From a virus: a stretch of 64,000 bases of DNA. Within the stretch, counting starts at the first letter, position 1. Each line of letters opens with the position of its first letter. The notes under the pieces are model-generated. The model saw only the letters and a program-made list of their open reading frames with translations, searched no databases and was not told the origin of the DNA. Shown piece after piece: positions 1 to 64,000 of the stretch. Both the position numbers and the translations under genes were made by a program. The stretch spans positions 1 to 64,000 of the IMG/VR virus record IMGVR_UViG_3300033145_002388. One strand, 5' to 3'.

Positions 1-75
1 GCAAGATATGGGCAAAAATTTGAGAGAGGTTATAATCAAGCTTTAAATGACATTTTAAAAGAATTAAATAAATAA
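1..75 (+). CDS. C-terminal end of an upstream gene
   Basis: The first 25 codons are open from the window edge and end in TAA at 73-75. The visible tail reads ARYGQKFERGYNQALNDILK and then ELNK, a charged, probably helical end. The next gene starts three bases after the stop. The function cannot be judged from 24 residues. Confidence 0.6.
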   Translation, partial: ARYGQKFERGYNQALNDILKELNK

Positions 76-78
76 GTT

Positions 79-411
79 ATGAAAAATTGGGAAAAAGATT
101 TTATAGAAAAAGGAGCTAACCTTGAACACGAAAGGTGGGCAAGGTGGCAAAAGTATGTTCATTCTCTTTGTAAGAAAAACAAAGATGGGAGTTTAACAAT
201 TCCTAAAGAAAGAGTTGAGTGGTGGGAAAAAGAAATTGCTACACCTTATTCAGAATTAACAGAAAAACTAAAAGAATATGATAGAATGGAAACAAGGAAT
301 TATATTTCCCTTGTTCAGAACCTTTTAGATAAACAAAAAAAAGAAATAGAAAATCAATTACCGAATACTTATGATGAAGATGGTAATCCAGCAAGAATTA
401 GTTGGAGTTAA
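79..411 (+). CDS. RyR-domain-like small phage protein
   Basis: This 110-residue protein has an LEHERWARWQKYV segment (about residues 15-27), then WWEKEIATPYSEL and TEKLKEYDRMETRNY. The order H..W..W, TPY.EL.E..KE.DR matches the RyR-like small proteins common in phage genomes, whose role is unknown. It is likely cytosolic and has no membrane segment. The start follows AATAAGTTATG without a Shine-Dalgarno sequence. A partly similar, degraded copy may lie at 1540. The family resemblance is by eye. Confidence 0.75.
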   Translation: MKNWEKDFIEKGANLEHERWARWQKYVHSLCKKNKDGSLTIPKERVEWWEKEIATPYSELTEKLKEYDRMETRNYISLVQNLLDKQKKEIENQLPNTYDEDGNPARISWS

Positions 412-437
412 AATTAAATAAACTAAACAAATAAATT

Positions 438-689
438 ATGGAAAACCTAAAATCAATAAATCAAGTTTTAAAATATTGTATTAAAAATAAGAAAATTGAA
501 TTGTATGGAGGAAAAAACAGATGGAATTCTATGATGCCAGGATTTAAAGAAAAAGAATGGGTGGAATTAGTAGGAATAACAAGACAAGATAATTGTGAGG
601 GTGGATTTGGTATAATCATTAAAAGAAAAAACAAAAAGACAAAAGTTACTTGTAGTGTGTGCTGGTTTGAAAAAATTAGAATTAAATAA
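438..689 (+). CDS. hypothetical protein, 83 aa
   Basis: This is a basic, Lys- and Trp-containing small protein with a Cys pair near the end (CSVCWF). Its middle (NRWNSMMPGFKEKEWVELVG) looks like a compact alpha/beta fold. No family is recognised. It lies in a co-directional row of small early-type genes, 26 bases after the preceding stop, with the usual AAATTATG leader. Confidence 0.6.
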   Translation: MENLKSINQVLKYCIKNKKIELYGGKNRWNSMMPGFKEKEWVELVGITRQDNCEGGFGIIIKRKNKKTKVTCSVCWFEKIRIK

Positions 690-695
690 ATAATT

Positions 696-956
696 ATGGA
701 AAGAAAGAAAAAAAAAGAAAAGTATAATTATTCAAAACAAAAAGCAGAATTATCTATTCAATTTTGGTGGAATAAGAAAGAATACTGTTGGAATTTGCTA
801 TTAACAAAAAATAAGAAAAGGGAACCTTTTTCTTATTTGGTAGACCCAATGATATTTGGAGAATCTTTAGCTAAAACTGGTGATCTTGATGAAAATGATA
901 AACAATTTTTAAAAAGAGTTTTTAGATATTATTTAATATATTTAGAAAAATTTTAA
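696..956 (+). CDS. hypothetical protein, 86 aa
   Basis: This is a small basic protein whose first dozen residues are mostly lysine and glutamate (MERKKKKEKYNY), followed by an aromatic-rich core (FWWNKKEYCWNLLL) and a helical C-terminus. It starts six bases after the preceding stop. No domain is recognised. Confidence 0.6.
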   Translation: MERKKKKEKYNYSKQKAELSIQFWWNKKEYCWNLLLTKNKKREPFSYLVDPMIFGESLAKTGDLDENDKQFLKRVFRYYLIYLEKF

Positions 957-971
957 AAAACTTAAATAAAT

Positions 972-1388
972 ATGAAAAAAGAAAAACAAGTATGCTCGCT
1001 TGAATTAGCGAGAAAGTTAAAAAAGTTAAATTGTAAACAAGAGAGTTTGTTTTGGTGGTGTGAATGGGCAGACAGAAAACCAACTATTGAATATGTAGAA
1101 AATTATGATAAAGATTTTATTGTAGAAACCGGTGGTTCTATGGATAGATGTTCAGCATATACAGTAGCTGAACTTGGAGAAATGTTGCATAAAGATACTA
1201 AAAATAACAAGTTTCCATTTTATTGTTCAACACAATGTATTTCAAGAACCGATAAAACAAGGAATTGGATGTGTTTTAAAGGAACTGGTTGGGTGAGAAA
1301 TGAATTGCAATTTAATGCTGAAAAAGAAGCAGATGCCAGAGCTAAAATGTTAATCTATTTAATTGAGAATAAGTTATTAAATAAATAA
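972..1388 (+). CDS. conserved phage hypothetical (AELGEML family)
   Basis: The 138-residue protein opens with CSLELARKLKKLNCKQESLFWW, has TVAELGEMLHKD in the middle, and ends with EADARAKMLIYLIENKLL. This arrangement recurs in a family of small phage and prophage proteins of unknown function. The ending 'A.ARAKMLIYL.EN.L' is particularly typical. A 6-bp hairpin (995-1012) lies early in the coding sequence. It is the last gene before the tRNA. Confidence 0.75.
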   Translation: MKKEKQVCSLELARKLKKLNCKQESLFWWCEWADRKPTIEYVENYDKDFIVETGGSMDRCSAYTVAELGEMLHKDTKNNKFPFYCSTQCISRTDKTRNWMCFKGTGWVRNELQFNAEKEADARAKMLIYLIENKLLNK

Positions 1389-1436
1389 TTATATGAGAAA
1401 AATAATCAAAAAATACAGATTGTTAGAAATTATAGA

Positions 1437-1508
1437 TGCGGGGTAGAGCAATGGCAGCTCGCTGGGCTCATAATCCAGAGGTCGCAGGTTCGAATCCCGC
1501 CCCCGCAA
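1437..1508 (+). tRNA. tRNA-Met (anticodon CAT)
   Basis: A cloverleaf can be folded by eye. The acceptor stem TGCGGGG/CCCCGCA is perfect over 7 bp, the D-arm is GAGC/GCTC-like, and the anticodon arm CTGGG-CTCATAA-TCCAG has anticodon CAT. The variable loop is AGGTC and the T-arm is GCAGG-TTCGAAT-CCCGC with one mismatch. CCA is not encoded. CAT could be elongator Met, initiator Met or a lysidine-modified Ile tRNA; the T-A first acceptor pair leaves this open. It is the only tRNA seen in the window. Confidence 0.92.
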
Positions 1509-1539
1509 TATAAAATTTTAATTTGTTTTATAAATAATT

Positions 1540-1716
1540 ATGAAAAAGAAAGATTCTAAAGAAAAAGGAATTAACCTTGAAAACAACAGGCGGATAAAGT
1601 GGTCAAAGCAATTATATAGATTAAAATATTATTATCTAAAAACTTTTATTATACCTCCTTTAAGTTTAATAAAAATGATATTTGAAGATAAAGAAATAAA
1701 TAAAATGGTTTTTTAA
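1540..1716 (+). CDS. hypothetical protein, 58 aa, possibly frameshifted remnant
   Basis: This reads as a 58-residue basic protein starting MKKKDSKEKGINLENNRR. Its N-terminus resembles that of the gene at 79 (EKG.NLE..R...W.K), at DNA level too, suggesting a duplicated, diverged copy. It ends at TAA right after a run of six T (1709-1714). The -1 frame continues open from 1704 to a TAA at 1806-1808 with a plausible helical tail (TEDLRQLEILIEELESLKLK). The intact gene may therefore have been about 88 residues. Confidence 0.5.
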   Translation: MKKKDSKEKGINLENNRRIKWSKQLYRLKYYYLKTFIIPPLSLIKMIFEDKEINKMVF

Positions 1717-1833
1717 CCGAAGATTTAAGACAACTAGAAATACTTATAGAAGAATTAGAATCTCTCAAACTTAAAACAACCACTAATCCTAATGTTTATT
1801 TAAATTAAATTATGAAAAAAATAAGGTTGCAAT

Positions 1834-2049
1834 ATGAAAAGATTAATAGCGGGGACAAAAATAAAGAAAAACGATATATTTGTTATTGATGGACATATAA
1901 AACAAATTTATTATGCTCGGAGAGCAACTAAAAAAGATGATAAATGGTTGTTTAGATTTTTTAAAGCAGATAAAGATTATCTCGGGGGAGAAACTATGGT
2001 TAAATATAATAAAAATATAATTAAGTTTAAAGAGATAAAAATAATATGA
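1834..2049 (+). CDS. hypothetical protein, 71 aa
   Basis: This is a small basic protein with an alternating hydrophobic pattern (IFVIDGHIKQIYYARR) that suggests a beta-rich fold. The start at 1834 is preceded by AAGGTTGCAAT, a weak AGG ribosome binding site. An ATG at 1812 in another frame closes after 25 codons and was not used. No family is recognised. Confidence 0.55.
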   Translation: MKRLIAGTKIKKNDIFVIDGHIKQIYYARRATKKDDKWLFRFFKADKDYLGGETMVKYNKNIIKFKEIKII

Positions 2050-2097
2050 AATGTAAATTTTGTATAATTCATTTTAATTAATTAATATAAAATTTAT

Positions 2098-2379
2098 ATG
2101 ACAGAAGATAAAAAGAAATTAGAAAAAATAAAGAAAGATTTTGGGTTTAACCCAAATGATGTTGGAAATAGACCAAGAGGATATTGGATTGTTGATGAAA
2201 TAGAAGAAGAGGAAGAATTAGCTGGTGCTCAAATTGGAGATTTATGTATAAAAACAAGAGATGGTGGTGGCAATGAACCAGATATGAAAGCAGGTTTATT
2301 TAGAAATTATGTTGGAACTTCTTGTGATAATTTTGATGAGACTTATAGATATTATTATTACAGAAGACTAATTAACTAA
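2098..2379 (+). CDS. hypothetical protein, 93 aa
   Basis: The protein has a charged N-terminus and an acidic stretch (DEIEEEEELAGAQ). The central part, IGDLCIKTRDGGGNEPDMKAG, may be a beta-structured core. It ends in a run of tyrosines (YRYYYYRR). No family is recognised. It lies in the same small-gene row, with an AAATTTATATG leader. Confidence 0.6.
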   Translation: MTEDKKKLEKIKKDFGFNPNDVGNRPRGYWIVDEIEEEEELAGAQIGDLCIKTRDGGGNEPDMKAGLFRNYVGTSCDNFDETYRYYYYRRLIN

Positions 2380-2389
2380 TATAAAATTT

Positions 2390-2620
2390 ATGGAATTTCA
2401 ACAAACAGGAAGTCAAAATGAATCACAAAACAACGAATCACAAACTTTAATTGCCGAGATTCGGGATAAAATTAATACATTAAAGAGTAGACTTGACTTT
2501 GTTTTGACTGATGAACCGACACAAGAAGAAATGAAAGAAATTTGTGGTTCCCTTTTAATTAGAGATTTAAGTTTAATTAAAAAAGAATTGGAAAGTATTT
2601 TAAACAGACTTCATTTATAA
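2390..2620 (+). CDS. hypothetical coiled-coil protein, 76 aa
   Basis: A short N-terminus rich in Gln, Asn and Ser (about 20 residues) is followed by a heptad-like helical region (IRDKINTLKSRLDFVLTDEP, then ...LIKKELESILNRL). It may be a small oligomeric adaptor. The gene ends just before the strong-ribosome-binding-site cassette at 2619, so it probably closes the preceding gene row. Confidence 0.55.
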   Translation: MEFQQTGSQNESQNNESQTLIAEIRDKINTLKSRLDFVLTDEPTQEEMKEICGSLLIRDLSLIKKELESILNRLHL

Positions 2621-2636
2621 AAAAAGGAGGTGTAAA

Positions 2637-2720
2637 ATGCTGACAAGGTTGGAAAGAAAGTGGTTACCGGTAATTCTGTTTCTTGTGGCTTGTTTATTAA
2701 TACTTTGGAAGGGAGGTTAA
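2637..2720 (+). CDS. small single-pass membrane protein, 27 aa
   Basis: The start is decided by a strong AAAGGAGGTG ribosome binding site 5-6 bases upstream, rare in this genome. The product is a basic N-terminus (MLTRLERKW) followed by one hydrophobic segment (LPVILFLVACLLILW). The same 21-base start context recurs before the metallophosphoesterase at 2989. The role is unknown; a holin- or toxin-like peptide is possible but unproven. Confidence 0.55.
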   Translation: MLTRLERKWLPVILFLVACLLILWKGG

Positions 2721-2721
2721 A

Positions 2722-2856
2722 ATGTATGAACAATCGTGGATAATGGGATTATTTTCTTTAATAGGAATTGTGTTTACGACCGTAATTGGATGGATGTTTA
2801 AAATCGTCTGTATTTGGGCGATAATTAGAATAACACTTTGGTTAACTGGGGGATAA
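2722..2856 (+). CDS. small membrane protein, 44 aa
   Basis: The start follows GGGAGGTTAA, a good ribosome binding site that overlaps the end of the preceding tiny gene, so the two are probably translationally coupled. The product is almost entirely hydrophobic with two likely membrane segments (roughly residues 8-24 and 26-42) and the sequence MGLFSLIGIVFTTVIGWMF. The function is unknown. Tandem tiny membrane genes are sometimes holin parts, but no endolysin is nearby. Confidence 0.55.
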   Translation: MYEQSWIMGLFSLIGIVFTTVIGWMFKIVCIWAIIRITLWLTGG

Positions 2857-2863
2857 CAATTTA

Positions 2864-2934
2864 GGGGTGGTAGAACAAAAAAGGTATGTCTATAATTGAC
2901 TACACAGCTAAACAATTTAGCAAAATGCCACCCC
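2864..2934 (+). ncRNA. structured intergenic RNA upstream of the metallophosphoesterase
   Basis: An outer stem GGGGTGGTA (2864-2872) pairs with TGCCACCCC (2926-2934), with one G-U pair. It encloses a perfect inner hairpin, GCTAAA-CAA-TTTAGC (2907-2921). It lies between the small membrane genes and the strong ribosome binding site at 2978. It may be a leader element or attenuator. The same GGGGTGG/CCACCCC arms form the terminator-like hairpin at 4141. Confidence 0.4.
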
Positions 2935-2988
2935 CCATTCCCATAAGTAAAAATTTCAAATAGTTCTTTTAAAAAAAGGAGGTGTAAA

Positions 2989-4134
2989 ATGAAACCGATT
3001 AGGGACAACGAAAAGAGAGAAAAGTATTTTCGTGAGAACAAAGAGAAAATGACCTATGAAGAATTCGCGCCAGTTTTCGGATTAAAAAATGGTGAGGTTG
3101 TCAGGACTTGGGCAAGGCGACATAATATGCCTAATAAGCGTCTCAACTCTCAGGCACTCAGAAGTAAAGCTCCATTATGTGATTTAGTTGCTAAGGCAAT
3201 TAAAACTAAGAAGTTTTTCATTATCGATTTAGCTGACCGCTTTAATGTTCCACCTAAAAAGATTTATGAAGCAGTGGAAGATTTGAAAAAGAAAAATGTT
3301 ATTGTCGACAATTTTGAAAATGGAAATGTTCAACTTGCTCGAGAGATTAAACCCACTGAAAAACCGATGGTAATTGATATTCACAAACACGAAGAAGAGG
3401 AATTCTGTATCGGTGTTACTGCTGATAATCATCTTGGGAGTAAGTATGAACGTCTTGATGTTTTGAATGCTCTTTACGACAGATTTAAGGATTATGGCGT
3501 TAAAACTGTGTATGATTGTGGTAATTGGATTGATGGCGAAAGCCGTTATAACAAATACGACATTTATGTTCACGGTGTTAATGCTCAAATCAAAAACTTT
3601 GTGGAGAGGTTTCCGTATCGCGATGGAATAAAAACTTATTTCATCTCTGGTGATGATCACGAGGGTTGGTATGTTCAAAGAGAACATATTGATATCGGAC
3701 AAGTAATGGTCGATGCTGCGAAGAATGCTGGCAGAAATGATTTTGTAAATCTCGGTTATATGGAAAGAGACATTGTATATCGAAGGGAAAAGGGAAAATC
3801 CATTATCAGAGTTATACACGCTGGTGGTGGATCAACCTATGCCATTTCATATACCTCTCAGAAGTATGCTGAAAGTTTACAGGGTGGCGAAAAACCAGAT
3901 ATTATTCTTGTGGGTCATTATCATAAGTTCGAGTACTCTTATCCCCGAGAAATTCATATCATTCAGCCAGGTTGTACCCAAGACCAAACTCCATTTATGC
4001 GAAAAAAAAGAATTCAGGCAATGGTTGGCGGTTGTGTTCTTTGGATAAAGCAAAATGATTTAGGCATTTTTACTTCAGTTAAAGTTGAGTGGTTGCCATT
4101 TTTTGATAAGAAGTTCTTTAGGTATCATTGGTAG
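2989..4134 (+). CDS. calcineurin-like metallophosphoesterase with N-terminal HTH
   Basis: The 381-residue protein has metallophosphoesterase motifs in order: TADNHLGS (D.H, about residue 145), GNWIDGE (standing for the usual GD motif), SGDDHEGW (GNH-like), a single His in VIHAGGGS, and VGHYHK (GH.H). The first 110 residues look like two winged/HTH segments (EEFAPVFGLKNGEVVRTWAR; LADRFNVPPKKIYEAVEDL), so it probably acts on nucleic acid. Similar phage proteins are annotated as SbcD/Mre11-like. The start has a strong AAAGGAGGTG site, unlike its neighbours, and codon use is less AT-biased. Both suggest transfer from another replicon. Confidence 0.85.
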   Translation: MKPIRDNEKREKYFRENKEKMTYEEFAPVFGLKNGEVVRTWARRHNMPNKRLNSQALRSKAPLCDLVAKAIKTKKFFIIDLADRFNVPPKKIYEAVEDLKKKNVIVDNFENGNVQLAREIKPTEKPMVIDIHKHEEEEFCIGVTADNHLGSKYERLDVLNALYDRFKDYGVKTVYDCGNWIDGESRYNKYDIYVHGVNAQIKNFVERFPYRDGIKTYFISGDDHEGWYVQREHIDIGQVMVDAAKNAGRNDFVNLGYMERDIVYRREKGKSIIRVIHAGGGSTYAISYTSQKYAESLQGGEKPDIILVGHYHKFEYSYPREIHIIQPGCTQDQTPFMRKKRIQAMVGGCVLWIKQNDLGIFTSVKVEWLPFFDKKFFRYHW

Positions 4135-4140
4135 GTTTAT

Positions 4141-4165
4141 TGGGGGTGGTGAAACTCCACCCCCA
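4141..4165 (+). terminator. hairpin terminator after the metallophosphoesterase
   Basis: TGGGGGTGG (4141-4149) pairs perfectly over 9 bp with CCACCCCCA (4157-4165) around the loop TGAAACT. It follows the stop at 4132-4134 by six bases. Only a short T run follows, so it may stop or stabilise the transcript. Confidence 0.55.
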
Positions 4166-4192
4166 TTTCCCAACAATTTAATTAATTAATTT

Positions 4193-4603
4193 ATGAACAA
4201 AACAAAAACAAATTTTAAAAAACTTTGTTTAAAATATTTAAAAGAATTAAAAAATCTTTATTTTACTGATGAATATAAAATTATAATAACTTATAAAGAT
4301 AAAGATGAAAATATAAAAAATGATTTTACGGTAAATATTTCAATTTTACCAGATGTAGTATATTTAAGACTATATATCAAAATTTATCCAAATATGTTTC
4401 GTATTTGGAAACAAAATGGAAATGAAGAATTATTAAAATCATTAAATCATGAAATGGCACATACCTTAACCGAACCATTATATTTACTAAGTTGTGATTT
4501 ACTTGATGGAAAATTAGTTACTAATAAACATTTAGAAGAAGTTAGAGAAAGACAAACACAACGAATAGCTGGTATAATTTATACAACCTGGAAAGATAAT
4601 TAA
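4193..4603 (+). CDS. HExxH metallopeptidase-like protein, 136 aa
   Basis: Residues 86-90 are HEMAH within LKSLNHEMAHTLTEPL, the zinc-binding HExxH signature of gluzincin/SprT-like small metallopeptidases. The conserved context (N-H-E-x-x-H followed by a short helix) is common in phage metallopeptidase-like proteins. There is no signal peptide, so it is likely intracellular. It sits directly before recA and may share its transcript. Substrate unknown. Confidence 0.7.
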   Translation: MNKTKTNFKKLCLKYLKELKNLYFTDEYKIIITYKDKDENIKNDFTVNISILPDVVYLRLYIKIYPNMFRIWKQNGNEELLKSLNHEMAHTLTEPLYLLSCDLLDGKLVTNKHLEEVRERQTQRIAGIIYTTWKDN

Positions 4604-4618
4604 ATTAATACTTTTAAA

Positions 4619-5611
4619 ATGTCAAAATTAGAAGAAACATTAAAAAACATTAAAAAACGTTTTGGCGCTGAATCAATTATGACTTCTAAAGATTATAAAG
4701 AACTTAAAATTGATGTGATCTCTACTGGTTTAATATCATTAGATATTGCATTAGGAAGGGGGGGGATTCCCAAAGGAAGAATCTCTGAAATATTTGGAAA
4801 AGAAAGTAGTGGTAAGTCTACTTTATCTTTAATGATAATTGCTGAAGCTCAAAAACAAAATGAGGCAGTAGCTTTAATTGATGCAGAGATGGCTTTTGAT
4901 CCTGAATATGCCAGAAGTTTAGGAGTTGATACTGAAAAATTAATTATTTCTCAACCCAAAAATGGCGAAGAAGGTTTAGAAATTGTAGAAGAATTGGTAA
5001 GATCAAAAAATTTAGGAGTGATTGTTGTTGATTCGGTATCTGCTTTGGTTCCCAAAAAAGAAATAGAAGGAGAAATGGGAGATGCTCAAATGGGTCTTCA
5101 GGCTCGATTAATGAGTCAAGCGATGCGTAAACTAACAGGAATTACCTCTAAGGCTAATACCGCAATTATTTTTATTAATCAAATTAGAATGAAATTAGGA
5201 AACGCTTGGGGTTCACCTGAGACTACTTCTGGAGGACTGGCACTTAAATTCTATAGTTCATTAAGACTTGAACTCAAACGAGGCAAACAGCTTATTAAAG
5301 ATAACAAACATGTTGGAAATGTTATTCATTTTAGAGTAATTAAAAATAAAATTGCTCCGCCTTATAAAACTTGTGACCTAGAAATGTATGATGATGAAGT
5401 TGGATTTAATATTGCAAGTGATCTATTTTTAAGCGCGACTCAATTTGGATTAATACATAAAACTGGAAACACGTGGTTTTTAAATGAAAAAAAATTAGGA
5501 GTTGGAATTTCTAATGCTATGCAAAATATAAACCGTGTTGAATTAAAAAAACTTATTATAGACAAATGGAAAGCTAATAATAAAATATCAAATGTCAAAA
5601 TAAACAACTAA
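4619..5611 (+). CDS. recA: RecA recombinase
   Basis: The 330-residue protein aligns by eye with bacterial RecA throughout the core. It has Walker A GKESSGKST (residues 60-68), LIDAEMAFDPEYA, Walker B-type LGVIVVDSVSAL, the loop GDAQMGLQARLMSQAMRKL, INQIRMKLG, and SPETTSGGLALKFYSSLRLEL. Compared with E. coli RecA, the acidic C-terminal tail is short and diverged. It should catalyse strand exchange in recombination-dependent replication or repair. It lies in a row with a RusA resolvase and an HNH-like protein. Confidence 0.97.
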   Translation: MSKLEETLKNIKKRFGAESIMTSKDYKELKIDVISTGLISLDIALGRGGIPKGRISEIFGKESSGKSTLSLMIIAEAQKQNEAVALIDAEMAFDPEYARSLGVDTEKLIISQPKNGEEGLEIVEELVRSKNLGVIVVDSVSALVPKKEIEGEMGDAQMGLQARLMSQAMRKLTGITSKANTAIIFINQIRMKLGNAWGSPETTSGGLALKFYSSLRLELKRGKQLIKDNKHVGNVIHFRVIKNKIAPPYKTCDLEMYDDEVGFNIASDLFLSATQFGLIHKTGNTWFLNEKKLGVGISNAMQNINRVELKKLIIDKWKANNKISNVKINN

Positions 5612-5620
5612 ATAAAAAAA

Positions 5621-5812
5621 ATGGAAAATAATTCTATTGAAAAAATAGTTAAAGAAAGATTAAAAAAAATGGGAATTAGAATATCAAAATGTTCTAAATG
5701 TGGAAAAGAGATTTTATTTCTTCCCACTAATAAAGGTAAGCATATGCCAGTTACTATGGAATTAGTTAGTCATTTTTCTGATTGTCCATTTGCTAAAAAT
5801 TTTAGGAAATAA
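5621..5812 (+). CDS. small zinc-binding protein, 63 aa
   Basis: A CSKCGKEILFLPT zinc-ribbon half (residues 24-36) is followed by GKHMPV and SHFSDCPFAKNFRK, giving a C..C...H...C metal site. The pattern C..C...I.F..T..GK.MPV...H...CP.A..F is a common small phage protein, often next to recombination genes. The role is unknown. It is packed between recA and rusA. Confidence 0.7.
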   Translation: MENNSIEKIVKERLKKMGIRISKCSKCGKEILFLPTNKGKHMPVTMELVSHFSDCPFAKNFRK

Positions 5813-5828
5813 TTTAATAAGAAAATTT

Positions 5829-6263
5829 ATGAAAATAACAATTAAGGGCAGAATTCCTTCAAAAAAAAATAGCAGAATTCTTGTTTGCACTGGAAGAAAA
5901 TTTCCTAATTCTTTCCCTTCTAAGGCATATACAAAATGGCATGCCGAAGCAAAAAAACAAATTGAGCAATTTATTCCCAAAAAACCAATTACTAAATGTA
6001 AAGTTCTTTTATTGTTTTGGGCACCAGATAAAAGAAAAGCTGATCTTACAAATAAATCAGAATCAATAATGGATTTACTTGTTGATTTAAAATTTTTAGA
6101 AGATGATAATTGGTTTGTAGTTAATGATATCCATCCTATATTTCAAAAAATCGATAAAAAAAATCCTAGAGTAGAAATTCATATTATGAAACCAACCATG
6201 ATTTTAAATTCTAATCTTGATAAATCTCAGAAAAAGAAACTAACTTTAAAAGATTTAAAATGA
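5829..6263 (+). CDS. rusA: RusA-family Holliday junction resolvase
   Basis: The 144-residue form starts at MKITIKGRIPSKKNSR. An upstream in-frame ATG at 5790 would overlap the preceding gene and lacks the usual AATTTATG leader. The catalytic region reads APDKRKADLTNKSESIMDLL with D72, N75, K76 and D82, then EDDNWF (D92/D93), matching the D..N..K..D...DD pattern of RusA. It should cleave four-way junctions made by the adjacent RecA. The last four bases overlap the next start (ATGA). Confidence 0.9.
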   Translation: MKITIKGRIPSKKNSRILVCTGRKFPNSFPSKAYTKWHAEAKKQIEQFIPKKPITKCKVLLLFWAPDKRKADLTNKSESIMDLLVDLKFLEDDNWFVVNDIHPIFQKIDKKNPRVEIHIMKPTMILNSNLDKSQKKKLTLKDLK

Positions 6264-6619
6264 AACCAATGCCTCCCAAGTTAAGAAAAGAATTAAGTAA
6301 AGATTCTTATTATAAAAAATGTTGTTTAACAAAAAGCAATGAGAATATAGAATGGCATCATGCTTGGATCTACGCTGGTAAACAGATTAATGAAAAGTGG
6401 GCAATTATGCCAGTATGTAAAGAAAAACATTCTGCTTATAAAGATTCTGATAGTATTCATAATTGTTTAATAACTAGACAAATTGTAAAATACCTTTCAT
6501 TACTTCGAATAAATTTAGATTATTTATGTAAAAAATTTCCACGTATAGATTGGAAACAAGAGTTTAAATATTTAGAAAGTATATATAAAAAAAACAAAAT
6601 TAATTTTCCTAAATTATGA
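6260..6619 (+). CDS. HNH-like protein, 119 aa
   Basis: The segment KCCLTKSNENIEWHHAWIYA, followed by GKQINEKWAIMPVCKEKH, resembles the HNH-fold phage proteins with C.(T), I-E-W-H-H and P-(L/V)-C...H. The double His after IEW would be the metal/catalytic part. It may be a nuclease or a structural Zn protein supporting recombination (NinG/Ref-like context). It overlaps both rusA and the following glycosyltransferase by four bases, so all three are translationally coupled. Confidence 0.7.
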   Translation: MKPMPPKLRKELSKDSYYKKCCLTKSNENIEWHHAWIYAGKQINEKWAIMPVCKEKHSAYKDSDSIHNCLITRQIVKYLSLLRINLDYLCKKFPRIDWKQEFKYLESIYKKNKINFPKL

Positions 6620-7611
6620 AAACAATAACTTGGAATTCTCAATTTGATTTTTATTCAACTTATGGGGTTATTTCAACTAGAATGTGTGAGGAACTTTTAA
6701 AATTAGGAGTTGATGTAAGATTAGACCCATGGAAAGAATCATCTTATTTTAGTCCAGAACTTGAAAAAATTAAACATAAAAAACCTGAAGGAATTAAAAT
6801 TAGAATGTCAGGAATAGATTCAATTTCAGGTTTTGATGATTATAATTTTATTCCAGATTATGTACCCTCATATCAATCTGCTTATTTTGATGAAGAGATG
6901 GCTCAATTAAGTAAAGCTAAACGATTAATTATTCCTTCAATATTTCAAAAAGCTGCTTTTGATTCTCTGGCCTTGAAAGCTAAAGTTGTTCCAAGGGGTT
7001 CTGATTTTAAACCAATATTAAGAATCAGAAGAAAAGCAGATATTTATACATTTCTTTTTATTGGTTATCTTTCTGAATATAAGGGTCTTCATTATTTAGC
7101 TAAGGCATTTTCTAAAGCATTTTCTAAAAAGGAAAAAGTTAAATTAATTTTAAAAGGAAATTCTATGGACACTCATCCTAATCAAATGACTAATAAAGAA
7201 ATAGAATCACTTTTTAAAAATCCAAAAATGCAAATTAAAATCATAAAAGAAAATTGGCAATTACCTAAACTTCAAAATTTATACAGAGATTCAGATTGTT
7301 TTGTTTCTCCACATTGTAGTCTTGGAATGTTTGGGACTAGAGTTGCTTTAGATGCTAGAAAAACTAGTTTACCATTAATTGCGCCTAGATTTGGGGAAGT
7401 TCAAAATTGGGGAGATGAACGTTTTCTTATTGATTATGAACTTTGTGATAATGGAATTAAACCTAATTTAGATCAATTTGCTAAATCTTTGAGAATGTGT
7501 TATTATAACAAGGTGAGTTCGGTTCCTATAGATCCCGATGAATGGACATGGGAAAAATCAGCTAATAAATTTTTAAAAATATTAAATGAAGATTTTAATT
7601 TGGGGCGATAG
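6616..7611 (+). CDS. GT4-type glycosyltransferase, 331 aa
   Basis: The C-terminal half has the GT-B nucleotide-sugar domain features FLFIGYLSEYKGLHYLAKAF (residues about 148-167), KVKLILKGNS, and a YRDSDCFVSPHCSLGMFGTRVALDA region that takes the place of the usual E-x7-E acceptor loop. The N-terminal half (TYGVISTRMCEELLKLGVDVRL) is the acceptor-binding Rossmann fold. It probably transfers sugars to a virion or host-surface glycan. It overlaps the next glycosyltransferase by 26 bases. Confidence 0.82.
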   Translation: MKTITWNSQFDFYSTYGVISTRMCEELLKLGVDVRLDPWKESSYFSPELEKIKHKKPEGIKIRMSGIDSISGFDDYNFIPDYVPSYQSAYFDEEMAQLSKAKRLIIPSIFQKAAFDSLALKAKVVPRGSDFKPILRIRRKADIYTFLFIGYLSEYKGLHYLAKAFSKAFSKKEKVKLILKGNSMDTHPNQMTNKEIESLFKNPKMQIKIIKENWQLPKLQNLYRDSDCFVSPHCSLGMFGTRVALDARKTSLPLIAPRFGEVQNWGDERFLIDYELCDNGIKPNLDQFAKSLRMCYYNKVSSVPIDPDEWTWEKSANKFLKILNEDFNLGR

Positions 7612-8785
7612 TCCTACTGCAACAACTGGGTTTGCTAGAGTATTACGTGAAATATTCACTAAATTAATTAAATTTAAAAATCCTGAAATAGCCTGGCTTG
7701 GAGTTAACTACTCAGGTTCTCCTCATAATTTTCCATTTAAAATATATCCAGCTCAAGAACAACTTGTTAAATTTCCTGATATAACTGGGATAAAAAGATT
7801 ACCTGGTTTTATAGAAGAATTTAAACCAGATGTTCTTTTTATTTTACAAGATTTATGGATGTTTAATCGATCAACATCAAGATTATCTAATTTAAAAATG
7901 ATTGCCAAAGATAAAGGAAGGCCATTTAAAATTGTTTATTATTTTCCTGTAGATGGTGAAGTCCATCAAGATTGGGCCGATTCTTTAGACATAGCTGATA
8001 TTCCAATTACCTATACTCAGTGGGCTAAGAACCAATGTGTAAAAAAGAATCCCAAATTAAAAGATAAACTTCAAGTTATTCCACATGGTGTAAATACCAA
8101 AACTTTTTATCCTATTCAATTAGATAAAACTAAATGTTTTACTTTTACTAATATAGGAAGAAACATGCAACGCAAACAATTAGCTTTAGGCTTAATTGCT
8201 TTATCTAAACTTAAGTTAAAGGATGTAAAAAATCATAAAATGTATATTCATGCTCAACCAGATGAATTCGGAATATCACTTTTTAAAATTGCTAAATCAT
8301 TAGGATTAAAATATGGGTTTTTAGATGATGATGGAAATTATGATGTACTATTTCCTGAGTTTGGATTTACAGAACATAAAGGAATTTCTGATAAAGAATT
8401 AAATAAAGTTTATAATGAAGCAGATTGTTTTTTTTCAACTACAGTTGGCGAAGGGTGGGGGCTTCCATTACTTGAAGCTGCTGCCTGTAAAAAACTTCTT
8501 CTGGTTCCAGAAATAGAACCATTAATAGAAAATTTAAAAGATCGTGCAATTTTTTATAAGACTAATGGCTGTGTAACTTTTGAAAGTGATTTATCATTAA
8601 TAAGACCTATTCCAGACATAGATGATTTAACAAATAAAATGGAATCTATATTGCGTAATTCAAAAAAATATGATAAATTAAAGCAGAATGCTTATGACTG
8701 GGCTCAAAGTTTAAGTTGGGAAAAAGTTTTTCAAAATTATTGGCTTAAAATATTTAAAAAAATTTATGACTTATATGGATTATAA
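7586..8785 (+). CDS. GT4-type glycosyltransferase, 399 aa
   Basis: It starts with ILIWGDSPTATTGFARVLREIF, a typical GT4 N-terminal donor/acceptor loop. IPHGVNTKTFYP marks the linker to the second Rossmann domain. TFTNIGRNMQRKQ and ADCFFSTTVGEGWGLPLLEAAAC (the E-G-x-G-L-P-x-x-E-A signature) mark the nucleotide-sugar site. The length is normal for the family. The donor sugar is unknown. It is part of the glycan module 6.6-13.0 kb. Confidence 0.9.
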   Translation: MKILIWGDSPTATTGFARVLREIFTKLIKFKNPEIAWLGVNYSGSPHNFPFKIYPAQEQLVKFPDITGIKRLPGFIEEFKPDVLFILQDLWMFNRSTSRLSNLKMIAKDKGRPFKIVYYFPVDGEVHQDWADSLDIADIPITYTQWAKNQCVKKNPKLKDKLQVIPHGVNTKTFYPIQLDKTKCFTFTNIGRNMQRKQLALGLIALSKLKLKDVKNHKMYIHAQPDEFGISLFKIAKSLGLKYGFLDDDGNYDVLFPEFGFTEHKGISDKELNKVYNEADCFFSTTVGEGWGLPLLEAAACKKLLLVPEIEPLIENLKDRAIFYKTNGCVTFESDLSLIRPIPDIDDLTNKMESILRNSKKYDKLKQNAYDWAQSLSWEKVFQNYWLKIFKKIYDLYGL

Positions 8786-9038
8786 AACTACAGATCTTAA
8801 TCTTGCTACGTCCTTGACAGTAGTTGGAGTTCAAATTAAGGAAGTTACCTATGAAGATTCTCAACGAGTTTGTTTTCATTTTGAATTTACTCAAGAATTA
8901 AAAAAATTAGTTAGTGATTTTCGTTTAGACAAATTAATGCTTCCAGCTCAAAGTCTTTTAATTAAATATCGTCAGCTTAAGGCAATAGTTAAGGAAATTA
9001 AAAAAGAAGAAATGAATTTTAATCATTCTCGGAAATAA
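8766..9038 (+). CDS. DUF5659-like protein, 90 aa
   Basis: MDYKTTDLNLATSLTVVGVQ and RVCFHFEFTQELKKLVSDF match the DUF5659 pattern (Y.T.DL.LA..L...G; R..F.FE....L..LV..F). The family is of unknown function. A second in-frame ATG at 8775 gives the same core. The gene's last codons and the following bases contain one copy of the palindrome CGGAAATAATTTCCGAA, which creates the stop codon context. Confidence 0.65.
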   Translation: MTYMDYKTTDLNLATSLTVVGVQIKEVTYEDSQRVCFHFEFTQELKKLVSDFRLDKLMLPAQSLLIKYRQLKAIVKEIKKEEMNFNHSRK

Positions 9039-9047
9039 TTTCCGAAT
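9029..9047. repeat. 17-bp palindrome, copy 1
   Basis: The element reads TCGGAAATAATTTCCGAA with arms that pair around a single central base. It spans the last codons and stop of the DUF5659-like gene and the start of the intergenic gap. Three further copies lie at about 21800, 28894 and 42339. It could act as a protein-binding site; as RNA it could form a hairpin of 8 bp. Confidence 0.7.
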
Positions 9048-9061
9048 TTTAAAATTAAAAT

Positions 9062-11782
9062 ATGTTTGAAGAAGAAGATGAAATTTATTTAGAAATATTA
9101 AATTCTCCAATAGATTCTGGTCCTAAACCTAAAGATTTAATTAAGATCAAAGCAAAAGAATTATCAGAAAAATTTGGAACTGTAGATATTATTTTTGTTA
9201 GATTTAATCTAAAAGAAGTTGAAGAAAAAGCTTTAGTAGAATTGAAAAAAAATACTATCTATCCTTTTAATTTAATTGATCATGATAATTATAAAAAGAA
9301 AGAAAAACTGTCTTCTTTATGGAATCGACTAATTAAAAACTCTAAAGCAAAATATATTTGTCTTTTAAATACTGATGCTTTTGTTACCGAAGGTTGGCTT
9401 ACAGAAATAATGGAAGCTTTTAATGATGATAAAGTAGCTGCAGTTGGGCCGTCAGGAGATAAGGTGGGTGGGATTCAACGCACTTTAAGAACACTTCAAG
9501 ATGCTAATGAGCATAAAAATTCATATGTAGAACTTAAAGGAAGAGACAATTTATCGGGTTTTTGTTTTGTTCTTAAGAAAAGTGTGTCTGATGAAATAGG
9601 GGGATTTCCAAAAGAAGTACCGTTTTATGGTGGAGAACATGCTTGGGACATTAAAGCAAAAGAAGCTGGTTATAAATTAATTTGGGCTCAAGGCGCATTT
9701 GTTTATCATCTTTCAGAAGCTTCTGCAAAAAATGAAGGAATTGATAAAAAATTAAGAGACGAAGCTGCTCAACAATATTTAAAATGGATAGTAAAAAGAA
9801 TTCCTATTTTAATGGTTACTTATAATCGTTTAGCATATACTAAACAAAGTCTTAAAACTTTAATTAAATTTTATCCAAAAAATCAAATAATAATTTGGGA
9901 TAATCATTCTACAGATGGAACAATTAAATGGTTAAGGGGTCAAGCCAAGATTCATAAAAATTTAAAAGTTTTTTATTCTAAGAAAAATTTTGGCTCTGCC
10001 TATGCCACTAATGAATTTATAAAAAAATTTAAAAATAAAGAGTTTTTTGCAATTCTTAATAATGATACTCTGATTTATAAAGACTGGTTAAAAAATTTAG
10101 CTATCATTATGATTAATGATAAAGTAGATATTTTATCTCCTATTCATGAAGATCTTATTGGAGAGCAATCTTTTGAAAATAAAAAGAAAAATTTTAGAAA
10201 AACAAATAGAATAATTTTTACAGATTATGTTTCAGGAACTGGATCTTTAATAAGAGGCTGTGTTTTAGAAGGCAAAATTCCAGAATCTGAATTTGGTTTT
10301 TGTGATTGGAAACAGTATTTTAGGAATAATCCTAATATTCTCAGAGGCTATGCATTTAAAGAACGAGTAAAATTATTAGACATGAAAGATAATTACTTGC
10401 CAGATTATAAAAAATTTCCATCTTATTATAAAGCAACTGGAAAAATTGAATCTAAAATGAATAGAACAGTTTCTACTGAAGTTACTTTTAATACAATTAA
10501 AGAAGGTTTGAATAAAGATAGGTTTGCTTATTTAAGATTTGGAGATGGGGAACTTTTAATGATAGATGATCCAAATTTTAAAGGAACAAAGCGGTGCCAA
10601 TATAAATCAAATCGTTTAGTAGAAGAACTAACAGAATCATTTAAAATTAAAAGTGATAATTATTTAATAGGAAATATGGCTGGAGTAATTAATGAACCGA
10701 ATATGGAACCGGGACTATTTGCTAGTTTTGATACTAATGATTTTTTAAAAAAGATAACTTCAAAATTTCATAAAAATAAAAAGTTTTATAATCCAATAAC
10801 ATTACATTATTATTCAGTATTTAAACAAGATGAATTTATTAATCTAGTTAATTTAATTAATACTAAAAAAGTTGGTTTTGTTGGTTCGATTAAAATTGAT
10901 CAATTAATAGATATTTTTAAAATTGAAGAATTTGTAAAAATTCCTCCTACTCAATCATATAATACTTTTGAAACATGGTATCCTAAAGTAGAAGCAATGG
11001 CTGAAAAGGTAGATATTATTTTATTTAGCGCGGGGATGTCAGCTAATGTTGCTCAGAAAAGATTATGGAAAAAAAATATTCCTATTATTACGCTTGATTT
11101 AGGAAGTGTTATCGAAGCTTTGATTCTTACTAGTGCTGATGAACACACTTGGCTAAAAAAAGCCAAATCACAAATAGATCGATTAAGATCTAAATTTAAA
11201 AAAACTCCCCTTGTTTCAATTCTAATTCCTAATAAGAAAGGAAGAGAAATAACTAGCATTGGTTCAATCAAGGCTCAATCATATAAGAATATAGAATTTG
11301 TAGTTTCTGTTGATGGGGGCCATGGAAAGAATTGGGCTATTAATCAGAAACAACCTTTGCTTAGTGGAAAATATTTATTTGTTTGCGATGATGATATAAT
11401 CCTTAACCATGATTGTATTGAAAAGATGGTTAAAGTTTTAGAACAAAATGAAAATATTTCCTTTGTTTACTGTGATTATATCAGATTAGGTTCTAAATCA
11501 GGAATTTTAAAATCTGAGCCTTTTTCAGTTGAACAATTAAAAAATCATAATTATATTAGTGAAATGTCTTTGGTAAGAATGAAAGATACGGTAATAAGAG
11601 ATGAATCAATTAAAAAGTATACTGATTGGGATTTTTGGAGAACCCTAGTTGATAATGGAAAAATAGGTTATTATATTCCCGAAACATTATTTGCAGCATA
11701 TTATGGAAAAGATTGTCTTTCTAATATGTCAAAGGAAGAAACTAAAAAATGGTTTGATATTATACAATTAAAACATAATTAG
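9062..11782 (+). CDS. four-domain glycosyltransferase (GT2-GT2-GT-D-GT2)
   Basis: This 906-residue protein chains several glycosyltransferase units. Residues about 30-245 are GT2-like (KYICLLNTDAFVTEGWL, then FYGGEHAWDIKAKEAGY). Residues about 248-400 form a second GT2 (IPILMVTYNRLAYTKQSL, DNHSTDGT, ILNNDTLIYKDWL). Residues about 465-700 resemble the GT-D/DUF1792 fold (FAYLRFGDGELLMI near 488-501). Residues about 715-890 are a third GT2 (PLVSILIPNKKGREI, FVVSVDGG, LFVCDDDIILNHDCIE, KYTDWDFWRTL). It may build a multi-sugar chain alone. Domain borders are approximate. Confidence 0.85.
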   Translation: MFEEEDEIYLEILNSPIDSGPKPKDLIKIKAKELSEKFGTVDIIFVRFNLKEVEEKALVELKKNTIYPFNLIDHDNYKKKEKLSSLWNRLIKNSKAKYICLLNTDAFVTEGWLTEIMEAFNDDKVAAVGPSGDKVGGIQRTLRTLQDANEHKNSYVELKGRDNLSGFCFVLKKSVSDEIGGFPKEVPFYGGEHAWDIKAKEAGYKLIWAQGAFVYHLSEASAKNEGIDKKLRDEAAQQYLKWIVKRIPILMVTYNRLAYTKQSLKTLIKFYPKNQIIIWDNHSTDGTIKWLRGQAKIHKNLKVFYSKKNFGSAYATNEFIKKFKNKEFFAILNNDTLIYKDWLKNLAIIMINDKVDILSPIHEDLIGEQSFENKKKNFRKTNRIIFTDYVSGTGSLIRGCVLEGKIPESEFGFCDWKQYFRNNPNILRGYAFKERVKLLDMKDNYLPDYKKFPSYYKATGKIESKMNRTVSTEVTFNTIKEGLNKDRFAYLRFGDGELLMIDDPNFKGTKRCQYKSNRLVEELTESFKIKSDNYLIGNMAGVINEPNMEPGLFASFDTNDFLKKITSKFHKNKKFYNPITLHYYSVFKQDEFINLVNLINTKKVGFVGSIKIDQLIDIFKIEEFVKIPPTQSYNTFETWYPKVEAMAEKVDIILFSAGMSANVAQKRLWKKNIPIITLDLGSVIEALILTSADEHTWLKKAKSQIDRLRSKFKKTPLVSILIPNKKGREITSIGSIKAQSYKNIEFVVSVDGGHGKNWAINQKQPLLSGKYLFVCDDDIILNHDCIEKMVKVLEQNENISFVYCDYIRLGSKSGILKSEPFSVEQLKNHNYISEMSLVRMKDTVIRDESIKKYTDWDFWRTLVDNGKIGYYIPETLFAAYYGKDCLSNMSKEETKKWFDIIQLKHN

Positions 11783-11841
11783 AAAAAAAATCCAAATGCT
11801 TTAAAATTTTGGAATAAAGTTAAATTATTTAAATAAATAAA

Positions 11842-12459
11842 ATGGAAGAATTAAAACAAAGTAATCAATTAGAATGGACAGGTGAACGAGTTATTGAAGA
11901 AAAAATGCAAGATAAGGATCCAATAGAAAATGCTCGTTTAAAAAAAATCCTATATCAACACTTGGCTCGATATCATTTTGCAGCTAGTTATTGTTTTGAA
12001 AAATCTATATTAGATGCTGCTTGCGGAAGTGGTTATGGAACTGAATTGTTAGGAAAACTTTCCTCTAAAATATTAGGAGTGGATAATGATGAAAAAACAA
12101 TTGAATACGCAGAAAATTATAGAACAAGTAAAGTTAAATTTGAAGTTTGTGATTTAGAAAAAGATTTTCCCCAAGGAGAATTCGATACCATAATTTCATT
12201 TGAAACAATAGAACATTTAAAAGACCCTAATTTATTTTTATCAAACGTAGCTAAACATTGTAAAACTTTTATATTTTCTATTCCACTTAATAATAAAAGT
12301 CAATTTCATCTTGGAGTATATAATTTAATCGAGGCTCAAGAACTAATTGGAAAATATTTTAAAAATGTTACTTGGTATAAACAATCAGATATTATTATAG
12401 AATCTTTGTCTGAACCTACAGATAAGTGTAGATTTTTAATTGGTGTAACTAAAATATAA
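11842..12459 (+). CDS. class I SAM-dependent methyltransferase, 205 aa
   Basis: Motif I is ILDAACGSGYGTELL (about residues 55-69), motif II is ILGVDNDEKTIEYA, and the post-motif region EFDTIISFETIEHLKDP is typical of the UbiG/methyltransf_11 type. Its place directly after the glycosyltransferases suggests O-methylation of a sugar. It overlaps the next start by one base (TAATG). Confidence 0.88.
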   Translation: MEELKQSNQLEWTGERVIEEKMQDKDPIENARLKKILYQHLARYHFAASYCFEKSILDAACGSGYGTELLGKLSSKILGVDNDEKTIEYAENYRTSKVKFEVCDLEKDFPQGEFDTIISFETIEHLKDPNLFLSNVAKHCKTFIFSIPLNNKSQFHLGVYNLIEAQELIGKYFKNVTWYKQSDIIIESLSEPTDKCRFLIGVTKI

Positions 12460-12998
12460 TGGCATTAAGAAGATTATTGGGTTATTCTCATGGAACCTTT
12501 TTGGGTGGAGAGCTTTGTTGTTCTCAGGCTGAATTAAATTTATGGGAGAAAATTTTAACTAAGTATGATTTTAAAAGAATCTTAAATTTTGGAACATGGA
12601 AAGGCGAACATGCTCTATTCCTTTTATTATTTTGTATTAAGAAAAAAGCTGAATTTTTAACTTATGATAATCTATCTGGTGGAAATTATATTGATTGTCC
12701 AGTTAAACAAGTTTTAGATTTTAAAAAGCATACAGTAATTGTAGATATATTTGCAGAGATTGGAAAAGAAAAGCAACCAATTCGAGATAAGATAAAAGAA
12801 CCAGGCAGAACAATTTTATTTTGTGATGATGGAAATAAAACTTCAGAATTTCGTTTATTTTCCCCCCATCTTAAAATAAATGATATAGTAGCAATTCATG
12901 ATTGGAAACAACAAGTAGATCCAGAAGTAGTAGATACTTCTAATTTTAGAGAGATAGGATCAGTAGACAAAGTCATATTCTTTTTAAAAATAAAATAA
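12459..12998 (+). CDS. methyltransferase-like protein (CmcI/rhamnosyl-MT type), 179 aa
   Basis: The fold is suggested by RILNFGTWKGEHALFLLLF (an altered glycine-rich motif I), AEFLTYDN, GRTILFCDDGNKTSEF and INDIVAIHDWKQQVDP. The last two resemble the D-D-G-x-K and H-D-W motifs of cephalosporin-hydroxylase/rhamnosyl O-methyltransferase-like proteins. It may modify the same glycan as the preceding gene. Confidence 0.65.
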   Translation: MALRRLLGYSHGTFLGGELCCSQAELNLWEKILTKYDFKRILNFGTWKGEHALFLLLFCIKKKAEFLTYDNLSGGNYIDCPVKQVLDFKKHTVIVDIFAEIGKEKQPIRDKIKEPGRTILFCDDGNKTSEFRLFSPHLKINDIVAIHDWKQQVDPEVVDTSNFREIGSVDKVIFFLKIK

Positions 12999-13006
12999 CT
13001 TAAATT

Positions 13007-13261
13007 ATGAAATTTACTTTAGAAGAAAAAAATCAAATTAAATTAGAACTTTTAAAAGCTTTCTGGAAAGAAGTAAATGCTATACATATCCGTAATAAAG
13101 TTGAGTTTAGACAATTAAGTCAGGATTCAATGGTAATTTCAGATTCTGAAGCTCTTAAAGGCTTAGTAGAAAGAAAATCTAGAGCAAGAATCGCAAAAGA
13201 AACTACTGCAACGACCTTAAAATTAATCGAAGACGAAATCGAAAATTTATTTAAAGTCTAA
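13007..13261 (+). CDS. hypothetical helical protein, 84 aa
   Basis: This small, entirely helical-looking protein has KAFWKEVNAIHIRNKVEFRQ and a basic C-terminal helix (ERKSRARIAKETTATTLKLI). No family is recognised. It is the last gene before the 13.26-13.58 kb non-coding region and its stop runs straight into a GNRA hairpin. Confidence 0.55.
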   Translation: MKFTLEEKNQIKLELLKAFWKEVNAIHIRNKVEFRQLSQDSMVISDSEALKGLVERKSRARIAKETTATTLKLIEDEIENLFKV

Positions 13262-13262
13262 A

Positions 13263-13276
13263 GTAGCGAAAGCTAC
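13263..13276 (+). other. GNRA-tetraloop hairpin right after the stop
   Basis: GTAGC-GAAA-GCTAC forms a perfect 5-bp stem closed by a GAAA tetraloop, two bases after the stop codon and ten bases before the terminator. It may stabilise the mRNA 3' end. Confidence 0.45.
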
Positions 13277-13285
13277 GTCGCCATT

Positions 13286-13320
13286 AGAACCATCCCCCTC
13301 CAGATGGTTCTTTTGGTTTT
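13286..13320 (+). terminator. Rho-independent terminator
   Basis: AGAACCATC (13286-13294) pairs perfectly over 9 bp with GATGGTTCT (13303-13311), loop CCCCTCCA, followed by the T-rich TTTGGTTTT. It ends the recombination/glycan transcript. Confidence 0.8.
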
Positions 13321-13360
13321 CCCCCTTCTTCTAACTAATAGGATTAGTATAAGATTAATT

Positions 13361-13452
13361 AATTACTCTGGTAGGGGGGTGAGCAAAAACTGACAATTAC
13401 TGGCAGGGGCGAGTAATTACTGGTAATTATTGATAATTACTGGCAGGGGCGA
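13361..13452. repeat. iteron-like AATTACTGGCAGGGG repeats in a non-coding region
   Basis: Two exact 18-base copies of AATTACTGGCAGGGGCGA lie at 13395-13412 and 13435-13452, 40 bases apart. Between them is a perfect inverted repeat TAATTAC-TG-GTAATTA (13414-13429). A diverged copy (AATTACTCTGGTAGGGG) lies at 13361. Just downstream is an A/T-only stretch (about 13514-13530) and a GC-rich patch (GGGCCCGGCC). No gene fits in 13321-13584. It looks like a replication origin or a regulator-binding array. Confidence 0.55.
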
Positions 13453-13584
13453 ATACTCTATCAATTATTTATATATAGGGGTCTGGGGGGGAATTTATTT
13501 TGAGAAAGTAGAATATTAATATATATATTACAGGGCCCGGCCTCTACGGATTATCTTGCCATCTGCTCCATTCCATTCCGCAGA

Positions 13585-13848
13585 TTGGCTCGCTATCCTT
13601 TAAAGAACTATGGTGATACACATAAAGTTGAATTTAATTTATTTAACTTTAATCTTATGACATTCTTTATTTTTCTCGACCGTAAATATATCGGCAAGAG
13701 TAGGACTTGGGAGGAAGCGGAAATGAACGTTAGGTTTAGTATCTATGCAAAGTTTTTGAACGGTACATACAAAGGAACTATTCCCAAGTCAAAAGAAGAA
13801 TTTAATAGCTTTTTCAGAAATAAGGGCTATGAAATTTTTTGCTATTAA
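13585..13848 (+). CDS. hypothetical protein, about 87 aa
   Basis: The frame is open from 13504. The first usable start is a TTG at 13585 (protein LARYPLKNYGDTHKVEF, translated with Met); the first ATG is at 13657. It contains FFIFLDRKYIGKSRTWEEAEM, a compact alpha/beta segment. No family is recognised and the start is uncertain. Confidence 0.5.
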   Translation: MARYPLKNYGDTHKVEFNLFNFNLMTFFIFLDRKYIGKSRTWEEAEMNVRFSIYAKFLNGTYKGTIPKSKEEFNSFFRNKGYEIFCY

Positions 13849-13867
13849 TTTGTTTAAATAATTGCTT

Positions 13868-14089
13868 ATGAAGCTAGAGTTTATGCCTGAACCGCTTAAA
13901 GATGCTCCTCTTCAAGCGGTGGGTAAGATCAAGGTTAGAGACAATTATGACTCTGACAAGCCTATTTTATTAGGTGAGGGGAACCTGCCCCAAGGATTAG
14001 TCACCTTGGAAGGCGGGGAAAAGTTTCAAGTTTTTATCCTATCAGATAAAATTATCTTGGAGCTTTATGATAATAAAAAAAGTTTATGA
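13868..14089 (+). CDS. hypothetical protein, 73 aa
   Basis: It starts MKLEFMPEPLKDAPLQAVG. A TTG two codons upstream is less likely. The sequence is beta-rich (KIKVRDNYDSDKPILLGEG; GGEKFQVFILSDKIILELY). The stop overlaps the next start. Leader TTGCTTATG is shared in pattern with the gene at 14521. No family is recognised. Confidence 0.55.
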   Translation: MKLEFMPEPLKDAPLQAVGKIKVRDNYDSDKPILLGEGNLPQGLVTLEGGEKFQVFILSDKIILELYDNKKSL

Positions 14090-14349
14090 AGTTAAATTTT
14101 AGTTCTTCAAAAAAAGATTCTTGGGTTAGAGTTGGTTCAGGTTGGGACCATAGAATGGACGGTAAAGCAATTGCACAGGATGGAATTAGTATTACTATCG
14201 GGAATGGTTTAGAAGCGGACAAGAAAACTCCTAAAAAATGTGAGCTTATTTTAAAGGAAGGTGACAGATTAATGGTATTTAAGAATTCTAATGTCACAGG
14301 AAAAGGCCCCACTCATAGATTAATGGTAAATACTGAGTCAAAGAAATAG
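14086..14349 (+). CDS. hypothetical protein, 87 aa
   Basis: This small basic protein contains KDSWVRVGSGWDHRMDGKAI and ISITIGNGLEADKKTPKKCE, suggesting beta structure. It overlaps the previous gene by four bases (ATGA) and so is translationally coupled to it. No family is recognised. A hairpin follows the stop. Confidence 0.55.
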   Translation: MKLNFSSSKKDSWVRVGSGWDHRMDGKAIAQDGISITIGNGLEADKKTPKKCELILKEGDRLMVFKNSNVTGKGPTHRLMVNTESKK

Positions 14350-14356
14350 ATTTATA

Positions 14357-14389
14357 GGGGGGAAAGCGATAAAGTTTCGTTTTCCTCCC
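14357..14389 (+). terminator. probable terminator hairpin
   Basis: GGGGGGAAAGCG (14357-14368) pairs with CGTTTTCCTCCC (14378-14389) through ten Watson-Crick and two G-T pairs. It is followed by an AT-rich stretch (TATTTCTTCTTTTATTTC) that is not a clean T run. About 130 bases to the next gene hold nothing else recognisable. Confidence 0.5.
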
Positions 14390-14520
14390 ATATTTCTTCT
14401 TTTATTTCTATTTAAAAGGATTCCCTTTCACTACGTATGAGAACTATTCCGTTCCACTCAAACTTGAAAATAAACTTCTTACGCTAGTCGAACGTAAGTT
14501 TTAAGTAATCTTAATACTAT

Positions 14521-14733
14521 ATGCTTATGAAAAATAAGTTTTGGCCTCTTTTAAATGATAAAGAGGTAGGAAGGCGCGCAGCAATAGAGAATGTACGTGC
14601 AGGTTTTGGGCTGCACGATAAGCCCAAGCATCTAAAGCATAGAAAGAGTTTGGCTAGATGGTGTTTTGACGGGTTTTATCTGTGTTGTTTGTTGATTCTT
14701 TTATTGTTTTTGTTTGTTGCTTTCATGCTATGA
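14521..14733 (+). CDS. membrane protein, 70 aa
   Basis: About 45 polar, basic residues (WPLLNDKEVGRRAAIENV; KHLKHRKSLARW) precede one strongly hydrophobic C-terminal segment (YLCCLLILLLFLFVAFML). This suggests a tail-anchored membrane protein with its N-terminus in the cytoplasm. A second in-frame ATG lies two codons downstream. No family is recognised. Confidence 0.55.
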   Translation: MLMKNKFWPLLNDKEVGRRAAIENVRAGFGLHDKPKHLKHRKSLARWCFDGFYLCCLLILLLFLFVAFML

Positions 14734-14803
14734 TGTGTAGTTTAAGGGTTTTTTGTACCGTCCACGTACATACAAGTAAGTTCTTTCTAATTAATTTATT
14801 AAT

Positions 14804-14865
14804 ATTATCTCTTTATATGGGATGGTAAAGAAAAGAGGGGAAAATTACTCTATATAGGAGATAAT
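14804..14865 (+). promoter_or_regulatory. long 5'-leader stem-loop
   Basis: ATTATCTC (14804-14811) pairs perfectly with GAGATAAT (14858-14865). Pairing continues inward (TT-ATAT with ATATAG, one bulged T, one G-U) to about 14 bp, enclosing a 33-base loop. It ends 15 bases before the ATG at 14880 and leaves the AAGGGG site free. It could regulate the 14880 gene or terminate upstream transcripts. Confidence 0.4.
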
Positions 14866-14879
14866 AAGGGGAAAAATGT

Positions 14880-15095
14880 ATGGAAATTATTATTTTTATT
14901 TTGGTACTAATTCTGCTTCGTGTAAGTAGATTAACCTACACGAAGTATATGAAGTTAATGTTTTATCGTCTTCTTGACACTGCTAAGATGGAAGCGGGAG
15001 AAAAAACTTGTATACGATATCAAGTTAGTCGGCTTGATACTCGTTTTAAAGATTTAATTAGTTACAAAAAATGGAGAAAATGGAAGAAAAAATAA
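14880..15095 (+). CDS. small membrane-anchored basic protein, 71 aa
   Basis: An N-terminal hydrophobic helix (EIIIFILVLILL) is followed by a basic cytosolic part ending KKWRKWKKK. The AAGGGGAAAAATGT leader is SD-like. An ATG four bases upstream in another frame closes after 17 codons. The end overlaps the next gene by 25 bases. No family is recognised. Confidence 0.5.
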   Translation: MEIIIFILVLILLRVSRLTYTKYMKLMFYRLLDTAKMEAGEKTCIRYQVSRLDTRFKDLISYKKWRKWKKK

Positions 15096-15484
15096 CTCAA
15101 CAAGAAGTCCAAATTTGGTTAGCAAGTATTGGTGTAAATACGCCTATGGATAATTGGAATTTAAGTAATCGAGCAATTGTTAAAGCTATTTATGTTGATT
15201 ATTTGTATGGGAGAAAACAAATTTTTAAGCTAGAAAATTTAATGGCAGAGGTAAGAGTTAGATTAATAAGAGAAATTGGATTTAGTAGTCTTAAAAATGT
15301 GTATTATGACTGGAGAGGTATAGTTTTTGATACGCCTCAGGAGAATCTGAAGCCTCGTTATAGAGAGTTTTGGGATATTTGCGCACATTATGGTGTTTCT
15401 GATGAAAAACAGCTGAAAAGGGATGAAAATAATCAAATTAATCTTAAAGCTAATGACTATTTCAAAAAAATTAAGAGAACTTAG
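15071..15484 (+). CDS. hypothetical protein, 137 aa
   Basis: The protein is helical with a helix-turn-helix-like start (TQQEVQIWLASIGVNTPMDNW; LSNRAIVKAIYVDYL) and a C-terminal WDICAHYGVSDEKQL segment. No family is recognised. It overlaps the UDG-like gene by 32 bases. Confidence 0.55.
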   Translation: MEKMEEKITQQEVQIWLASIGVNTPMDNWNLSNRAIVKAIYVDYLYGRKQIFKLENLMAEVRVRLIREIGFSSLKNVYYDWRGIVFDTPQENLKPRYREFWDICAHYGVSDEKQLKRDENNQINLKANDYFKKIKRT

Positions 15485-16022
15485 GGACGAGGTTACAGCT
15501 TGTAAAATGTGTAAAGCTAGTAAGTATCGAATTAAGCCCGTAATGGGACAAGGTTCGCACGCTCCTAGGGTTATTTTTATAGGAGAAAGTCCAAGTCGAG
15601 AAGAAAATTTATCAGGTTTTTGTTCGGTACTTAAAAATCAAGTAAAAGAAACTAATTGTTATCTCTGTTATGCTATTAAATGTTTTATTCCTCAATGCCA
15701 TAATTTAACAGATGAAGTAGAAAATTGTTCTGTTTATCTACATTTTCAAATTGAACTGTTAAAACCAGATTTTATAGTTACTTTAGGTATAAATGGTATG
15801 AAAGCAATTCTTAAATTATATTCTGATTTAGAACCTGATTTGGAAAAAGATCATGGGAAAATATTTGATTTGAAATTAGATGGGGGAAAATTTGTTAAGT
15901 ATATTCCTATGAAAAGGTCTAAGATTAAAAAAGGGGGGCTAAATTTAATTTATGAAAACAAAAGGATTAGAGAAAAATTTAAAGCCGAAAAAAGGACAAC
16001 CGACAACAGTAATTACAAATAA
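15453..16022 (+). CDS. family-4-type (Fe-S) uracil-DNA glycosylase
   Basis: The 189-residue form starts MTISKKLRELRDEV; an upstream ATG at 15423 is less likely. It has VTACKMCKASK (C17, C20), RVIFIGESPSREENLSG (a variant of GEAPG..ED.xG), CYLCYAIKCFIPQC, then EVENCSVYLHFQIELLKPDFIVTLG (C92). The four-Cys layout and P..I..LG helix match iron-sulfur UDG proteins, which excise uracil from DNA. The active-site loop is diverged, so the substrate may differ. The end overlaps a small gene by 71 bases. Confidence 0.78.
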   Translation: MTISKKLRELRDEVTACKMCKASKYRIKPVMGQGSHAPRVIFIGESPSREENLSGFCSVLKNQVKETNCYLCYAIKCFIPQCHNLTDEVENCSVYLHFQIELLKPDFIVTLGINGMKAILKLYSDLEPDLEKDHGKIFDLKLDGGKFVKYIPMKRSKIKKGGLNLIYENKRIREKFKAEKRTTDNSNYK

Positions 16023-16089
16023 TAAAGGAAAAAGAATAGAAGCAGATTTTTTGGAGGTTTTACTTAATCTTAATAAATTAACTAAATAA
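15952..16089 (+). CDS. hypothetical protein, 45 aa
   Basis: It has an AATTTATG leader typical of this genome and reads MKTKGLEKNLKPKKGQPTTV, then a short helix (EADFLEVLLNLNKL). It overlaps the end of the UDG-like gene in another frame. It is small, basic and of unknown role. Confidence 0.45.
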   Translation: MKTKGLEKNLKPKKGQPTTVITNNKGKRIEADFLEVLLNLNKLTK

Positions 16090-16093
16090 GCAT

Positions 16094-16231
16094 ATGAAAA
16101 AAACAATTATTAAAATTATTTCTGGCATATTAACATTTTATGGAATATATTTACTTATTTCAGGTAATTTAACAAACGGATTATTAGCTATAATAGCTGG
16201 TGAAATATCTGATATTCCAAAAAATAAATAA
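16094..16231 (+). CDS. small membrane protein, 45 aa
   Basis: This is largely hydrophobic (TIIKIISGILTFYGIYLLIS; GLLAIIAGEI), consistent with two short membrane segments. It starts five bases after the preceding stop. Function unknown. Confidence 0.45.
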   Translation: MKKTIIKIISGILTFYGIYLLISGNLTNGLLAIIAGEISDIPKNK

Positions 16232-16244
16232 ATAATTCTAATTT

Positions 16245-16457
16245 ATGAAAATATTTACATTTCATATTGATACTACTGCTTCTGTTGAGGCAAAAAATAA
16301 ACAAGAAGCAAGAAGTATTATTCAAAATGCTATTGAAAATAACAAAGAAGCAGTAAATGACGAAGCAATTATTATTGATGAAATTATTTCTGGATCACAA
16401 GTTGGAGAACTTATAAATTGGAAGGCTATCATAATTAATTTAACTAAAAATTCATGA
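16245..16457 (+). CDS. DpnD/PcfM-like small protein, 70 aa
   Basis: MKIFTFHIDTTASVEAKNKQ followed by EARSIIQNAIENN matches the pattern of small phage proteins with a beta strand, V.A.s..EA and a helix (DpnD/PcfM-like). The role is unknown. The next gene is a related copy and its start overlaps this stop. Confidence 0.5.
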   Translation: MKIFTFHIDTTASVEAKNKQEARSIIQNAIENNKEAVNDEAIIIDEIISGSQVGELINWKAIIINLTKNS

Positions 16458-16639
16458 AACAAAAATTAAAAATGTTTACTATTAATTATTATTTTAATGG
16501 AAATGGTAAGGTTAATGTTAAAGCAAAAAATGAAGAAGAAGCAAGAGAATTATTTTTTGAGGGAAATTTTGAAAATGAAGAAGAATGGGGAGATCAATAT
16601 CAAATTGACAACATTAAAACAATTAAAGGTCTAAACTAA
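16454..16639 (+). CDS. DpnD/PcfM-like small protein, 61 aa
   Basis: MFTINYYFNGNGKVNVKAKN followed by EEEARELFFEGNF has the same strand-(V.AK.EEEA)-helix layout as the preceding gene, so the two look like a tandem duplication. The start at 16454 overlaps the preceding TGA; an internal Met at residue 7 fits the family N-terminus better. Confidence 0.5.
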   Translation: MKQKLKMFTINYYFNGNGKVNVKAKNEEEARELFFEGNFENEEEWGDQYQIDNIKTIKGLN

Positions 16640-16658
16640 TTAGCTTAACTAAAAATTT

Positions 16659-16826
16659 ATGAAATACATAAAAAATTTAAGCACAGGAAAAGATTTTAAT
16701 GTACAAGACGGTTGGACAAATAAAAAAATTATTATAAGAGAAATCCCCTGGTGGTGTTGGAAACCAATAATTTCTAAAAAAATTATTACTTGGGGTTGTT
16801 GGCAAATAATTTTACCTCATAAATAA
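16659..16826 (+). CDS. hypothetical Trp-rich protein, 55 aa
   Basis: It has the typical AAATTTATG leader. The product MKYIKNLSTGKDFNVQDGWT is followed by IPWWCWKPIISKK and ITWGCWQIILPHK, unusual for five Trp in 55 residues. No family is recognised. Confidence 0.45.
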   Translation: MKYIKNLSTGKDFNVQDGWTNKKIIIREIPWWCWKPIISKKIITWGCWQIILPHK

Positions 16827-16834
16827 AGTTAATT

Positions 16835-17002
16835 ATGAAAAAAATAAATAAAGTTTTATATCAAACAGGAAGAAAATATGAAAGTAAAAGATACCCAATG
16901 ATAAGAATTGCAAATAATCATTTATTAGAAGCAGGATTTAAATATGGAAACTCAATAGAAATTAATTATAAAAAAGATATAATAATTATAAAAAAGTATT
17001 AA
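16835..17002 (+). CDS. SymE-like (SpoVT/AbrB-type) protein, 55 aa
   Basis: The sequence YPMIRIANNHLLEAGFKYGN, then SIEINYKKDIIIIKKY, matches the SymE toxin domain layout (P.IRL...WL..AGF..G..I.V....I.I). In E. coli SymE is an SOS-induced protein now thought to act on nucleic acid. Here it is a stand-alone small gene eight bases after its neighbour, with no visible antisense RNA. Resemblance is clear by eye; a toxic role is not shown. Confidence 0.65.
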   Translation: MKKINKVLYQTGRKYESKRYPMIRIANNHLLEAGFKYGNSIEINYKKDIIIIKKY

Positions 17003-17016
17003 CTAATTTAAAATTT

Positions 17017-17229
17017 ATGAAAAGATTAGCAACAATTAAAGAACTTAAAGGGAGAAAAATTTTATATTTATTAGCTATTGGACATTTAAAGCTCTATTTA
17101 AAAGAACTTTTAAGGGGAAATTCAAAACATAAAGGATCAGAGGGAAAAATGTATACTCATTTAGAATTAGCAAAAGCTAATTTTTCTCAATGGATTTTTC
17201 CTCCTCATTATAAAGATAGATTAAATTAA
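17017..17229 (+). CDS. hypothetical protein, 70 aa
   Basis: This is a basic, helical protein (KILYLLAIGHLKLYLKELLR) with a C-terminal FSQWIFPPHYKDRL. No family is recognised. It sits in the small-gene row with the AAATTTATG leader. Confidence 0.5.
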   Translation: MKRLATIKELKGRKILYLLAIGHLKLYLKELLRGNSKHKGSEGKMYTHLELAKANFSQWIFPPHYKDRLN

Positions 17230-17233
17230 ATTT

Positions 17234-17443
17234 ATGGAAAATAAAAATTTTAAACAATTTATTGTTAAAACAATATGTCGTGCTGATTTAATTAATTATT
17301 TATCAACTAAACAAATTGATAAACTTGATGATGATGATATGCAAGCTCTTGCAAGTAAAATTGGAGATAGTTTATCTGAATCTTATTGGGTTTCAGTTAA
17401 AACATTAGTAGATGAGTGTGATATTTTTGATTTAAAAGGTTAA
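17234..17443 (+). CDS. hypothetical protein, 69 aa
   Basis: This is an acidic helical protein with LSTKQIDKLDDDDMQALASK and a short C-terminal part. The layout (helix, acidic loop, M..LA..IGD.L) recalls small phage proteins that carry one helical bundle. Function unknown. Confidence 0.5.
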   Translation: MENKNFKQFIVKTICRADLINYLSTKQIDKLDDDDMQALASKIGDSLSESYWVSVKTLVDECDIFDLKG

Positions 17444-17453
17444 CTTTATATTT

Positions 17454-17714
17454 ATGAAATTATTTAAAGTAAAATTTAATTCTAGATTATTTGATGAAAT
17501 GAAATTACAGAAAATTCTTGAAAGAAATTCTAATCTTAAATTAGATATTTCTAGGATTAAGAATATAACTTTACAAATTGATCCTGCTTATCGATCAGGT
17601 ATTTTAATTTGTAAAAATAAAAATAAAGTCGAAGTAGTCAGAGAGCGATGTGTTCCAGTTGGTTTAGATGATATTGATAGTGATTTTGAATTGCTTTGTG
17701 AATATGAGGTATAA
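17454..17714 (+). CDS. hypothetical protein, 86 aa
   Basis: This mixed alpha/beta small protein has ISRIKNITLQIDPAYRSGIL and VPVGLDDIDSDFELLCEYEV. No family is recognised. It stops two bases before the rtcB start and is likely co-transcribed with it. Confidence 0.5.
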   Translation: MKLFKVKFNSRLFDEMKLQKILERNSNLKLDISRIKNITLQIDPAYRSGILICKNKNKVEVVRERCVPVGLDDIDSDFELLCEYEV

Positions 17715-17715
17715 T

Positions 17716-18903
17716 ATGAAAAAAGTTTTAGTTTTACAAAAAAAATTAATAAAACTTTGGTCTGAAAATATTGAAGAAGGCGCATTAATTCAGCTAAAAA
17801 ATCTTGCTAATTTACCATTTATTTTTAAGTGGATTTGTGCTATGCCAGATTGTCATCAAGGTTATGGTATGCCTATTGGTGGCGTAATGGCAACACAAGA
17901 TGTTATAGTTCCTAATTGTGTAGGAGTTGATATTGGATGTGGTATATGTGCTGTAAGGACTTTTTTAACTGAAATAAATACTGATACTCTTAAGGAAATA
18001 ATAGGGAAAATTAGGGAAGTTATACCAGTTGGGTTTAACAAACATAAAGAAAAATTACATTCAGGATTTTTACCAACTTATAAATTTGATACTGATTCAA
18101 AAACTTGTCCAATAGTTTATCAAGAATGGGATAATGCTAGAAAATCTATCGGAACTCTTGGAGGAGGAAATCATTTTATAGAAATTCAAAAAGGCTCTGA
18201 TGGATATATTTGGATTATGATACATAGTGGTTCAAGAAATTTAGGATATAAAGTAGCTAAACATTATAACGAAATTGCAAAGAAACTAAATAAAGAATGG
18301 TTTAGTTCGGTTCCAGAAAAATATGAATTAGCATTTTTACCCATTAAGAGTAAAGAAGGAAAAGCATATTTAAGAGAGATGAAATATTGTATCGAATTTG
18401 CTTTTGCTAATAGAAAGTTAATGATGCAACGAATTATAGAAATATTTTGTAATCAATTTAATATAGAAAATGTTGAAGATAGTTTTGATAAGTTAATAAA
18501 CATAGCTCATAATTATGTTTCATTAGAAAATCATTTTGGAAAAAATGTTTGGGTTCATAGAAAGGGCGCAACACTTGCCAAGAAAGGAACAATAGGAATA
18601 ATTCCAGGAAGTCAGGGAACTAAATCATATATTGTGGAGGGTCTTGGAAATCCAGATAGTTTTATGTCTTGTTCTCATGGAGCTGGAAGAATTATGGGAA
18701 GAAATCAAGCTAGAAAAGATTTAAATTTAAAAGAACAACAAGATAAATTAGATAAACAGGGTATTATTCATTCAATTAGAGGAATTGAGGATTTAGATGA
18801 AGCTCCTGATGCTTATAAAGATATTTCACAAGTAATGGAAAATCAAAAAGATTTAGTGAAAGTTTTGGTCGAGCTTTCACCATTAGCAGTTATTAAAGGT
18901 TAA
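17716..18903 (+). CDS. rtcB: RtcB RNA ligase
   Basis: The start is MKKVLVLQKKLIKLW at 17716; upstream Mets are in the overlap with the preceding gene. Conserved RtcB motifs appear in order: MPDCHQGYGMPIGG (residues 43-56), VGVDIGCG with metal-binding D72 and C75, GTLGGGNHFIE, HSGSRNLG, HRKGA, IPGSQGTKSYIVEG, and SCSHGAGR with the guanylated His. At 395 residues it is shorter than E. coli RtcB (408) but looks complete. It joins 2',3'-cyclic phosphate to 5'-OH RNA ends, so it could repair tRNAs cut by host anticodon nucleases. Confidence 0.96.
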   Translation: MKKVLVLQKKLIKLWSENIEEGALIQLKNLANLPFIFKWICAMPDCHQGYGMPIGGVMATQDVIVPNCVGVDIGCGICAVRTFLTEINTDTLKEIIGKIREVIPVGFNKHKEKLHSGFLPTYKFDTDSKTCPIVYQEWDNARKSIGTLGGGNHFIEIQKGSDGYIWIMIHSGSRNLGYKVAKHYNEIAKKLNKEWFSSVPEKYELAFLPIKSKEGKAYLREMKYCIEFAFANRKLMMQRIIEIFCNQFNIENVEDSFDKLINIAHNYVSLENHFGKNVWVHRKGATLAKKGTIGIIPGSQGTKSYIVEGLGNPDSFMSCSHGAGRIMGRNQARKDLNLKEQQDKLDKQGIIHSIRGIEDLDEAPDAYKDISQVMENQKDLVKVLVELSPLAVIKG

Positions 18904-18904
18904 A

Positions 18905-19441
18905 ATGAAAAAAGTAAAATGTTTTAAGTGTAATAAAAAAGGAAATGCTAGAGAGTTTACTCATGTTTTTACTCTTAGTGTTTCAGATTTAAAACACTTA
19001 AAAGAATTAAAAAAGAATTATAATGGACAAATTTTGAATTATCAAGAGATAAAGAAACAATTTAATGATGAGAGTAAAGCAAGAAAACAATTAAAGAAAA
19101 CTAATTTCAATTTTCATATGTCTGATGTTGCTTATGAATTACATATTACCAATTTAATGAAATTACAAAGACTAATTAAAGAAAAAAAGCTTAAGATAAG
19201 AGGAAAAATTTGGAAAGCAAAAGATTTTAAGAATATTGGTCCTTCGGGTTTAAAAATTGATTTTAAGCGCTGTATTTGGATTTGTAAGAAATGTTTTGAA
19301 CATACTTGTAAAAGATGTTCGATAGGTTTGTCTAATGAATGGCGTTGTCGATGTGAGGTTTATCATGGAGAATTTTATCCCAAGCATCCTAATTATTGTA
19401 AGAAATGTTGGGATGAAATGAAGCATGAGAAAAAAACTTAA
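18905..19441 (+). CDS. Cys-rich zinc-ribbon protein, 178 aa
   Basis: An N-terminal CFKCNKKG half-ribbon is followed by a basic helical middle. A Cys/His-rich end reads CIWICKKCFEHTCKRCSIG, then WRCRCEVYHG and NYCKKCWDEM. At least two zinc sites are likely. It starts one base after the rtcB stop, so it may assist RNA binding by RtcB. That link is inference from position. Confidence 0.6.
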   Translation: MKKVKCFKCNKKGNAREFTHVFTLSVSDLKHLKELKKNYNGQILNYQEIKKQFNDESKARKQLKKTNFNFHMSDVAYELHITNLMKLQRLIKEKKLKIRGKIWKAKDFKNIGPSGLKIDFKRCIWICKKCFEHTCKRCSIGLSNEWRCRCEVYHGEFYPKHPNYCKKCWDEMKHEKKT

Positions 19442-19467
19442 AGATTTAATTAATTAAAAAAATTTAT

Positions 19468-19785
19468 ATGAAAGAACTTAAAAAAACTATTGAAGAAATA
19501 GTTAAACATGGTGATGCTAGTAAGATTACTGAAAGAATTATGAAAGTAATTAAGGATTTGCCAAAATTTAATAGTTATTCTTCTATTTCAGATATAAAAA
19601 ATAGAAGTATTTCTGCTAGAGTTGCCTTAAGGGCAGCAATAAATGCTTGGGATAAAATAGATACCACTAATTTAAAGAATGTTCAAGAATTAGCAAATGA
19701 TTATTATGTTTGGCTTAGAGTTAAACAAGAAGCAGGAATGCTTAAAGAGGTTACTAAAGAGATAAATAAAATTGAACCTTTTTAA
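19468..19785 (+). CDS. hypothetical helical protein, 105 aa
   Basis: The protein is all helical, with an Ala-rich middle (ISARVALRAAINAWDKI) and LANDYYVWLRVKQEAG. It precedes the AAA ATPase by 45 bases and may belong to the same transcript. No family is recognised. Confidence 0.55.
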   Translation: MKELKKTIEEIVKHGDASKITERIMKVIKDLPKFNSYSSISDIKNRSISARVALRAAINAWDKIDTTNLKNVQELANDYYVWLRVKQEAGMLKEVTKEINKIEPF

Positions 19786-19830
19786 GAGATGAATTTAGTC
19801 TTATATAATTAAGTTAATAAAAAAAAGCTT

Positions 19831-20949
19831 ATGTATCCAGTAAATTTAAAGCAACTTAATGAGTTGCTTCCTTATTATTACAAGTTAAACAAACCTTTGT
19901 ATTTATGGGGAAAACCAAGTACTGCAAAGTCTTCTATTATTAGACAATTTGCACAAGAAGAAGCGGTTAGACAAAAATTAAAATATTCTGAAGATGAATT
20001 TGGTCCAGATATCTTTACATGTAAAGTAATTCCTTTATCACAATTTGATGCTCCAGATTTAAGAGGAATGCCAGAAATAAAAAACAATACAACTGTATTT
20101 ATTCCAGGAGCAGAACTTCCTCGGGATGGCCAAGGAATTATTTTCTTTGATGAAATGAATTTAGCTGATGAAATTGTTCGTAAGAGTATGTATATGTATA
20201 TTTTAGAGGGAAGATATTCTAACCTTCCTCCTGTTGTAGACAAAGAAGGTAAATTAAAATATTGGAGAATTGCTGCTAGTAATGATGAAAGTGATTTTAG
20301 TAATGTTGGAAGATTAAGATTAGCTTTACTTAGAAGATTTCATCATTTAGAAGTGGTACCTGACTCAAAAGAAATTACAGATTATTTTTCTAAGATAGGG
20401 GGAAATCCAATGGTGATTGCTTTTTTACTTAATTATCCATCTGAATTATTTCCTCAACCTTATGATGAAAAGATGCTTGAATTAAAAGCTAATCCTTTTC
20501 CATGTATGTGGGAATCAATATCTGATTTTATGAATGCAAATCCAAAAATTAAATCTTCTCAATTAAGAATATTTGTTTCTTCTGCGGTTGGTAATGGCGC
20601 AGGCGCAAAATTTATAGGATTTATTACACTAGCTTCTAAATTAAAAATAGATGATTTAATAAAGAATCCGAAATTAGAAATTGAAAAAATATCTAAAGAA
20701 CCTGAAAAAATTTCATTGCTGTATGCAGTAATTGCTACTTTACAAGATAGATGGAATCATAATAAATTAACTCCAGCTCAAGTCGAAGGAGTTATAACAT
20801 TCCTAGATTTAGAATTTCAAACTGCTTTTTTGAAAATGTTAATAGGAAATAGTAAAGGAAAAAGAAGATTGCCGAAACTTTTAGAATGTCCAAAAATTGT
20901 TAAGATAATGGAAAATTTAGGAGTCTATTTTGGTGATGATAATGAATAA
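19831..20949 (+). CDS. MoxR-type AAA ATPase, 372 aa
   Basis: Walker A is GKPSTAKSS (residues 27-35, Ala in place of the last Gly). QFDAPDLRGMPE is the MoxR-like loop after the first strand. Walker B is GIIFFDEMN (about residues 106-114) followed by ADEIVRKSMYMYILEGRY; sensor 1 is RIAASNDESD, and LRLALLRRFHHLEV carries the arginine finger region. MoxR ATPases act with VWA proteins as chaperones or assembly factors, and the next gene is such a partner, overlapping by eight bases. Confidence 0.88.
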   Translation: MYPVNLKQLNELLPYYYKLNKPLYLWGKPSTAKSSIIRQFAQEEAVRQKLKYSEDEFGPDIFTCKVIPLSQFDAPDLRGMPEIKNNTTVFIPGAELPRDGQGIIFFDEMNLADEIVRKSMYMYILEGRYSNLPPVVDKEGKLKYWRIAASNDESDFSNVGRLRLALLRRFHHLEVVPDSKEITDYFSKIGGNPMVIAFLLNYPSELFPQPYDEKMLELKANPFPCMWESISDFMNANPKIKSSQLRIFVSSAVGNGAGAKFIGFITLASKLKIDDLIKNPKLEIEKISKEPEKISLLYAVIATLQDRWNHNKLTPAQVEGVITFLDLEFQTAFLKMLIGNSKGKRRLPKLLECPKIVKIMENLGVYFGDDNE

Positions 20950-22141
20950 AGAAAGATTTATGAAAGCAAAAATTCAAATGTTAGTTGATCAACCTTTCTT
21001 TGGACAGCTAGCTTCTTATTTAATTCCTATTGTAAATGATAAAATTTGTCCAACAATGGGTGTTAATCAATTGGGAGAATTATTTGTAAATTCTAAATGG
21101 GTTGATGCTTTAGCTTTTAATGAATTGAAAGGAGTTCTTATGCATGAAATATTACATTTAGCTTTCTTGCATCCTGTAAGATCAAAAGTTTTTGATAAGA
21201 AATTATATAATATTGCTGCTGATTTAAAAATAAATGATTTGTTATTAAATGGAGAAAAATATAAAGTAAATTTGCCGAAGGATGGATTTCTTCCTAATTA
21301 TAATCATAGTTGGGAAATGGATAAAATTAAAATAGAAAAAATTGACGAGAAAACTACTGAACAAATTTATTATGAATTAGAAAAAGTTTATGAGACTTTG
21401 AAAGATAAAAAATATAGACAAGATTTAATAATTGTTTCTGATAGAGATCAAAATAAGGAGTCTAAATCAGGATCTAAGTCACAATCAAAAAAGTATTCAG
21501 AAATTTCAGCAGAAAAATTACAACAAGCTAAAGATTTATGGACCGATAGAGTTAATTCAATTAAGATTCAAGGACTTTTACCAGGAGAAATTTCAAGAGC
21601 TTTAAATTCTTTAAGAGCGCATAAAATTACTTGGAATTCTTGGTTACACGGAAGATTTGCTCGATTAATTAAAGAAAGATCTTGGAGTCGTCCAAGTAAA
21701 CGTTGGCTTCCTTGGTATTTTCCTGCTTCTACTAAAGTTAAAGGCTTACGTTGTGTAATAGGAGTTGATACTTCAGGTTCAATTTCAGATAAAGAATATT
21801 CGGAAATTATTTCCGAACTTTATGGAATCTATGTTGATTACAGAGGTGCTGTTGAAATGATTGTACTTGGTTGTGATTCTAAAGTACATAATGTTTATAA
21901 TTTCAAAGATAATGAACAGGAGAAATTAAAGAAGATTAAAATGACTGGAGGAGGAGGAACAGATTTTCGTCCAGTATTTAATTGGATTAAAACAAAATTA
22001 AGACAACCAGTCGATTGTCTTATATATTTTACAGATGGGTGTGGAAGTTTTCCTCAAAATTCTAATTTACCTTTTGAGGTGATTTGGGTTATTACTTCAA
22101 ATATTGAGCCCCCATTTGGAAAAAGATTAAGTCTAAAATAA
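20942..22141 (+). CDS. DUF2201-type metallopeptidase-like protein with VWA domain
   Basis: The 399-residue form starts MNKERFMKAKIQM; upstream starts (20930, 20936) lie inside the previous gene. The N-terminal part has LMHEILHLAFLHP (HEILH at residues 68-72) as in DUF2201_N. A helical middle with a Ser/Lys-rich linker follows. The C-terminal VWA domain has CVIGVDTSGSIS (MIDAS D.S.S, about 273-282), VLGCDSKVHNVY and TGGGGTDFRPVF. It is the expected partner of the upstream MoxR ATPase. One palindrome copy lies inside the VWA coding region. Confidence 0.85.
   Translation: MNKERFMKAKIQMLVDQPFFGQLASYLIPIVNDKICPTMGVNQLGELFVNSKWVDALAFNELKGVLMHEILHLAFLHPVRSKVFDKKLYNIAADLKINDLLLNGEKYKVNLPKDGFLPNYNHSWEMDKIKIEKIDEKTTEQIYYELEKVYETLKDKKYRQDLIIVSDRDQNKESKSGSKSQSKKYSEISAEKLQQAKDLWTDRVNSIKIQGLLPGEISRALNSLRAHKITWNSWLHGRFARLIKERSWSRPSKRWLPWYFPASTKVKGLRCVIGVDTSGSISDKEYSEIISELYGIYVDYRGAVEMIVLGCDSKVHNVYNFKDNEQEKLKKIKMTGGGGTDFRPVFNWIKTKLRQPVDCLIYFTDGCGSFPQNSNLPFEVIWVITSNIEPPFGKRLSLK
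21799..21818. repeat. 17-bp palindrome, copy 2
   Basis: TTCGGAAATTATTTCCGAA here is a full 19-bp palindrome around one central base. It is inside the VWA domain and read as S-E-I-I-S-E. The Ser codons TCG and TCC are rare in this genome. Confidence 0.7.
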
Positions 22142-22146
22142 ATATT

Positions 22147-22383
22147 ATGGCAGAAACAAAAATTAAAGTTCAAAAAGAAATATATGATTTTAAGTTATCA
22201 TTTTCAATTGATAAAAAAGTAGAAACTCAAGGTTCGTATTCTCCTGATTATAGATTATTAAGAACGATGGATCAAGGTAGTTTTATTTTTCGTTGTAAAA
22301 GTTTAGAAGAAGCAAGAGAGTTTAGTCGGGCTTTTCTTTCATTATTAAAATTAAATAAAGAAAATGGAAATAAAGAAAAATAA
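22147..22383 (+). CDS. hypothetical protein, 78 aa
   Basis: It has a beta-rich middle (YDFKLSFSIDKKVETQGSYS; DQGSFIFRCK) and a C-terminal helix (LEEAREFSRAFLSLLKL). No family is recognised. It sits between the VWA gene and the two large unknowns of the same module and overlaps the next gene by 20 bases. Confidence 0.55.
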   Translation: MAETKIKVQKEIYDFKLSFSIDKKVETQGSYSPDYRLLRTMDQGSFIFRCKSLEEAREFSRAFLSLLKLNKENGNKEK

Positions 22384-23398
22384 AATTGAAAAATTTAAAC
22401 TTCCTTTAAAATCAGATATTCTAAAATATTTTGAAGAATTAAAGGAAATAGATCTTAGAATAGAAAAGGAACAACAAGAAGTAGAAAATAAGTATTCTAC
22501 ACAAAAACTTAATGCACAATTTAAATTAGCAAAAGAAAAAATAAAATTTCATTTAAATTTAGAAAGAGAATTAAGAAAGAAAAAATATTTAGAAGCTTTT
22601 AATCTTTTAAAAGTAGTTAAAAGATTTCAATCTAATTTGAATTATGCATTATATTTTGCTTGTGTAAAATTAGAAAGGATAGTTATAGATGGTTTTACTT
22701 TTCGTCCATATATTTCTTGGGATTCAAAAGTAGGAGCTGATTTTTTTCATTATAAATGTCAGCTTCCCTTAAAAAAATTAATAGCACTTTTTGATAAAGA
22801 TCTTAAAATTTATCAAGAAAATAACAAATGGTTTTTGAATAAATTAGATTTATCAGTAATTTATGAACATCCAGCGGTAAATAAAGCTCTATTTTTAAAG
22901 CTCCTGAAAATTAAGAAAAAAATTCAAGATGTAATTGAGGAACTCGATCTTTATAATGTTTGTGGTTATAATTCAATTATGATTAACTTACCTGAATCTA
23001 ATTTTGAAATTACTGAAAATGCTATTATATGCAGAGTGGGATCTTATTATAATGTAGAATCTTTTAAATTTTTATTTTCGAAAGATAATAATGAAGTATC
23101 CAGACTTGATCCTAAATTCAGATTTGAATTGGTTTATAAAGAAATAGATAATTTTTTATTGTTAAATTATGATGAAGCGATTAAAAAATATCCTGTTTTT
23201 GATTTTATAGATTCATTAAAGTATGATCTTTGCAAAGAAGATAAGATAACAAATTTACTTTCTGCTTTACAAAGTAATATTTTAATTAATACTCTTGATA
23301 AAATTAGAAGGCTTATTGATGTAATAAATGTAGAAGCTGAAAAATTATCTTGTTATGAGAAAAGGTCATTAAGTTTAATTAAATTACTTAAAAAATAA
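22364..23398 (+). CDS. hypothetical protein, 344 aa
   Basis: A coiled-coil N-terminus (residues about 20-75, LKEIDLRIEKEQQEVENKYS then lysine-rich helices) precedes a mixed alpha/beta body of about 200 residues and a helical end. No enzyme motif is recognised. Its position, between the VWA metallopeptidase and a second HEIMH protein, suggests a subunit or substrate adaptor of the MoxR/VWA module. That is inference. Confidence 0.6.
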   Translation: MEIKKNKIEKFKLPLKSDILKYFEELKEIDLRIEKEQQEVENKYSTQKLNAQFKLAKEKIKFHLNLERELRKKKYLEAFNLLKVVKRFQSNLNYALYFACVKLERIVIDGFTFRPYISWDSKVGADFFHYKCQLPLKKLIALFDKDLKIYQENNKWFLNKLDLSVIYEHPAVNKALFLKLLKIKKKIQDVIEELDLYNVCGYNSIMINLPESNFEITENAIICRVGSYYNVESFKFLFSKDNNEVSRLDPKFRFELVYKEIDNFLLLNYDEAIKKYPVFDFIDSLKYDLCKEDKITNLLSALQSNILINTLDKIRRLIDVINVEAEKLSCYEKRSLSLIKLLKK

Positions 23399-23402
23399 TT
23401 GT

Positions 23403-24365
23403 ATGGAAAAAAATATCTTTGAAGAAGCAGATAAATCATTAAAGAAGATTATTAAACTACAACAATCTGATTTTAAATTAAGAGTAAAATTAATAGAAAC
23501 TATTTCGAATCATCCAGTAATTAAACTAATGAGTAGAGTTCAGAAAATAATCTGGAATGAATCTAATAATATGGATTATCTGGTTAGATCAATTCCATAT
23601 CCTCTTAGGGTTCCCTTAGTTGTAGTAAAAAGTTCTATTTCTAATTATAATAATCTTAAAAATCCTATTTTTCATAGAAACTTTGGAATAAAAGGTAAGT
23701 CATCTTATGATTCTTTTAATCAATTTAGTTTATTAATTGAAAGTTCTAAGCTTATTAAAGATAATCAGCTTTTTCTTAATTCAGAGGATTTGATTATAGA
23801 TTTAGAACCTGCTTTATATTCTGCTAAAAAAATTAATCATAGTAATTTAGATTTATTAATAACTTTAATTAAACATTTTAATTCTGATTATAAAATGTAT
23901 TGGGAGTTTCCTTTTAAATGTGAAAATGAAATGGGATTTTTAAAGTTTGATTTTTCTAGATCATTATCATTAAAATCTGGTGAACCAACTCTTAATTTAG
24001 AATTTGGTTCTAAGGTTTCCAGTAATTATCGAAATAAAATAGGATTTTTTGATTTCTTTGGTTATTCTATATCAAGAATCTGTAGAGGAATTTTAGGTAA
24101 TGGATATTCTCTTTCTTCTTCTGATTATTTTTCAATTGATTATCGTTATGAATTAAATATTAAAAAGAAAATTGATGATTTTGAAAGATTAGAAAAATAT
24201 GAAACTCAACTTAGAGGATTCCTAAGTAAATGGAATGAAATTGATAAAAGTCTTAATGATTTTTATAGATCAAATAAATTTAAATTTGATTTGATTTTAT
24301 CAGATTATGAAAAGTTTACTAAAAAAATTAAGTCTTATGAATTATTACAGAAATTAAAAAAATGA
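23403..24365 (+). CDS. hypothetical protein, 320 aa
   Basis: This Lys-, Ser- and Phe-rich protein has helical ends (EEADKSLKKIIKLQQSDFKL; ERLEKYETQLRGFLSKWNEI) and a beta-rich centre (FPFKCENEMGFLKFDFSRSL). The overall plan (coiled N-terminus, beta body, coiled end) is like the preceding gene, but sequence similarity is not clear. It overlaps the next gene by four bases. Function unknown. Confidence 0.6.
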   Translation: MEKNIFEEADKSLKKIIKLQQSDFKLRVKLIETISNHPVIKLMSRVQKIIWNESNNMDYLVRSIPYPLRVPLVVVKSSISNYNNLKNPIFHRNFGIKGKSSYDSFNQFSLLIESSKLIKDNQLFLNSEDLIIDLEPALYSAKKINHSNLDLLITLIKHFNSDYKMYWEFPFKCENEMGFLKFDFSRSLSLKSGEPTLNLEFGSKVSSNYRNKIGFFDFFGYSISRICRGILGNGYSLSSSDYFSIDYRYELNIKKKIDDFERLEKYETQLRGFLSKWNEIDKSLNDFYRSNKFKFDLILSDYEKFTKKIKSYELLQKLKK

Positions 24366-24865
24366 TAAATAAAATTAAAAACTTTTCTTTACAAAGTTTA
24401 AATTTACCTAGTTACTTTGATGTAGTAAAAAGTCTTTTAACGTATGAAGAATCTGATTGTTGGAGTATTAATCATGAATTAGTTTTTGGTTATAAAAAGA
24501 ATTCTAAAAAGAGTTGGGAAGAAATACAATTAATTATTGCGCATGAAATTATGCATTTAATTCTTTTGCATCCTTTTATTAAAAAACCTGATTGTGAATT
24601 TCTGTTTCAGAAAGCTTGTGATTATGTTGTGAATGGAATGTTAATTAATAAATATGGCTTAAAGGATTTAAAGAAATATGCAATATATAAACCTGATGAA
24701 AAATGGAATGTTAAGGAATGTAATAAATTGATTTGTATTAAAAATTTATCAAGTATTGAATTATTTTTTAAATTTTGTAAACTTAATAATAGAAAAGAAT
24801 TCAAGATAGATTTTTTAATTTTAGAAATGGCTAATTTTATTTCTCAATGTAAAGAAAAAGTTTAG
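24362..24865 (+). CDS. HEIMH metallopeptidase-like protein, 167 aa
   Basis: Residues 61-65 are HEIMH in QLIIAHEIMHLILLHPFIKK, closely matching LMHEILHLAFLHPVRSK of the VWA protein upstream. It therefore looks like a second copy of the DUF2201 N-terminal domain, here without the VWA part. ACDYVVNGMLINKYGL parallels the AADLKINDLLLNGEKY of the upstream protein. It closes the module; a strong terminator follows. Confidence 0.72.
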   Translation: MINKIKNFSLQSLNLPSYFDVVKSLLTYEESDCWSINHELVFGYKKNSKKSWEEIQLIIAHEIMHLILLHPFIKKPDCEFLFQKACDYVVNGMLINKYGLKDLKKYAIYKPDEKWNVKECNKLICIKNLSSIELFFKFCKLNNRKEFKIDFLILEMANFISQCKEKV

Positions 24866-24886
24866 GATTCATGAAAAAAAAGTTAG

Positions 24887-24925
24887 GACTCTGGCTTTTA
24901 TTGCCAGGGTCTTGACTTTTTTTTT
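24887..24925 (+). terminator. strong Rho-independent terminator
   Basis: GACTCTGGC (24887-24895) pairs with GCCAGGGTC (24903-24911), with one G-T pair and loop TTTTATT. Flanking AAAAGT/ACTTTT pairs extend the stem, and nine T's follow. It separates the MoxR/VWA module from the packaging genes. Confidence 0.88.
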
Positions 24926-24938
24926 CTTTTATCTAAAA

Positions 24939-24944
24939 TATAAT
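24939..24944 (+). promoter_or_regulatory. possible -10 element of the packaging operon
   Basis: A perfect TATAAT lies 18 bases before the ATG at 24962, right after the terminator. The best -35 candidate (TTGACT, 24912-24917, in the terminator's 3' arm) is 21 bases away, which is long, so the promoter may depend on another sigma factor or activator. Confidence 0.4.
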
Positions 24945-24961
24945 TAAATTTCCTACGTATT

Positions 24962-25261
24962 ATGATTTTACCTAAATTAGTTAAAGTTTTATTTAGAATT
25001 CATTTAAATCTTTTTGAAAATAAACATCAATGTTGGGTTGATAATAAACCGTTTGTTTTGAATAAAATTAAAATTCGTGGGACTGGAAAAGATTTGCGTT
25101 ATTATTTATTTGGTTCTTATATGTTAATAGAACAAAACCCTTATAAGAATACTCAAGAAGCTAAGTTAGCCAGAAAGGGGGAGAAAATTACTTGGTTAAT
25201 CGAAACTAAAACTGATAAATATTTATATAGAATTAATCAAAATAAAATTAAAAAATTATGA
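24962..25261 (+). CDS. hypothetical protein, 99 aa
   Basis: The protein has KIRGTGKDLRYYLFGSYMLI and PYKNTQEAKLARKGEKITWLIE, a basic alpha/beta mix. It is the first gene of the packaging operon, where a small terminase subunit is often found, but no HTH is apparent. The stop overlaps the next start by four bases. Confidence 0.55.
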   Translation: MILPKLVKVLFRIHLNLFENKHQCWVDNKPFVLNKIKIRGTGKDLRYYLFGSYMLIEQNPYKNTQEAKLARKGEKITWLIETKTDKYLYRINQNKIKKL

Positions 25262-25560
25262 TTACTCAATTAAAGGAGGTAAAAAAAGAAGAGATTAAAA
25301 AACCATCGGTAGTAATTCCCCCTTTAGATTCAGAGAAAAAAGAAAAATCAAACTGTTATCAAGATTATCCTCATATAAAAACATTAGGAAGATTTAGTAA
25401 ATTTATTATTATTAGTTGTTCTTTATCTATATTTTTTTTAGCAGGGACAATTTTTATTTCAAATTTAAATACTGCTTTAAGTTTTAAAATAATTTCGGTA
25501 ATCACTTTATTTTTATTTGTATTTGATCTTTTACATTCTTATAAATTCTTTTTTAAATAA
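25258..25560 (+). CDS. membrane protein, 100 aa
   Basis: A polar N-terminal half (VKKEEIKKPSVVIPPLDSEK) is followed by two hydrophobic helices (FIIISCSLSIFFLAGTIFIS and ISVITLFLFVFDLLHS). It lies directly before the large terminase. The role is unknown; holin-like topology is possible but unsupported. Confidence 0.55.
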   Translation: MITQLKEVKKEEIKKPSVVIPPLDSEKKEKSNCYQDYPHIKTLGRFSKFIIISCSLSIFFLAGTIFISNLNTALSFKIISVITLFLFVFDLLHSYKFFFK

Positions 25561-25561
25561 T

Positions 25562-27184
25562 ATGAATAGATTGAAAAAAAAAGATACTGCCATTTTTAAA
25601 TGGTTAGACGATACTGGTATTTTAACTGATAGGGGAATGCCATTTGAATTTAAAGATCATGCTTTTATTAGGGACTTATTTAGTAATTTCAACAAAAAAA
25701 TTGTAGTTAAAAAATGTTCTCAGATTGGTGTTTCATTAGCATTACTTTGTAAGATTCTTTATTTATCTGATGTAATGGCAAAAAGAACTTCAACTCTTTA
25801 TACTTTACCAACTGATGATGATGTTAAAGATTTTGTTAGAACTAAATTTGATCCGATTGTTTTAGGTTCTAATCTTAGTAGATTTGCTGAAGGTGTTAGA
25901 AAAGAAGATAAAGTTTATTCTATTCAATTAAAAAAGATTGCTGATTCATTCTTTTATTTTAGAGGTTCAAGGTCAATGTCTAGAGCTTTAAGTGTTTCAA
26001 TTGATATCTGGATAGGAGACGAATGGGATTATCAGGAACAGGGAATTAAAGAAATGTATACCGAAAGATTAAAAGGTTCGGATTCTTTAAGAATAAATTG
26101 GATGGTAGGTAATCCTACAATTCCTAATTATGGAATAGCAAAAGAGTTTGAAGATTCAACTCAGAATTATTGGTATGTTACTTGTCCTATTTGCAAGCAT
26201 GTTCAACGTTTGGTTTGGCCAGACTCAATTGATAAGGAAAGAAAAACATTTGTATGTCGTAGCTGTAATCGTCCACTTTCAGATGATGATAGAAGAAAAG
26301 GATTTTGGAAACCCGTTTATCCCGATAGAGAAATGGTAGGTTATTCTTTTAATCGTTTAATGGCTCCATGGTTTTCTGCACAAGATATTTTAGATGATTT
26401 TCAAAATAAAAAGAAGGAAAATTTTTATAGATTTGTTTTGGGTGAAGCTTATGAAGGAAGTGGGATTGATGTTAAGTCTAAATTTAAAACCTTTTTGACT
26501 GATTCTAAATTAAAAGAAGGAAAACGGATTATGGGTATAGACCAAGGAGATAAATTTTTTGTGACTAGCGGGATTGCCGGAAAGTCATTTAGGATTATAG
26601 ATTATAATGCTGAAACTGAATTGCCTGCTGATATTAATGATATGATTTCGACATTAAAACCTGATTTAATTGTAATGGATGCGCTTCCAAATAAACATTT
26701 AGGGAGGATTTTTCAAAAGCAATATAGTAAAACTAAATTCCTTTTGGCTAATGAAAGAGATAGATCTCTAAAAGTTTCTGAACCAATAATAGTTGATTAT
26801 AAAACTGGAATTGTTAGCGCAGACAGGACTATGATTTTAGATGATATGTTTGAAACTTTAGAGAAAGGAATTTTAAAAATAAATAAAAGCGTTTCTCATC
26901 AAGATCTTTTTAAAAAGCATCTTGGAAATATAATACCAGAGGAAAAAGAAGTTAATGGGAGTTTTAAAAGAAGATATAAGAAAATAGGTGAGGATCATTA
27001 TGCATTTGCTTTATCATTTTTTACTATTGGTGCATCACTTTTAATGCCAATTAAAATTGAAAAAAAGGAAATTAAAAAAGAGGAAGAAAAGAAAGTAAAA
27101 ACTTTTATGGAAGATCCCGATTTCATAAAAGCATTAAGAAGAAACAAAGATTCTGAATCGTGGGATTTAATTAAAGAGATTTAA
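25562..27184 (+). CDS. terminase large subunit (GpA type)
   Basis: The start is MNRLKKKDTAIFKWL at 25562; an upstream in-frame Met at 25517 lies in the preceding gene. Features of GpA-family terminases are the ATPase P-loop variant KKCSQIGVSLA, DIWIGDEWDYQ (Walker B region), a zinc ribbon with CPICKH and CRSCNR (about residues 200-240), and RNase H-like nuclease strands IMGIDQGDKFFV, LIVMDALPN and DHYAFALSF. At 540 residues its size is normal. It packages DNA into the prohead through the portal encoded next. Confidence 0.92.
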   Translation: MNRLKKKDTAIFKWLDDTGILTDRGMPFEFKDHAFIRDLFSNFNKKIVVKKCSQIGVSLALLCKILYLSDVMAKRTSTLYTLPTDDDVKDFVRTKFDPIVLGSNLSRFAEGVRKEDKVYSIQLKKIADSFFYFRGSRSMSRALSVSIDIWIGDEWDYQEQGIKEMYTERLKGSDSLRINWMVGNPTIPNYGIAKEFEDSTQNYWYVTCPICKHVQRLVWPDSIDKERKTFVCRSCNRPLSDDDRRKGFWKPVYPDREMVGYSFNRLMAPWFSAQDILDDFQNKKKENFYRFVLGEAYEGSGIDVKSKFKTFLTDSKLKEGKRIMGIDQGDKFFVTSGIAGKSFRIIDYNAETELPADINDMISTLKPDLIVMDALPNKHLGRIFQKQYSKTKFLLANERDRSLKVSEPIIVDYKTGIVSADRTMILDDMFETLEKGILKINKSVSHQDLFKKHLGNIIPEEKEVNGSFKRRYKKIGEDHYAFALSFFTIGASLLMPIKIEKKEIKKEEEKKVKTFMEDPDFIKALRRNKDSESWDLIKEI

Positions 27185-27188
27185 ATTT

Positions 27189-30100
27189 ATGGAGATTAAA
27201 GATTTCTCAAGTCAAATTAGTGCAGCTCATGAAGTTCATAATAATTTTTTGACTGCAACTGAAAAAAATATTTCTTATTTTTTTTGGGGTAAAGATCAGG
27301 AAATTATTTCTTATAATCAGGGAAGATATGCATATGGAGATTTTATTAGTTCTATGGAATCAGTTACTCCTTCTGCATTTAATTCTTGTTTAATTCCTTT
27401 ACAAGTAATGTTTCAAGAAATGGGAAATACGATGATATCTGTTAAGGTTGATCCAGTTGGCGCAATACGAAAAATTAAAGGAAGTGAAGAGTTTGCGAAT
27501 ATGCTTTCAAAAAAACTTTCTGATCTCTTTAAAAATTTTTCTTCATTGGGACTTTCTTCATTATTTGAAATGATAAATCATTCTTACTCGGTTTTTTATT
27601 TAGATCCGATATTGAAAAGATTTTATTCTTTATCAGCTTCAGATTTTATTCCTGGGAATCCGGAGATAGCCAATATTCAAGATCAGCCTTTTTTAATTCG
27701 TTTAACTTTTCCATCCAAGGCTGATCTATTAAAAGGAATTGCTTCTCCAGCTTCAGATCCCAGAGTTAACAGTAAAGTTTATTCTGATATTCAAAAATTA
27801 GAAGATTGTACTTCAATTAGAATTCAAGATCTATGGAGTAAAGATTTAAATTCTAGAATTTTAACTGTTCCAACTGGAGAAGTTTTATTTAAAGATCAGT
27901 TTCCCGAACCTTTTATTTATCCTTTTTTTAAAGTCAATGAATCTTTAAGTCAATCTCAGTTTTATGCTTTGCCTTTAATGAGTAAAGCCATTCCTTTAAT
28001 GGAAAAATATAAAAAGATAACCTTGTCAATTGATCATGCTTCTCATGCTCAAGCTAGAGCTTTGTTAGTCTATGACAAGGAAGCACAGATAGATATCAAT
28101 AGACTTAAATCTGAGCTTCAAGAAGGAGATAAAAATATTATTGTGGGTAAAAGTGAAATAGGAGATATTAGTTATAAACAACCAGCACAGCTTCCTGAGT
28201 ATGTTTTAATCCATCAACAAAATTTACTTAATCAAATTTTACAATTATTTGGAACTGGTTCAATTGCAAGGGTTGGATCAGTTCGTGAGAAAGGTGCAGT
28301 AGAAGCTATGATTAGAGCATCACTTCGTCAATTTGTTTTTTATTCAAATCGAATTAAAGATGCGTTAGAAAACTTAGCTGATTATTATTTAAAATATATA
28401 CAGACTCATCGATTACAATTTATAAAAGAATTTGATTCACTTTCATCTTCTGTTTTAAGAGAAGGAACTTTTAAATCTACTATAGAATTACTTCCTTCTT
28501 CTTCTTCCAGGACTATGATGGAACAAACATTTATTTTAAGGAAAAGAAAAGAAGGCCTGATTTCTAGAAAACAATCATTAAAAGAATTAGGTTATCCCAA
28601 TCCAAATAGAATTAGAGATGAAATAGAAACTGAGATGCTTGAGCAAAGAGACTTAGCAGAAAAATTAAAACAACAACCTTTAAGTCTTAATCAAAAGATT
28701 TCTCAAACTCTTTCATCAGTTTTGGATTATACTCCTGATATTATTTTATCTGGTTCAGACAAAGCGGTTGTTCAAGTCAAAGAAAAAGATGTTGAAAAAA
28801 CTAGATTTCTTTTATCTGATTTGGAAGAGAGAATTTATATAGATGGAACTAGATCTGAAAGTGCTCCAAATATTATAGAGTCTGAACCAAAACCGGAAAT
28901 AATTTCCGAACCTAAAAAAGAAAAGGAAATTGAAAAGCCAGAACAAAAAGAAGAAGTAAAAAAAGAAAGTTCAATTGTAAAAAAATCTTCGCAGGCTCCA
29001 GAAGTTTCTAAATTTAAACAGATTTTAGAAAAACTTATTGAATTATCTAAGATGGGAATTAAAAAGGAATCGGTTGGAAAGTTTATTCAAAAATATCCTG
29101 GACTTTATTTAGTAGATCCCCATGCTCCAGATATTTATTCTGGAAAAAAATTAATGATTATCAAGTCTCGTTTATTTGATATTATAGATAAACCTCAAAT
29201 ATTACTTGGTTCTAAATATGCTTATGGAATTTTAATTCCTAGAATAGTATTTAAGATTGGGCCTAAGCGATTTAAAGAAACTGAAAAGTATCATTTAATT
29301 TCTGATGAACAAAGAAAAAAATGGTGGGATGAAAAGACTTTATATGGATACTTATTTGAGTTTCACAAATTTGAAGAACCAGTTGAATGGGAAAGGAAAC
29401 CTGGTATTAAAAATTTTGTAAAAGCTCCTATTCCTTTACGAACAGAACATACTGGAGTTCCTTATACTGGAGATTTAAAACCAGTTTCTTTAAGTCCTTT
29501 TAAGCTTCCTCCTCCAGCTAAACCAGAAAAGAAAGCTTTTCAACCTTATGAAATTTTTTCTCCTGCTAGATTAAAAGAAATTATTCCTGCTGGAACTTAT
29601 AATGTTTCAGAAAAAATAGATGGAATAAGAACTTTTTGTTGGAAAGATAATGAAACTATAAAGTTTTTTACTGATACGGGAAATGAAATTAATGCACAAA
29701 AATTAATTTTGGTAGCCGATTCAATTCGTAATTTATTCAAAACTCAAAGTGTTTTATTAGATGGTGAACTTTCTTTAAAAGGAGTTAAACATGAAAATGT
29801 TACAGGTTTTATTCATAAAAAATCTCCTGTTTCAAATGAAGAAAAAAAAGCTTTAGAGTTTGTGGTCTGGGATATTCTTTATCTTAATGGAAAATCTTTA
29901 GCTGATAAACCTTTTATAGATAGATATAGATTACTTAATTTAAAAATTAAACCCGGACAGACAAAAGGAAAAATTCGTAGAGTAAAAACTACTAATGCTT
30001 CTCGAGATCAGTTAGCTAAAGCTAGTAAATTAGTAACTTCTAATGAAGGAGTAGTTATTAGAGATATTGATGCTGCTTATTGGGCAACTCATTCTATGTA

Positions 30101-31526
30101 TAAATGTGCTCATGGTGATACTTATATCTTTACAGATCGTGGAATGGTAAGAGCAAAGAATATAAAGGCTGATGATAAAATTTTAAATGGTCAAGGAAAA
30201 TTTGTGGGAATTAAAAACATAATGAAAAGAAAAGTAACTTCATTAGATAAAATAATGGAACTAAAAACTTTTGGAACTTTCCCTGTTAAATTTACTTCTG
30301 ATCATTTAATTAAATCAGGCAAAAAATGGATTGAATTGGATAAACTTAGGTTTAAAAGGGGGGCTTTAAGAGAAAATTATGTTAGAAAAGCTAATGACTT
30401 TTTAAGTCTTCCTATTTATAAGCGATTAAAAGGAAAAATTAAAAGTATTAAATTAAGCAGAGTTCCAAAGTATGAAAAGGAAATAAAACTTTCAAAAGAT
30501 TTTTGGTGGCTAGTTGGATTAATTTTAGCAGAGGGAAGTTGGAATAAGTCTGTATTTATATCTAACAAAAATTTATCTCTTTTAAAGAAAGCTCAACAGA
30601 TAGCGATCCAGACCCTGGGAATAGAAGAAGGAAAAATTATTAAGATGAAGAATGATTGTTATGTTTTAACTATATTTGATATGGGATTTGCTAACTGGCT
30701 TGCTCAAAATTTCTCACAAGGAAAAAGAAATGGTTGGCATATAGGACATACTAAAATTCTCCCCCAGTTTATAGATTATTTAACTAAAGAGGAATTTCAA
30801 TCTTTATTTGATGGATGGTGGATAGGAGATAAAGGATGTTCTATTGATAATCCATTAATTATGAAATTCTATTTATTAGGAAGAAGCCATGGAATGCCTT
30901 TAAGTATAAGCTTTTATGATTCTAAATATAAGAACAAGTCTTTCATTTATTGGAAAATTAGAATTCTAGATAAAATGTATAAGAAAAATTGGGGACGAAT
31001 TAGATCTATTGTTACTTATAATAAGCATTCAGAATTTCTTTATGACTTTGAATTAGAGGGTGAATGTCCAGAAATTGCTTCTGCTATAATAGTTCATAAT
31101 TGCAAGAAAACAGCTGATTTAGATGTTAAGGTTATAGCTGTGGAAAAAACTAAAAATAATCTTCCTATTTTTCATTGTGTTTTGAGAGATGGAACTTATA
31201 TGGGACAAACTTATGCACAAGGAGAAGTAAAGGCCAAGCCAGGTGACACCATTAGAGTTATGGTTGATCACTTTACTTTAAGACCAGATGGAGCTTTGGG
31301 TTGGTTTGCGCCTCGTCCTAAAGATATAAAAGGAAAACTTGGGGCTACAACTTCTTTAAAACAAAAGGGAATTTCTGGACCTGATACTTTAGCATTTGTT
31401 AAGGAACATTATCTTTCTCATGGTGGCACTGAGGCGACCTGGAAAGAATGGTTGCCTAAACATGCTGCTTGGAAGGTCAAAGAAAATAAAAGATTAATTG
31501 CTAATGTTAAAAAAGTTTATGGCTAA
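27189..31526 (+). CDS. portal protein fused to ATP-dependent DNA ligase, split by an intein
   Basis: The single 1445-codon frame has four parts. Residues 1 to about 560 look like a phage portal (KKITLSIDHASHAQARALLV; FGTGSIARVGSVREKGAVEA) and sit between terminase and scaffold. Residues 565-605 are an E/K/P-rich linker. Residues about 605-780 form an unassigned domain with DEQRKKWWDEKTLYGYLFEF. From about 785 comes a covalent nucleotidyltransferase ligase: motif I EKIDGIR with K809, LLDGELSL, EFVVWDILYL, EGVVIRDID, then an OB domain (GDTIRVMVDHFTLRPDGALG). Residues 973-1304 are an intein inserted in MYK/CKK of motif V. The spliced product would be 1113 residues. No internal stop or strong internal ribosome binding site is seen. 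Confidence 0.85.
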   Translation: MEIKDFSSQISAAHEVHNNFLTATEKNISYFFWGKDQEIISYNQGRYAYGDFISSMESVTPSAFNSCLIPLQVMFQEMGNTMISVKVDPVGAIRKIKGSEEFANMLSKKLSDLFKNFSSLGLSSLFEMINHSYSVFYLDPILKRFYSLSASDFIPGNPEIANIQDQPFLIRLTFPSKADLLKGIASPASDPRVNSKVYSDIQKLEDCTSIRIQDLWSKDLNSRILTVPTGEVLFKDQFPEPFIYPFFKVNESLSQSQFYALPLMSKAIPLMEKYKKITLSIDHASHAQARALLVYDKEAQIDINRLKSELQEGDKNIIVGKSEIGDISYKQPAQLPEYVLIHQQNLLNQILQLFGTGSIARVGSVREKGAVEAMIRASLRQFVFYSNRIKDALENLADYYLKYIQTHRLQFIKEFDSLSSSVLREGTFKSTIELLPSSSSRTMMEQTFILRKRKEGLISRKQSLKELGYPNPNRIRDEIETEMLEQRDLAEKLKQQPLSLNQKISQTLSSVLDYTPDIILSGSDKAVVQVKEKDVEKTRFLLSDLEERIYIDGTRSESAPNIIESEPKPEIISEPKKEKEIEKPEQKEEVKKESSIVKKSSQAPEVSKFKQILEKLIELSKMGIKKESVGKFIQKYPGLYLVDPHAPDIYSGKKLMIIKSRLFDIIDKPQILLGSKYAYGILIPRIVFKIGPKRFKETEKYHLISDEQRKKWWDEKTLYGYLFEFHKFEEPVEWERKPGIKNFVKAPIPLRTEHTGVPYTGDLKPVSLSPFKLPPPAKPEKKAFQPYEIFSPARLKEIIPAGTYNVSEKIDGIRTFCWKDNETIKFFTDTGNEINAQKLILVADSIRNLFKTQSVLLDGELSLKGVKHENVTGFIHKKSPVSNEEKKALEFVVWDILYLNGKSLADKPFIDRYRLLNLKIKPGQTKGKIRRVKTTNASRDQLAKASKLVTSNEGVVIRDIDAAYWATHSMYKCAHGDTYIFTDRGMVRAKNIKADDKILNGQGKFVGIKNIMKRKVTSLDKIMELKTFGTFPVKFTSDHLIKSGKKWIELDKLRFKRGALRENYVRKANDFLSLPIYKRLKGKIKSIKLSRVPKYEKEIKLSKDFWWLVGLILAEGSWNKSVFISNKNLSLLKKAQQIAIQTLGIEEGKIIKMKNDCYVLTIFDMGFANWLAQNFSQGKRNGWHIGHTKILPQFIDYLTKEEFQSLFDGWWIGDKGCSIDNPLIMKFYLLGRSHGMPLSISFYDSKYKNKSFIYWKIRILDKMYKKNWGRIRSIVTYNKHSEFLYDFELEGECPEIASAIIVHNCKKTADLDVKVIAVEKTKNNLPIFHCVLRDGTYMGQTYAQGEVKAKPGDTIRVMVDHFTLRPDGALGWFAPRPKDIKGKLGATTSLKQKGISGPDTLAFVKEHYLSHGGTEATWKEWLPKHAAWKVKENKRLIANVKKVYG
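28894..28910. repeat. 17-bp palindrome, copy 3
   Basis: CGGAAATAATTTCCGAA lies in the charged linker between portal and ligase parts, read as P-E-I-I-S-E. Flanking bases differ from the other copies. Confidence 0.7.
30105..31100 (+). mobile_element. LAGLIDADG intein in the ligase domain
   Basis: The 332-residue insert begins with Cys (block A, CAHGDTYIFTDRGMVRAKNI) and has block B-like FTSDHLIKSGKKW. Two LAGLIDADG motifs follow (WWLVGLILAEGSW and LFDGWWIGDKG). It ends with blocks F and G, FLYDFELEGECPE and IIVHN, followed by Cys of the extein. All residues needed for splicing (Cys1, block B His, penultimate His, terminal Asn, +1 Cys) are visible. The insertion lies at the conserved motif V of the ligase, where host selection against loss is strongest. 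Confidence 0.93.
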
Positions 31527-32193
31527 TTATACTAAATTTTATATCAAAGGAGAACGAGATGGAAAACCAACTCGTATCTTCGAATCCAATCTTAATAAAG
31601 CTATTAAAGCTGCTAGAAAAATTGGAATGAAACCAACCTCTAAAGATGCTTATGGCTATGATGCAAAAAAAAAGAAATGGGTTCCTCTGTTAAAGGCTTC
31701 AGATCCTCGTAGAGCAACTGCTAAATCTTTTGCTATAAAGGATTATTTTGATAAGATAGCAAATCCTCGTAGCGTAACTGCTAAATCTTTATTGAAAAAA
31801 ACTCCAGTCTTATTAAAGAAACAATATGAAAAAAAAGATTTAATTAAAAGTAGAGGAAAAAAAACTTCTAAGTATTTGATGCCAATTGTTAAATTAATGG
31901 GTGAAAAAATTAAAACGGCTAAGTCAGAGACTGAAGCTAATCAAGCACGTAAAGCATTATTAAAAAGATTTTCTAAAGATTTGCCATCTACAATAATGGG
32001 AAGGAAAAATTATAATACTGCGGTTAAGAATATTGATAATTACTTAAAGAAAGGAAATTATGTAGGAGCCTCTAATTATATGGTAGGACAATTGTTTAAA
32101 TTAGAAAATCAATTAAGGGGAACCGGAAGTTATAAATATGTGGCAGACAAACTTGGTGATTGGTATGGAACTCATTTAAAATTTGATGAATAA
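31519..32193 (+). CDS. hypothetical basic protein, 224 aa
   Basis: It starts MANYTKFYIKGERDGKPTR at 31519 and overlaps the end of the portal-ligase gene. It is strongly basic and helical, with an internal duplication (DPRRATAKSF / NPRSVTAKSL, about residues 60 and 80). It may bind DNA or be a head component. No family is recognised. Confidence 0.6.
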   Translation: MANYTKFYIKGERDGKPTRIFESNLNKAIKAARKIGMKPTSKDAYGYDAKKKKWVPLLKASDPRRATAKSFAIKDYFDKIANPRSVTAKSLLKKTPVLLKKQYEKKDLIKSRGKKTSKYLMPIVKLMGEKIKTAKSETEANQARKALLKRFSKDLPSTIMGRKNYNTAVKNIDNYLKKGNYVGASNYMVGQLFKLENQLRGTGSYKYVADKLGDWYGTHLKFDE

Positions 32194-32194
32194 T

Positions 32195-32509
32195 ATGAAT
32201 AAAAAAATTTTTCTCCTCACTTCTGTAGTGAGAAGGTTAGCAAATTTAAAAGGAAATAGAGATAAGATTTTTGTAGTGGGAGGATTGGTTACTCAGGGAA
32301 GATCTAGTCATGATATTGATATCTGTATTAAAGATCAAAAAGATATTCCAATTGTTAAAGATATTCTTGGTCCTTATCATAAAGATGTACATTTTTCAAT
32401 TCTCAAAGGTAATCGGCCCAGTTCTAAAATTTATCTTACAATTGATAAAAAAAATTTAGAATTGGGATCTAAAGGAATGTATAATGAAAATAGAAACAAT
32501 AAAACCTAA
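32195..32509 (+). CDS. Pol-beta-type nucleotidyltransferase-like protein, 104 aa
   Basis: The start at 32195 (MNKKIFLLTSVVRRLANLKG) follows the preceding stop. KIFVVGGLVTQGRSSHDIDICI (residues about 26-47) is the G-G-x-x-x-x-G-x-S-x-H-D-I-D signature of the nucleotidyltransferase fold, with the two metal-binding Asp. The protein is a minimal catalytic domain. Next to a ligase and a phosphoesterase-like gene it might fill or tailor DNA ends. It overlaps the next gene by 26 bases. Confidence 0.68.
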   Translation: MNKKIFLLTSVVRRLANLKGNRDKIFVVGGLVTQGRSSHDIDICIKDQKDIPIVKDILGPYHKDVHFSILKGNRPSSKIYLTIDKKNLELGSKGMYNENRNNKT

Positions 32510-33401
32510 AAGTGGAACTCATTTTAAAACTTATAAAGGAACAAAAAGAATACCAACTAAAGCAGAGTTTTTGAGACGAGCTTTAAAGAAAGCTCACGGA
32601 CCTTTAGATGTCCATGAAGAATGGATTGAGTTTATTCCTGGAAAATTTACTGTTCAATTACATGGATGGTTTGATGAGGGAAGTTATGGAAAGGGAAAAG
32701 AAGCCTTGACAAAAATTCAGTCAATTGTTAAGATGGCATTGAAGAATCATGAAGATCCAATTATTCATTTAACTAAAGGAAAGTTTCATTATGATATTAG
32801 AATTTTAAAAAAGGGATCCTTAACTTGGTTTGGTTTTACAACATTTAGGTTGCCGTGGACTGGAACTCTTGAAGATAAAGTGATGGGAACCGTTAAAGGC
32901 TATCAGTCCTTAGTTAAAGGATCTAAAGCTCTTAATAAATTTTTAAGAGAGAAAGCTGAAATTGCTTTGACTAAAGAAGGAACCGCTGAAAGAAGAGATC
33001 GTCCTAAATGGCTTAGAATTAAAGCAGAATATTGGAAACCTCCTGGGATTGGAACCCCCAGTGGACAACCGGGAATAATGATTGCATTAGAATCTTTACA
33101 ACCTTGTATAGTTCACAGAAGAGAATTAGATTTTTTAGATATAACTTTTATAGGAAAATATTTTAATGGAAGATATTTTGATAGATTAGTAGAAAGAAAA
33201 ATAGCTAAAAAATTTATTCTTGGATTTTATTTATGGCGAGCAAAGAAAGCTTTTGATATTTCTAAAATGAAAAATATTAGTATTGGAAAACAAAAGCATG
33301 AACCAATTGAAGTTAGATTTCAAGATAATTATTTAAAGATTCAATCTCCTTTAAAGCCTTCATGGAAATTTAAACGCGGGGGGAAAATCTTAACAACATA
33401 A
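32484..33401 (+). CDS. LigD 3'-phosphoesterase-like protein, 305 aa
   Basis: The segment GKFHYDIRILKKGSLTWFGF (about residues 100-119) closely resembles HYDLRLE.dGvLkSWA of the LigD 3'-phosphoesterase domain. An upstream His in FTVQLHGWFDEG could be the first metal ligand, and ESLQPCIVHRRELDFLD with FNGRYFDRLV forms the C-terminal part. LigD-PE trims 3' phosphates and ribonucleotides before end joining. With the ligase and nucleotidyltransferase this would make a repair set. The similarity is short, so confidence is moderate. Confidence 0.55.
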   Translation: MKIETIKPKSGTHFKTYKGTKRIPTKAEFLRRALKKAHGPLDVHEEWIEFIPGKFTVQLHGWFDEGSYGKGKEALTKIQSIVKMALKNHEDPIIHLTKGKFHYDIRILKKGSLTWFGFTTFRLPWTGTLEDKVMGTVKGYQSLVKGSKALNKFLREKAEIALTKEGTAERRDRPKWLRIKAEYWKPPGIGTPSGQPGIMIALESLQPCIVHRRELDFLDITFIGKYFNGRYFDRLVERKIAKKFILGFYLWRAKKAFDISKMKNISIGKQKHEPIEVRFQDNYLKIQSPLKPSWKFKRGGKILTT

Positions 33402-33422
33402 CTAATTTACTAATTAAATTTT

Positions 33423-33671
33423 ATGGCTAAAATTACTTTGGTTTGTCCTAAATGCGGAGCGAAGGTTAACGTTGAACCTGAGAAAGCAAAAGGACTTAAA
33501 TGTGCTAAATGTGGGGTTGCATTATTGACTCCCGAAAAAGCTGCGGTTTATGCTAAAGCATATGCTGCTGCAAAAAAAAGAAAAAAAAGAAGAACTGCGG
33601 CTGGTAGTTTAATTAAGAAAACTTTGCCAGCTAACTATGGTTATGGTGGAGAAAAAGAAGAATCAAAATAA
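33423..33671 (+). CDS. zinc-ribbon protein, 82 aa
   Basis: CPKCGAKVNVEPEKAKGLKC then AKCG gives a C4 zinc ribbon in the first 35 residues, followed by an Ala/Lys/Arg-rich basic tail (AAAKKRKKRRTAAG). It probably binds nucleic acid or a capsid partner. It lies 21 bases before the scaffold-like gene. Confidence 0.65.
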   Translation: MAKITLVCPKCGAKVNVEPEKAKGLKCAKCGVALLTPEKAAVYAKAYAAAKKRKKRRTAAGSLIKKTLPANYGYGGEKEESK

Positions 33672-33692
33672 TTAATTAATTAATTTTATTTT

Positions 33693-34484
33693 ATGAAAAT
33701 TAAATTTGGGGAAAAAAAAGATCCTGAAAATACAGAAAATAAAGATGTTAAAGAAACTGAAACTATAGATTCTGATAATGTGAAAGAAAAAGATTCTACA
33801 GAAATTAAAGAAGATCCTATAAAAACAGTAGTTGAAACTGTTAGAAATATTCAAAAATCTGTAGAAGAAATAAAAGAATCTAATTCTGGGTTGAAGTCTA
33901 GACTTGATTTATTTGAAGAAGAAAAAGAAGAATCATTTAATTCTTCTGGTGATGATTTATTTAATGAAGCTGAAAAAGAAGTTGTTGAGGAAGAAAAAAT
34001 TAAATCTGAACCAATTGAGTCTGATAAAAAAGAAGATGGAATTGATGAAGCAATTAAACAAGATCAAGATTTTAGAGATTCAATTACTGAAAAGCAAAAG
34101 AAAATTATTGAAAGACAGGAAATGATTGAAAAAAAAATTGATGAAGATAATTTGAATAGAGAAGTTAATGAAGCAATAAAAGAATTTCCTTCTATTAACA
34201 AAACTGATATTTTAAGAGAAATTGAAAATGATCCAAGTAAAACAGCATCTGAGATTGCAGAATCTTTAGATGCGCAACGTATAAAAGATCGCGCTGCTAT
34301 GCGTGATGAGATAAAAAAGGAAATAGAAGAAGAGCTTACTAAAGAGCAAAAAGGAAATGTCTCTGTACCTCAAGCTTCTGGTTCCTCTAATCCCAACTCT
34401 TCTACTCAAAATCCAGCTGAACCTGAGGGCGATCCTTGGGAAGAAGCTAGGAATAAAGCTAAGTCGGAGATAACAGAAGAGTAA
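33693..34484 (+). CDS. scaffolding protein-like acidic coiled-coil protein, 263 aa
   Basis: The protein is highly charged and acidic, with long helices (residues about 45-85 and 120-220) and a Ser/Pro/Asn-rich C-terminus (VPQASGSSNPNSSTQNPAEP) ending in a charged helix. Its composition, size and position immediately before the major capsid gene fit a scaffolding protein, which guides prohead assembly and then leaves. The call rests on context and composition, not on a specific motif. Confidence 0.72.
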   Translation: MKIKFGEKKDPENTENKDVKETETIDSDNVKEKDSTEIKEDPIKTVVETVRNIQKSVEEIKESNSGLKSRLDLFEEEKEESFNSSGDDLFNEAEKEVVEEEKIKSEPIESDKKEDGIDEAIKQDQDFRDSITEKQKKIIERQEMIEKKIDEDNLNREVNEAIKEFPSINKTDILREIENDPSKTASEIAESLDAQRIKDRAAMRDEIKKEIEEELTKEQKGNVSVPQASGSSNPNSSTQNPAEPEGDPWEEARNKAKSEITEE

Positions 34485-34512
34485 TTGTTTAATTAAAACT
34501 TTATAGTCTTGT

Positions 34513-35502
34513 ATGTCCTTAATAGCTGAACTTAATTCTGCGACTTTAAAGTATTATTCTCCGGTAGTCGTTGATCAGATCTTTAAATATTCTCCTTTAC
34601 TCTATCGCATTTTTAAAATTGCGAAAGAAGGTAATTGGGGGATGGCTCAGACAACTAGTGGTGGACGAAAAATTGCTGAACCCCTTGAATATCAAGAAGC
34701 TGCGCAAGCCAGTAATTCTCATGGTTCTTATGATTCAAGTGATACTTGGGCTGCTGATGATCAAGATGTATTGACTCTAGCTGAATACAGTTGGAAGCAA
34801 TATCATTCAACCATCAAAATTCCAAATCTCACTGTTTCAGAGAATGCTGGTAAAGCTAGAATTTTTGATATTGCTGCAATCAAGTTGAAGAATGCTGCTA
34901 AAACTTTGAGAAAAGATTTGGCAACTGATCTTTTTGGAGATAATACTGGTGAAAGTGGAAAAAATATTTTAGGCTTACAAGCACTAGTCGCTGCAACAGG
35001 TACTGTTGGTGGAATTGATAAAAGTAGTTATTCTTGGTGGCAGGGAAAGGTAAATACAACTGGCGGAATTCTTGACTGGTCGATCTTAAATGATCTCTAT
35101 GTTGGGACAAAACGCTATGGTGATGGAGTTCCTCTTTCTATTATTGTATGCTCAGATGGAGTTATGCAAAAATATGAAGATACTTATTCCAAAGTTGTGT
35201 CTGCTACTAATTCAGGAGTTAGATTAACCCTAGGTAGTAAAGTTTTAGATGGTGGTTTTCGCGCTTTTTCTTTTAAAGGTATTCCAATCGTAAGTGATCC
35301 ATTCTGTGGTTCTGGGCTTTTGTTCGGATTAACAGAACAATTCTTGCATGCTAGAATTTTAAAACAATTCGGAACCCAAGGTTGGAAATCAATTGAAGAT
35401 CAAGGCAAAGATTATCTTCAAGCAACTTATAAAGGTTATTTGGCCTTTACTTCAAGTTGTGCTAGAAAGCAGTCAATGGCTAGTGGCTTGACAGAAGCAT
35501 AG
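34513..35502 (+). CDS. major capsid protein (HK97-type)
   Basis: The 329-residue protein has the usual features of phage major capsid proteins of this size: AELNSATLKYYSPVVVDQIF at the start, SGGRKIAEPLEYQE (E-loop region), TLAEYSWKQYHSTIKIP, RIFDIAAIKLKNAAKTLRKD (spine helix), SDGVMQKYEDTYSK, and FSFKGIPIVSDPFCGSGLLF (P-domain to A-domain). It follows the scaffold gene and is closed by a strong terminator, consistent with its high expression. Confidence 0.87.
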   Translation: MSLIAELNSATLKYYSPVVVDQIFKYSPLLYRIFKIAKEGNWGMAQTTSGGRKIAEPLEYQEAAQASNSHGSYDSSDTWAADDQDVLTLAEYSWKQYHSTIKIPNLTVSENAGKARIFDIAAIKLKNAAKTLRKDLATDLFGDNTGESGKNILGLQALVAATGTVGGIDKSSYSWWQGKVNTTGGILDWSILNDLYVGTKRYGDGVPLSIIVCSDGVMQKYEDTYSKVVSATNSGVRLTLGSKVLDGGFRAFSFKGIPIVSDPFCGSGLLFGLTEQFLHARILKQFGTQGWKSIEDQGKDYLQATYKGYLAFTSSCARKQSMASGLTEA

Positions 35503-35520
35503 ACATAATCTGAATTTGAT

Positions 35521-35558
35521 AAGGAGACAAGACTTTATGTACTTGTCTCCTTTGTTTT
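35521..35558 (+). terminator. Rho-independent terminator after the capsid gene
   Basis: AAGGAGACAAG (35521-35531) pairs perfectly over 11 bp with CTTGTCTCCTT (35542-35552) around a 10-base loop, followed by TTTGTTTT. The next gene's ATG comes immediately after, so downstream genes depend on read-through or on a promoter inside the capsid gene. Confidence 0.88.
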
Positions 35559-36041
35559 ATGAAAAGAAAAAATTATTGTTATATAACTTGGTATCATCCA
35601 AATTTAAAGAATAGACAAGATCTATTAAACTTAAAAAATTTATTTGTTCTTTTTCAAAATAATCATCAGAGTTTAGTTAATTTTAAATGTAAAAAATTTT
35701 TAACTTTAATAGAGGATAAATCTGTAGCTATGAATACTCTTATGAATTATTTAAAGGAACAATATTTTTGGGCTATTATATTTCATCCTAATGTTAAAGT
35801 TGATTTATCAAAAGTAGAATTTCCTAAAGTTTCCAGAGTTTTTTATTCTAATGGTTTAGATTGGCAAAATTTTTCTCGAGAATTTAATGCATTACATTTT
35901 GCATTTGTTACTAGAACACAAGGTTTTTTGCCATGGAATTCATTTAAATTTCAATCTGATTCACAAGATAGTTTAATAACTTCAATTAAATATTCTAAGA
36001 TGGCTAAGAGAATAGATCCATTTTGGAAATTAATTAATTAA
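35559..36041 (+). CDS. hypothetical protein, 160 aa
   Basis: The protein is basic and aromatic-rich (YCYITWYHPNLKNRQDLL; YFWAIIFHPNVKVDLSKVEF), with alternating strands that suggest an alpha/beta fold. No family is recognised. It lies between capsid and the giant protein, a place often used for head-completion genes. Confidence 0.55.
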   Translation: MKRKNYCYITWYHPNLKNRQDLLNLKNLFVLFQNNHQSLVNFKCKKFLTLIEDKSVAMNTLMNYLKEQYFWAIIFHPNVKVDLSKVEFPKVSRVFYSNGLDWQNFSREFNALHFAFVTRTQGFLPWNSFKFQSDSQDSLITSIKYSKMAKRIDPFWKLIN

Positions 36042-36050
36042 AAAAATCTT

Positions 36051-36512
36051 ATGATAAATGTATTTATATTTCCTACTAATAAAGAAAGTTCTAAATTTTT
36101 TAAGGAATATTTAAAAACTAAAAAGATTAATATTGTTACTCCTTCATTTAAGAAAATTCATGTTATTCATTTTTTTAATTGTAGATTGGGAGAAATAGTA
36201 AAACAAATTAAAATTCATAAACCTAATTTAGTTGTTTTACATTCTAAACATTATCCAAGAATAGCTTATAATATTCCTTATATTTATATGCCAATTACTA
36301 AGAAAAAACATTTTTATAATTTAGTTACTGTTTATACTAATAATAAGTCTCTGTCCACCCTCTACTTAAATAAATTACAGATTACTTATAATTTAAAAAT
36401 GTTTACTTCAGAAGCAACTTATTCTAAAAATTTTAGATTAGTTCTTTTAAATATTTCTAAAAATTTTAAATCCAAATTATATAAATTTAAAAGTAAGCTT
36501 TTAATAGCATGA
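36051..36512 (+). CDS. hypothetical protein, 153 aa
   Basis: The protein starts INVFIFPTNKESSKFFKEYL and has LGEIVKQIKIHKPNLVVLHS, a repeated strand-helix pattern like a small Rossmann-type or glycosyltransferase-like half fold. No motif is recognised. It overlaps the next gene by four bases. Confidence 0.55.
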   Translation: MINVFIFPTNKESSKFFKEYLKTKKINIVTPSFKKIHVIHFFNCRLGEIVKQIKIHKPNLVVLHSKHYPRIAYNIPYIYMPITKKKHFYNLVTVYTNNKSLSTLYLNKLQITYNLKMFTSEATYSKNFRLVLLNISKNFKSKLYKFKSKLLIA

Positions 36513-37180
36513 GAGGTTCATATGAAATTGTTCTTTATATAGACGAAGATAAATTTTATATAAAGAGATGGATTAAATGTTTTCATAATATTCGATATTT
36601 AAGTATTAAAGAAAGGATTAAATATATTAGATCTTGGGGGACTCCATCAATTAGTATTCTATTTAAGAATGCAGATTTAAATAGATTTAGTTGGATAATA
36701 AGAAAGTATAAATTTTATCCTAGTTATGTTAGAATTTATTTTGGGGTTACTTTAGCAGATTTTATAACAGATAAATTATTTAGTCCTCGAACCAAAGCAA
36801 TTTTATTTATTCAAGCTCCAGTAAAATTTGCTAGTTCAAATCAGGATAGTCTAATTAAAGCTTCTCATTTTTTTTCTTGTATAATGTTTCCATTATTTAG
36901 AAGAAATTGGAGAAGTGCTAAATCTAAATATCCCGAGCTTGACGCAATTTATAATGGTGGTAAGATAGATAATGATAATTGTTTTGAAGAAGTAGGAAAG
37001 AAATTAGGATTATCTTGTTGTTATTTTCAATCTGATTATAAAAAATTAATTCCAAAAAAACCATATTGTTTTGCAATTTGTAGAAGTGAATTAAAAAATT
37101 TAAAGTTAAATCTAGATGGTACTATAACACCAACTAAAAATAAAAGAGTTTTACTAGATAATTTTTATGACGTTATTTAA
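36509..37180 (+). CDS. hypothetical protein, 223 aa
   Basis: The protein is basic, with many Tyr, Lys and Ile residues (YEIVLYIDEDKFYIKRWIKC) and ASHFFSCIMFPLFRRNWRSA in the middle. No domain is recognised. Its end overlaps the start of the giant gene by 14 bases, so the two are coupled. Confidence 0.55.
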   Translation: MRGSYEIVLYIDEDKFYIKRWIKCFHNIRYLSIKERIKYIRSWGTPSISILFKNADLNRFSWIIRKYKFYPSYVRIYFGVTLADFITDKLFSPRTKAILFIQAPVKFASSNQDSLIKASHFFSCIMFPLFRRNWRSAKSKYPELDAIYNGGKIDNDNCFEEVGKKLGLSCCYFQSDYKKLIPKKPYCFAICRSELKNLKLNLDGTITPTKNKRVLLDNFYDVI

Positions 37181-40100
37181 GTTGTTTAAAGAACAAAACT
37201 TGAGTCTACCTTCAGTAGAAAGAAGGAAACAGCTATACTCAAGATATAAGCTAGGCACAGATTATAAAGGATCTTTTGAACAGAATACTTTACTTTCTAA
37301 AGCTATTAAAAAAGATCCAAGAGAATTTAATATTTTTGTTAATGCTTTAAAGTTTCCTTTAGCTCCAACTATAATTAAATCATCTCCTGTTAAGTCTAAA
37401 GTTAAATCTGTAGCAAAACTAGAACCTGTAAAGATTTCTAAATCCTTAAAGAAAGAATCATTTGAATATGATCGTTTGACTCCTGGTAAAACCGTAGGAG
37501 ATTGGCTTAAAGCAAAGAAAATAAAATTTGAGGACTTTCAAAAACTTAATCCCGCTTATAAAACCCAGGATTTTAAAGTTGAGAGTCCTTTTAAAGTTAA
37601 GATTCCTAAATTAGATTCTGTTTTAATTAAAGAATTTCCAAAAGTAAAAGAAATTCTTGATAAAAAATCAGGAGAAATTAAAGATCCTGCTGATATTCAG
37701 AAGATTTTAAGACAATCAATATCCAATTTATTAATAGGTGGCATTAAAGCATTGCCAGAAATTATTGTTAAGGGAAAAAATTTACTTCCAGCTTATACTA
37801 AAAATATTTCTGAGGGTATTAAACAAACTAAAATATCTGTTGATAAAAAAAATTTAGCTACTGATCTTGGTCAAAAAGAAAAAGCTTATGCTGCTAATTG
37901 GGATCCTGTTAAAATATTAGACACAACAGCGAAAACTGTTATTTCTTTGTCAGTTATGAAGAAAGGTTTCCGACCGATTTCCAGTGATTTAATTTCATTA
38001 ATTAAAAAATCACAAAAATTAAAATTAAAGGAAAAGCAAGAAAAAGAAAGAAAATTAGTAATTCCTTCCGTTGAAGATTTTTTAGCTGGGGAAAAAATAG
38101 ATTTATCTTCAGAAGAAAAAAAGATTATTACTAAACCAAAAGAAGAAAATGAAAGTCCAGAATATACTACTGCTAGATTAAAAAATATTATTTCTAAATT
38201 AGATTCTATTAAAAAAGATATTCAATTACAACAATCAAATTTAAAAGCCGAAGATAGTTCCATTATTGGCCTTATTAACAAGGAGGGAAAATTTTTACCT
38301 TGGGAAACTTTAGAAAAAGATACAGGATTGGCAAAAAATCTTCAATCTGAAATAGAAGCAATGAGTAAAAAAATTGGTCCTGCTACTAATAGAATGCAAG
38401 AGAATACTAATGAATCTATTAAGTGGCAAAATATTCTTTTTAAAAATTTAGATAAATATTCTGATGTTATATTTAATTTAATTTCAGATCCAGAAGTTAT
38501 AAAGGATCCAACAATTTTAACAAAGGTTCAGACATGGTTTCCAAATCGTGAAAGTTTTTTATTGGGAGTAACTAAATCTCCCACTGATGTTTTGGTTTCT
38601 ACGCCTGAAGTTAAGAAATTACAAAAAGAAATGGAGAGTCTTTTAACACCAGAGATGAAAGAAATTATTGATAATGCTTCTAAATTAGATCCTGAAAATG
38701 ATGAACAAGCTGATAAATTTTGGTTAGGATTAAGTTTGGATCAACAAAAATCCTATCAGAGATTAATGACTCTGAATCGTTTAATTGGGGAAAAAGATGA
38801 TGCAACCAAACTTCAAAAAACCTGGGCTTTATTAGAAGATCCTTATTTTCAAAAAACAATTTTAGAAAGTGCTAAATATTTATCTGAAGATCAAAAGAAA
38901 ATTATCCAGCCTGTTATAGAAATTGCTAAGTTAAATGCAGAAAGAACTATCTTATGGCCAAAAGTAGATAATGAAATGAAATCTCAAACAGAAGAAATAA
39001 AAAATAAATATACTGAGTATCAAAAATTAGTTGAAGGAATTAATCAAAGAATAGTAGCTTTGGGTGATCCTAAAAAACAGGGCACACTTGCTCATTGGTT
39101 AGTTGATTACGGTGATGCTATTCATGAGTATCAAAAAAGTTTATTAAAAGCTGAACTTAAGTCAGAAAAAAAAGTTGCTGAATTTCAGGATGCATATATT
39201 GAAGCTAGAAGTTTTAAATCTGTATCTAGGAATTTCATGAATGCAATTACTTCTTTCTTGAAGAATCATAGTTGGGAAATAAAAGCTGAAGATGAAAAAG
39301 GTTTCTTTTTAAAACTTAGAAAAAGTCAAGAAGAAATTTTAGCCAAGGATAAATTAAAAATAATGAGTCAAGTTGTTTTTCCTACTGGTTTTAAAAATTA
39401 TTTTATAGAAGGAGGCTATAAATATGATCTTCCTATAGCCATTACTCCAATTGGATATGAAGTCACAAAGAATGCTTTTTCTGGATTACAATGGATCTGG
39501 GATAGAACCTTGCCAGCTGCTGAGGTTGCTGTTACTGCTTTATCTCAAATAGGTTCAACTTTTTATCAAACAGTTTTAGAAGAAACGGGGGATTTGTGGG
39601 GTATGGAAAGAAAAAAAGTAGAAGAGTTAACTACAATTGGAGAATTTCCTTTTAAAGAAAAAAATTTAGTAAGTAAATTATGGAATTTAAATTGTTTTAA
39701 TTTTTTTAATTTATATGATGCTGCCAATTTAACTGATTTACAAAAGATTGCACCTGGTAAACGATTTGAAATTCAAAATCTTCCTAAATGGATAGATTTA
39801 AAAAAGGGCGGTTATCTTCCAACTCTTTATTCAAATTATAGACATCCTCGTTCTTATCAAGAAATTATGATAAAAAGCAGAATGAAAGCAGTTGAGGTTT
39901 TACCTTCTGAATTTAAAATTATTCAAGAAGAATTTTTAAGCTTAAATAATCTGAACAAGGATAGTGTTCTTAGTATTGGCGATAGGATTTTAATTCCAAC
40001 TCAGGGTTATATTGCGCCTAGAAATTTAATTAAACCTAATGAAAGAACAAAAATGGAGCAAACATCAGATGGTAGATTAGCTTTGCTTGCAATAGATTTT

Positions 40101-43100
40101 ATAGGATGGGGCTTTCTTGACCCTACTTCAATTTTTTGGACTAGAATAGGATCCTTGTCTAAATCAATTTTTAAAAATATTTGTCCTCAACTTTATAATC
40201 AATTAAAGACTCGTAAAGATTTATATAAATTTGCAAATGAATATTCTAGGGCTAGTGATTTAGCAGAGGATTTAATGAGTTTTGCTTCTTTAGATGCCAT
40301 ACCTGGGGGCAAATTTAAAGAAATGTTTCCCTCTTTGATTAATAGTCGTAAAGCTTTTATGAGCTTAAAAGTTTTAGATAATTTAGATCCAAAAGTTTTA
40401 GCTAAGATTGAGAAGTATGCGCAAGAAGGAGAATTATGGAGAAGTGGATATTTTTCAAAGTTGTTTATTGACAATGTAAAAACTAAAGTTGGGAAGGACA
40501 AACTTAAAACATTTCAAGATTCTTTAAGGGCTTTAATGTTAGAAGGAAAGATTCCTGCTGCTTCTGATAATTTAGTTTGGGAAGTTTTAAATCAATTTGG
40601 TGGTAACGGATTTGATTTAATTAAACAGATTGCAAATAATGGTCCGAAAGCTTTAGAGATTGGTTTGAATAAAGTTGTAAAAAATTATCATTCAGCAAGG
40701 TTAAGAGAATATTTACTTAAGAAAAATTTAGATAAAACTTTATATGGACTTTCTCCGTTAGAAAGAAATCAGGTTTTAAATTTATCTCAGAAGACTGAAG
40801 CTCAAATTACTAAAGAATTAAATTTAATGAGAGAACTTGGGAAGGGAAAAACATTTAAAGAAAGATTTCTTATTCGGCCAGAATTTACCCCCAAATCTAT
40901 AAATAAAATTGAGCAAGCTGTTAAGCAAACTAAAATAAATTTACTCAATGCAGAAAAGATTTTAAAGGAAAGTAAGGTTACTATTAATTTACCTGATAGC
41001 TATAAGATTTTATATAATCTTAAGAAAGAAGGGAAAAATTATTTTGATATAGTTAATAAGCAATTTGTAGTAGAACAGTTAGGAAAGAGAGGGGTACCGG
41101 GCTTAATTAAGGATTGGTATAGTCAAGTTGGTACAAAGTTAGTAACTTATCTTGATAATATTACAGGTTATTTTTCTGAAAGTACTTTAATGGCTAGAAA
41201 AAATTTAACTTATTCTGAAATAGTTAATGGTATTAAACAAGGGCATGGTGGCTTAGGTTTACGATTATTAGATACAGTTAGATTTAAAGATAAGGATATG
41301 ACAGTTAGAGCTTTAATGAAAGAATTAGAAAAAGTAGCAAAGGGCCAAAAGTCAAAAGCTACATTTCTTTCTACTAAATGGCCTATTAAAATTCCATTAC
41401 AAAAGAAACAATCTTCTTCTTTACTTGATGCAATTTATAAAAGTATAAAGTTTGATTCATTTAAAAATAAAGATTGGGTTGGAATGAATTCTTATAGTTT
41501 TAAAGAATTATTAGGTAAGGTTCAAAAGTTAGATAAAAATTTTGTGCCTGTTTCAAAAACTAAAGATGTTTATAATACTTTACCTTTGCAATGGTTTAAT
41601 GCTAATAAAAATACTCAGGGCTATGCTGTATTTGGCGGACTTCCATCTCGTCATGGAATGTCTAAAATAATTAAAGTAAAATCTAAAGAAAAATTAATTA
41701 TTCAAGATCCAAAAGATTTTAAAGCTTATTTTGAAGAAGCAGTAAATCTTTATTTTTTACAAAAATATTCTCCATTAGAATATAAGCGTTATCAAGATGA
41801 TTTAGTTCAGATGGTAAAAAGACAAACTGATAAACAATTAAAAGCTTGGTTAACCCCTCAAGATAGAATTGCTTTACTTATTTTTGAAAATGAGAAAAAG
41901 GGAATTGCTTCTCTACCCAATTCTATTATAGATTTATTTGAATCTTTAACAGGTAGCGCTGATGATATTAAAAGATCTATAACTTTATTTTTAAATAAAA
42001 GAATGGGATTAGAAAAAGAACAAATCCTTGCTTCAAAAAAAGCTGAATTAATTAAATCTTTTAAAGCTCATGGAATTAAAGAACCAGAAAGAGAATGGTT
42101 ACTTTATAGAAGACGTTGGAATTTTGATTTAGTTATTAATCCTCAAGTTGAAGAGTTTGCAACAATTCATAATTTACTTTCAAAGTTTCCTATTTTAAGT
42201 TTCAAAAAAACTTCTAAATTAATTCCTGCTAAATATGTTACTAGATTAGAAAAAAATAGTTATCCATTTAGAAGCAGATATCCTAGTGAAATTGATAGAT
42301 TGTTTTATGAAATTCAACAGGGGGGTCGAAAAAGATTCTCGGAAATTATTTCCGAAAAAAAATCTTTACCTCAGAAAATAGAAGAGATAAAGAATATCAA
42401 AGCTGAAACCTTAAATATTCAAGCTAATAATTTTTTATTTTGTCCTTCTGCTTCCAAACTTCATACTGATAGAGATATTAGATTAGCTGTACAAAAATAT
42501 GGAAGTCGTGGGAATTTTATTATTCCAGGTGATTATAAAAATGCTGAGTATGCTAGAAAGAAATTTGAAACTTATTTGCCACAAGGAAGAGCTAAAGTAC
42601 TAAAAAAAGATTTTCAAAAAGGTAGTCAAACTCAGTTTGTTTTAAATCAACCTCAATTTATAGATGATCTTAAAAATGTAAATCAATTAGATGAAATGAC
42701 TTTGGGAGGAGTAATTCCTGAAAAAAAGTTAGCTGAATTTTGGGCTCAAATTCCAGAAGATCTTCCTAGCAGAAAAATTTTTAAAACTGGAAAATATTAT
42801 CCCTCAGAAACTATTGGTGCTGGGGTTAGGGCTAGTAAATTAAAAAAACTTGAAGACCAATTTGGAAAAAAAATTGCTAAACAAAAAATGGCAGATATTG
42901 AAAAAACAATGGCTGAACAAAAAAAATATTGGCTTCCTCAAAAAAAGTACAGTCTTGGTTATGATTATGATGCAATAGATGATATTCAAAAGAATATAAA
43001 TTTTGTAATGAAAGATGTTAATGATCCAATAGCTAAAGAATTTAAAAGTTGGATTAGATACGAAGAATTAGAAGAGTTAGAAAAAAATCATAAAGGAATG

Positions 43101-46100
43101 GTTATAGAAATATTTGAAATACTAAGTGCAAAAAAACGAGTTCTTAATTCCATTTTTTCTTCTAAAGAATTTTATGTACAAAAAAATAATATAGTCTTTA
43201 CTTCATTAAAAGGAGTACCGCTTGATACCACAATCGCAATCGGTTTTACTAAGGGCAAAGTTTTAGGAAAACCTAGAGCTTTAATGGCTAACCAGGTTAA
43301 AGCTTATGTAAAAGATATTGCTTATAAGAATAATTTATCTAAAGCTGAATGGCCAAAAGATATGAGTTTCAATAAAGTTTCTGATGATATTAAGAAAGCT
43401 TTTTATTTGAATAAATACAATACTAGAGAGCAATTTAGAAAAGGATTTAAAGAAGTTATTAAACCAGTTAAAAAAGGAAAAACAGACAAAGCATTAAATA
43501 AATTAATGAGAGATTTAGATTTAGAAAAAAAAGGAATTGTTTATTCTAAATTAGATAGATATTTTACAGATCAAGTTAAAAATTTATATACTATAGAAGA
43601 GAGAGGAAGTTTTCTTGGAACAATTAAAACTGAATTAGAATTAGCTAAGAAAAATCTTAACTTTTTAAATTTAGGTTATAAGAAATTAATTTCTGCTAAA
43701 AAATCTGGAAAGAAATATATCTATTTAAAAAAACAAAATGTTTGGGTTAAGGGTGAAAAACCTGGCCCGATTATGAAAGATTATGTTAAAGATGAAAGTA
43801 TACTTTGGAAACCAACTCAAACTTTAATTCCCGAAGGTTTTCAATCGAGGGGAGAAATTACTTCTAAGATGTTAATGTCTGAAAATATTTTAACTAAATC
43901 TAGAGGCACTGAAAAAATTAGTATTGATAATGCAATTAAAAGTATAGCAATTGATTTACAAAAACAAAGACAATATGTTCCTAAAGTAGAAAGTCTGGAA
44001 AGAGTCTTTGGATTATTTAATTTTAAATCTGAATATATTAAAAATTTGGATGATTTTATAGATGCTTTGTGGGATATTTCACATAAGAATCCTTCATCTA
44101 AAGCAACTGGTTTAGTTGGGGAATGGAGAACTAACTTTATAATTAATTCAAGAGGACCAAATGTTTTAAGACCTAGTCTTATAGATTTAAAGAAACATAA
44201 ATTAAAAATAGCTGAGATTAAAGCTTATCCAATTCCAAAACTTACAAAATTTATTGAGTCTCAACAAATAGCAAATGTTAAATTTCCGATTTCTATGAGT
44301 AAAGAAGCTGCATCTCTTAAGACTCTTAGACATTTTAATACTAATATTATAGTTGCAGTAGATTTAAAAATTCCTATAGAAATTTCAAGTAAATATAAAA
44401 CTATTTGGAAATCAAATTCTAGAAACTTTTTTCCTATTGGCTCTAAGTTCGCTACTAAAGAAGAAATTAATTTAACTCGAAAAGTTAGAGATGCTTTTTT
44501 TAATAAAAAGAAGGTAGTTTTTGTAGGAGAAAATGCTGATTTAGTTAGATTAAGAGTCTTGTCTTTATTTCCTCCAGAGGAATTTGCTACATATAAAGGA
44601 TTGTTTACTTTAAAAAGAATTCCAGCAATGAGAACTAAAACTTATCCTGGTTATACGTGGGAATTTAGAAAAGGAAAGAGACCAATTTTAATGAATGAAA
44701 CAGAAAAGAAATTGTTAACTGAAATTCTTCCAAAAAAAGATTGGGATGATTTAGTTAGTTACCTTAAAAGTCCTGGCATTCCTAGAACAGTTGAAGAGAT
44801 TCCTGCCGAACAAACAAAGAGATTGGTTGCAGATTTCTTATCTGATCTAGAAAACTCTATTAAAATTTCTCCTGATTATAATAAGTTTTGGATTAGTAAA
44901 ACCAGGAAAGCAATTGGCAGTAAAGTTAAACATGTTAAGGTTGAATTACCCACAATGTTATCTTTTTCTGATATTGAAAATCTAGGTTTACTTAAAAATG
45001 CTGGAGTAAATTTATATATTGAAAGAGTTTCAGGAATGAGAGAAGCTGCTCTAAAACAATTAAGACATGAAGGAATAAATCCTAAATTAATTAGCTCAGC
45101 TAAAGCAAAACAAATTCATTATTCTTATGTTAAAGGAAAAAAGGGAGCTGGTCAAATTTACGAAAAAATTCAAGGTTTAAAATCAAATGTTTTTGATGGA
45201 ATAAAAAAAGATCTTAATATTTTTTTTAAGGATTTTAAAAAAGTTATTCCTGTTTCTGCTATTGATCGTGGAACTTTAAGAAAAAGCACATATGAATGGT
45301 TAGATAATGCTTATGCATTAAAAGGAAAAAAGGATTTAATAACTCAATGGAAAGGAACTTCAAAAATTCTTACTAGAGAATTTCGAGATAATTTAGAAAA
45401 TGTCTTATTAAAAGAATTTGGAACTTTAAATAATAAGGTTGCTCAAAATATCTTAGCTAGAAAGATGTCTAAGTTTGATGATTATCTTAAATTAGCAGAA
45501 GAAATGAAATTAGGTTTTGGGGGTCAGAAAAGATTATCTTTTTACTCTATCGGAAATAAACTTAAAGCTTTAATCAATTCAGGATTTGAATGGGTTGCAG
45601 AAAAAAAAGTTGGTACTCCTTTAACTATGGGGGAAAAAGGAATGATTTTAACCCTACAAGCATTGGATAAAACTATAAAAACTACTGATTTAATGATATC
45701 ACTTCCACTTAGAACCTTAAGAACTATGTGGATATGGGGAGTTTTATTTTTAAGACCTGGTTGGCATTTAAATAATATGTTGGGAGATAGTTTAAGGGGT
45801 ACCATGGCCTCACATGACCTTAAATATTTTATAGATTCATCTAGACAATTTAGTTTATTAACAACATCTTATCTTAAATTTTTAGGAAGAGATATTCGTA
45901 GTTTATTTTATCCTCTTTATCGAAATTTTATTCCAACCAAATTAAGAAAGTTTAATTTATTTAAAGATCCTTTAAAGGTTAGTAGGAATGAAATGAGGAA
46001 AGTTTTAAAGCAAACTGTTGCTCCTAATACTGTTAAGAATAAGAGAAGATTAAAACTTTTGTTAAAGAATTATGATCTTACTTTTAATCCTAAAACCATT

Positions 46101-49100
46101 AGATTACTTCATGCAAAAAGTCCAATAAGCTGGGCACCTAAAAAAGTTTTTAAAAGTTTATCTAGTCCGCAATACTGGTCTAGAAAATATAAGATTCCCA
46201 TGAGTTCAGTAGAACAAGCTGCTCATATGGGAATGTTAACTGCGTTAGAAGATCCTATTTATGCTTCAAAATTATGGAAGTTAATGGCAGAAACTGGAAT
46301 CAAATCAGCTATTAAGAAACGTGCTACATTATTAAAATTAGATATAACTCTTTATGCAAATATAAACGAGAAGATGCGAAGACTTTTATTGCTAGATAGT
46401 TTAATGAAAAATAAAGCAATGAGTTTAGCCAAGGCTTCTATGCGAGTTAAAAGTTATATTTTTGATTATTCTCATTTATCTCGAGCAGAAAGAGTTTTTA
46501 GAATTATTTGTCCATTTTGGTCATTTAGTAGATTTAGTGTTGAGCTTTATACTAAAATACTTTTAAAAGAAGGCCCAAAATTTTATTGGGCTGGAAAGTT
46601 TTTTATTGAAGCTTTAGATGAAGTTTCTAAAAATTTACCAGAGCAATTTAAAAACAGAATTCCTATTCCATTTACTGGAACCTTTGCTTATTTGCCTTTT
46701 GGTATAATTGATTATTGGAGAATGATGGCTAATCCCAAAGAAGAACTTTTAAGATTTGTAGATAATCCATTACAAATGCCTTTTGGATTAGGAATGGATC
46801 CTATGCTTGGTACAACTACTGCGTTATTAATTAAAAGAAAATGGTATGAAACTTCTAGAATTTTAAAAGATAATACTGGATGGACTGATGAACAAATAAA
46901 AAAAGAAATGGATAAATTTGGAGCTCCTAATTTAAATATGTTAATTGATTTTCCTACCTTTCTTTCTAATTATTTTCCACCTGCAGCAATTGCCGGGATA
47001 GTGTTTCCTAGTTTATTTAAAGTTGATCGTGCTACTATAGAAGATGAATTTTCTGTAATTCAATCTACTACGCTTAGATCATTATTTAAATGGTTTGGTT
47101 TTAATATTTTAAAAGAAGAACCTTGGATGGAATTTGGAAATCTCTATGAAAAAACCGCGCCCCATCTTAGACCTTTCCTTATAGAAAAAACTAAGAAAGA
47201 AAATCCTTTTATATATGAAGCTTGGGAGAATTTTATAGCTAAGACTAAGATGCTTAATCTTTTAAATGCTAGGACTCCCGATGAAAAAGTTCTTGCTATG
47301 CATGATTTAGAAAAGTTTGAGGTAGTTTCAAAGTATTATGAACTTGAAGAACAACATAAGGGCTATGGTACTAGATGGATAGAATCAATGGCGGCCAAAG
47401 GAAATATGGGTCCAAAGGCTTTACTTCAAGAACACTTTAATTATGATATTAATGAAAGTAGCTGGCGGAGAGAACAAAAAGCTAAGTATGATAAAATGCA
47501 AGCTAAGATTTTCATGAAACAAGTAGAAAAAGAATTTGTTGCAAAAATTACTCCTACTACCGGAGCCGCGATGGATGTTTTAAATATTCCTCATCCTGAT
47601 GTAGGATTTAAAGAAGCATTTGAATCACAGATTTATGATGGGTATGGTAATGTACGTTTTGATACAGTTGATGAAGCAATTCAAGCTTCTAAAGAAATGG
47701 CTGAAAAATATAATTTAGATAATTTAGTTCCAGAAGAAATTAAAAGTAGAATAAATCAAGAATCTCAAGAGTGGAAATTAAGAAGTTGGGAAGCTAAAGA
47801 GCAAAAAAAATTAGAAGATTCAAAATATTATGCTCAATTAGGAGTTGCTTATTCATATATTCCTGAAAATATTGATAAGCTTTCAGCTGAACAACAACGA
47901 TTAGTTTACGCTAAACGAGATAAATATATTTCTGGAATGTCAAAAGAATTTCAATCAAGATGGAAAGAATCTCAACCAGAATATATACAACATTATAAGG
48001 AACTTTTAAATACTGCTTATGATCGAATTGGTTCTATCTATAAAAAATGTCAAATTTCTCCTTATGATAAAAATTATTATGTAGAATTTGAGAAGCTTCC
48101 TGAGTGGATAAAAAATTTACATTTTGTTTATCATCCTGAAGACAAAGACATTATTCCATTTAAAGCGGAATTATTTAGAAGATTTCAAATAGATAGAAAA
48201 CAAAATTTAAAAGGTTATAGCTCAAATAAAAGGGATAGTTTTTATTTTTCTAATGATTTAATTGCTATTAAGGGCAGAAAAGCAATAGCTAAAGATGATC
48301 CCGTGGCTTATGAATTTTCTAAATTAAGTCAGGATCTAAGTTATAAGGTTGATTTAAGTTATCAATCAGGTTCCTTGGTTGGTTATTATACTTTATTTAA
48401 TACAATGCCAGCATGGTGGAAAGATAGATTTTGGGAGTTAAAAGAAGAGTCTGTTAAATCAGGTTGGTTATCAGAAGAAGATTATGATATGTCTAAAAAA
48501 TGGTTTGAATTTAATTCTAGATTAGAAAAAGCTAAAATTAAAGATAGAGAAAATTTAGAAAATGGAATTATTTCTAATTTAAATGAAAAGATTTGGTTTG
48601 AAAAAAAATATAATGATGTTAAAAATTGGAATGAAAAGAATGAAATGAATAAGGGATATAAACTTTATACTAGACTTCAATTTCAATTTAATAGGAAAGT
48701 AGAAAAAGAAGGTCCACAAAATTATTATTTATTTGTAAAAAATCTTCCCGAAGAAGCTAAGCTATATTATTTGCGCCATCATTTAGACTCAATTCAGTAT
48801 ATTGATTTTATGGCTAAGTATAATCAGTTATTTTTTGATAAGGAATTTATTGAAGATAGTGATGCTAAAGCTAATGATTTCTTTTGGGCTCCTGAAAATA
48901 CTATTGCTAGAAATGTCTATTTTCAAACTCATCCAAATGAAGAATATTATAGAAAGGAAAGAGAGCGAATTTTCGCTCTAGCTAATACTGCGGGAGAATA
49001 TTATGATTTAATTCTTTCTGCTCCTCAAAAATTTCAAGATATATATTTTAAAAAGCATCCATTAGCTAAACTCTATTTGTCAGAAGTTCAGAAATATTTT

Positions 49101-50900
49101 AAAGCTATTTCTATTGATGAAGAAAATAAAAGAAAAGGAATTAAATCAAATTTAGCTAAGGAAGTTTTTAAAAGTAAATCTTTTCAATCTGCACTTAAGA
49201 TTTGGGATAAAGCAGATAAAGGAGTTTATGATTATTATACTGGATGGTTTGAGATTTCAGAATTAGTTGATAAAAAAGGAGTAGATAAATGGGGTGAAAT
49301 TTATGAACAATATATTAAATCACATTTAGCTTTTAAAGAACAATTAAAATTAAGACAACCAAAAAAATATAAAATTCTTTATCCTTTTAAAATAGAAATG
49401 GGAAAATTATCTCCAGATAAAGCACAAGAATTTTTCTTAGCTGATAAGAATGCTGAGGCTAGAAAGATGATGGAAGCTGAAGATCCTGGAATTATTGCTT
49501 ATTATAAATTTTGGCAAAATCTTTCTAGTCTTGCAGATAAGGGACATTGGCAACGTTATTTTAGATATTATTTTAGTGATCAAAATAAAGCAAATAGATT
49601 ACGTCATTGGGATAAGCATCCTGAAGCTAAAAAAACTTTTCCTGCTTGGATGAAATATCAATTAATGCCAGCAAATAATTGGGAAGAAAGAAAGAAAAAA
49701 TCTGATTACCTAGAAAGTAATTTAGATCTTAAGAAATTTTTTCAAAAAGATTTAACAGTTAAAGATTTAGAATTACGAAAAAAGATTGATGATTATTTTA
49801 AAATAAGACAATCGGTTAAAGAATATGGTACAGATTTAGATTACTTTTTTGATTGGAGAAAAAAAGGAATTTTAGCAAATAAATATTTGGAAAAAAATCC
49901 TGAGGTTTTAGAATATTTACAGAGTCATTCTAAACAATATGGTGATGAACAAAAAGGATTAATTCAAGAATTATCTGAGACTTATGATAAATTAGAAACT
50001 TGGACTGAAAAGGATAGGTTTATAGATAAACATCCTGAATTTTTAGAATTTTTAATTAGGTATTCTCCGCCTGGAATTAGAAAAGTGATTAAACTTCAAA
50101 GACAGTATTTTAATTTTGAAGCTGAAGATTGGGATTCTAAAAATAAATTTCTTAATAATTTTCCTGAATTAAAAAATTATTGGGAAATAAAATCTTATCC
50201 TGAAATCTTTTTTACAAATTCAATTATTCGTAAAAAATATTTAGATATTGACAAAAAAGTATTAGATTATTATAATGAGATTAAGAGTTCTTCGTGGGCT
50301 AAAGCTGAATTGCTTAGAAAGAATTTGCCAAGTTTTTATAATCAACCTGGATCTGGAAAAATTGCTGAATGGTTTATTCCTCGTATTTATAGAGAAGCTA
50401 TGTCTGCTTGGTCTAGCCTTTTAAAAAGAAATAAAATTGGTGGAATAGCTTTTTTTAGACAATTACCAAGTTGGATAAGAGATAAATATTTAAAAGCTAA
50501 TCCACAATACAATTTGATTTCTAAATATTCTCTTGAAAGATTTTTAGAAGAACCATTAAGATTAGATTTATTAGCAAAGTCTAAGCTTAGAACTTATTTA
50601 GCTGAAAAGATTCATTATAAATATTCTTCTAATGTTCCATATAAACTTCAAGATAAGATTAGAAAAGAATTTATAAGAGCAGGTATCTGGAAATCAAGAG
50701 CGCATTGGCAAAAAGCAGATTGGCAAAATTATTATTTAAAAAGAGCTATAGAAAAAAATAATTTAATAGCTTTAGATTTATATTATAATCCTTTGTTAAG
50801 AAAAGAATTAGAAAGACTTTCAAAACTTTGGTTAACAAGAGGTAGAATTATTCCATTTAAAAGAAGAATAGTTCCTCATGAGGTAAAGTTAATTGATTAA
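37167..50900 (+). CDS. giant virion-associated protein, 4577 aa
   Basis: One uninterrupted frame of 13.7 kb. Residues about 100-146 (LTPGKTVGDWLKAKKIKFED... VKIP) and 902-948 (VLSIGDRILIPTQ) look like LysM-type wall-binding modules. Long charged helical parts fill residues 150-750. Residues about 2840-2870 are hydrophobic (LPLRTLRTMWIWGVLFLRPG) followed by WHLNNMLGDSLRG, a segment typical of large polyvalent phage proteins. From about 3640 to 4430 a degenerate repeat recurs (LP.W....Y...HPE), e.g. KLPEWIKNLHFVYHPED and QLPSWIRDKYLKANPQY. It could be an internal ejection protein or take the tape-measure place. No polymerase motif was found. Confidence 0.8.
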   Translation: MTLFKLFKEQNLSLPSVERRKQLYSRYKLGTDYKGSFEQNTLLSKAIKKDPREFNIFVNALKFPLAPTIIKSSPVKSKVKSVAKLEPVKISKSLKKESFEYDRLTPGKTVGDWLKAKKIKFEDFQKLNPAYKTQDFKVESPFKVKIPKLDSVLIKEFPKVKEILDKKSGEIKDPADIQKILRQSISNLLIGGIKALPEIIVKGKNLLPAYTKNISEGIKQTKISVDKKNLATDLGQKEKAYAANWDPVKILDTTAKTVISLSVMKKGFRPISSDLISLIKKSQKLKLKEKQEKERKLVIPSVEDFLAGEKIDLSSEEKKIITKPKEENESPEYTTARLKNIISKLDSIKKDIQLQQSNLKAEDSSIIGLINKEGKFLPWETLEKDTGLAKNLQSEIEAMSKKIGPATNRMQENTNESIKWQNILFKNLDKYSDVIFNLISDPEVIKDPTILTKVQTWFPNRESFLLGVTKSPTDVLVSTPEVKKLQKEMESLLTPEMKEIIDNASKLDPENDEQADKFWLGLSLDQQKSYQRLMTLNRLIGEKDDATKLQKTWALLEDPYFQKTILESAKYLSEDQKKIIQPVIEIAKLNAERTILWPKVDNEMKSQTEEIKNKYTEYQKLVEGINQRIVALGDPKKQGTLAHWLVDYGDAIHEYQKSLLKAELKSEKKVAEFQDAYIEARSFKSVSRNFMNAITSFLKNHSWEIKAEDEKGFFLKLRKSQEEILAKDKLKIMSQVVFPTGFKNYFIEGGYKYDLPIAITPIGYEVTKNAFSGLQWIWDRTLPAAEVAVTALSQIGSTFYQTVLEETGDLWGMERKKVEELTTIGEFPFKEKNLVSKLWNLNCFNFFNLYDAANLTDLQKIAPGKRFEIQNLPKWIDLKKGGYLPTLYSNYRHPRSYQEIMIKSRMKAVEVLPSEFKIIQEEFLSLNNLNKDSVLSIGDRILIPTQGYIAPRNLIKPNERTKMEQTSDGRLALLAIDFIGWGFLDPTSIFWTRIGSLSKSIFKNICPQLYNQLKTRKDLYKFANEYSRASDLAEDLMSFASLDAIPGGKFKEMFPSLINSRKAFMSLKVLDNLDPKVLAKIEKYAQEGELWRSGYFSKLFIDNVKTKVGKDKLKTFQDSLRALMLEGKIPAASDNLVWEVLNQFGGNGFDLIKQIANNGPKALEIGLNKVVKNYHSARLREYLLKKNLDKTLYGLSPLERNQVLNLSQKTEAQITKELNLMRELGKGKTFKERFLIRPEFTPKSINKIEQAVKQTKINLLNAEKILKESKVTINLPDSYKILYNLKKEGKNYFDIVNKQFVVEQLGKRGVPGLIKDWYSQVGTKLVTYLDNITGYFSESTLMARKNLTYSEIVNGIKQGHGGLGLRLLDTVRFKDKDMTVRALMKELEKVAKGQKSKATFLSTKWPIKIPLQKKQSSSLLDAIYKSIKFDSFKNKDWVGMNSYSFKELLGKVQKLDKNFVPVSKTKDVYNTLPLQWFNANKNTQGYAVFGGLPSRHGMSKIIKVKSKEKLIIQDPKDFKAYFEEAVNLYFLQKYSPLEYKRYQDDLVQMVKRQTDKQLKAWLTPQDRIALLIFENEKKGIASLPNSIIDLFESLTGSADDIKRSITLFLNKRMGLEKEQILASKKAELIKSFKAHGIKEPEREWLLYRRRWNFDLVINPQVEEFATIHNLLSKFPILSFKKTSKLIPAKYVTRLEKNSYPFRSRYPSEIDRLFYEIQQGGRKRFSEIISEKKSLPQKIEEIKNIKAETLNIQANNFLFCPSASKLHTDRDIRLAVQKYGSRGNFIIPGDYKNAEYARKKFETYLPQGRAKVLKKDFQKGSQTQFVLNQPQFIDDLKNVNQLDEMTLGGVIPEKKLAEFWAQIPEDLPSRKIFKTGKYYPSETIGAGVRASKLKKLEDQFGKKIAKQKMADIEKTMAEQKKYWLPQKKYSLGYDYDAIDDIQKNINFVMKDVNDPIAKEFKSWIRYEELEELEKNHKGMVIEIFEILSAKKRVLNSIFSSKEFYVQKNNIVFTSLKGVPLDTTIAIGFTKGKVLGKPRALMANQVKAYVKDIAYKNNLSKAEWPKDMSFNKVSDDIKKAFYLNKYNTREQFRKGFKEVIKPVKKGKTDKALNKLMRDLDLEKKGIVYSKLDRYFTDQVKNLYTIEERGSFLGTIKTELELAKKNLNFLNLGYKKLISAKKSGKKYIYLKKQNVWVKGEKPGPIMKDYVKDESILWKPTQTLIPEGFQSRGEITSKMLMSENILTKSRGTEKISIDNAIKSIAIDLQKQRQYVPKVESLERVFGLFNFKSEYIKNLDDFIDALWDISHKNPSSKATGLVGEWRTNFIINSRGPNVLRPSLIDLKKHKLKIAEIKAYPIPKLTKFIESQQIANVKFPISMSKEAASLKTLRHFNTNIIVAVDLKIPIEISSKYKTIWKSNSRNFFPIGSKFATKEEINLTRKVRDAFFNKKKVVFVGENADLVRLRVLSLFPPEEFATYKGLFTLKRIPAMRTKTYPGYTWEFRKGKRPILMNETEKKLLTEILPKKDWDDLVSYLKSPGIPRTVEEIPAEQTKRLVADFLSDLENSIKISPDYNKFWISKTRKAIGSKVKHVKVELPTMLSFSDIENLGLLKNAGVNLYIERVSGMREAALKQLRHEGINPKLISSAKAKQIHYSYVKGKKGAGQIYEKIQGLKSNVFDGIKKDLNIFFKDFKKVIPVSAIDRGTLRKSTYEWLDNAYALKGKKDLITQWKGTSKILTREFRDNLENVLLKEFGTLNNKVAQNILARKMSKFDDYLKLAEEMKLGFGGQKRLSFYSIGNKLKALINSGFEWVAEKKVGTPLTMGEKGMILTLQALDKTIKTTDLMISLPLRTLRTMWIWGVLFLRPGWHLNNMLGDSLRGTMASHDLKYFIDSSRQFSLLTTSYLKFLGRDIRSLFYPLYRNFIPTKLRKFNLFKDPLKVSRNEMRKVLKQTVAPNTVKNKRRLKLLLKNYDLTFNPKTIRLLHAKSPISWAPKKVFKSLSSPQYWSRKYKIPMSSVEQAAHMGMLTALEDPIYASKLWKLMAETGIKSAIKKRATLLKLDITLYANINEKMRRLLLLDSLMKNKAMSLAKASMRVKSYIFDYSHLSRAERVFRIICPFWSFSRFSVELYTKILLKEGPKFYWAGKFFIEALDEVSKNLPEQFKNRIPIPFTGTFAYLPFGIIDYWRMMANPKEELLRFVDNPLQMPFGLGMDPMLGTTTALLIKRKWYETSRILKDNTGWTDEQIKKEMDKFGAPNLNMLIDFPTFLSNYFPPAAIAGIVFPSLFKVDRATIEDEFSVIQSTTLRSLFKWFGFNILKEEPWMEFGNLYEKTAPHLRPFLIEKTKKENPFIYEAWENFIAKTKMLNLLNARTPDEKVLAMHDLEKFEVVSKYYELEEQHKGYGTRWIESMAAKGNMGPKALLQEHFNYDINESSWRREQKAKYDKMQAKIFMKQVEKEFVAKITPTTGAAMDVLNIPHPDVGFKEAFESQIYDGYGNVRFDTVDEAIQASKEMAEKYNLDNLVPEEIKSRINQESQEWKLRSWEAKEQKKLEDSKYYAQLGVAYSYIPENIDKLSAEQQRLVYAKRDKYISGMSKEFQSRWKESQPEYIQHYKELLNTAYDRIGSIYKKCQISPYDKNYYVEFEKLPEWIKNLHFVYHPEDKDIIPFKAELFRRFQIDRKQNLKGYSSNKRDSFYFSNDLIAIKGRKAIAKDDPVAYEFSKLSQDLSYKVDLSYQSGSLVGYYTLFNTMPAWWKDRFWELKEESVKSGWLSEEDYDMSKKWFEFNSRLEKAKIKDRENLENGIISNLNEKIWFEKKYNDVKNWNEKNEMNKGYKLYTRLQFQFNRKVEKEGPQNYYLFVKNLPEEAKLYYLRHHLDSIQYIDFMAKYNQLFFDKEFIEDSDAKANDFFWAPENTIARNVYFQTHPNEEYYRKERERIFALANTAGEYYDLILSAPQKFQDIYFKKHPLAKLYLSEVQKYFKAISIDEENKRKGIKSNLAKEVFKSKSFQSALKIWDKADKGVYDYYTGWFEISELVDKKGVDKWGEIYEQYIKSHLAFKEQLKLRQPKKYKILYPFKIEMGKLSPDKAQEFFLADKNAEARKMMEAEDPGIIAYYKFWQNLSSLADKGHWQRYFRYYFSDQNKANRLRHWDKHPEAKKTFPAWMKYQLMPANNWEERKKKSDYLESNLDLKKFFQKDLTVKDLELRKKIDDYFKIRQSVKEYGTDLDYFFDWRKKGILANKYLEKNPEVLEYLQSHSKQYGDEQKGLIQELSETYDKLETWTEKDRFIDKHPEFLEFLIRYSPPGIRKVIKLQRQYFNFEAEDWDSKNKFLNNFPELKNYWEIKSYPEIFFTNSIIRKKYLDIDKKVLDYYNEIKSSSWAKAELLRKNLPSFYNQPGSGKIAEWFIPRIYREAMSAWSSLLKRNKIGGIAFFRQLPSWIRDKYLKANPQYNLISKYSLERFLEEPLRLDLLAKSKLRTYLAEKIHYKYSSNVPYKLQDKIRKEFIRAGIWKSRAHWQKADWQNYYLKRAIEKNNLIALDLYYNPLLRKELERLSKLWLTRGRIIPFKRRIVPHEVKLID
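42339..42356. repeat. 17-bp palindrome, copy 4
   Basis: TCGGAAATTATTTCCGAA lies inside the giant gene, read as S-E-I-I-S-E. It has the same frame as the copies at 21800 and 28894. Confidence 0.7.
48962..48979. repeat. 18-base inverted repeat inside the giant gene
   Basis: AGAGCGAA-TT-TTCGCTCT is a perfect 8-bp inverted repeat with a 2-base centre, coding for ERIFAL. It could be chance in a GC-poor gene, but the GC-containing stem stands out. Confidence 0.35.
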
Positions 50901-50909
50901 TATTTTAAA

Positions 50910-51533
50910 ATGACTACAGCAAATTTTATAAAAGAATTAGCAGGTTCTTTTTCTGATTCTAATTTCCAATTATTTTCTCCCGAAGATTGGAAAGAAATAA
51001 TTAATTTTCAATTAAAAGAACTAGCAATTGATATAGCTATTAAGACTACTACTGAAGTAACTTATGATTCTTCTACTTTACAAATAGATTTATCTGCTAG
51101 TACCTTTGATGATTTAATAAGTGTAAATGCAATTTTATTAGAAGCAACTAATGGAAGATTAGTTGAATATGATCATTGGTGTTATCTTCCAGAGAAAAAA
51201 ATAGTTGATCTTAATCCAGATTCCTATAAAGATCCTCAAAAAAATATTGCTGACTATTCTAAAACTTATGTTAGGTGGTCTCATTATGCTACTGAATTAA
51301 CAGATGAAAATGATGAAATTCCTATTGAAATGAAAAACATTGGTTTCCTTAAAAAACTTTGTCGAAAGGAAGCTTTATCTAGAATCTTAATGGATAAAAC
51401 TAAATTTAAACGTTATCAGGTTTATGCAGGAAATGTCTCGCATTTTTTTATTTTAAGTTGTATTAAAGATATTAGTAATGAAATTTTAAGTGATAAAATG
51501 CTTCAACGTCAAAATCAAGTTGATACTTTTTAA
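50910..51533 (+). CDS. head-tail adaptor-like protein, 207 aa
   Basis: The protein has an N-terminal helical part (FSPEDWKEIINFQLKELAID), a beta-rich centre (STLQIDLSASTFDDLISVNA) and a C-terminal helix (LCRKEALSRILMDKTKFKRY). This fits connector/adaptor proteins of short-tailed and long-tailed phages. Position after the giant protein and before the tail protein supports this. No diagnostic motif is present. Confidence 0.6.
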   Translation: MTTANFIKELAGSFSDSNFQLFSPEDWKEIINFQLKELAIDIAIKTTTEVTYDSSTLQIDLSASTFDDLISVNAILLEATNGRLVEYDHWCYLPEKKIVDLNPDSYKDPQKNIADYSKTYVRWSHYATELTDENDEIPIEMKNIGFLKKLCRKEALSRILMDKTKFKRYQVYAGNVSHFFILSCIKDISNEILSDKMLQRQNQVDTF

Positions 51534-51535
51534 GT

Positions 51536-54085
51536 ATGGAAAATATAAATTTAGATCAAAAATATGATATAGAACTGGATTATTATGGATATTTAATTGA
51601 TCCAGGTTCTTTTAGGACCGTACCTGCTTCATTATTTGGAACTCGATTTTCTCAAGGTAGACCTGAATATTCTAATTTAGATTTGTGGCAAATTGGCGCG
51701 CTCACTGATTTTTCTAAAGGTTTAGGTCAAGATTTTTTAGTTGATCCATCTCGCTTTTATTTCTCTACTGGAATTGATATTACAACTCCAGGAGAAATTA
51801 AGATTGAAAAAGATTTAGTTGCAATCCCAGCAGATAAATATCCAACTTCTAAGGGAAAGGTAAGTGCACATTATCGTACTTCTTCGGCTCTTTATTTAGG
51901 AACTGAAGATGGAAATATTTTAAAATCTACTGATGGTGAAACTTTTACTTTAGTTAAAGCTACAGGAACTGGAAAAATTTATCAGTTTTTTGAAACAGAT
52001 AATTTTTTATTTGCTAGTAAGGGTGCAAATACAACTTGGATATATTCTACTTGGGATAAGATTTTTAGTTATCCTTATTCTAATTGGTCAGGTGCAGATT
52101 TGCCTGGTAATAAATACAAATATGGACAAACTTTTACTACAACTAATACTAAATATAAGATAAGAATGATTAAGACAATGATGAGAGCTTTAGCAGGTGT
52201 TGCTACAGGAAATGTAGAGTGTGCAATTTATAATGTTAATAATGATCATGAGCCTTATGGTGATGCTATTGCGACTGCGGAACACGGCCCTCTCTGTAAT
52301 TTTGGAGATGATAATGCTAGTGAAAATAATTATAGATGGGTAACATTTCATTTTTCAGAAGATATTGTTTTGAAAAAAGAAGAAGAATATGCTTTTGTTA
52401 TTAGTGTAATTGGAGGAGCTGATCAATCAACTATTATGGCAAAAGACACATTAAACCCCACAGATCCAGGTTATGCAGTTTCATATGATGGAACAAATTG
52501 GACAGCAACTGATACTAGTGCTTTCATTTATGAAATCTGGAATAAGGAAGGTTCTGAAATTTGGGCTGAAATTGGACCTGAGAATTTATATTTTGTTTCA
52601 GTAGAAAGTCAAATAATTTATGGATATTTTAATGATGGGATTCGTCAATCAGAAGATGGAATAGTTTGGATTCCTGAACCACCAGACCCTTTGTGGGCTG
52701 TTCCTTCTGGAGATGGAATTCCAATTAATGCTTTAACAATCCCAAGAGGATTTTTATTAGGAACTTCTAGGGGTTTATGGATGTTAAGCGCTGGTTCTTC
52801 TGGTTATGCAATAAGAGATTTTAGTGGCCAAGCATCAACTAGTAATTTTAAAGGCTTTGCTAAGTATGATTATTTTGGATTATTTTCTATTGAAAATGAG
52901 GGAATTTTTTATACTGATGGCAAATCTTCTTTTGTTACCAATATAGATTCTCAATCAAAAGCTTTTCCATTTAAATCATGCGCAGGAATAGAAAGTCTTG
53001 GTCAAGATATTTTTGTTTTAATAAAGAATTCAAGTAATGAGTGGTATTTAGCTCGATCAAATCAACGTTATTTTTCTAATCCAACTCATTTTACTATGGT
53101 TAAAAAATTGTCAAAAGAACCTTCTCACCTTTCTTCTTTTGGTTCTTCTACAATTAAAAAAGTATTTGTTCATTATGCAGATGAAACAACTGATGTATTG
53201 GATTTAATTAATGGTGCTTATCAAACTTCGGGCTATTTGATTACTTCAAAAATAGATGAAAATTTAATTCGACTCCAAAAACTTTACAAAAATATTTCTG
53301 TAATTCTTTCTGAATCTCCAGCTTCTTCTTTAGTTTCAATTGCTTATGCTTTAAATAATGATAGTATCGGTTCTTATTCAGATACTATTTTAACTGCATC
53401 TTCTTTTCAAGTAGATAAGGAATTAAGTAATGGAACTACTGGAAATAGAATAACAATTAAAATAAAGCTAACTAAAACAGGATCTTTAACTCCTGTAGTT
53501 ACTGATCTTACTTGGAAGTTTTTTCTAGAAAGACCATTAGAAGAAACTGAAGCTAAGAAAAGTTTTAGTATGACAATTTTAGCTGAAGATAATTTGGAAG
53601 CTAAAAATGGTTCTGATTTTCCTTATACAAGAAGAGAAATTTTAGATCATATTTGGGAAACAAAATCTAAAAAACAATTATTAAATTTTGTAGGTCAAGA
53701 TAATATTGAAACAGATGCAATTAAATTTAGTCATGATTCAGCATTTAGTGTAACGATTGATCAAACAGATAATTTAATTAAATTTTATGATGCATCTGGA
53801 ATACTACAACATTCTATTTCTTCTAATCAAACTTTATCTGCAATTCAAATTGCTGTAGATGCGTTAAGTGGTTATTCAGCTGAGCTTTCACCAGATGCTG
53901 ATGAAACTGTTTCAGGAAAAAATCTTATGCCAGTTTCTTTAAGCTCAATTAAAGGAGGTAAAATATTTAAACTTGGAACATCAGTTCATAAAGTTTTAAT
54001 TACCTCAGGAACTCCTATTGAAACAACAATAGATCCTGAGGGTGCGGGTTCCAGTAGGATTAATTTAGTTTTAAGAGAAGTTTAA
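51536..54085 (+). CDS. large tail structural protein, 849 aa
   Basis: The protein is beta-rich. It has propeller-like repeats in the first half (ALYLGTEDGNILKSTDGETF; NLYFVSVESQIIYGYFNDGI; GFLLGTSRGLWMLSAGSSGY), with an inserted jelly-roll-like domain (YGQTFTTTNTKYKIRMIKTM through EEEYAFVISVIGG). A later part reads KVFVHYADETTDVLDLINGA. The type is common for tail tube-associated or nozzle proteins. The start is two bases after the previous stop. Confidence 0.7.
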   Translation: MENINLDQKYDIELDYYGYLIDPGSFRTVPASLFGTRFSQGRPEYSNLDLWQIGALTDFSKGLGQDFLVDPSRFYFSTGIDITTPGEIKIEKDLVAIPADKYPTSKGKVSAHYRTSSALYLGTEDGNILKSTDGETFTLVKATGTGKIYQFFETDNFLFASKGANTTWIYSTWDKIFSYPYSNWSGADLPGNKYKYGQTFTTTNTKYKIRMIKTMMRALAGVATGNVECAIYNVNNDHEPYGDAIATAEHGPLCNFGDDNASENNYRWVTFHFSEDIVLKKEEEYAFVISVIGGADQSTIMAKDTLNPTDPGYAVSYDGTNWTATDTSAFIYEIWNKEGSEIWAEIGPENLYFVSVESQIIYGYFNDGIRQSEDGIVWIPEPPDPLWAVPSGDGIPINALTIPRGFLLGTSRGLWMLSAGSSGYAIRDFSGQASTSNFKGFAKYDYFGLFSIENEGIFYTDGKSSFVTNIDSQSKAFPFKSCAGIESLGQDIFVLIKNSSNEWYLARSNQRYFSNPTHFTMVKKLSKEPSHLSSFGSSTIKKVFVHYADETTDVLDLINGAYQTSGYLITSKIDENLIRLQKLYKNISVILSESPASSLVSIAYALNNDSIGSYSDTILTASSFQVDKELSNGTTGNRITIKIKLTKTGSLTPVVTDLTWKFFLERPLEETEAKKSFSMTILAEDNLEAKNGSDFPYTRREILDHIWETKSKKQLLNFVGQDNIETDAIKFSHDSAFSVTIDQTDNLIKFYDASGILQHSISSNQTLSAIQIAVDALSGYSAELSPDADETVSGKNLMPVSLSSIKGGKIFKLGTSVHKVLITSGTPIETTIDPEGAGSSRINLVLREV

Positions 54086-54169
54086 TATGAAATGTGGGTT
54101 TCAAATATGAAATATAACATAAGGAATGGACAAAGAAAAGTTAAAATTTTAATTAAATAAACTAAAAAA

Positions 54170-54337
54170 ATGCAAGAAGTAAAGTGTTATTGCGTTAAAT
54201 GTAAGAAGATTATGCCTATGGTTAATCCAACTAGACTAGTAAAGAAAACCAAAGGAGGAAAAAAAATGGTTTTTCTTAGAGGAAAATGTAAAGCATGCGG
54301 AACCGGAATGGCAAAAATGCTTCCAATAAAAAAATAA
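54170..54337 (+). CDS. DUF5679-like zinc-ribbon protein, 55 aa
   Basis: VKCYCVKCKKIMPMVNP then GKCKACGTGMAKMLP matches the DUF5679 layout (CYCVKC.K......C..C...M). It binds one zinc ion; the role is unknown. The start is one base before the next gene's stop-start junction: TAA at 54335-54337, then ATG at 54339. About 80 bases upstream hold only tiny frames. Confidence 0.7.
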   Translation: MQEVKCYCVKCKKIMPMVNPTRLVKKTKGGKKMVFLRGKCKACGTGMAKMLPIKK

Positions 54338-54338
54338 A

Positions 54339-55052
54339 ATGGCTAAATCATTAAAGTATAGAAGATTACGTGCTTTAGAAGAAAGACGTTATAATAACTT
54401 TGACTATATTAATACTCAGATTAAGAGCAAAGAATTTGCTTGGTCTAGTATTACTCCTAATATTCCAGGAAGTGTACCAGAAAAAATGATTTATGATTAT
54501 CTAGTAAAATTAGGTTTACATTTCCAATTTCAATACCATTTAAAAGATGAACCTGAAACTTATACTGCTGAAAATAGATGGATACCAGATTTTATTCTTC
54601 CAGAATATGATGTTATAATTGAAGTTTATGGAGTCTATTGGCATTCAATGCCAGAAACAGAAGACAAAGATCAAATTAAAGCTTTGTATATGTTGAATAA
54701 AGGTTATACTAGATACATGAGAGGAATCCCTATATATCCAACTGGAGGGTATCAAGGTAAACGATTAATTGTTTGGACTGATATGGAAATTTATTTGGGC
54801 GTTGCTCAATTATTTGCTAGAGATTTGCCAGATATTATATTTAGTCCAATACGAAGAGGAATGCCTGATCAGTATTTAAAAGATAAAGAAGCAGAATTAC
54901 TTAGAATCGAAAGACAAAAAGATGCTCAAGCTGCACGTAGAATCCTTCCTAAAATTTATCCACGTAAACAAAATATAGTTTCTAAATATAAAAAACATGT
55001 TAACAAAATTTCCAAAAAATTACACCCAGGATCCGTGTCTAGAGCCTTATGA
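54339..55052 (+). CDS. Vsr-like PD-(D/E)XK endonuclease, 237 aa
   Basis: The core reads VPEKMIYDYLVKLGLHF (E48), RWIPDFILPEYDVIIEVYGV (D84, E95) and YWHSMPETEDKDQIKALYML. These match the Vsr/homing-type PD-(D/E)XK fold, with E95-V-Y in place of E-x-K. The basic C-terminus (PKIYPRKQNIVSKYKKHVNK) may bind DNA. Its place between tail genes, overlapping the next by 56 bases, is unusual for a nuclease: either a mobile gene or a virion-associated nuclease. Confidence 0.72.
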   Translation: MAKSLKYRRLRALEERRYNNFDYINTQIKSKEFAWSSITPNIPGSVPEKMIYDYLVKLGLHFQFQYHLKDEPETYTAENRWIPDFILPEYDVIIEVYGVYWHSMPETEDKDQIKALYMLNKGYTRYMRGIPIYPTGGYQGKRLIVWTDMEIYLGVAQLFARDLPDIIFSPIRRGMPDQYLKDKEAELLRIERQKDAQAARRILPKIYPRKQNIVSKYKKHVNKISKKLHPGSVSRAL

Positions 55053-57924
55053 TCCTCAGAAAGCTGAAATATTAAGAGATTCTCAACAGAATGCTGTTAT
55101 TCAAATGGGAAGAAAATCTGTAATTAGATTAGCTACCTTGCCTGGATCAACTAAAGTAAGAGGCGGAACTATCGGAATGAATGAAGGTCAAACACGACCC
55201 GAAGATATTTCTTCTGGAATTTTTGAAAATGTTTTAGATTTAGGTCATGATTCCCTTGTTAAACTTAGTAATGAGGGAATTTTAATTGGGCCAAATGTTG
55301 GAATTAGTGGAGGAGGTTGGGCTATGGGACACCAGGGTTTGTTTGGATATGCAGATGCTTCCTTACGTTTTAGATTATACTTAGAACAAACTGAGTCAAT
55401 AGAGCCAGGTACCTGTATTATTGGAGATTTAGAAAATGATCAGTATGCTATGTGGGATCAAGCCAATGCTCAGTTTATAGTTAAAGGAACTTTTTATGCA
55501 ACTGCGGGTGTAATTGGTGGATGGAGCATATCTTCTGATGCACTTTATAAAGATGATGGAGTTAATTCTGCGGGAATGGTACCTAGTGACTATGCTTTCT
55601 ATGCTGGAGATACTTTTGTTAATAGAGCTTCAGCTCCCTTTAGGGTTTATAAAGATGGAAGCGCAGTAATTTCTAATGCAAATGTAACTGGAACTATTGT
55701 TGCATCTAGTGGCCAAATAGGAGGTTGGATTATTAGTGGAAGACAATTAGTTAGTTATAACAATGCAATTGAATTAGATCCCGCACAAGCTACTTTGAGT
55801 GGAACTGCTGATGCAACTGAAACAAAAAAACTCCATGATGCAAATGGAGAATTTGATAAAGGCTTAGTAGGTTCAATTGTTCATAATACTACTGATGATA
55901 CTTACGCACAAATTCTTGGTTATGTTGATAGTGGAGAATTGGATTTGTCTGCAGATATTTTTACTAGTGGAGAAAATTATACTATTGATGTTAGTGCTCA
56001 TATTAAAATTTATTCTGAAGGTAGCGCTAATTCTAATGATTTTGCTCAGATAACTGGAGCAGAAGATCTTAATGATGCAAATATTGGTGTTCCAAGATTA
56101 GATATTTATAGAGATATTATTGAGACAGGTGGAAATGTTAGAACTCAATATGGAAAAATTCTTTGGTTTAATACTAAATATCAGATTGATTCTTACTATC
56201 CTTGTCCCTTTGTTCAGATTTGGACAAAAGATGGTAAAGAATATAATGAAGAGTTTGGAACTTCGTTACCAGAAAAAGATGGAATTTCAATATGGGCTTT
56301 ATTTATGAAATCTGCTGGTGATGGTAGCAGTGTTGTAAAGTCTGCAATTCAATTTTATGGTTATACTGCTCAATCTGGTTCCACGGGAGAAATAGGTTTA
56401 ACTGGTCAAGTAATTGCTCCTCAAACTACAATGCGACTTGGAGATTATAATGCTAAGTTTTCTCAGTTATATTTAGATCAATTAGTAAGCGATCCAGTAG
56501 GAGATTATTTAGCTGAGGGAGTTATATTTGCTAGAGATAATCACCATTTATATTTCTATAATGGAACTTCTTTAATTCAATTAGATGATGCAGCTTCTGG
56601 AATTTATTTACCATTAGCAGGTGGAACAATGTCTGGTGAAATTGCAATGGGAAATAATTTAATAACTGGTTTAGCAACTCCTATTTTTAATACAGACGCT
56701 GCTACCAAAGGCTATATAGATTCTGCTTTAACTAGTTTTTTAGCATTATCGGGAGGAACTATGACTGGTGAAATTGCTATGAGCAATCACAAAATAACAG
56801 GATTAGCAACTCCTGTTGCTTCTGATGATGCTGCTACTAAAGATTATATTGATAACGCAGCTTTTCTTGCTGAAGTAAAAGATGATTCTACGCCTCAATT
56901 AGGAGGAAATTTAGATTGTCAATCACTTTATAAGATTTATAATATGACAACTCCTACTGATTCTGCAGATGGGACTACTAAAGGTTATGTTGATGATTTA
57001 GTTTCTGATTATCTTTCTCTTGCTGGAGGAACTATGACAGGAGAAATAGCAATGGGTAATCATAAAATAACAGGATTAGCAACTCCAGTAGTGGACACAG
57101 ATGCTTCTACTAAAGGTTATATAGATTCTGCCTTAACTTCATATTTAGGATTAAGTGGAGGAACAATGACAGGAAATATCAATATGGGTGGTAACTCAAT
57201 TACTAATGCTAATACGGCAACATTCAGCCAAGCTATAACAGTTGGGACACCTACAAACGTGGGACATGCTGCGACAAAAGGATATGTAGATGATAATTTC
57301 TTATCAACAGCGGGCGGAACAATGGATGCAGGAATAGATATGGATTCTAACCCTATTATTGATGTAAGTTATGTTTTGTTTGATGCGATTGCTACTCCAG
57401 GAACACCAATAAATGGTATGTTATTTAATTGGTCTGGCGACGGACATTTATATTATAGATTTGATGATGATTGGGTTGGACCAATAGACGGAAGCTTTTT
57501 GCCATTATCGGGCGGAGTTATGAACGGAAATATCAATATGGATCGTAATAACATTTCTAATATTACTGATTGTGAAATAGAAGGATTGGCATATATAGGA
57601 ACATTACAAGTTGGCGCGTCTGGTACTGGCAATCTAATCAATGCTAATCTTAGTATGACAAATCATAATATAACTAATTTAGCAGTTCCAGTAGATGCTA
57701 CTTGTGCTGCAACAAAAGGATATGTGGACGACAATTTCTTATCGTTAGCAGGCGGTAGTATGGATGGCAATAGAATTACAGATGTATTACCGGTATTAGA
57801 AAGTCTTGCTTCTGATCCAGGAACACCAGCAAATGGTTTAATGTATTATAACACAACAAATGACGAGGTAAGGGTTTATCTTGGAGGTAATTGGTGGAGA
57901 TTTGATTTAACACTTATAATATGA
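54997..57924 (+). CDS. tail fibre protein with GGTM repeats, 975 aa
   Basis: The first 150 residues (RLATLPGSTKVRGGTIGMNE; DASLRFRLYLEQTESIEPGT) look like a baseplate-attachment part. Beta-structured segments with TAGVIGGWSISSDALYKDDG and SGQIGGWIISGRQLVSYNNA follow. From about residue 540 the fibre repeat LAGGTM.GEI.MGN..I.GLATP...DAATKGYID recurs about nine times. It binds the host receptor. Codon use in the last third (from about 57180) is less AT-rich, suggesting an exchanged tip. Confidence 0.85.
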   Translation: MLTKFPKNYTQDPCLEPYDPQKAEILRDSQQNAVIQMGRKSVIRLATLPGSTKVRGGTIGMNEGQTRPEDISSGIFENVLDLGHDSLVKLSNEGILIGPNVGISGGGWAMGHQGLFGYADASLRFRLYLEQTESIEPGTCIIGDLENDQYAMWDQANAQFIVKGTFYATAGVIGGWSISSDALYKDDGVNSAGMVPSDYAFYAGDTFVNRASAPFRVYKDGSAVISNANVTGTIVASSGQIGGWIISGRQLVSYNNAIELDPAQATLSGTADATETKKLHDANGEFDKGLVGSIVHNTTDDTYAQILGYVDSGELDLSADIFTSGENYTIDVSAHIKIYSEGSANSNDFAQITGAEDLNDANIGVPRLDIYRDIIETGGNVRTQYGKILWFNTKYQIDSYYPCPFVQIWTKDGKEYNEEFGTSLPEKDGISIWALFMKSAGDGSSVVKSAIQFYGYTAQSGSTGEIGLTGQVIAPQTTMRLGDYNAKFSQLYLDQLVSDPVGDYLAEGVIFARDNHHLYFYNGTSLIQLDDAASGIYLPLAGGTMSGEIAMGNNLITGLATPIFNTDAATKGYIDSALTSFLALSGGTMTGEIAMSNHKITGLATPVASDDAATKDYIDNAAFLAEVKDDSTPQLGGNLDCQSLYKIYNMTTPTDSADGTTKGYVDDLVSDYLSLAGGTMTGEIAMGNHKITGLATPVVDTDASTKGYIDSALTSYLGLSGGTMTGNINMGGNSITNANTATFSQAITVGTPTNVGHAATKGYVDDNFLSTAGGTMDAGIDMDSNPIIDVSYVLFDAIATPGTPINGMLFNWSGDGHLYYRFDDDWVGPIDGSFLPLSGGVMNGNINMDRNNISNITDCEIEGLAYIGTLQVGASGTGNLINANLSMTNHNITNLAVPVDATCAATKGYVDDNFLSLAGGSMDGNRITDVLPVLESLASDPGTPANGLMYYNTTNDEVRVYLGGNWWRFDLTLII
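56614..57780 (+). repeat. tail-fibre repeat array (about 9 units)
   Basis: Units of roughly 35-50 residues begin L.GGTM.G.I.M..N.I and end TKGYID or TKGYVDD. The first, second and fourth units are nearly identical; the third is strongly diverged (LGGNLDCQSLYKIYNMTTPT), and later ones have longer inserts. Confidence 0.75.
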
Positions 57925-58280
57925 TAAAAAAGATTTTAGAAAAAATGATAATTATTTCGGGGATTGTAATCTTGGTTTGTTTAATATTTTTAATTAGAAC
58001 AAAAAAAATAGAACAGCCACAAACTTTTTATCAATTAAAAAGTTATCAATTAGCAAAATATAGCATAGGAACTTGGGGGGGGATATGCTATGAATATGCT
58101 AACAGAATGAAACGATTATTCCCTGAAGTTCAAAAAGAACATATAATAATTAAATATAGAGGTTTTGACACTTTAGCACATTACAGAATAATACTTTTTG
58201 AAAATGATAATTTAATAATCTATACTGATAGTAATTATATGGGATATCAAATAATTAGAACTTGGTTTGAATGGAAATAA
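57921..58280 (+). CDS. membrane-anchored protein, possible Cys-peptidase fold, 119 aa
   Basis: One N-terminal membrane segment (MIIISGIVILVCLIFLI) anchors an outside domain. That domain has WGGICYEYANRMKRLF, AHYRIILFENDNL and IYTDSNYMGYQ, a Cys...His...Asp order seen in transglutaminase-like peptidases. The Cys-His-Asp match is short and may be chance. It lies among fibre genes and overlaps the previous gene by four bases. Confidence 0.5.
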   Translation: MIKKILEKMIIISGIVILVCLIFLIRTKKIEQPQTFYQLKSYQLAKYSIGTWGGICYEYANRMKRLFPEVQKEHIIIKYRGFDTLAHYRIILFENDNLIIYTDSNYMGYQIIRTWFEWK

Positions 58281-58283
58281 CTA

Positions 58284-58312
58284 TTGACAAATTATTTAAT
58301 TTATTTAATATG
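58284..58312 (+). promoter_or_regulatory. possible sigma70-type promoter, leaderless start
   Basis: TTGACA (58284-58289) and TAATAT (58306-58311) are 16 bases apart. The ATG at 58318 follows the -10 element by six bases, so transcription would begin at or next to the start codon. Confidence 0.45.
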
Positions 58313-58317
58313 TAGAC

Positions 58318-58554
58318 ATGATAAAAGCAATTTTTAAAGGTTCAAGAAATATAAAATCTTATCAGACAAAAGAATTTGATGCCAGTCATGGCAATACTGT
58401 TTTTATGTCTGAAGAAATTTGGATGGAGATTAAGAACAGGGGTGATGCTAAGCTTTTTAAAAAGGTCGTGAGTGATGCAAAAAAATTTCCCCCTTATAGA
58501 AATGTATCTCCAGGAGTGCCTTTTGATAGGGCAAAAATTAAACAATCTAATTAA
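58318..58554 (+). CDS. hypothetical protein, 78 aa
   Basis: The protein is basic, with MIKAIFKGSRNIKSYQTKEF and NTVFMSEEIWMEIKNRGDAK, and ends FPPYRNVSPGVPFDRAKIKQ. No family is recognised. It may be the first gene of a separate fibre transcript starting at the promoter above. Confidence 0.5.
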   Translation: MIKAIFKGSRNIKSYQTKEFDASHGNTVFMSEEIWMEIKNRGDAKLFKKVVSDAKKFPPYRNVSPGVPFDRAKIKQSN

Positions 58555-58559
58555 AATTT

Positions 58560-59066
58560 ATGGCCGCTACAATAAAACTAATGTGTTGTAATGGTGTTGA
58601 TGCAGGATCAGAAACAGACATTACTGGAGCAGGAATTGATTATATTACCGCAGATAATGCAATCAACTCTTCAGCAAATAGAGAAGCTTATCCAATTACA
58701 ATTCCAGCAGTAGGCACAGCTTACTCCTATGAAAAATGGTTAAGATGGAAATGTACTGTTGTTCCAGATACTCAATGTACGAATTTTAAATTCTGGGGTC
58801 CGAATTCTGCTCCCGGAACGGGAATTGTAATTTATGTTGGAACTACTGATACGGGGCTTACTCCAGTTGTAACAGATTCTTCCATTGCCGACACTCAACA
58901 AGATACAAATTATTATGATACAGATCATCAATTAAGTATTTCTGGCACACTTACTTCAGAAAATGATGAAACAGATTATTTGGTAATGCAAATGGATGTC
59001 AGTCCTACAGCTAATCAAGGAAATATGGCTCAACAAACCTATAATTATAGTTATGATGAAAATTGA
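58560..59066 (+). CDS. beta-rich structural protein, 168 aa
   Basis: The composition (many Thr, Ser, Asp, few Lys) and segments such as KWLRWKCTVVPDTQCTNFKF, GIVIYVGTTDTG and SISGTLTSENDETDYLVMQM are typical of phage tail or fibre-associated jelly-roll proteins. It uses a TGA stop. It is flanked by two promoter-like sites. Confidence 0.6.
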   Translation: MAATIKLMCCNGVDAGSETDITGAGIDYITADNAINSSANREAYPITIPAVGTAYSYEKWLRWKCTVVPDTQCTNFKFWGPNSAPGTGIVIYVGTTDTGLTPVVTDSSIADTQQDTNYYDTDHQLSISGTLTSENDETDYLVMQMDVSPTANQGNMAQQTYNYSYDEN

Positions 59067-59079
59067 TATAACTTCCTAT

Positions 59080-59109
59080 TTGACAAGAATTAAATTAGAT
59101 TACTATAAC
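59080..59109 (+). promoter_or_regulatory. possible sigma70-type promoter
   Basis: TTGACA (59080-59085) and TATAAC (59104-59109) are separated by 18 bases, 20 bases before the ATG at 59130. The match is 5 of 6 at -10. The leader would be about 14 bases. Confidence 0.5.
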
Positions 59110-59129
59110 TTAATGTGCTAAGTTAAAAT

Positions 59130-59567
59130 ATGAAATTAACAAATTATTATAAATATAAACTAATATTAGATTCTTCAAAAATTATTGAACAAAAGGAACC
59201 AGGTGAAAGTACAGGCTTTAAATTTAATTCTTCTAATCCAGATTTTTTTAAGATAAGATACTTTCAATTAATTCCTATAAAAGAAGGAGTAAATTTACCA
59301 CATTTATTAATAAAAATTCCCCTTAAAGCAAGATTGATTTGGTTTACTAGGACTGTTGTACACCAAGGTAAAACAGCTTTTAAAATGCATGTTTATATGA
59401 TAGGATGGCAAACAACTATAAAACGGCTTGGTTTAAAAAAAGATGTAAATATTAAACAGATTTCTTACTTTTATCCTGATGGAACAATAGAAAACTCTAC
59501 GGGGGAACCTACCTTGCTAGATATGAAAATTAATGCTATAGAAACCGGGATTTTAAATAAAGCTTAA
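59130..59567 (+). CDS. hypothetical protein, 145 aa
   Basis: The protein is alpha/beta with YKYKLILDSSKIIEQKEPGE, ARLIWFTRTVVHQGKTAFKM and DVNIKQISYFYPDGTIENST. No family is recognised. It lies upstream of the second fibre and may be a fibre assembly or tip protein. Confidence 0.5.
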   Translation: MKLTNYYKYKLILDSSKIIEQKEPGESTGFKFNSSNPDFFKIRYFQLIPIKEGVNLPHLLIKIPLKARLIWFTRTVVHQGKTAFKMHVYMIGWQTTIKRLGLKKDVNIKQISYFYPDGTIENSTGEPTLLDMKINAIETGILNKA

Positions 59568-59576
59568 TTTTTTAAT

Positions 59577-59795
59577 ATGTCGAGTACATTTTTGGAAAAA
59601 AAGAATGGAGCAAAATCTCTTATAGAAAATGATCCTCTTGCTAGTGATGCAATCCAAGCTACAATAACTACTGGAGAAAATATTAAATTTCCCCAAACGG
59701 GATTATTTAGAGTAACCATTTGGGATTTAAATACTTATTCTGATCCTAATGATGATCCCAATATGGAAGAGCTAGAGAGGGAACCCCAGAAGTAG
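59577..59795 (+). CDS. tail-fibre N-terminal domain, frame broken, 72 aa
   Basis: The sequence ATITTGENIKFPQTGLFRVT, then IWDLNTYSDPNDDPNMEE, is the usual virion-attachment start of phage fibre proteins. In relatives it continues through a TVTRAQEGT..AHA.G segment. Here the frame closes at TAG (59793-59795), but the -1 frame is open from 59756 and encodes AREGTPEVEHAKGSAFRILV, joining the large fibre gene downstream. It is probably one gene with a frameshift or a short deletion at about 59771. Confidence 0.7.
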   Translation: MSSTFLEKKNGAKSLIENDPLASDAIQATITTGENIKFPQTGLFRVTIWDLNTYSDPNDDPNMEELEREPQK

Positions 59796-59842
59796 AACAT
59801 GCTAAAGGTTCTGCTTTTCGTATTTTAGTTTCAACTGGTCAA

Positions 59843-62389
59843 ATGGAAGAATATGAAACCGCAATTAATAATTTAGAAGATGTAAAAGATTATGCCGATA
59901 GTCCAATGGTAATTTCTGGTGGAGAGATTTCAAAAGGTTCAGACCAAGAGACATATCCGGGTTCATTTAAAGTTGCCGCATTAACCGCTTTATTAAGAAA
60001 AACAAATAGTTCAACGGGAGAATTAGTCAAGGTTTCTTTAGATGAACAAGATAATCAAACAATAACTGCCGCTGATACAACTTATATTGTATGTCTAAAT
60101 TATAATGATGGCTCGCCAACAATTTCTTTATCAGAAACAAATCCTTATGATTCTGATAAAAGAAATATACCTATTGGAGAAGTAGCGAAAGACAGCTCAG
60201 ATAATGTTCACTTTATTTCTGGTGGTTTTAATTTTCAAGATGGAGTTGAAAAGCTTCATATGAGAGCAAGAACATTAAGAGAATTAGAGCTTAATGATGG
60301 CTCGGCTATTGCTTATTCTGGCACAAATAATTTTACAATGGAAGAAGGTATTGCTTATGGTGGAATAAATAAATTTCCCCTGAGTTCTTATGATAGCTCT
60401 ATAACTCAATTTACAGGACTTAGAGGAGATGGTGCTGGTGGCTGGACAGAAACACTTTCAAATGTTATTGATTTTGCTCATTATGATGATGGAGCAGGTG
60501 GATTAGGAAATATAGGAAATAATAAATACGGTTGTCATTGGGTTTATAAACATATAGACGACGATGATGTCTATGTTAGATTGGGCGTAGGAAGTTATAC
60601 ATTAGCGGAAGCTATGCTTGCCCAAGAACCAACAAAACCAGCTCATTTAACAGATTTTGGGGTTTTAATAGGGAAAATTATTGCACCTCAAAGCGGTAGT
60701 TCATTTACCGCGGTTCAAATGGTGACAGAAAGATTTTTTACAGGAACGGCTGTTTCTGACCACGGTAACCTTACTGGTTTAAGTGATGATGACCATACCC
60801 AATACGCTTTATTGGCTGGAAGGGCGGGTGGACAAACATTAATAGGTGGGACAGCAAGCGGTGAAGACTTAACTTTACAATCAAGTTCAGACGCGACAAA
60901 AGGAAATATATATTTAGGTGCTGCTCAAACTTCTTATTTTGACGAAGACAATGAGAATTTAAAAATAAATGGTGCTATAACAATTGGTAGTGCAGATACC
61001 GAAGCGCCTTTGAATTTTATTTTACCAGGAGCAGGAGACCAAACCGTAATTAAATTTCAAAATACAGAAACTACTGCAGACGCTGCTATTTCTTTTGATG
61101 GTAGTAGTGTTGGTTCAGATTTACTTTTTGGTTCAAATCTATATTTCTTGGGCTCTTCAATTACTCGATATAATACATCTAAAGCATCAAGTGCTATTTG
61201 GCTTAAAGAAACAGGAGAATTTTCAATTTATACGGGTGATACTGAAGCAATTGCTACTCAACGTTTAGCAATTAGTAGTGCGGGTGCTTTTGACTTCAAA
61301 TCTAATAATGTGTCTGGTATGGGAACTCTTGGTTGTGGTGCTATAACAAGTAGTGGAAATTTTCAAACAAATGGTGGTTATATTTATATCAATAGAAATG
61401 GGGATGCAGTAAATGCCCAATTTTATATAGCATCTGATAATGATAAGATTTGTGAAATAAATTTTGGTGACCCACAAGATGGAGATATTGGTAGAATATG
61501 GTACGACCATTCTGACAATAGTATGAAATTATATACTAGTGCAACATTAGCCCTAACCATAGATAGTTCCCAAAATGCTACTTTTGCTGGAGATATTGAA
61601 TGTGGTGCTATAACAGCAACTTCTTATGATGGTGTTTTAGCTGCTAATTTACTTGATAAGACTGTTAATGAAGTTATTACTGGGATTTGGAGTTTTAAGG
61701 GAGATGATTGGAACCCAATAACAATACAAAGGAGTAAAGATAGCATTGGTGCTGCATATTTTGTAGGATATAAATCAAGGGGTTCCGTCGGTAGTGAAAC
61801 TGCTATTGTAAGTGGAGATGTTCTTGGTGGTTTTCAATTTAGGGGATACGATGGCACAGGTTTTGATGAGAGTGCAAGGATTGATGTAGTATCAGAGGGA
61901 ACAATAGCAACTGGTCAAATTCCAACAAAATGGGTTTTTAAAACTTCTAATAGTTCAGGAACATTAACTGATGAATCAAGTGCAAGAGCATATTTAAGCA
62001 CTGACCAAACTATTCCAACTGGAACATATACAACACTTGCATTGGATACCGAAGAATGGGACACTCAATCAGAATTTGATACCAGTACTCATACATTTAC
62101 GGCAAAAAAAGCGGGTTATTATTTGGTTATAGTAAGGATAAAGTGGTCTACCAACACAACAACGAGTTGGAGAAGGTTAAGAGTTATAACACCCGATAAC
62201 ACAAATGAGTATATTTATACTGAAGCTGGTACTCAACCCACGGGACATTGGAGTCAAGGAGTTAGTGGTATTGTTTATTTAGGTGCAAATCATAGAGTAT
62301 ATGCTCAAGTATACCAAGCTTCTGGCGAAGATTTATCTATTTTTGGAGATAAAACTATGAGTTTTATGGCAATTCATAAATTAAACTAA
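59843..62389 (+). CDS. tail fibre/receptor-binding protein, 848 aa
   Basis: The first ATG is at 59843, but the frame is open from 59756 and its upstream codons (EGTPEVEHAKGSAFRILV) continue the preceding N-terminal domain. Residues 20-150 are a collar-like domain (PMVISGGEISKGSDQETYPG), then a beta region with DHGNLTGLSDDDHTQYALLA, a hallmark phage fibre segment. Residues about 330-620 have fibre repeats (ITSSGNFQTNGGYIYINRNG). The end (TFTAKKAGYYLVIVRIKWST) is a C1q/TNF-like jelly roll, likely the receptor-binding tip. Confidence 0.82.
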   Translation: MEEYETAINNLEDVKDYADSPMVISGGEISKGSDQETYPGSFKVAALTALLRKTNSSTGELVKVSLDEQDNQTITAADTTYIVCLNYNDGSPTISLSETNPYDSDKRNIPIGEVAKDSSDNVHFISGGFNFQDGVEKLHMRARTLRELELNDGSAIAYSGTNNFTMEEGIAYGGINKFPLSSYDSSITQFTGLRGDGAGGWTETLSNVIDFAHYDDGAGGLGNIGNNKYGCHWVYKHIDDDDVYVRLGVGSYTLAEAMLAQEPTKPAHLTDFGVLIGKIIAPQSGSSFTAVQMVTERFFTGTAVSDHGNLTGLSDDDHTQYALLAGRAGGQTLIGGTASGEDLTLQSSSDATKGNIYLGAAQTSYFDEDNENLKINGAITIGSADTEAPLNFILPGAGDQTVIKFQNTETTADAAISFDGSSVGSDLLFGSNLYFLGSSITRYNTSKASSAIWLKETGEFSIYTGDTEAIATQRLAISSAGAFDFKSNNVSGMGTLGCGAITSSGNFQTNGGYIYINRNGDAVNAQFYIASDNDKICEINFGDPQDGDIGRIWYDHSDNSMKLYTSATLALTIDSSQNATFAGDIECGAITATSYDGVLAANLLDKTVNEVITGIWSFKGDDWNPITIQRSKDSIGAAYFVGYKSRGSVGSETAIVSGDVLGGFQFRGYDGTGFDESARIDVVSEGTIATGQIPTKWVFKTSNSSGTLTDESSARAYLSTDQTIPTGTYTTLALDTEEWDTQSEFDTSTHTFTAKKAGYYLVIVRIKWSTNTTTSWRRLRVITPDNTNEYIYTEAGTQPTGHWSQGVSGIVYLGANHRVYAQVYQASGEDLSIFGDKTMSFMAIHKLN

Positions 62390-62451
62390 TGAACATCCAA
62401 ACTCTAACAATTATTCTCGCAGGGCTGGCTAATAAAATGTTAAATAAATAA
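62389..62451 (+). CDS. tiny peptide gene, 20 aa (doubtful)
   Basis: The frame begins in a TAATG overlap with the fibre stop and codes for MNIQTLTIILAGLANKMLNK, a hydrophobic short peptide. The overlap and position suggest it might be translated, but so short a frame could be chance. Confidence 0.25.
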   Translation: MNIQTLTIILAGLANKMLNK

Positions 62452-62480
62452 AAAAGAGATAATTAACTAATTAAAATTTT

Positions 62481-62888
62481 ATGACTAATGAAAAAAACAT
62501 TAAAAAAGAAAAAGATGAAGAACCTAAATCTTATGTTCTTACTTTAACCGAAATAGCTTCTCGAGATCGAAAAGGAAAGGAACTAAAAGATTTAAAAGGA
62601 AATTTAATTTACAGACAATCTGATGCTTTTGCATTTAATCAAATTCTTGGCGCAATCGATACCGCTAACTATGATATTGATTCATTAAGGATTTTAGGAA
62701 AGCTTCAAGATAGATTTGAAGATGCATGGAAAAATGAAAAAACTAAAGTCGAGTTAAATCTAGATATGGTTTCATTTTTAAAAGAATTCTATAAAGATTA
62801 TAGAAAAAAACTCAGAAGGGATGCAATTATAAATACATTTTTATCACGAACTTTAGTGGATATTGCAGATCAAATAGCAAAATTTTAA
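62481..62888 (+). CDS. hypothetical protein, 135 aa
   Basis: The protein has a charged N-terminus, then YVLTLTEIASRDRKGKELKD and a helical rest (FNQILGAIDTANYDIDSLRI; VSFLKEFYKDYRKKLRRDAI). The plan is like small phage proteins that sit near tail genes. The role is unknown; no family is recognised. Confidence 0.55.
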   Translation: MTNEKNIKKEKDEEPKSYVLTLTEIASRDRKGKELKDLKGNLIYRQSDAFAFNQILGAIDTANYDIDSLRILGKLQDRFEDAWKNEKTKVELNLDMVSFLKEFYKDYRKKLRRDAIINTFLSRTLVDIADQIAKF

Positions 62889-62929
62889 TTTATTTTTAGC
62901 GATTCAACGCATTTTAATTTAACAATACC

Positions 62930-63949
62930 ATGTTCAATGTTGGTTTATACAATATTTCTGTTTATAATGCGGCAGGTTGGATTATCAAATCAAATACTTT
63001 TACTGGAAATGCTAATCTAAGAAAAAATCTCGCAAGCTCTTTTACAGGAGATGCAAATTTAAAAAAAGAATTTTCTTCTTCTTATACTGGGGATACAGAT
63101 TTAAAGAAAACTGTTATAGATTCTTTTAAAGGTGATAGTAACTTAAAAAAGGTAGGAATTTCTTCTAGTTTTACAGGAGATACTAACCTAAAGAAAAGCC
63201 TTGTTTCTCAATATACTGGTGATAGTAATCTAAAAAAAGTAATTAGTAGTTCATTTAAAGCTGATTCTTGTTTAGTAATAACTGTTCTTAATAGCTTTAC
63301 TGGAGATAGTGATTTAAAGAAGATAGTTATTTCTAGTTTTACCGGTGATAGTAATTTAAAAGAAACTCAAATTAATATCTTTACAGGTAATGTTAACTTA
63401 AGAAAAAATTTAATAGGATCATTTAAAGGAGATTCTAATTTAAAGAAAATAATTAGTAATACTTTTAAAGCTGATTCTTGTTTAGTAAAAACTATCTTAG
63501 ATTCTTTTACGGGAGATTCCAATTTAAAAAGTACATTATCTAATCAGTTTTCTGGAGATGCTAATCTGAAAAAAAACATTTCTAGTTCTTATACTGGAGA
63601 TAGTAATTTTAAGAAGAAATTTAGTTTTACTTACACTGGTAATAGTAATCTTAAAAAAACAATCTTAAGTTCTTTTAAAGGAGATTCAAATCTTAAAAAA
63701 AATATTGCTAATGACTTTAAAGGTGATAGCAATTTAAAGAAAACTATTTCTGATTCTTTTAAAGGCGATTGTAATCTTAAGAAAAATATTCTATCTTCAT
63801 TTACAGGAAATGCTTATTTACTTGCTCCGGGCTTCTTTTGGAAAGAATTCTATATTAAGATAGACTTAAAAGAATTAAAAACAAAACTAGACTTAAAAGA
63901 ATTAAAAACACAAATAGATTTAAAAGAATTTAATACTCAAATCCAATAA
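62930..63949 (+). CDS. repeat protein with about 20 FTGDSNLKK units, 339 aa
   Basis: After about 20 residues (NVGLYNISVYNAAGWIIKSN), a 13-17 residue repeat (F-T/K-G-D-S-N-L-K-K plus variable S/I/L positions) recurs about 20 times to residue 298, then LLAPGFFWKEFYIKIDLKEL and a short 9-residue KIDLKELKT repeat. A regular beta-solenoid or fibre is likely. Its place at the end of the fibre region suggests a structural or adhesin role. Confidence 0.7.
   Translation: MFNVGLYNISVYNAAGWIIKSNTFTGNANLRKNLASSFTGDANLKKEFSSSYTGDTDLKKTVIDSFKGDSNLKKVGISSSFTGDTNLKKSLVSQYTGDSNLKKVISSSFKADSCLVITVLNSFTGDSDLKKIVISSFTGDSNLKETQINIFTGNVNLRKNLIGSFKGDSNLKKIISNTFKADSCLVKTILDSFTGDSNLKSTLSNQFSGDANLKKNISSSYTGDSNFKKKFSFTYTGNSNLKKTILSSFKGDSNLKKNIANDFKGDSNLKKTISDSFKGDCNLKKNILSSFTGNAYLLAPGFFWKEFYIKIDLKELKTKLDLKELKTQIDLKEFNTQIQ
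62999..63825 (+). repeat. tandem coding repeats (FTGDSNLKK type)
   Basis: Twenty units with the core (F/Y)-(T/K/S)-(G/A)-(D/N)-x-x-L follow each other with variable spacers of 6-9 residues. Codons vary between units, so this is an old, selected array and not a fresh slippage product. Two units (KADSCL) are nearly identical and break the pattern. Confidence 0.75.
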
Positions 63950-63950
63950 T

Positions 63951-64000
63951 ATGGCACAAATAAAAATAAAACAATTTGAAAAGGGAAATTCTATTTATTT
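63951..64000 (+). CDS. start of a gene running off the window
   Basis: ATG at 63951 follows the previous stop by one base and reads MAQIKIKQFEKGNSIY before the window ends. It has the usual AT-rich leader. Too little is visible to name it. Confidence 0.5.
   Translation, partial: MAQIKIKQFEKGNSIY

Follow-up and report, generated by a model that had tools for sequence, protein, structure and literature searches.

The stretch of DNA analysed here (hereafter the window) comprises positions 1 to 64,000 of the IMG/VR virus record IMGVR_UViG_3300033145_002388, which is 72,131 bp long. An ORF on its plus strand (27189-31526) stays open across 1445 codons without interruption. From the N- to the C-terminus, its product was assigned a P22-type portal region, a charged linker, an ASCH domain and an ATP-dependent DNA ligase with an intein (Table 1). 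A preliminary description of this DNA had proposed that a single frame without a stop joins portal and ligase and that no strong internal start separates them. Both points were borne out: the frame is open, and no start at the junction with a ribosome site is common to all relatives. For the latter reason, production of a free ligase from an internal start was rejected. The portal region sits between the terminase and capsid genes, and the major capsid gene lies about 3 kb downstream of the fusion gene.

Table 1. Genes and protein regions from the terminase gene to the major capsid gene of the window.
Feature	Position	Strand	Basis or remark
Terminase large subunit	25562..27184	+	phrog_675 E 1e-84; PF05876 E 7e-24; immediately precedes the fusion gene
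P22-type portal region, residues 1-555	27189..28853	+	Profile-profile match and synteny
Charged low-complexity linker, residues 556-606	28854..29006	+	Whole-codon length differences among relatives, frame kept
ASCH domain (PUA-like, nucleic-acid-binding type) and flanks, residues 607-781	29007..29531	+	Core at about residues 635-745
Ligase nucleotidyltransferase part up to motif V, residues 782-972	29532..30104	+	PF01068, motifs
Intein with LAGLIDADG-type motifs, residues 973-1304	30105..31100	+	Inside ligase motif V
End of ligase motif V, predicted OB domain and motif VI, C-terminal helices, residues 1305-1445, stop	31101..31526	+	
Conserved gene, no family match in the searches run	31498..32193	+	Follows the fusion gene; same place in L001 and L002
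Minimal nucleotidyltransferase, GG...DID motif	32183..32509	+	Homologous to the ligase-fused one in other viruses
Probable LigD-type 3'-phosphoesterase relative, FHYDIR motif	32484..33401	+	Profile-profile P 0.0016
Putative scaffold, charged	33693..34484	+	Position before the capsid gene and composition only
Major capsid protein	34513..35502	+	phrog_9953 E 1.5e-38; relatives in Myxococcus phage Mx8/Mx9 and others

Domains and conservation of the fusion protein

Searches of the portal region against Pfam, PHROGs, NCBIfam and PDB sequences returned no match, and hhalign comparisons with single portal families were not significant. Significance came after pooling eight P22-type portals, taken via capsid-protein relatives (Mx9, a Bradyrhizobium phage, MetMV and others) and terminase neighbours. 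Profile-profile comparison of this pool with the three fusion N-termini gave scores of 57-58.5 (P 2-5e-6) over 329-332 columns, and the alignment covers residues 137-489 of the fusion protein. Among 183 ORF families, the profile's own family excepted, the fusion ranked first (58.5) and another portal next (32.9); the best non-portal among the 182 other ORF clusters scored 25.7, the reversed control 16.1 and the best of 60 block shuffles 26.2. The profile match and the synteny together make the assignment of residues 1-555 to the P22-type portals a firm prediction. A lack of portal similarity in residues 1-560, which would have spoken against the preliminary description, was thus not observed. 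AlphaFold gave a pLDDT of 37.9 for the portal part, with only three sequences in the alignment, and of 39.7 for the ASCH-ligase part, which has too few homologues; the fold assignments given here do not draw on these models. The matching portals are those of Mx9, MetMV and TM7 phages (phrog_156/12082). Unlike the fusion, the portals of these phages carry no attached ligase in the records examined. The virus of the window shares a capsid-protein group with Mx8/Mx9.

Between portal and ligase, a domain at about residues 605-780 had been noted as unassigned. The domain is indeed present, but it can be assigned. In its family of 21 diverse members, eight match PF04266 (best 7e-6), the window member itself giving no match, and the family profile matches TTHA0113 (1wk2, 2dp9) from end to end with an E-value of 3e-4. 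By these similarities, the middle domain of the fusion is an ASCH domain.

The ligase matches PF01068 at residues 806-967 with an E-value of 5.9e-19, above the cut-off. Its motifs were located at 808-814 (EKIDGIR), 856-861 (LLDGEL), 894-899 (WDILYL) and 953-959 (EGVVIRD), and a further ligase motif, GWFAPRPKDIK, at 1371-1381. Motifs I, III, IIIa and IV are therefore intact, K809 of motif I being the predicted adenylated lysine, which upholds the earlier reading of an ATP-dependent ligase. Motif V (YK..CKK, residues 971-972/1305-1307) is split by the intein and completed by splicing. The C-terminus of the ligase is a beta-rich segment with weak Foldseek matches, mostly to OB-fold proteins, and an OB domain is likely there on this low-confidence model. 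A loss of ligase function was considered and rejected, given the intact motifs and strong purifying selection. The virus record holds no second PF01068 ligase, and most related records likewise hold a single one.

The intein spans 332 residues (973-1304), begins with C, ends with HN followed by C, and has LAGLIDADG-like motifs at 1108 and 1206. PF14890 matches it weakly and below the cut-off (E 0.0047). One relative (L002) has a collinear ORF of 1126 aa without the intein, in which MYKMKKTADL replaces MYKC...CKKTADL, and this empty site fixes the intein borders at 973-1304. The spliced protein was computed to have 1113 aa and 126.9 kDa. The intein is thus confirmed, and the mass agrees with the single spliced species of about 128 kDa expected in the preliminary description.

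The same fusion was found in frame in two further IMG/VR contigs (L001 and L002), three contigs in total. Repeat scans for close relatives, whether queried with portal, ligase or junction, found these two each time and no others. The ASCH-ligase half is better conserved than the portal half, with identities to the two close relatives of 86% and 78% against 73% and 60%, and with NG86 dN/dS of 0.05-0.13 for ASCH and ligase against about 0.18-0.28 for the portal. The low-complexity linker evolves fast and has whole-codon indels, and its dN/dS is also below 1. By these ratios, all segments of the fusion are under purifying selection. An assembly chimera, or a stop or frameshift missed between two genes, is very unlikely, since the same in-frame junction recurs at 60-86% identity in three separate contigs, one of them without the intein, and since the linker has dN/dS below 1. 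A chimera at the linker or split genes in relatives had been named as findings that would speak against the fusion; the junction recurs in all three contigs and both relatives are fused. A close relative with two separate genes was not found, the collection holding only two close relatives.

End-repair genes and portal-side cassettes

The window carries the nucleotidyltransferase and the probable 3'-phosphoesterase as genes of their own, downstream of the fusion. The former is matched by a nucleotidyltransferase model built without the window's lineage (E 2.3e-5). The latter has no direct family match; in profile comparison, it ranks directly after all phosphoesterase-bearing families, suggesting that it is probably a relative of the LigD-type 3'-phosphoesterases. 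TIGR02779 gave a sub-threshold match in the window. In relatives, the phosphoesterase matches TIGR02777 (E 3e-4 in L027) and, in PDB, the archaeal proteins 3p43 (E 0.0014) and 3p4h (E 0.028), which we take to be LigD-type phosphoesterases. The fusion can be seen as one form of a wider portal-side cassette, described below, whose nucleotidyltransferase and LigD-type phosphoesterase point to end healing and joining, not to nick sealing alone.

The ASCH motif H.[IV][ST][DE]..RK.WW was scanned as degenerate DNA over viral and bacterial/archaeal contigs, a search that is blind to portals. It returned 38 stretches of viral contigs as against two of bacterial/archaeal genome contigs, both from archaeal MAGs. 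About 30 distinct viral loci were recognised in which ASCH, ligase, nucleotidyltransferase, LigD-type 3'-phosphoesterase and metallo-beta-lactamase domains occur in varied fusions, mostly located between portal and capsid genes. The ASCH ORFs are usually long fusions of up to six domains in shuffled order, in which N6-adenine methyltransferase is also present. Grouping at 80% identity gave 32 groups. ASCH is fused to a portal in five of them (three from the window lineage, plus L012 and the Methanosarcinales MAG L070), and the portal is the next gene upstream of the ASCH ORF in about 14, with L035 counted by its likeness to L019; the loci partly share ancestry, so that these adjacency counts do not represent independent events. 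Several more groups have a portal within a few genes, and most of the remainder are cut contigs. Capsid genes follow the cassette where the contig extends that far. Several PHROG families are represented among the portals (P22-type, 9232, 113, 12, 18178 and 146). In two loci (L012 and L024), the ligase-phosphoesterase ORF is set apart by a few genes but again precedes the capsid gene, and 20 of the 23 records searched hold a ligase match, the other three being short fragments.

A similar arrangement was found in ANMV-1 (KP703175.1, L082). Its product AJP62005.1 (1913-3193), deposited as 'MutT-like phage hydrolase', matches the portal family phrog_146 with an E-value of 2e-30, and lies 6 nt upstream of AJP62006.1, an ATP-dependent DNA ligase whose ORF combines nucleotidyltransferase, ligase and phosphoesterase. 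This ligase is portal-adjacent like that of the fusion, but it is separate from the portal, and no ASCH domain was found with it.

The viral cassette has a ligase and a 3'-phosphoesterase in common with the bacterial LigD/Ku system of non-homologous end joining (NHEJ). It differs in that a nucleotidyltransferase of another superfamily replaces the polymerase, Ku is lacking, and the parts are split over the portal and separate genes. Family scans recognised no LigD-type primase-type polymerase in the cassette, and Ku was found in none of the 23 records searched, the control search being positive in B. subtilis. For lack of Ku, a true NHEJ system was dropped as an explanation.

Two other fusion types were observed among these loci. 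In L031, an ORF of 1406 aa on the minus strand (4338-8555) encodes ligase and phosphoesterase, the latter domain seemingly interrupted by an intein (PF14890 E 2e-12). The neighbouring ORF joins a nucleotidyltransferase, ASCH and an XkdF protease in one protein. In L009 (3-1985), L019 (5305-7575) and L035 (4196-6505), ASCH is fused to a C-terminus that looks like an AAA-type ATPase (GKPGTGKTKTGK). These three ORFs adjoin a portal-sized gene, which in L019 is a phrog_113 portal.

Possible roles of a portal-borne ligase

The C-terminus of P22-type portals is located at the inner, capsid side. With this orientation, about twelve ligases would sit atop the portal ring and face the packaged DNA. Each portal subunit would bear at its C-terminus, on a flexible linker, a nucleic-acid-binding ASCH domain and a complete ATP-dependent ligase, once the intein has spliced out and restored motif V. 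The ASCH domain may hold nucleic acid while the nucleotidyltransferase and the probable 3'-phosphoesterase of the window mend ends and the ligase seals them. Ligases may be pre-charged with AMP, and a pre-adenylated ligase could seal one nick without ATP. Such action might take place during packaging, in storage or on entry into the next cell, as repair of nicks and breaks or as joining of ends to circularise the genome. Either mechanism of the preliminary description, sealing at the packaging vertex or delivery of the ligase with the genome, may therefore apply: the tether would favour action at the ring, and delivery would become possible if the linker were cut. We give an even chance to the proposal that a LigD-like, Ku-free kit heals and seals DNA ends or nicks and that its portal-tethered ligase acts on the viral genome, and we infer that the kit acts in or from the virion. 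Support comes from the presence of the fusion in three contigs, dN well below dS, the profile match of the portal, the recurrent placement of the cassette beside portals, including that of ANMV-1, the single PF01068 ligase of the record, and a domain set that combines healing and sealing. Against the proposal, neither Ku nor a LigD-type polymerase was recognised, and the loci partly share ancestry. A covalently tethered ligase, moreover, cannot enter a new cell unless it is cut from the portal, and shared expression from one operon might by itself account for portal and cassette being neighbours.

In an alternative reading, the ASCH-ligase part is polyvalent-type cargo, cut off in the linker during head maturation, kept in the capsid and ejected with the DNA into the new cell, where it would repair or circularise the genome or counter host nucleases. 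Passages of a study on polyvalent phage proteins describe portal or MuF proteins fused to PBECR, 2H phosphoesterase or InPase, including a portal-InPase fusion in BcepF1, and such fused enzymes are thought to be co-injected (Iyer et al. 2017, PMC5512222). The linker, of low complexity and evolving fast, would suit such a cut, and in one relative ASCH is joined to an XkdF protease. However, no maturation protease was recognised within the window, the linker has no known cleavage site, and the covalent link is kept in the close relatives, which leaves the cargo reading doubtful. The ligase could also serve general replication and repair, its fusion having arisen by read-through of neighbouring late genes and having no special meaning. 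It is the sole ligase of the virus record and a separate gene in most relatives. A replication ligase would normally sit among early genes, however, and in all three contigs the linker indels leave the fusion in frame. In addition, ASCH-portal fusions occur in two further lineages (L012 and L070), and cassettes accompanying portals of several families are placed between the portal and the capsid genes, which makes more than one accident. We consider this second alternative unlikely.

Enzyme-bearing portals are thus already known, and a portal-side LigD-like cassette is apparently undescribed. The fusion resembles polyvalent proteins in that an enzyme is joined to the portal, the gene belongs to the head module and travel with the virion is suggested; with portal, ASCH and ligase, it likewise combines several unlike domains in one head-module polypeptide. 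In the sections of PMC5512222 that treat such proteins, they are read as host-targeting effectors, and neither a portal-fused DNA ligase nor LigD-type end repair is named. The literature searched, in which most subscription journals and preprints are not covered, contained no portal-ligase fusion and no paper on phage ASCH with DNA ligase, in line with the earlier remark that a portal-attached ligase has no described precedent in phages. Portals are regarded as passive gates for DNA. With a ligase as part of the ring, and a recurring end-repair cassette beside portals of unrelated types, the packaging and ejection vertex would take on DNA repair as a further task. This could explain how nicked or broken genomes are handled, or how a genome is closed without host factors. 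More tentatively, and with somewhat less than an even chance, many archaeal and bacterial tailed viruses may carry in the virion, at the portal, a Ku-free LigD-like joining machine that repairs or circularises the genome passing the vertex, with the ligase here being covalently part of the ring.

Other genes of the window were recorded as well. A RecA of bacterial type (PF00154 E 1e-108) is encoded at 4619-5611 and hints at a bacterial host, though archaeal viruses also have related cassettes. A protein of 4577 aa with no Pfam match is encoded at 37167-50900, flanked by the capsid and the tail genes. Upstream of the terminase gene, a MoxR-like ATPase and a DUF2201 VWA/metallopeptidase form a pair at 19831-22141 (phrog_1297 and phrog_1314) that is kept in both close relatives.
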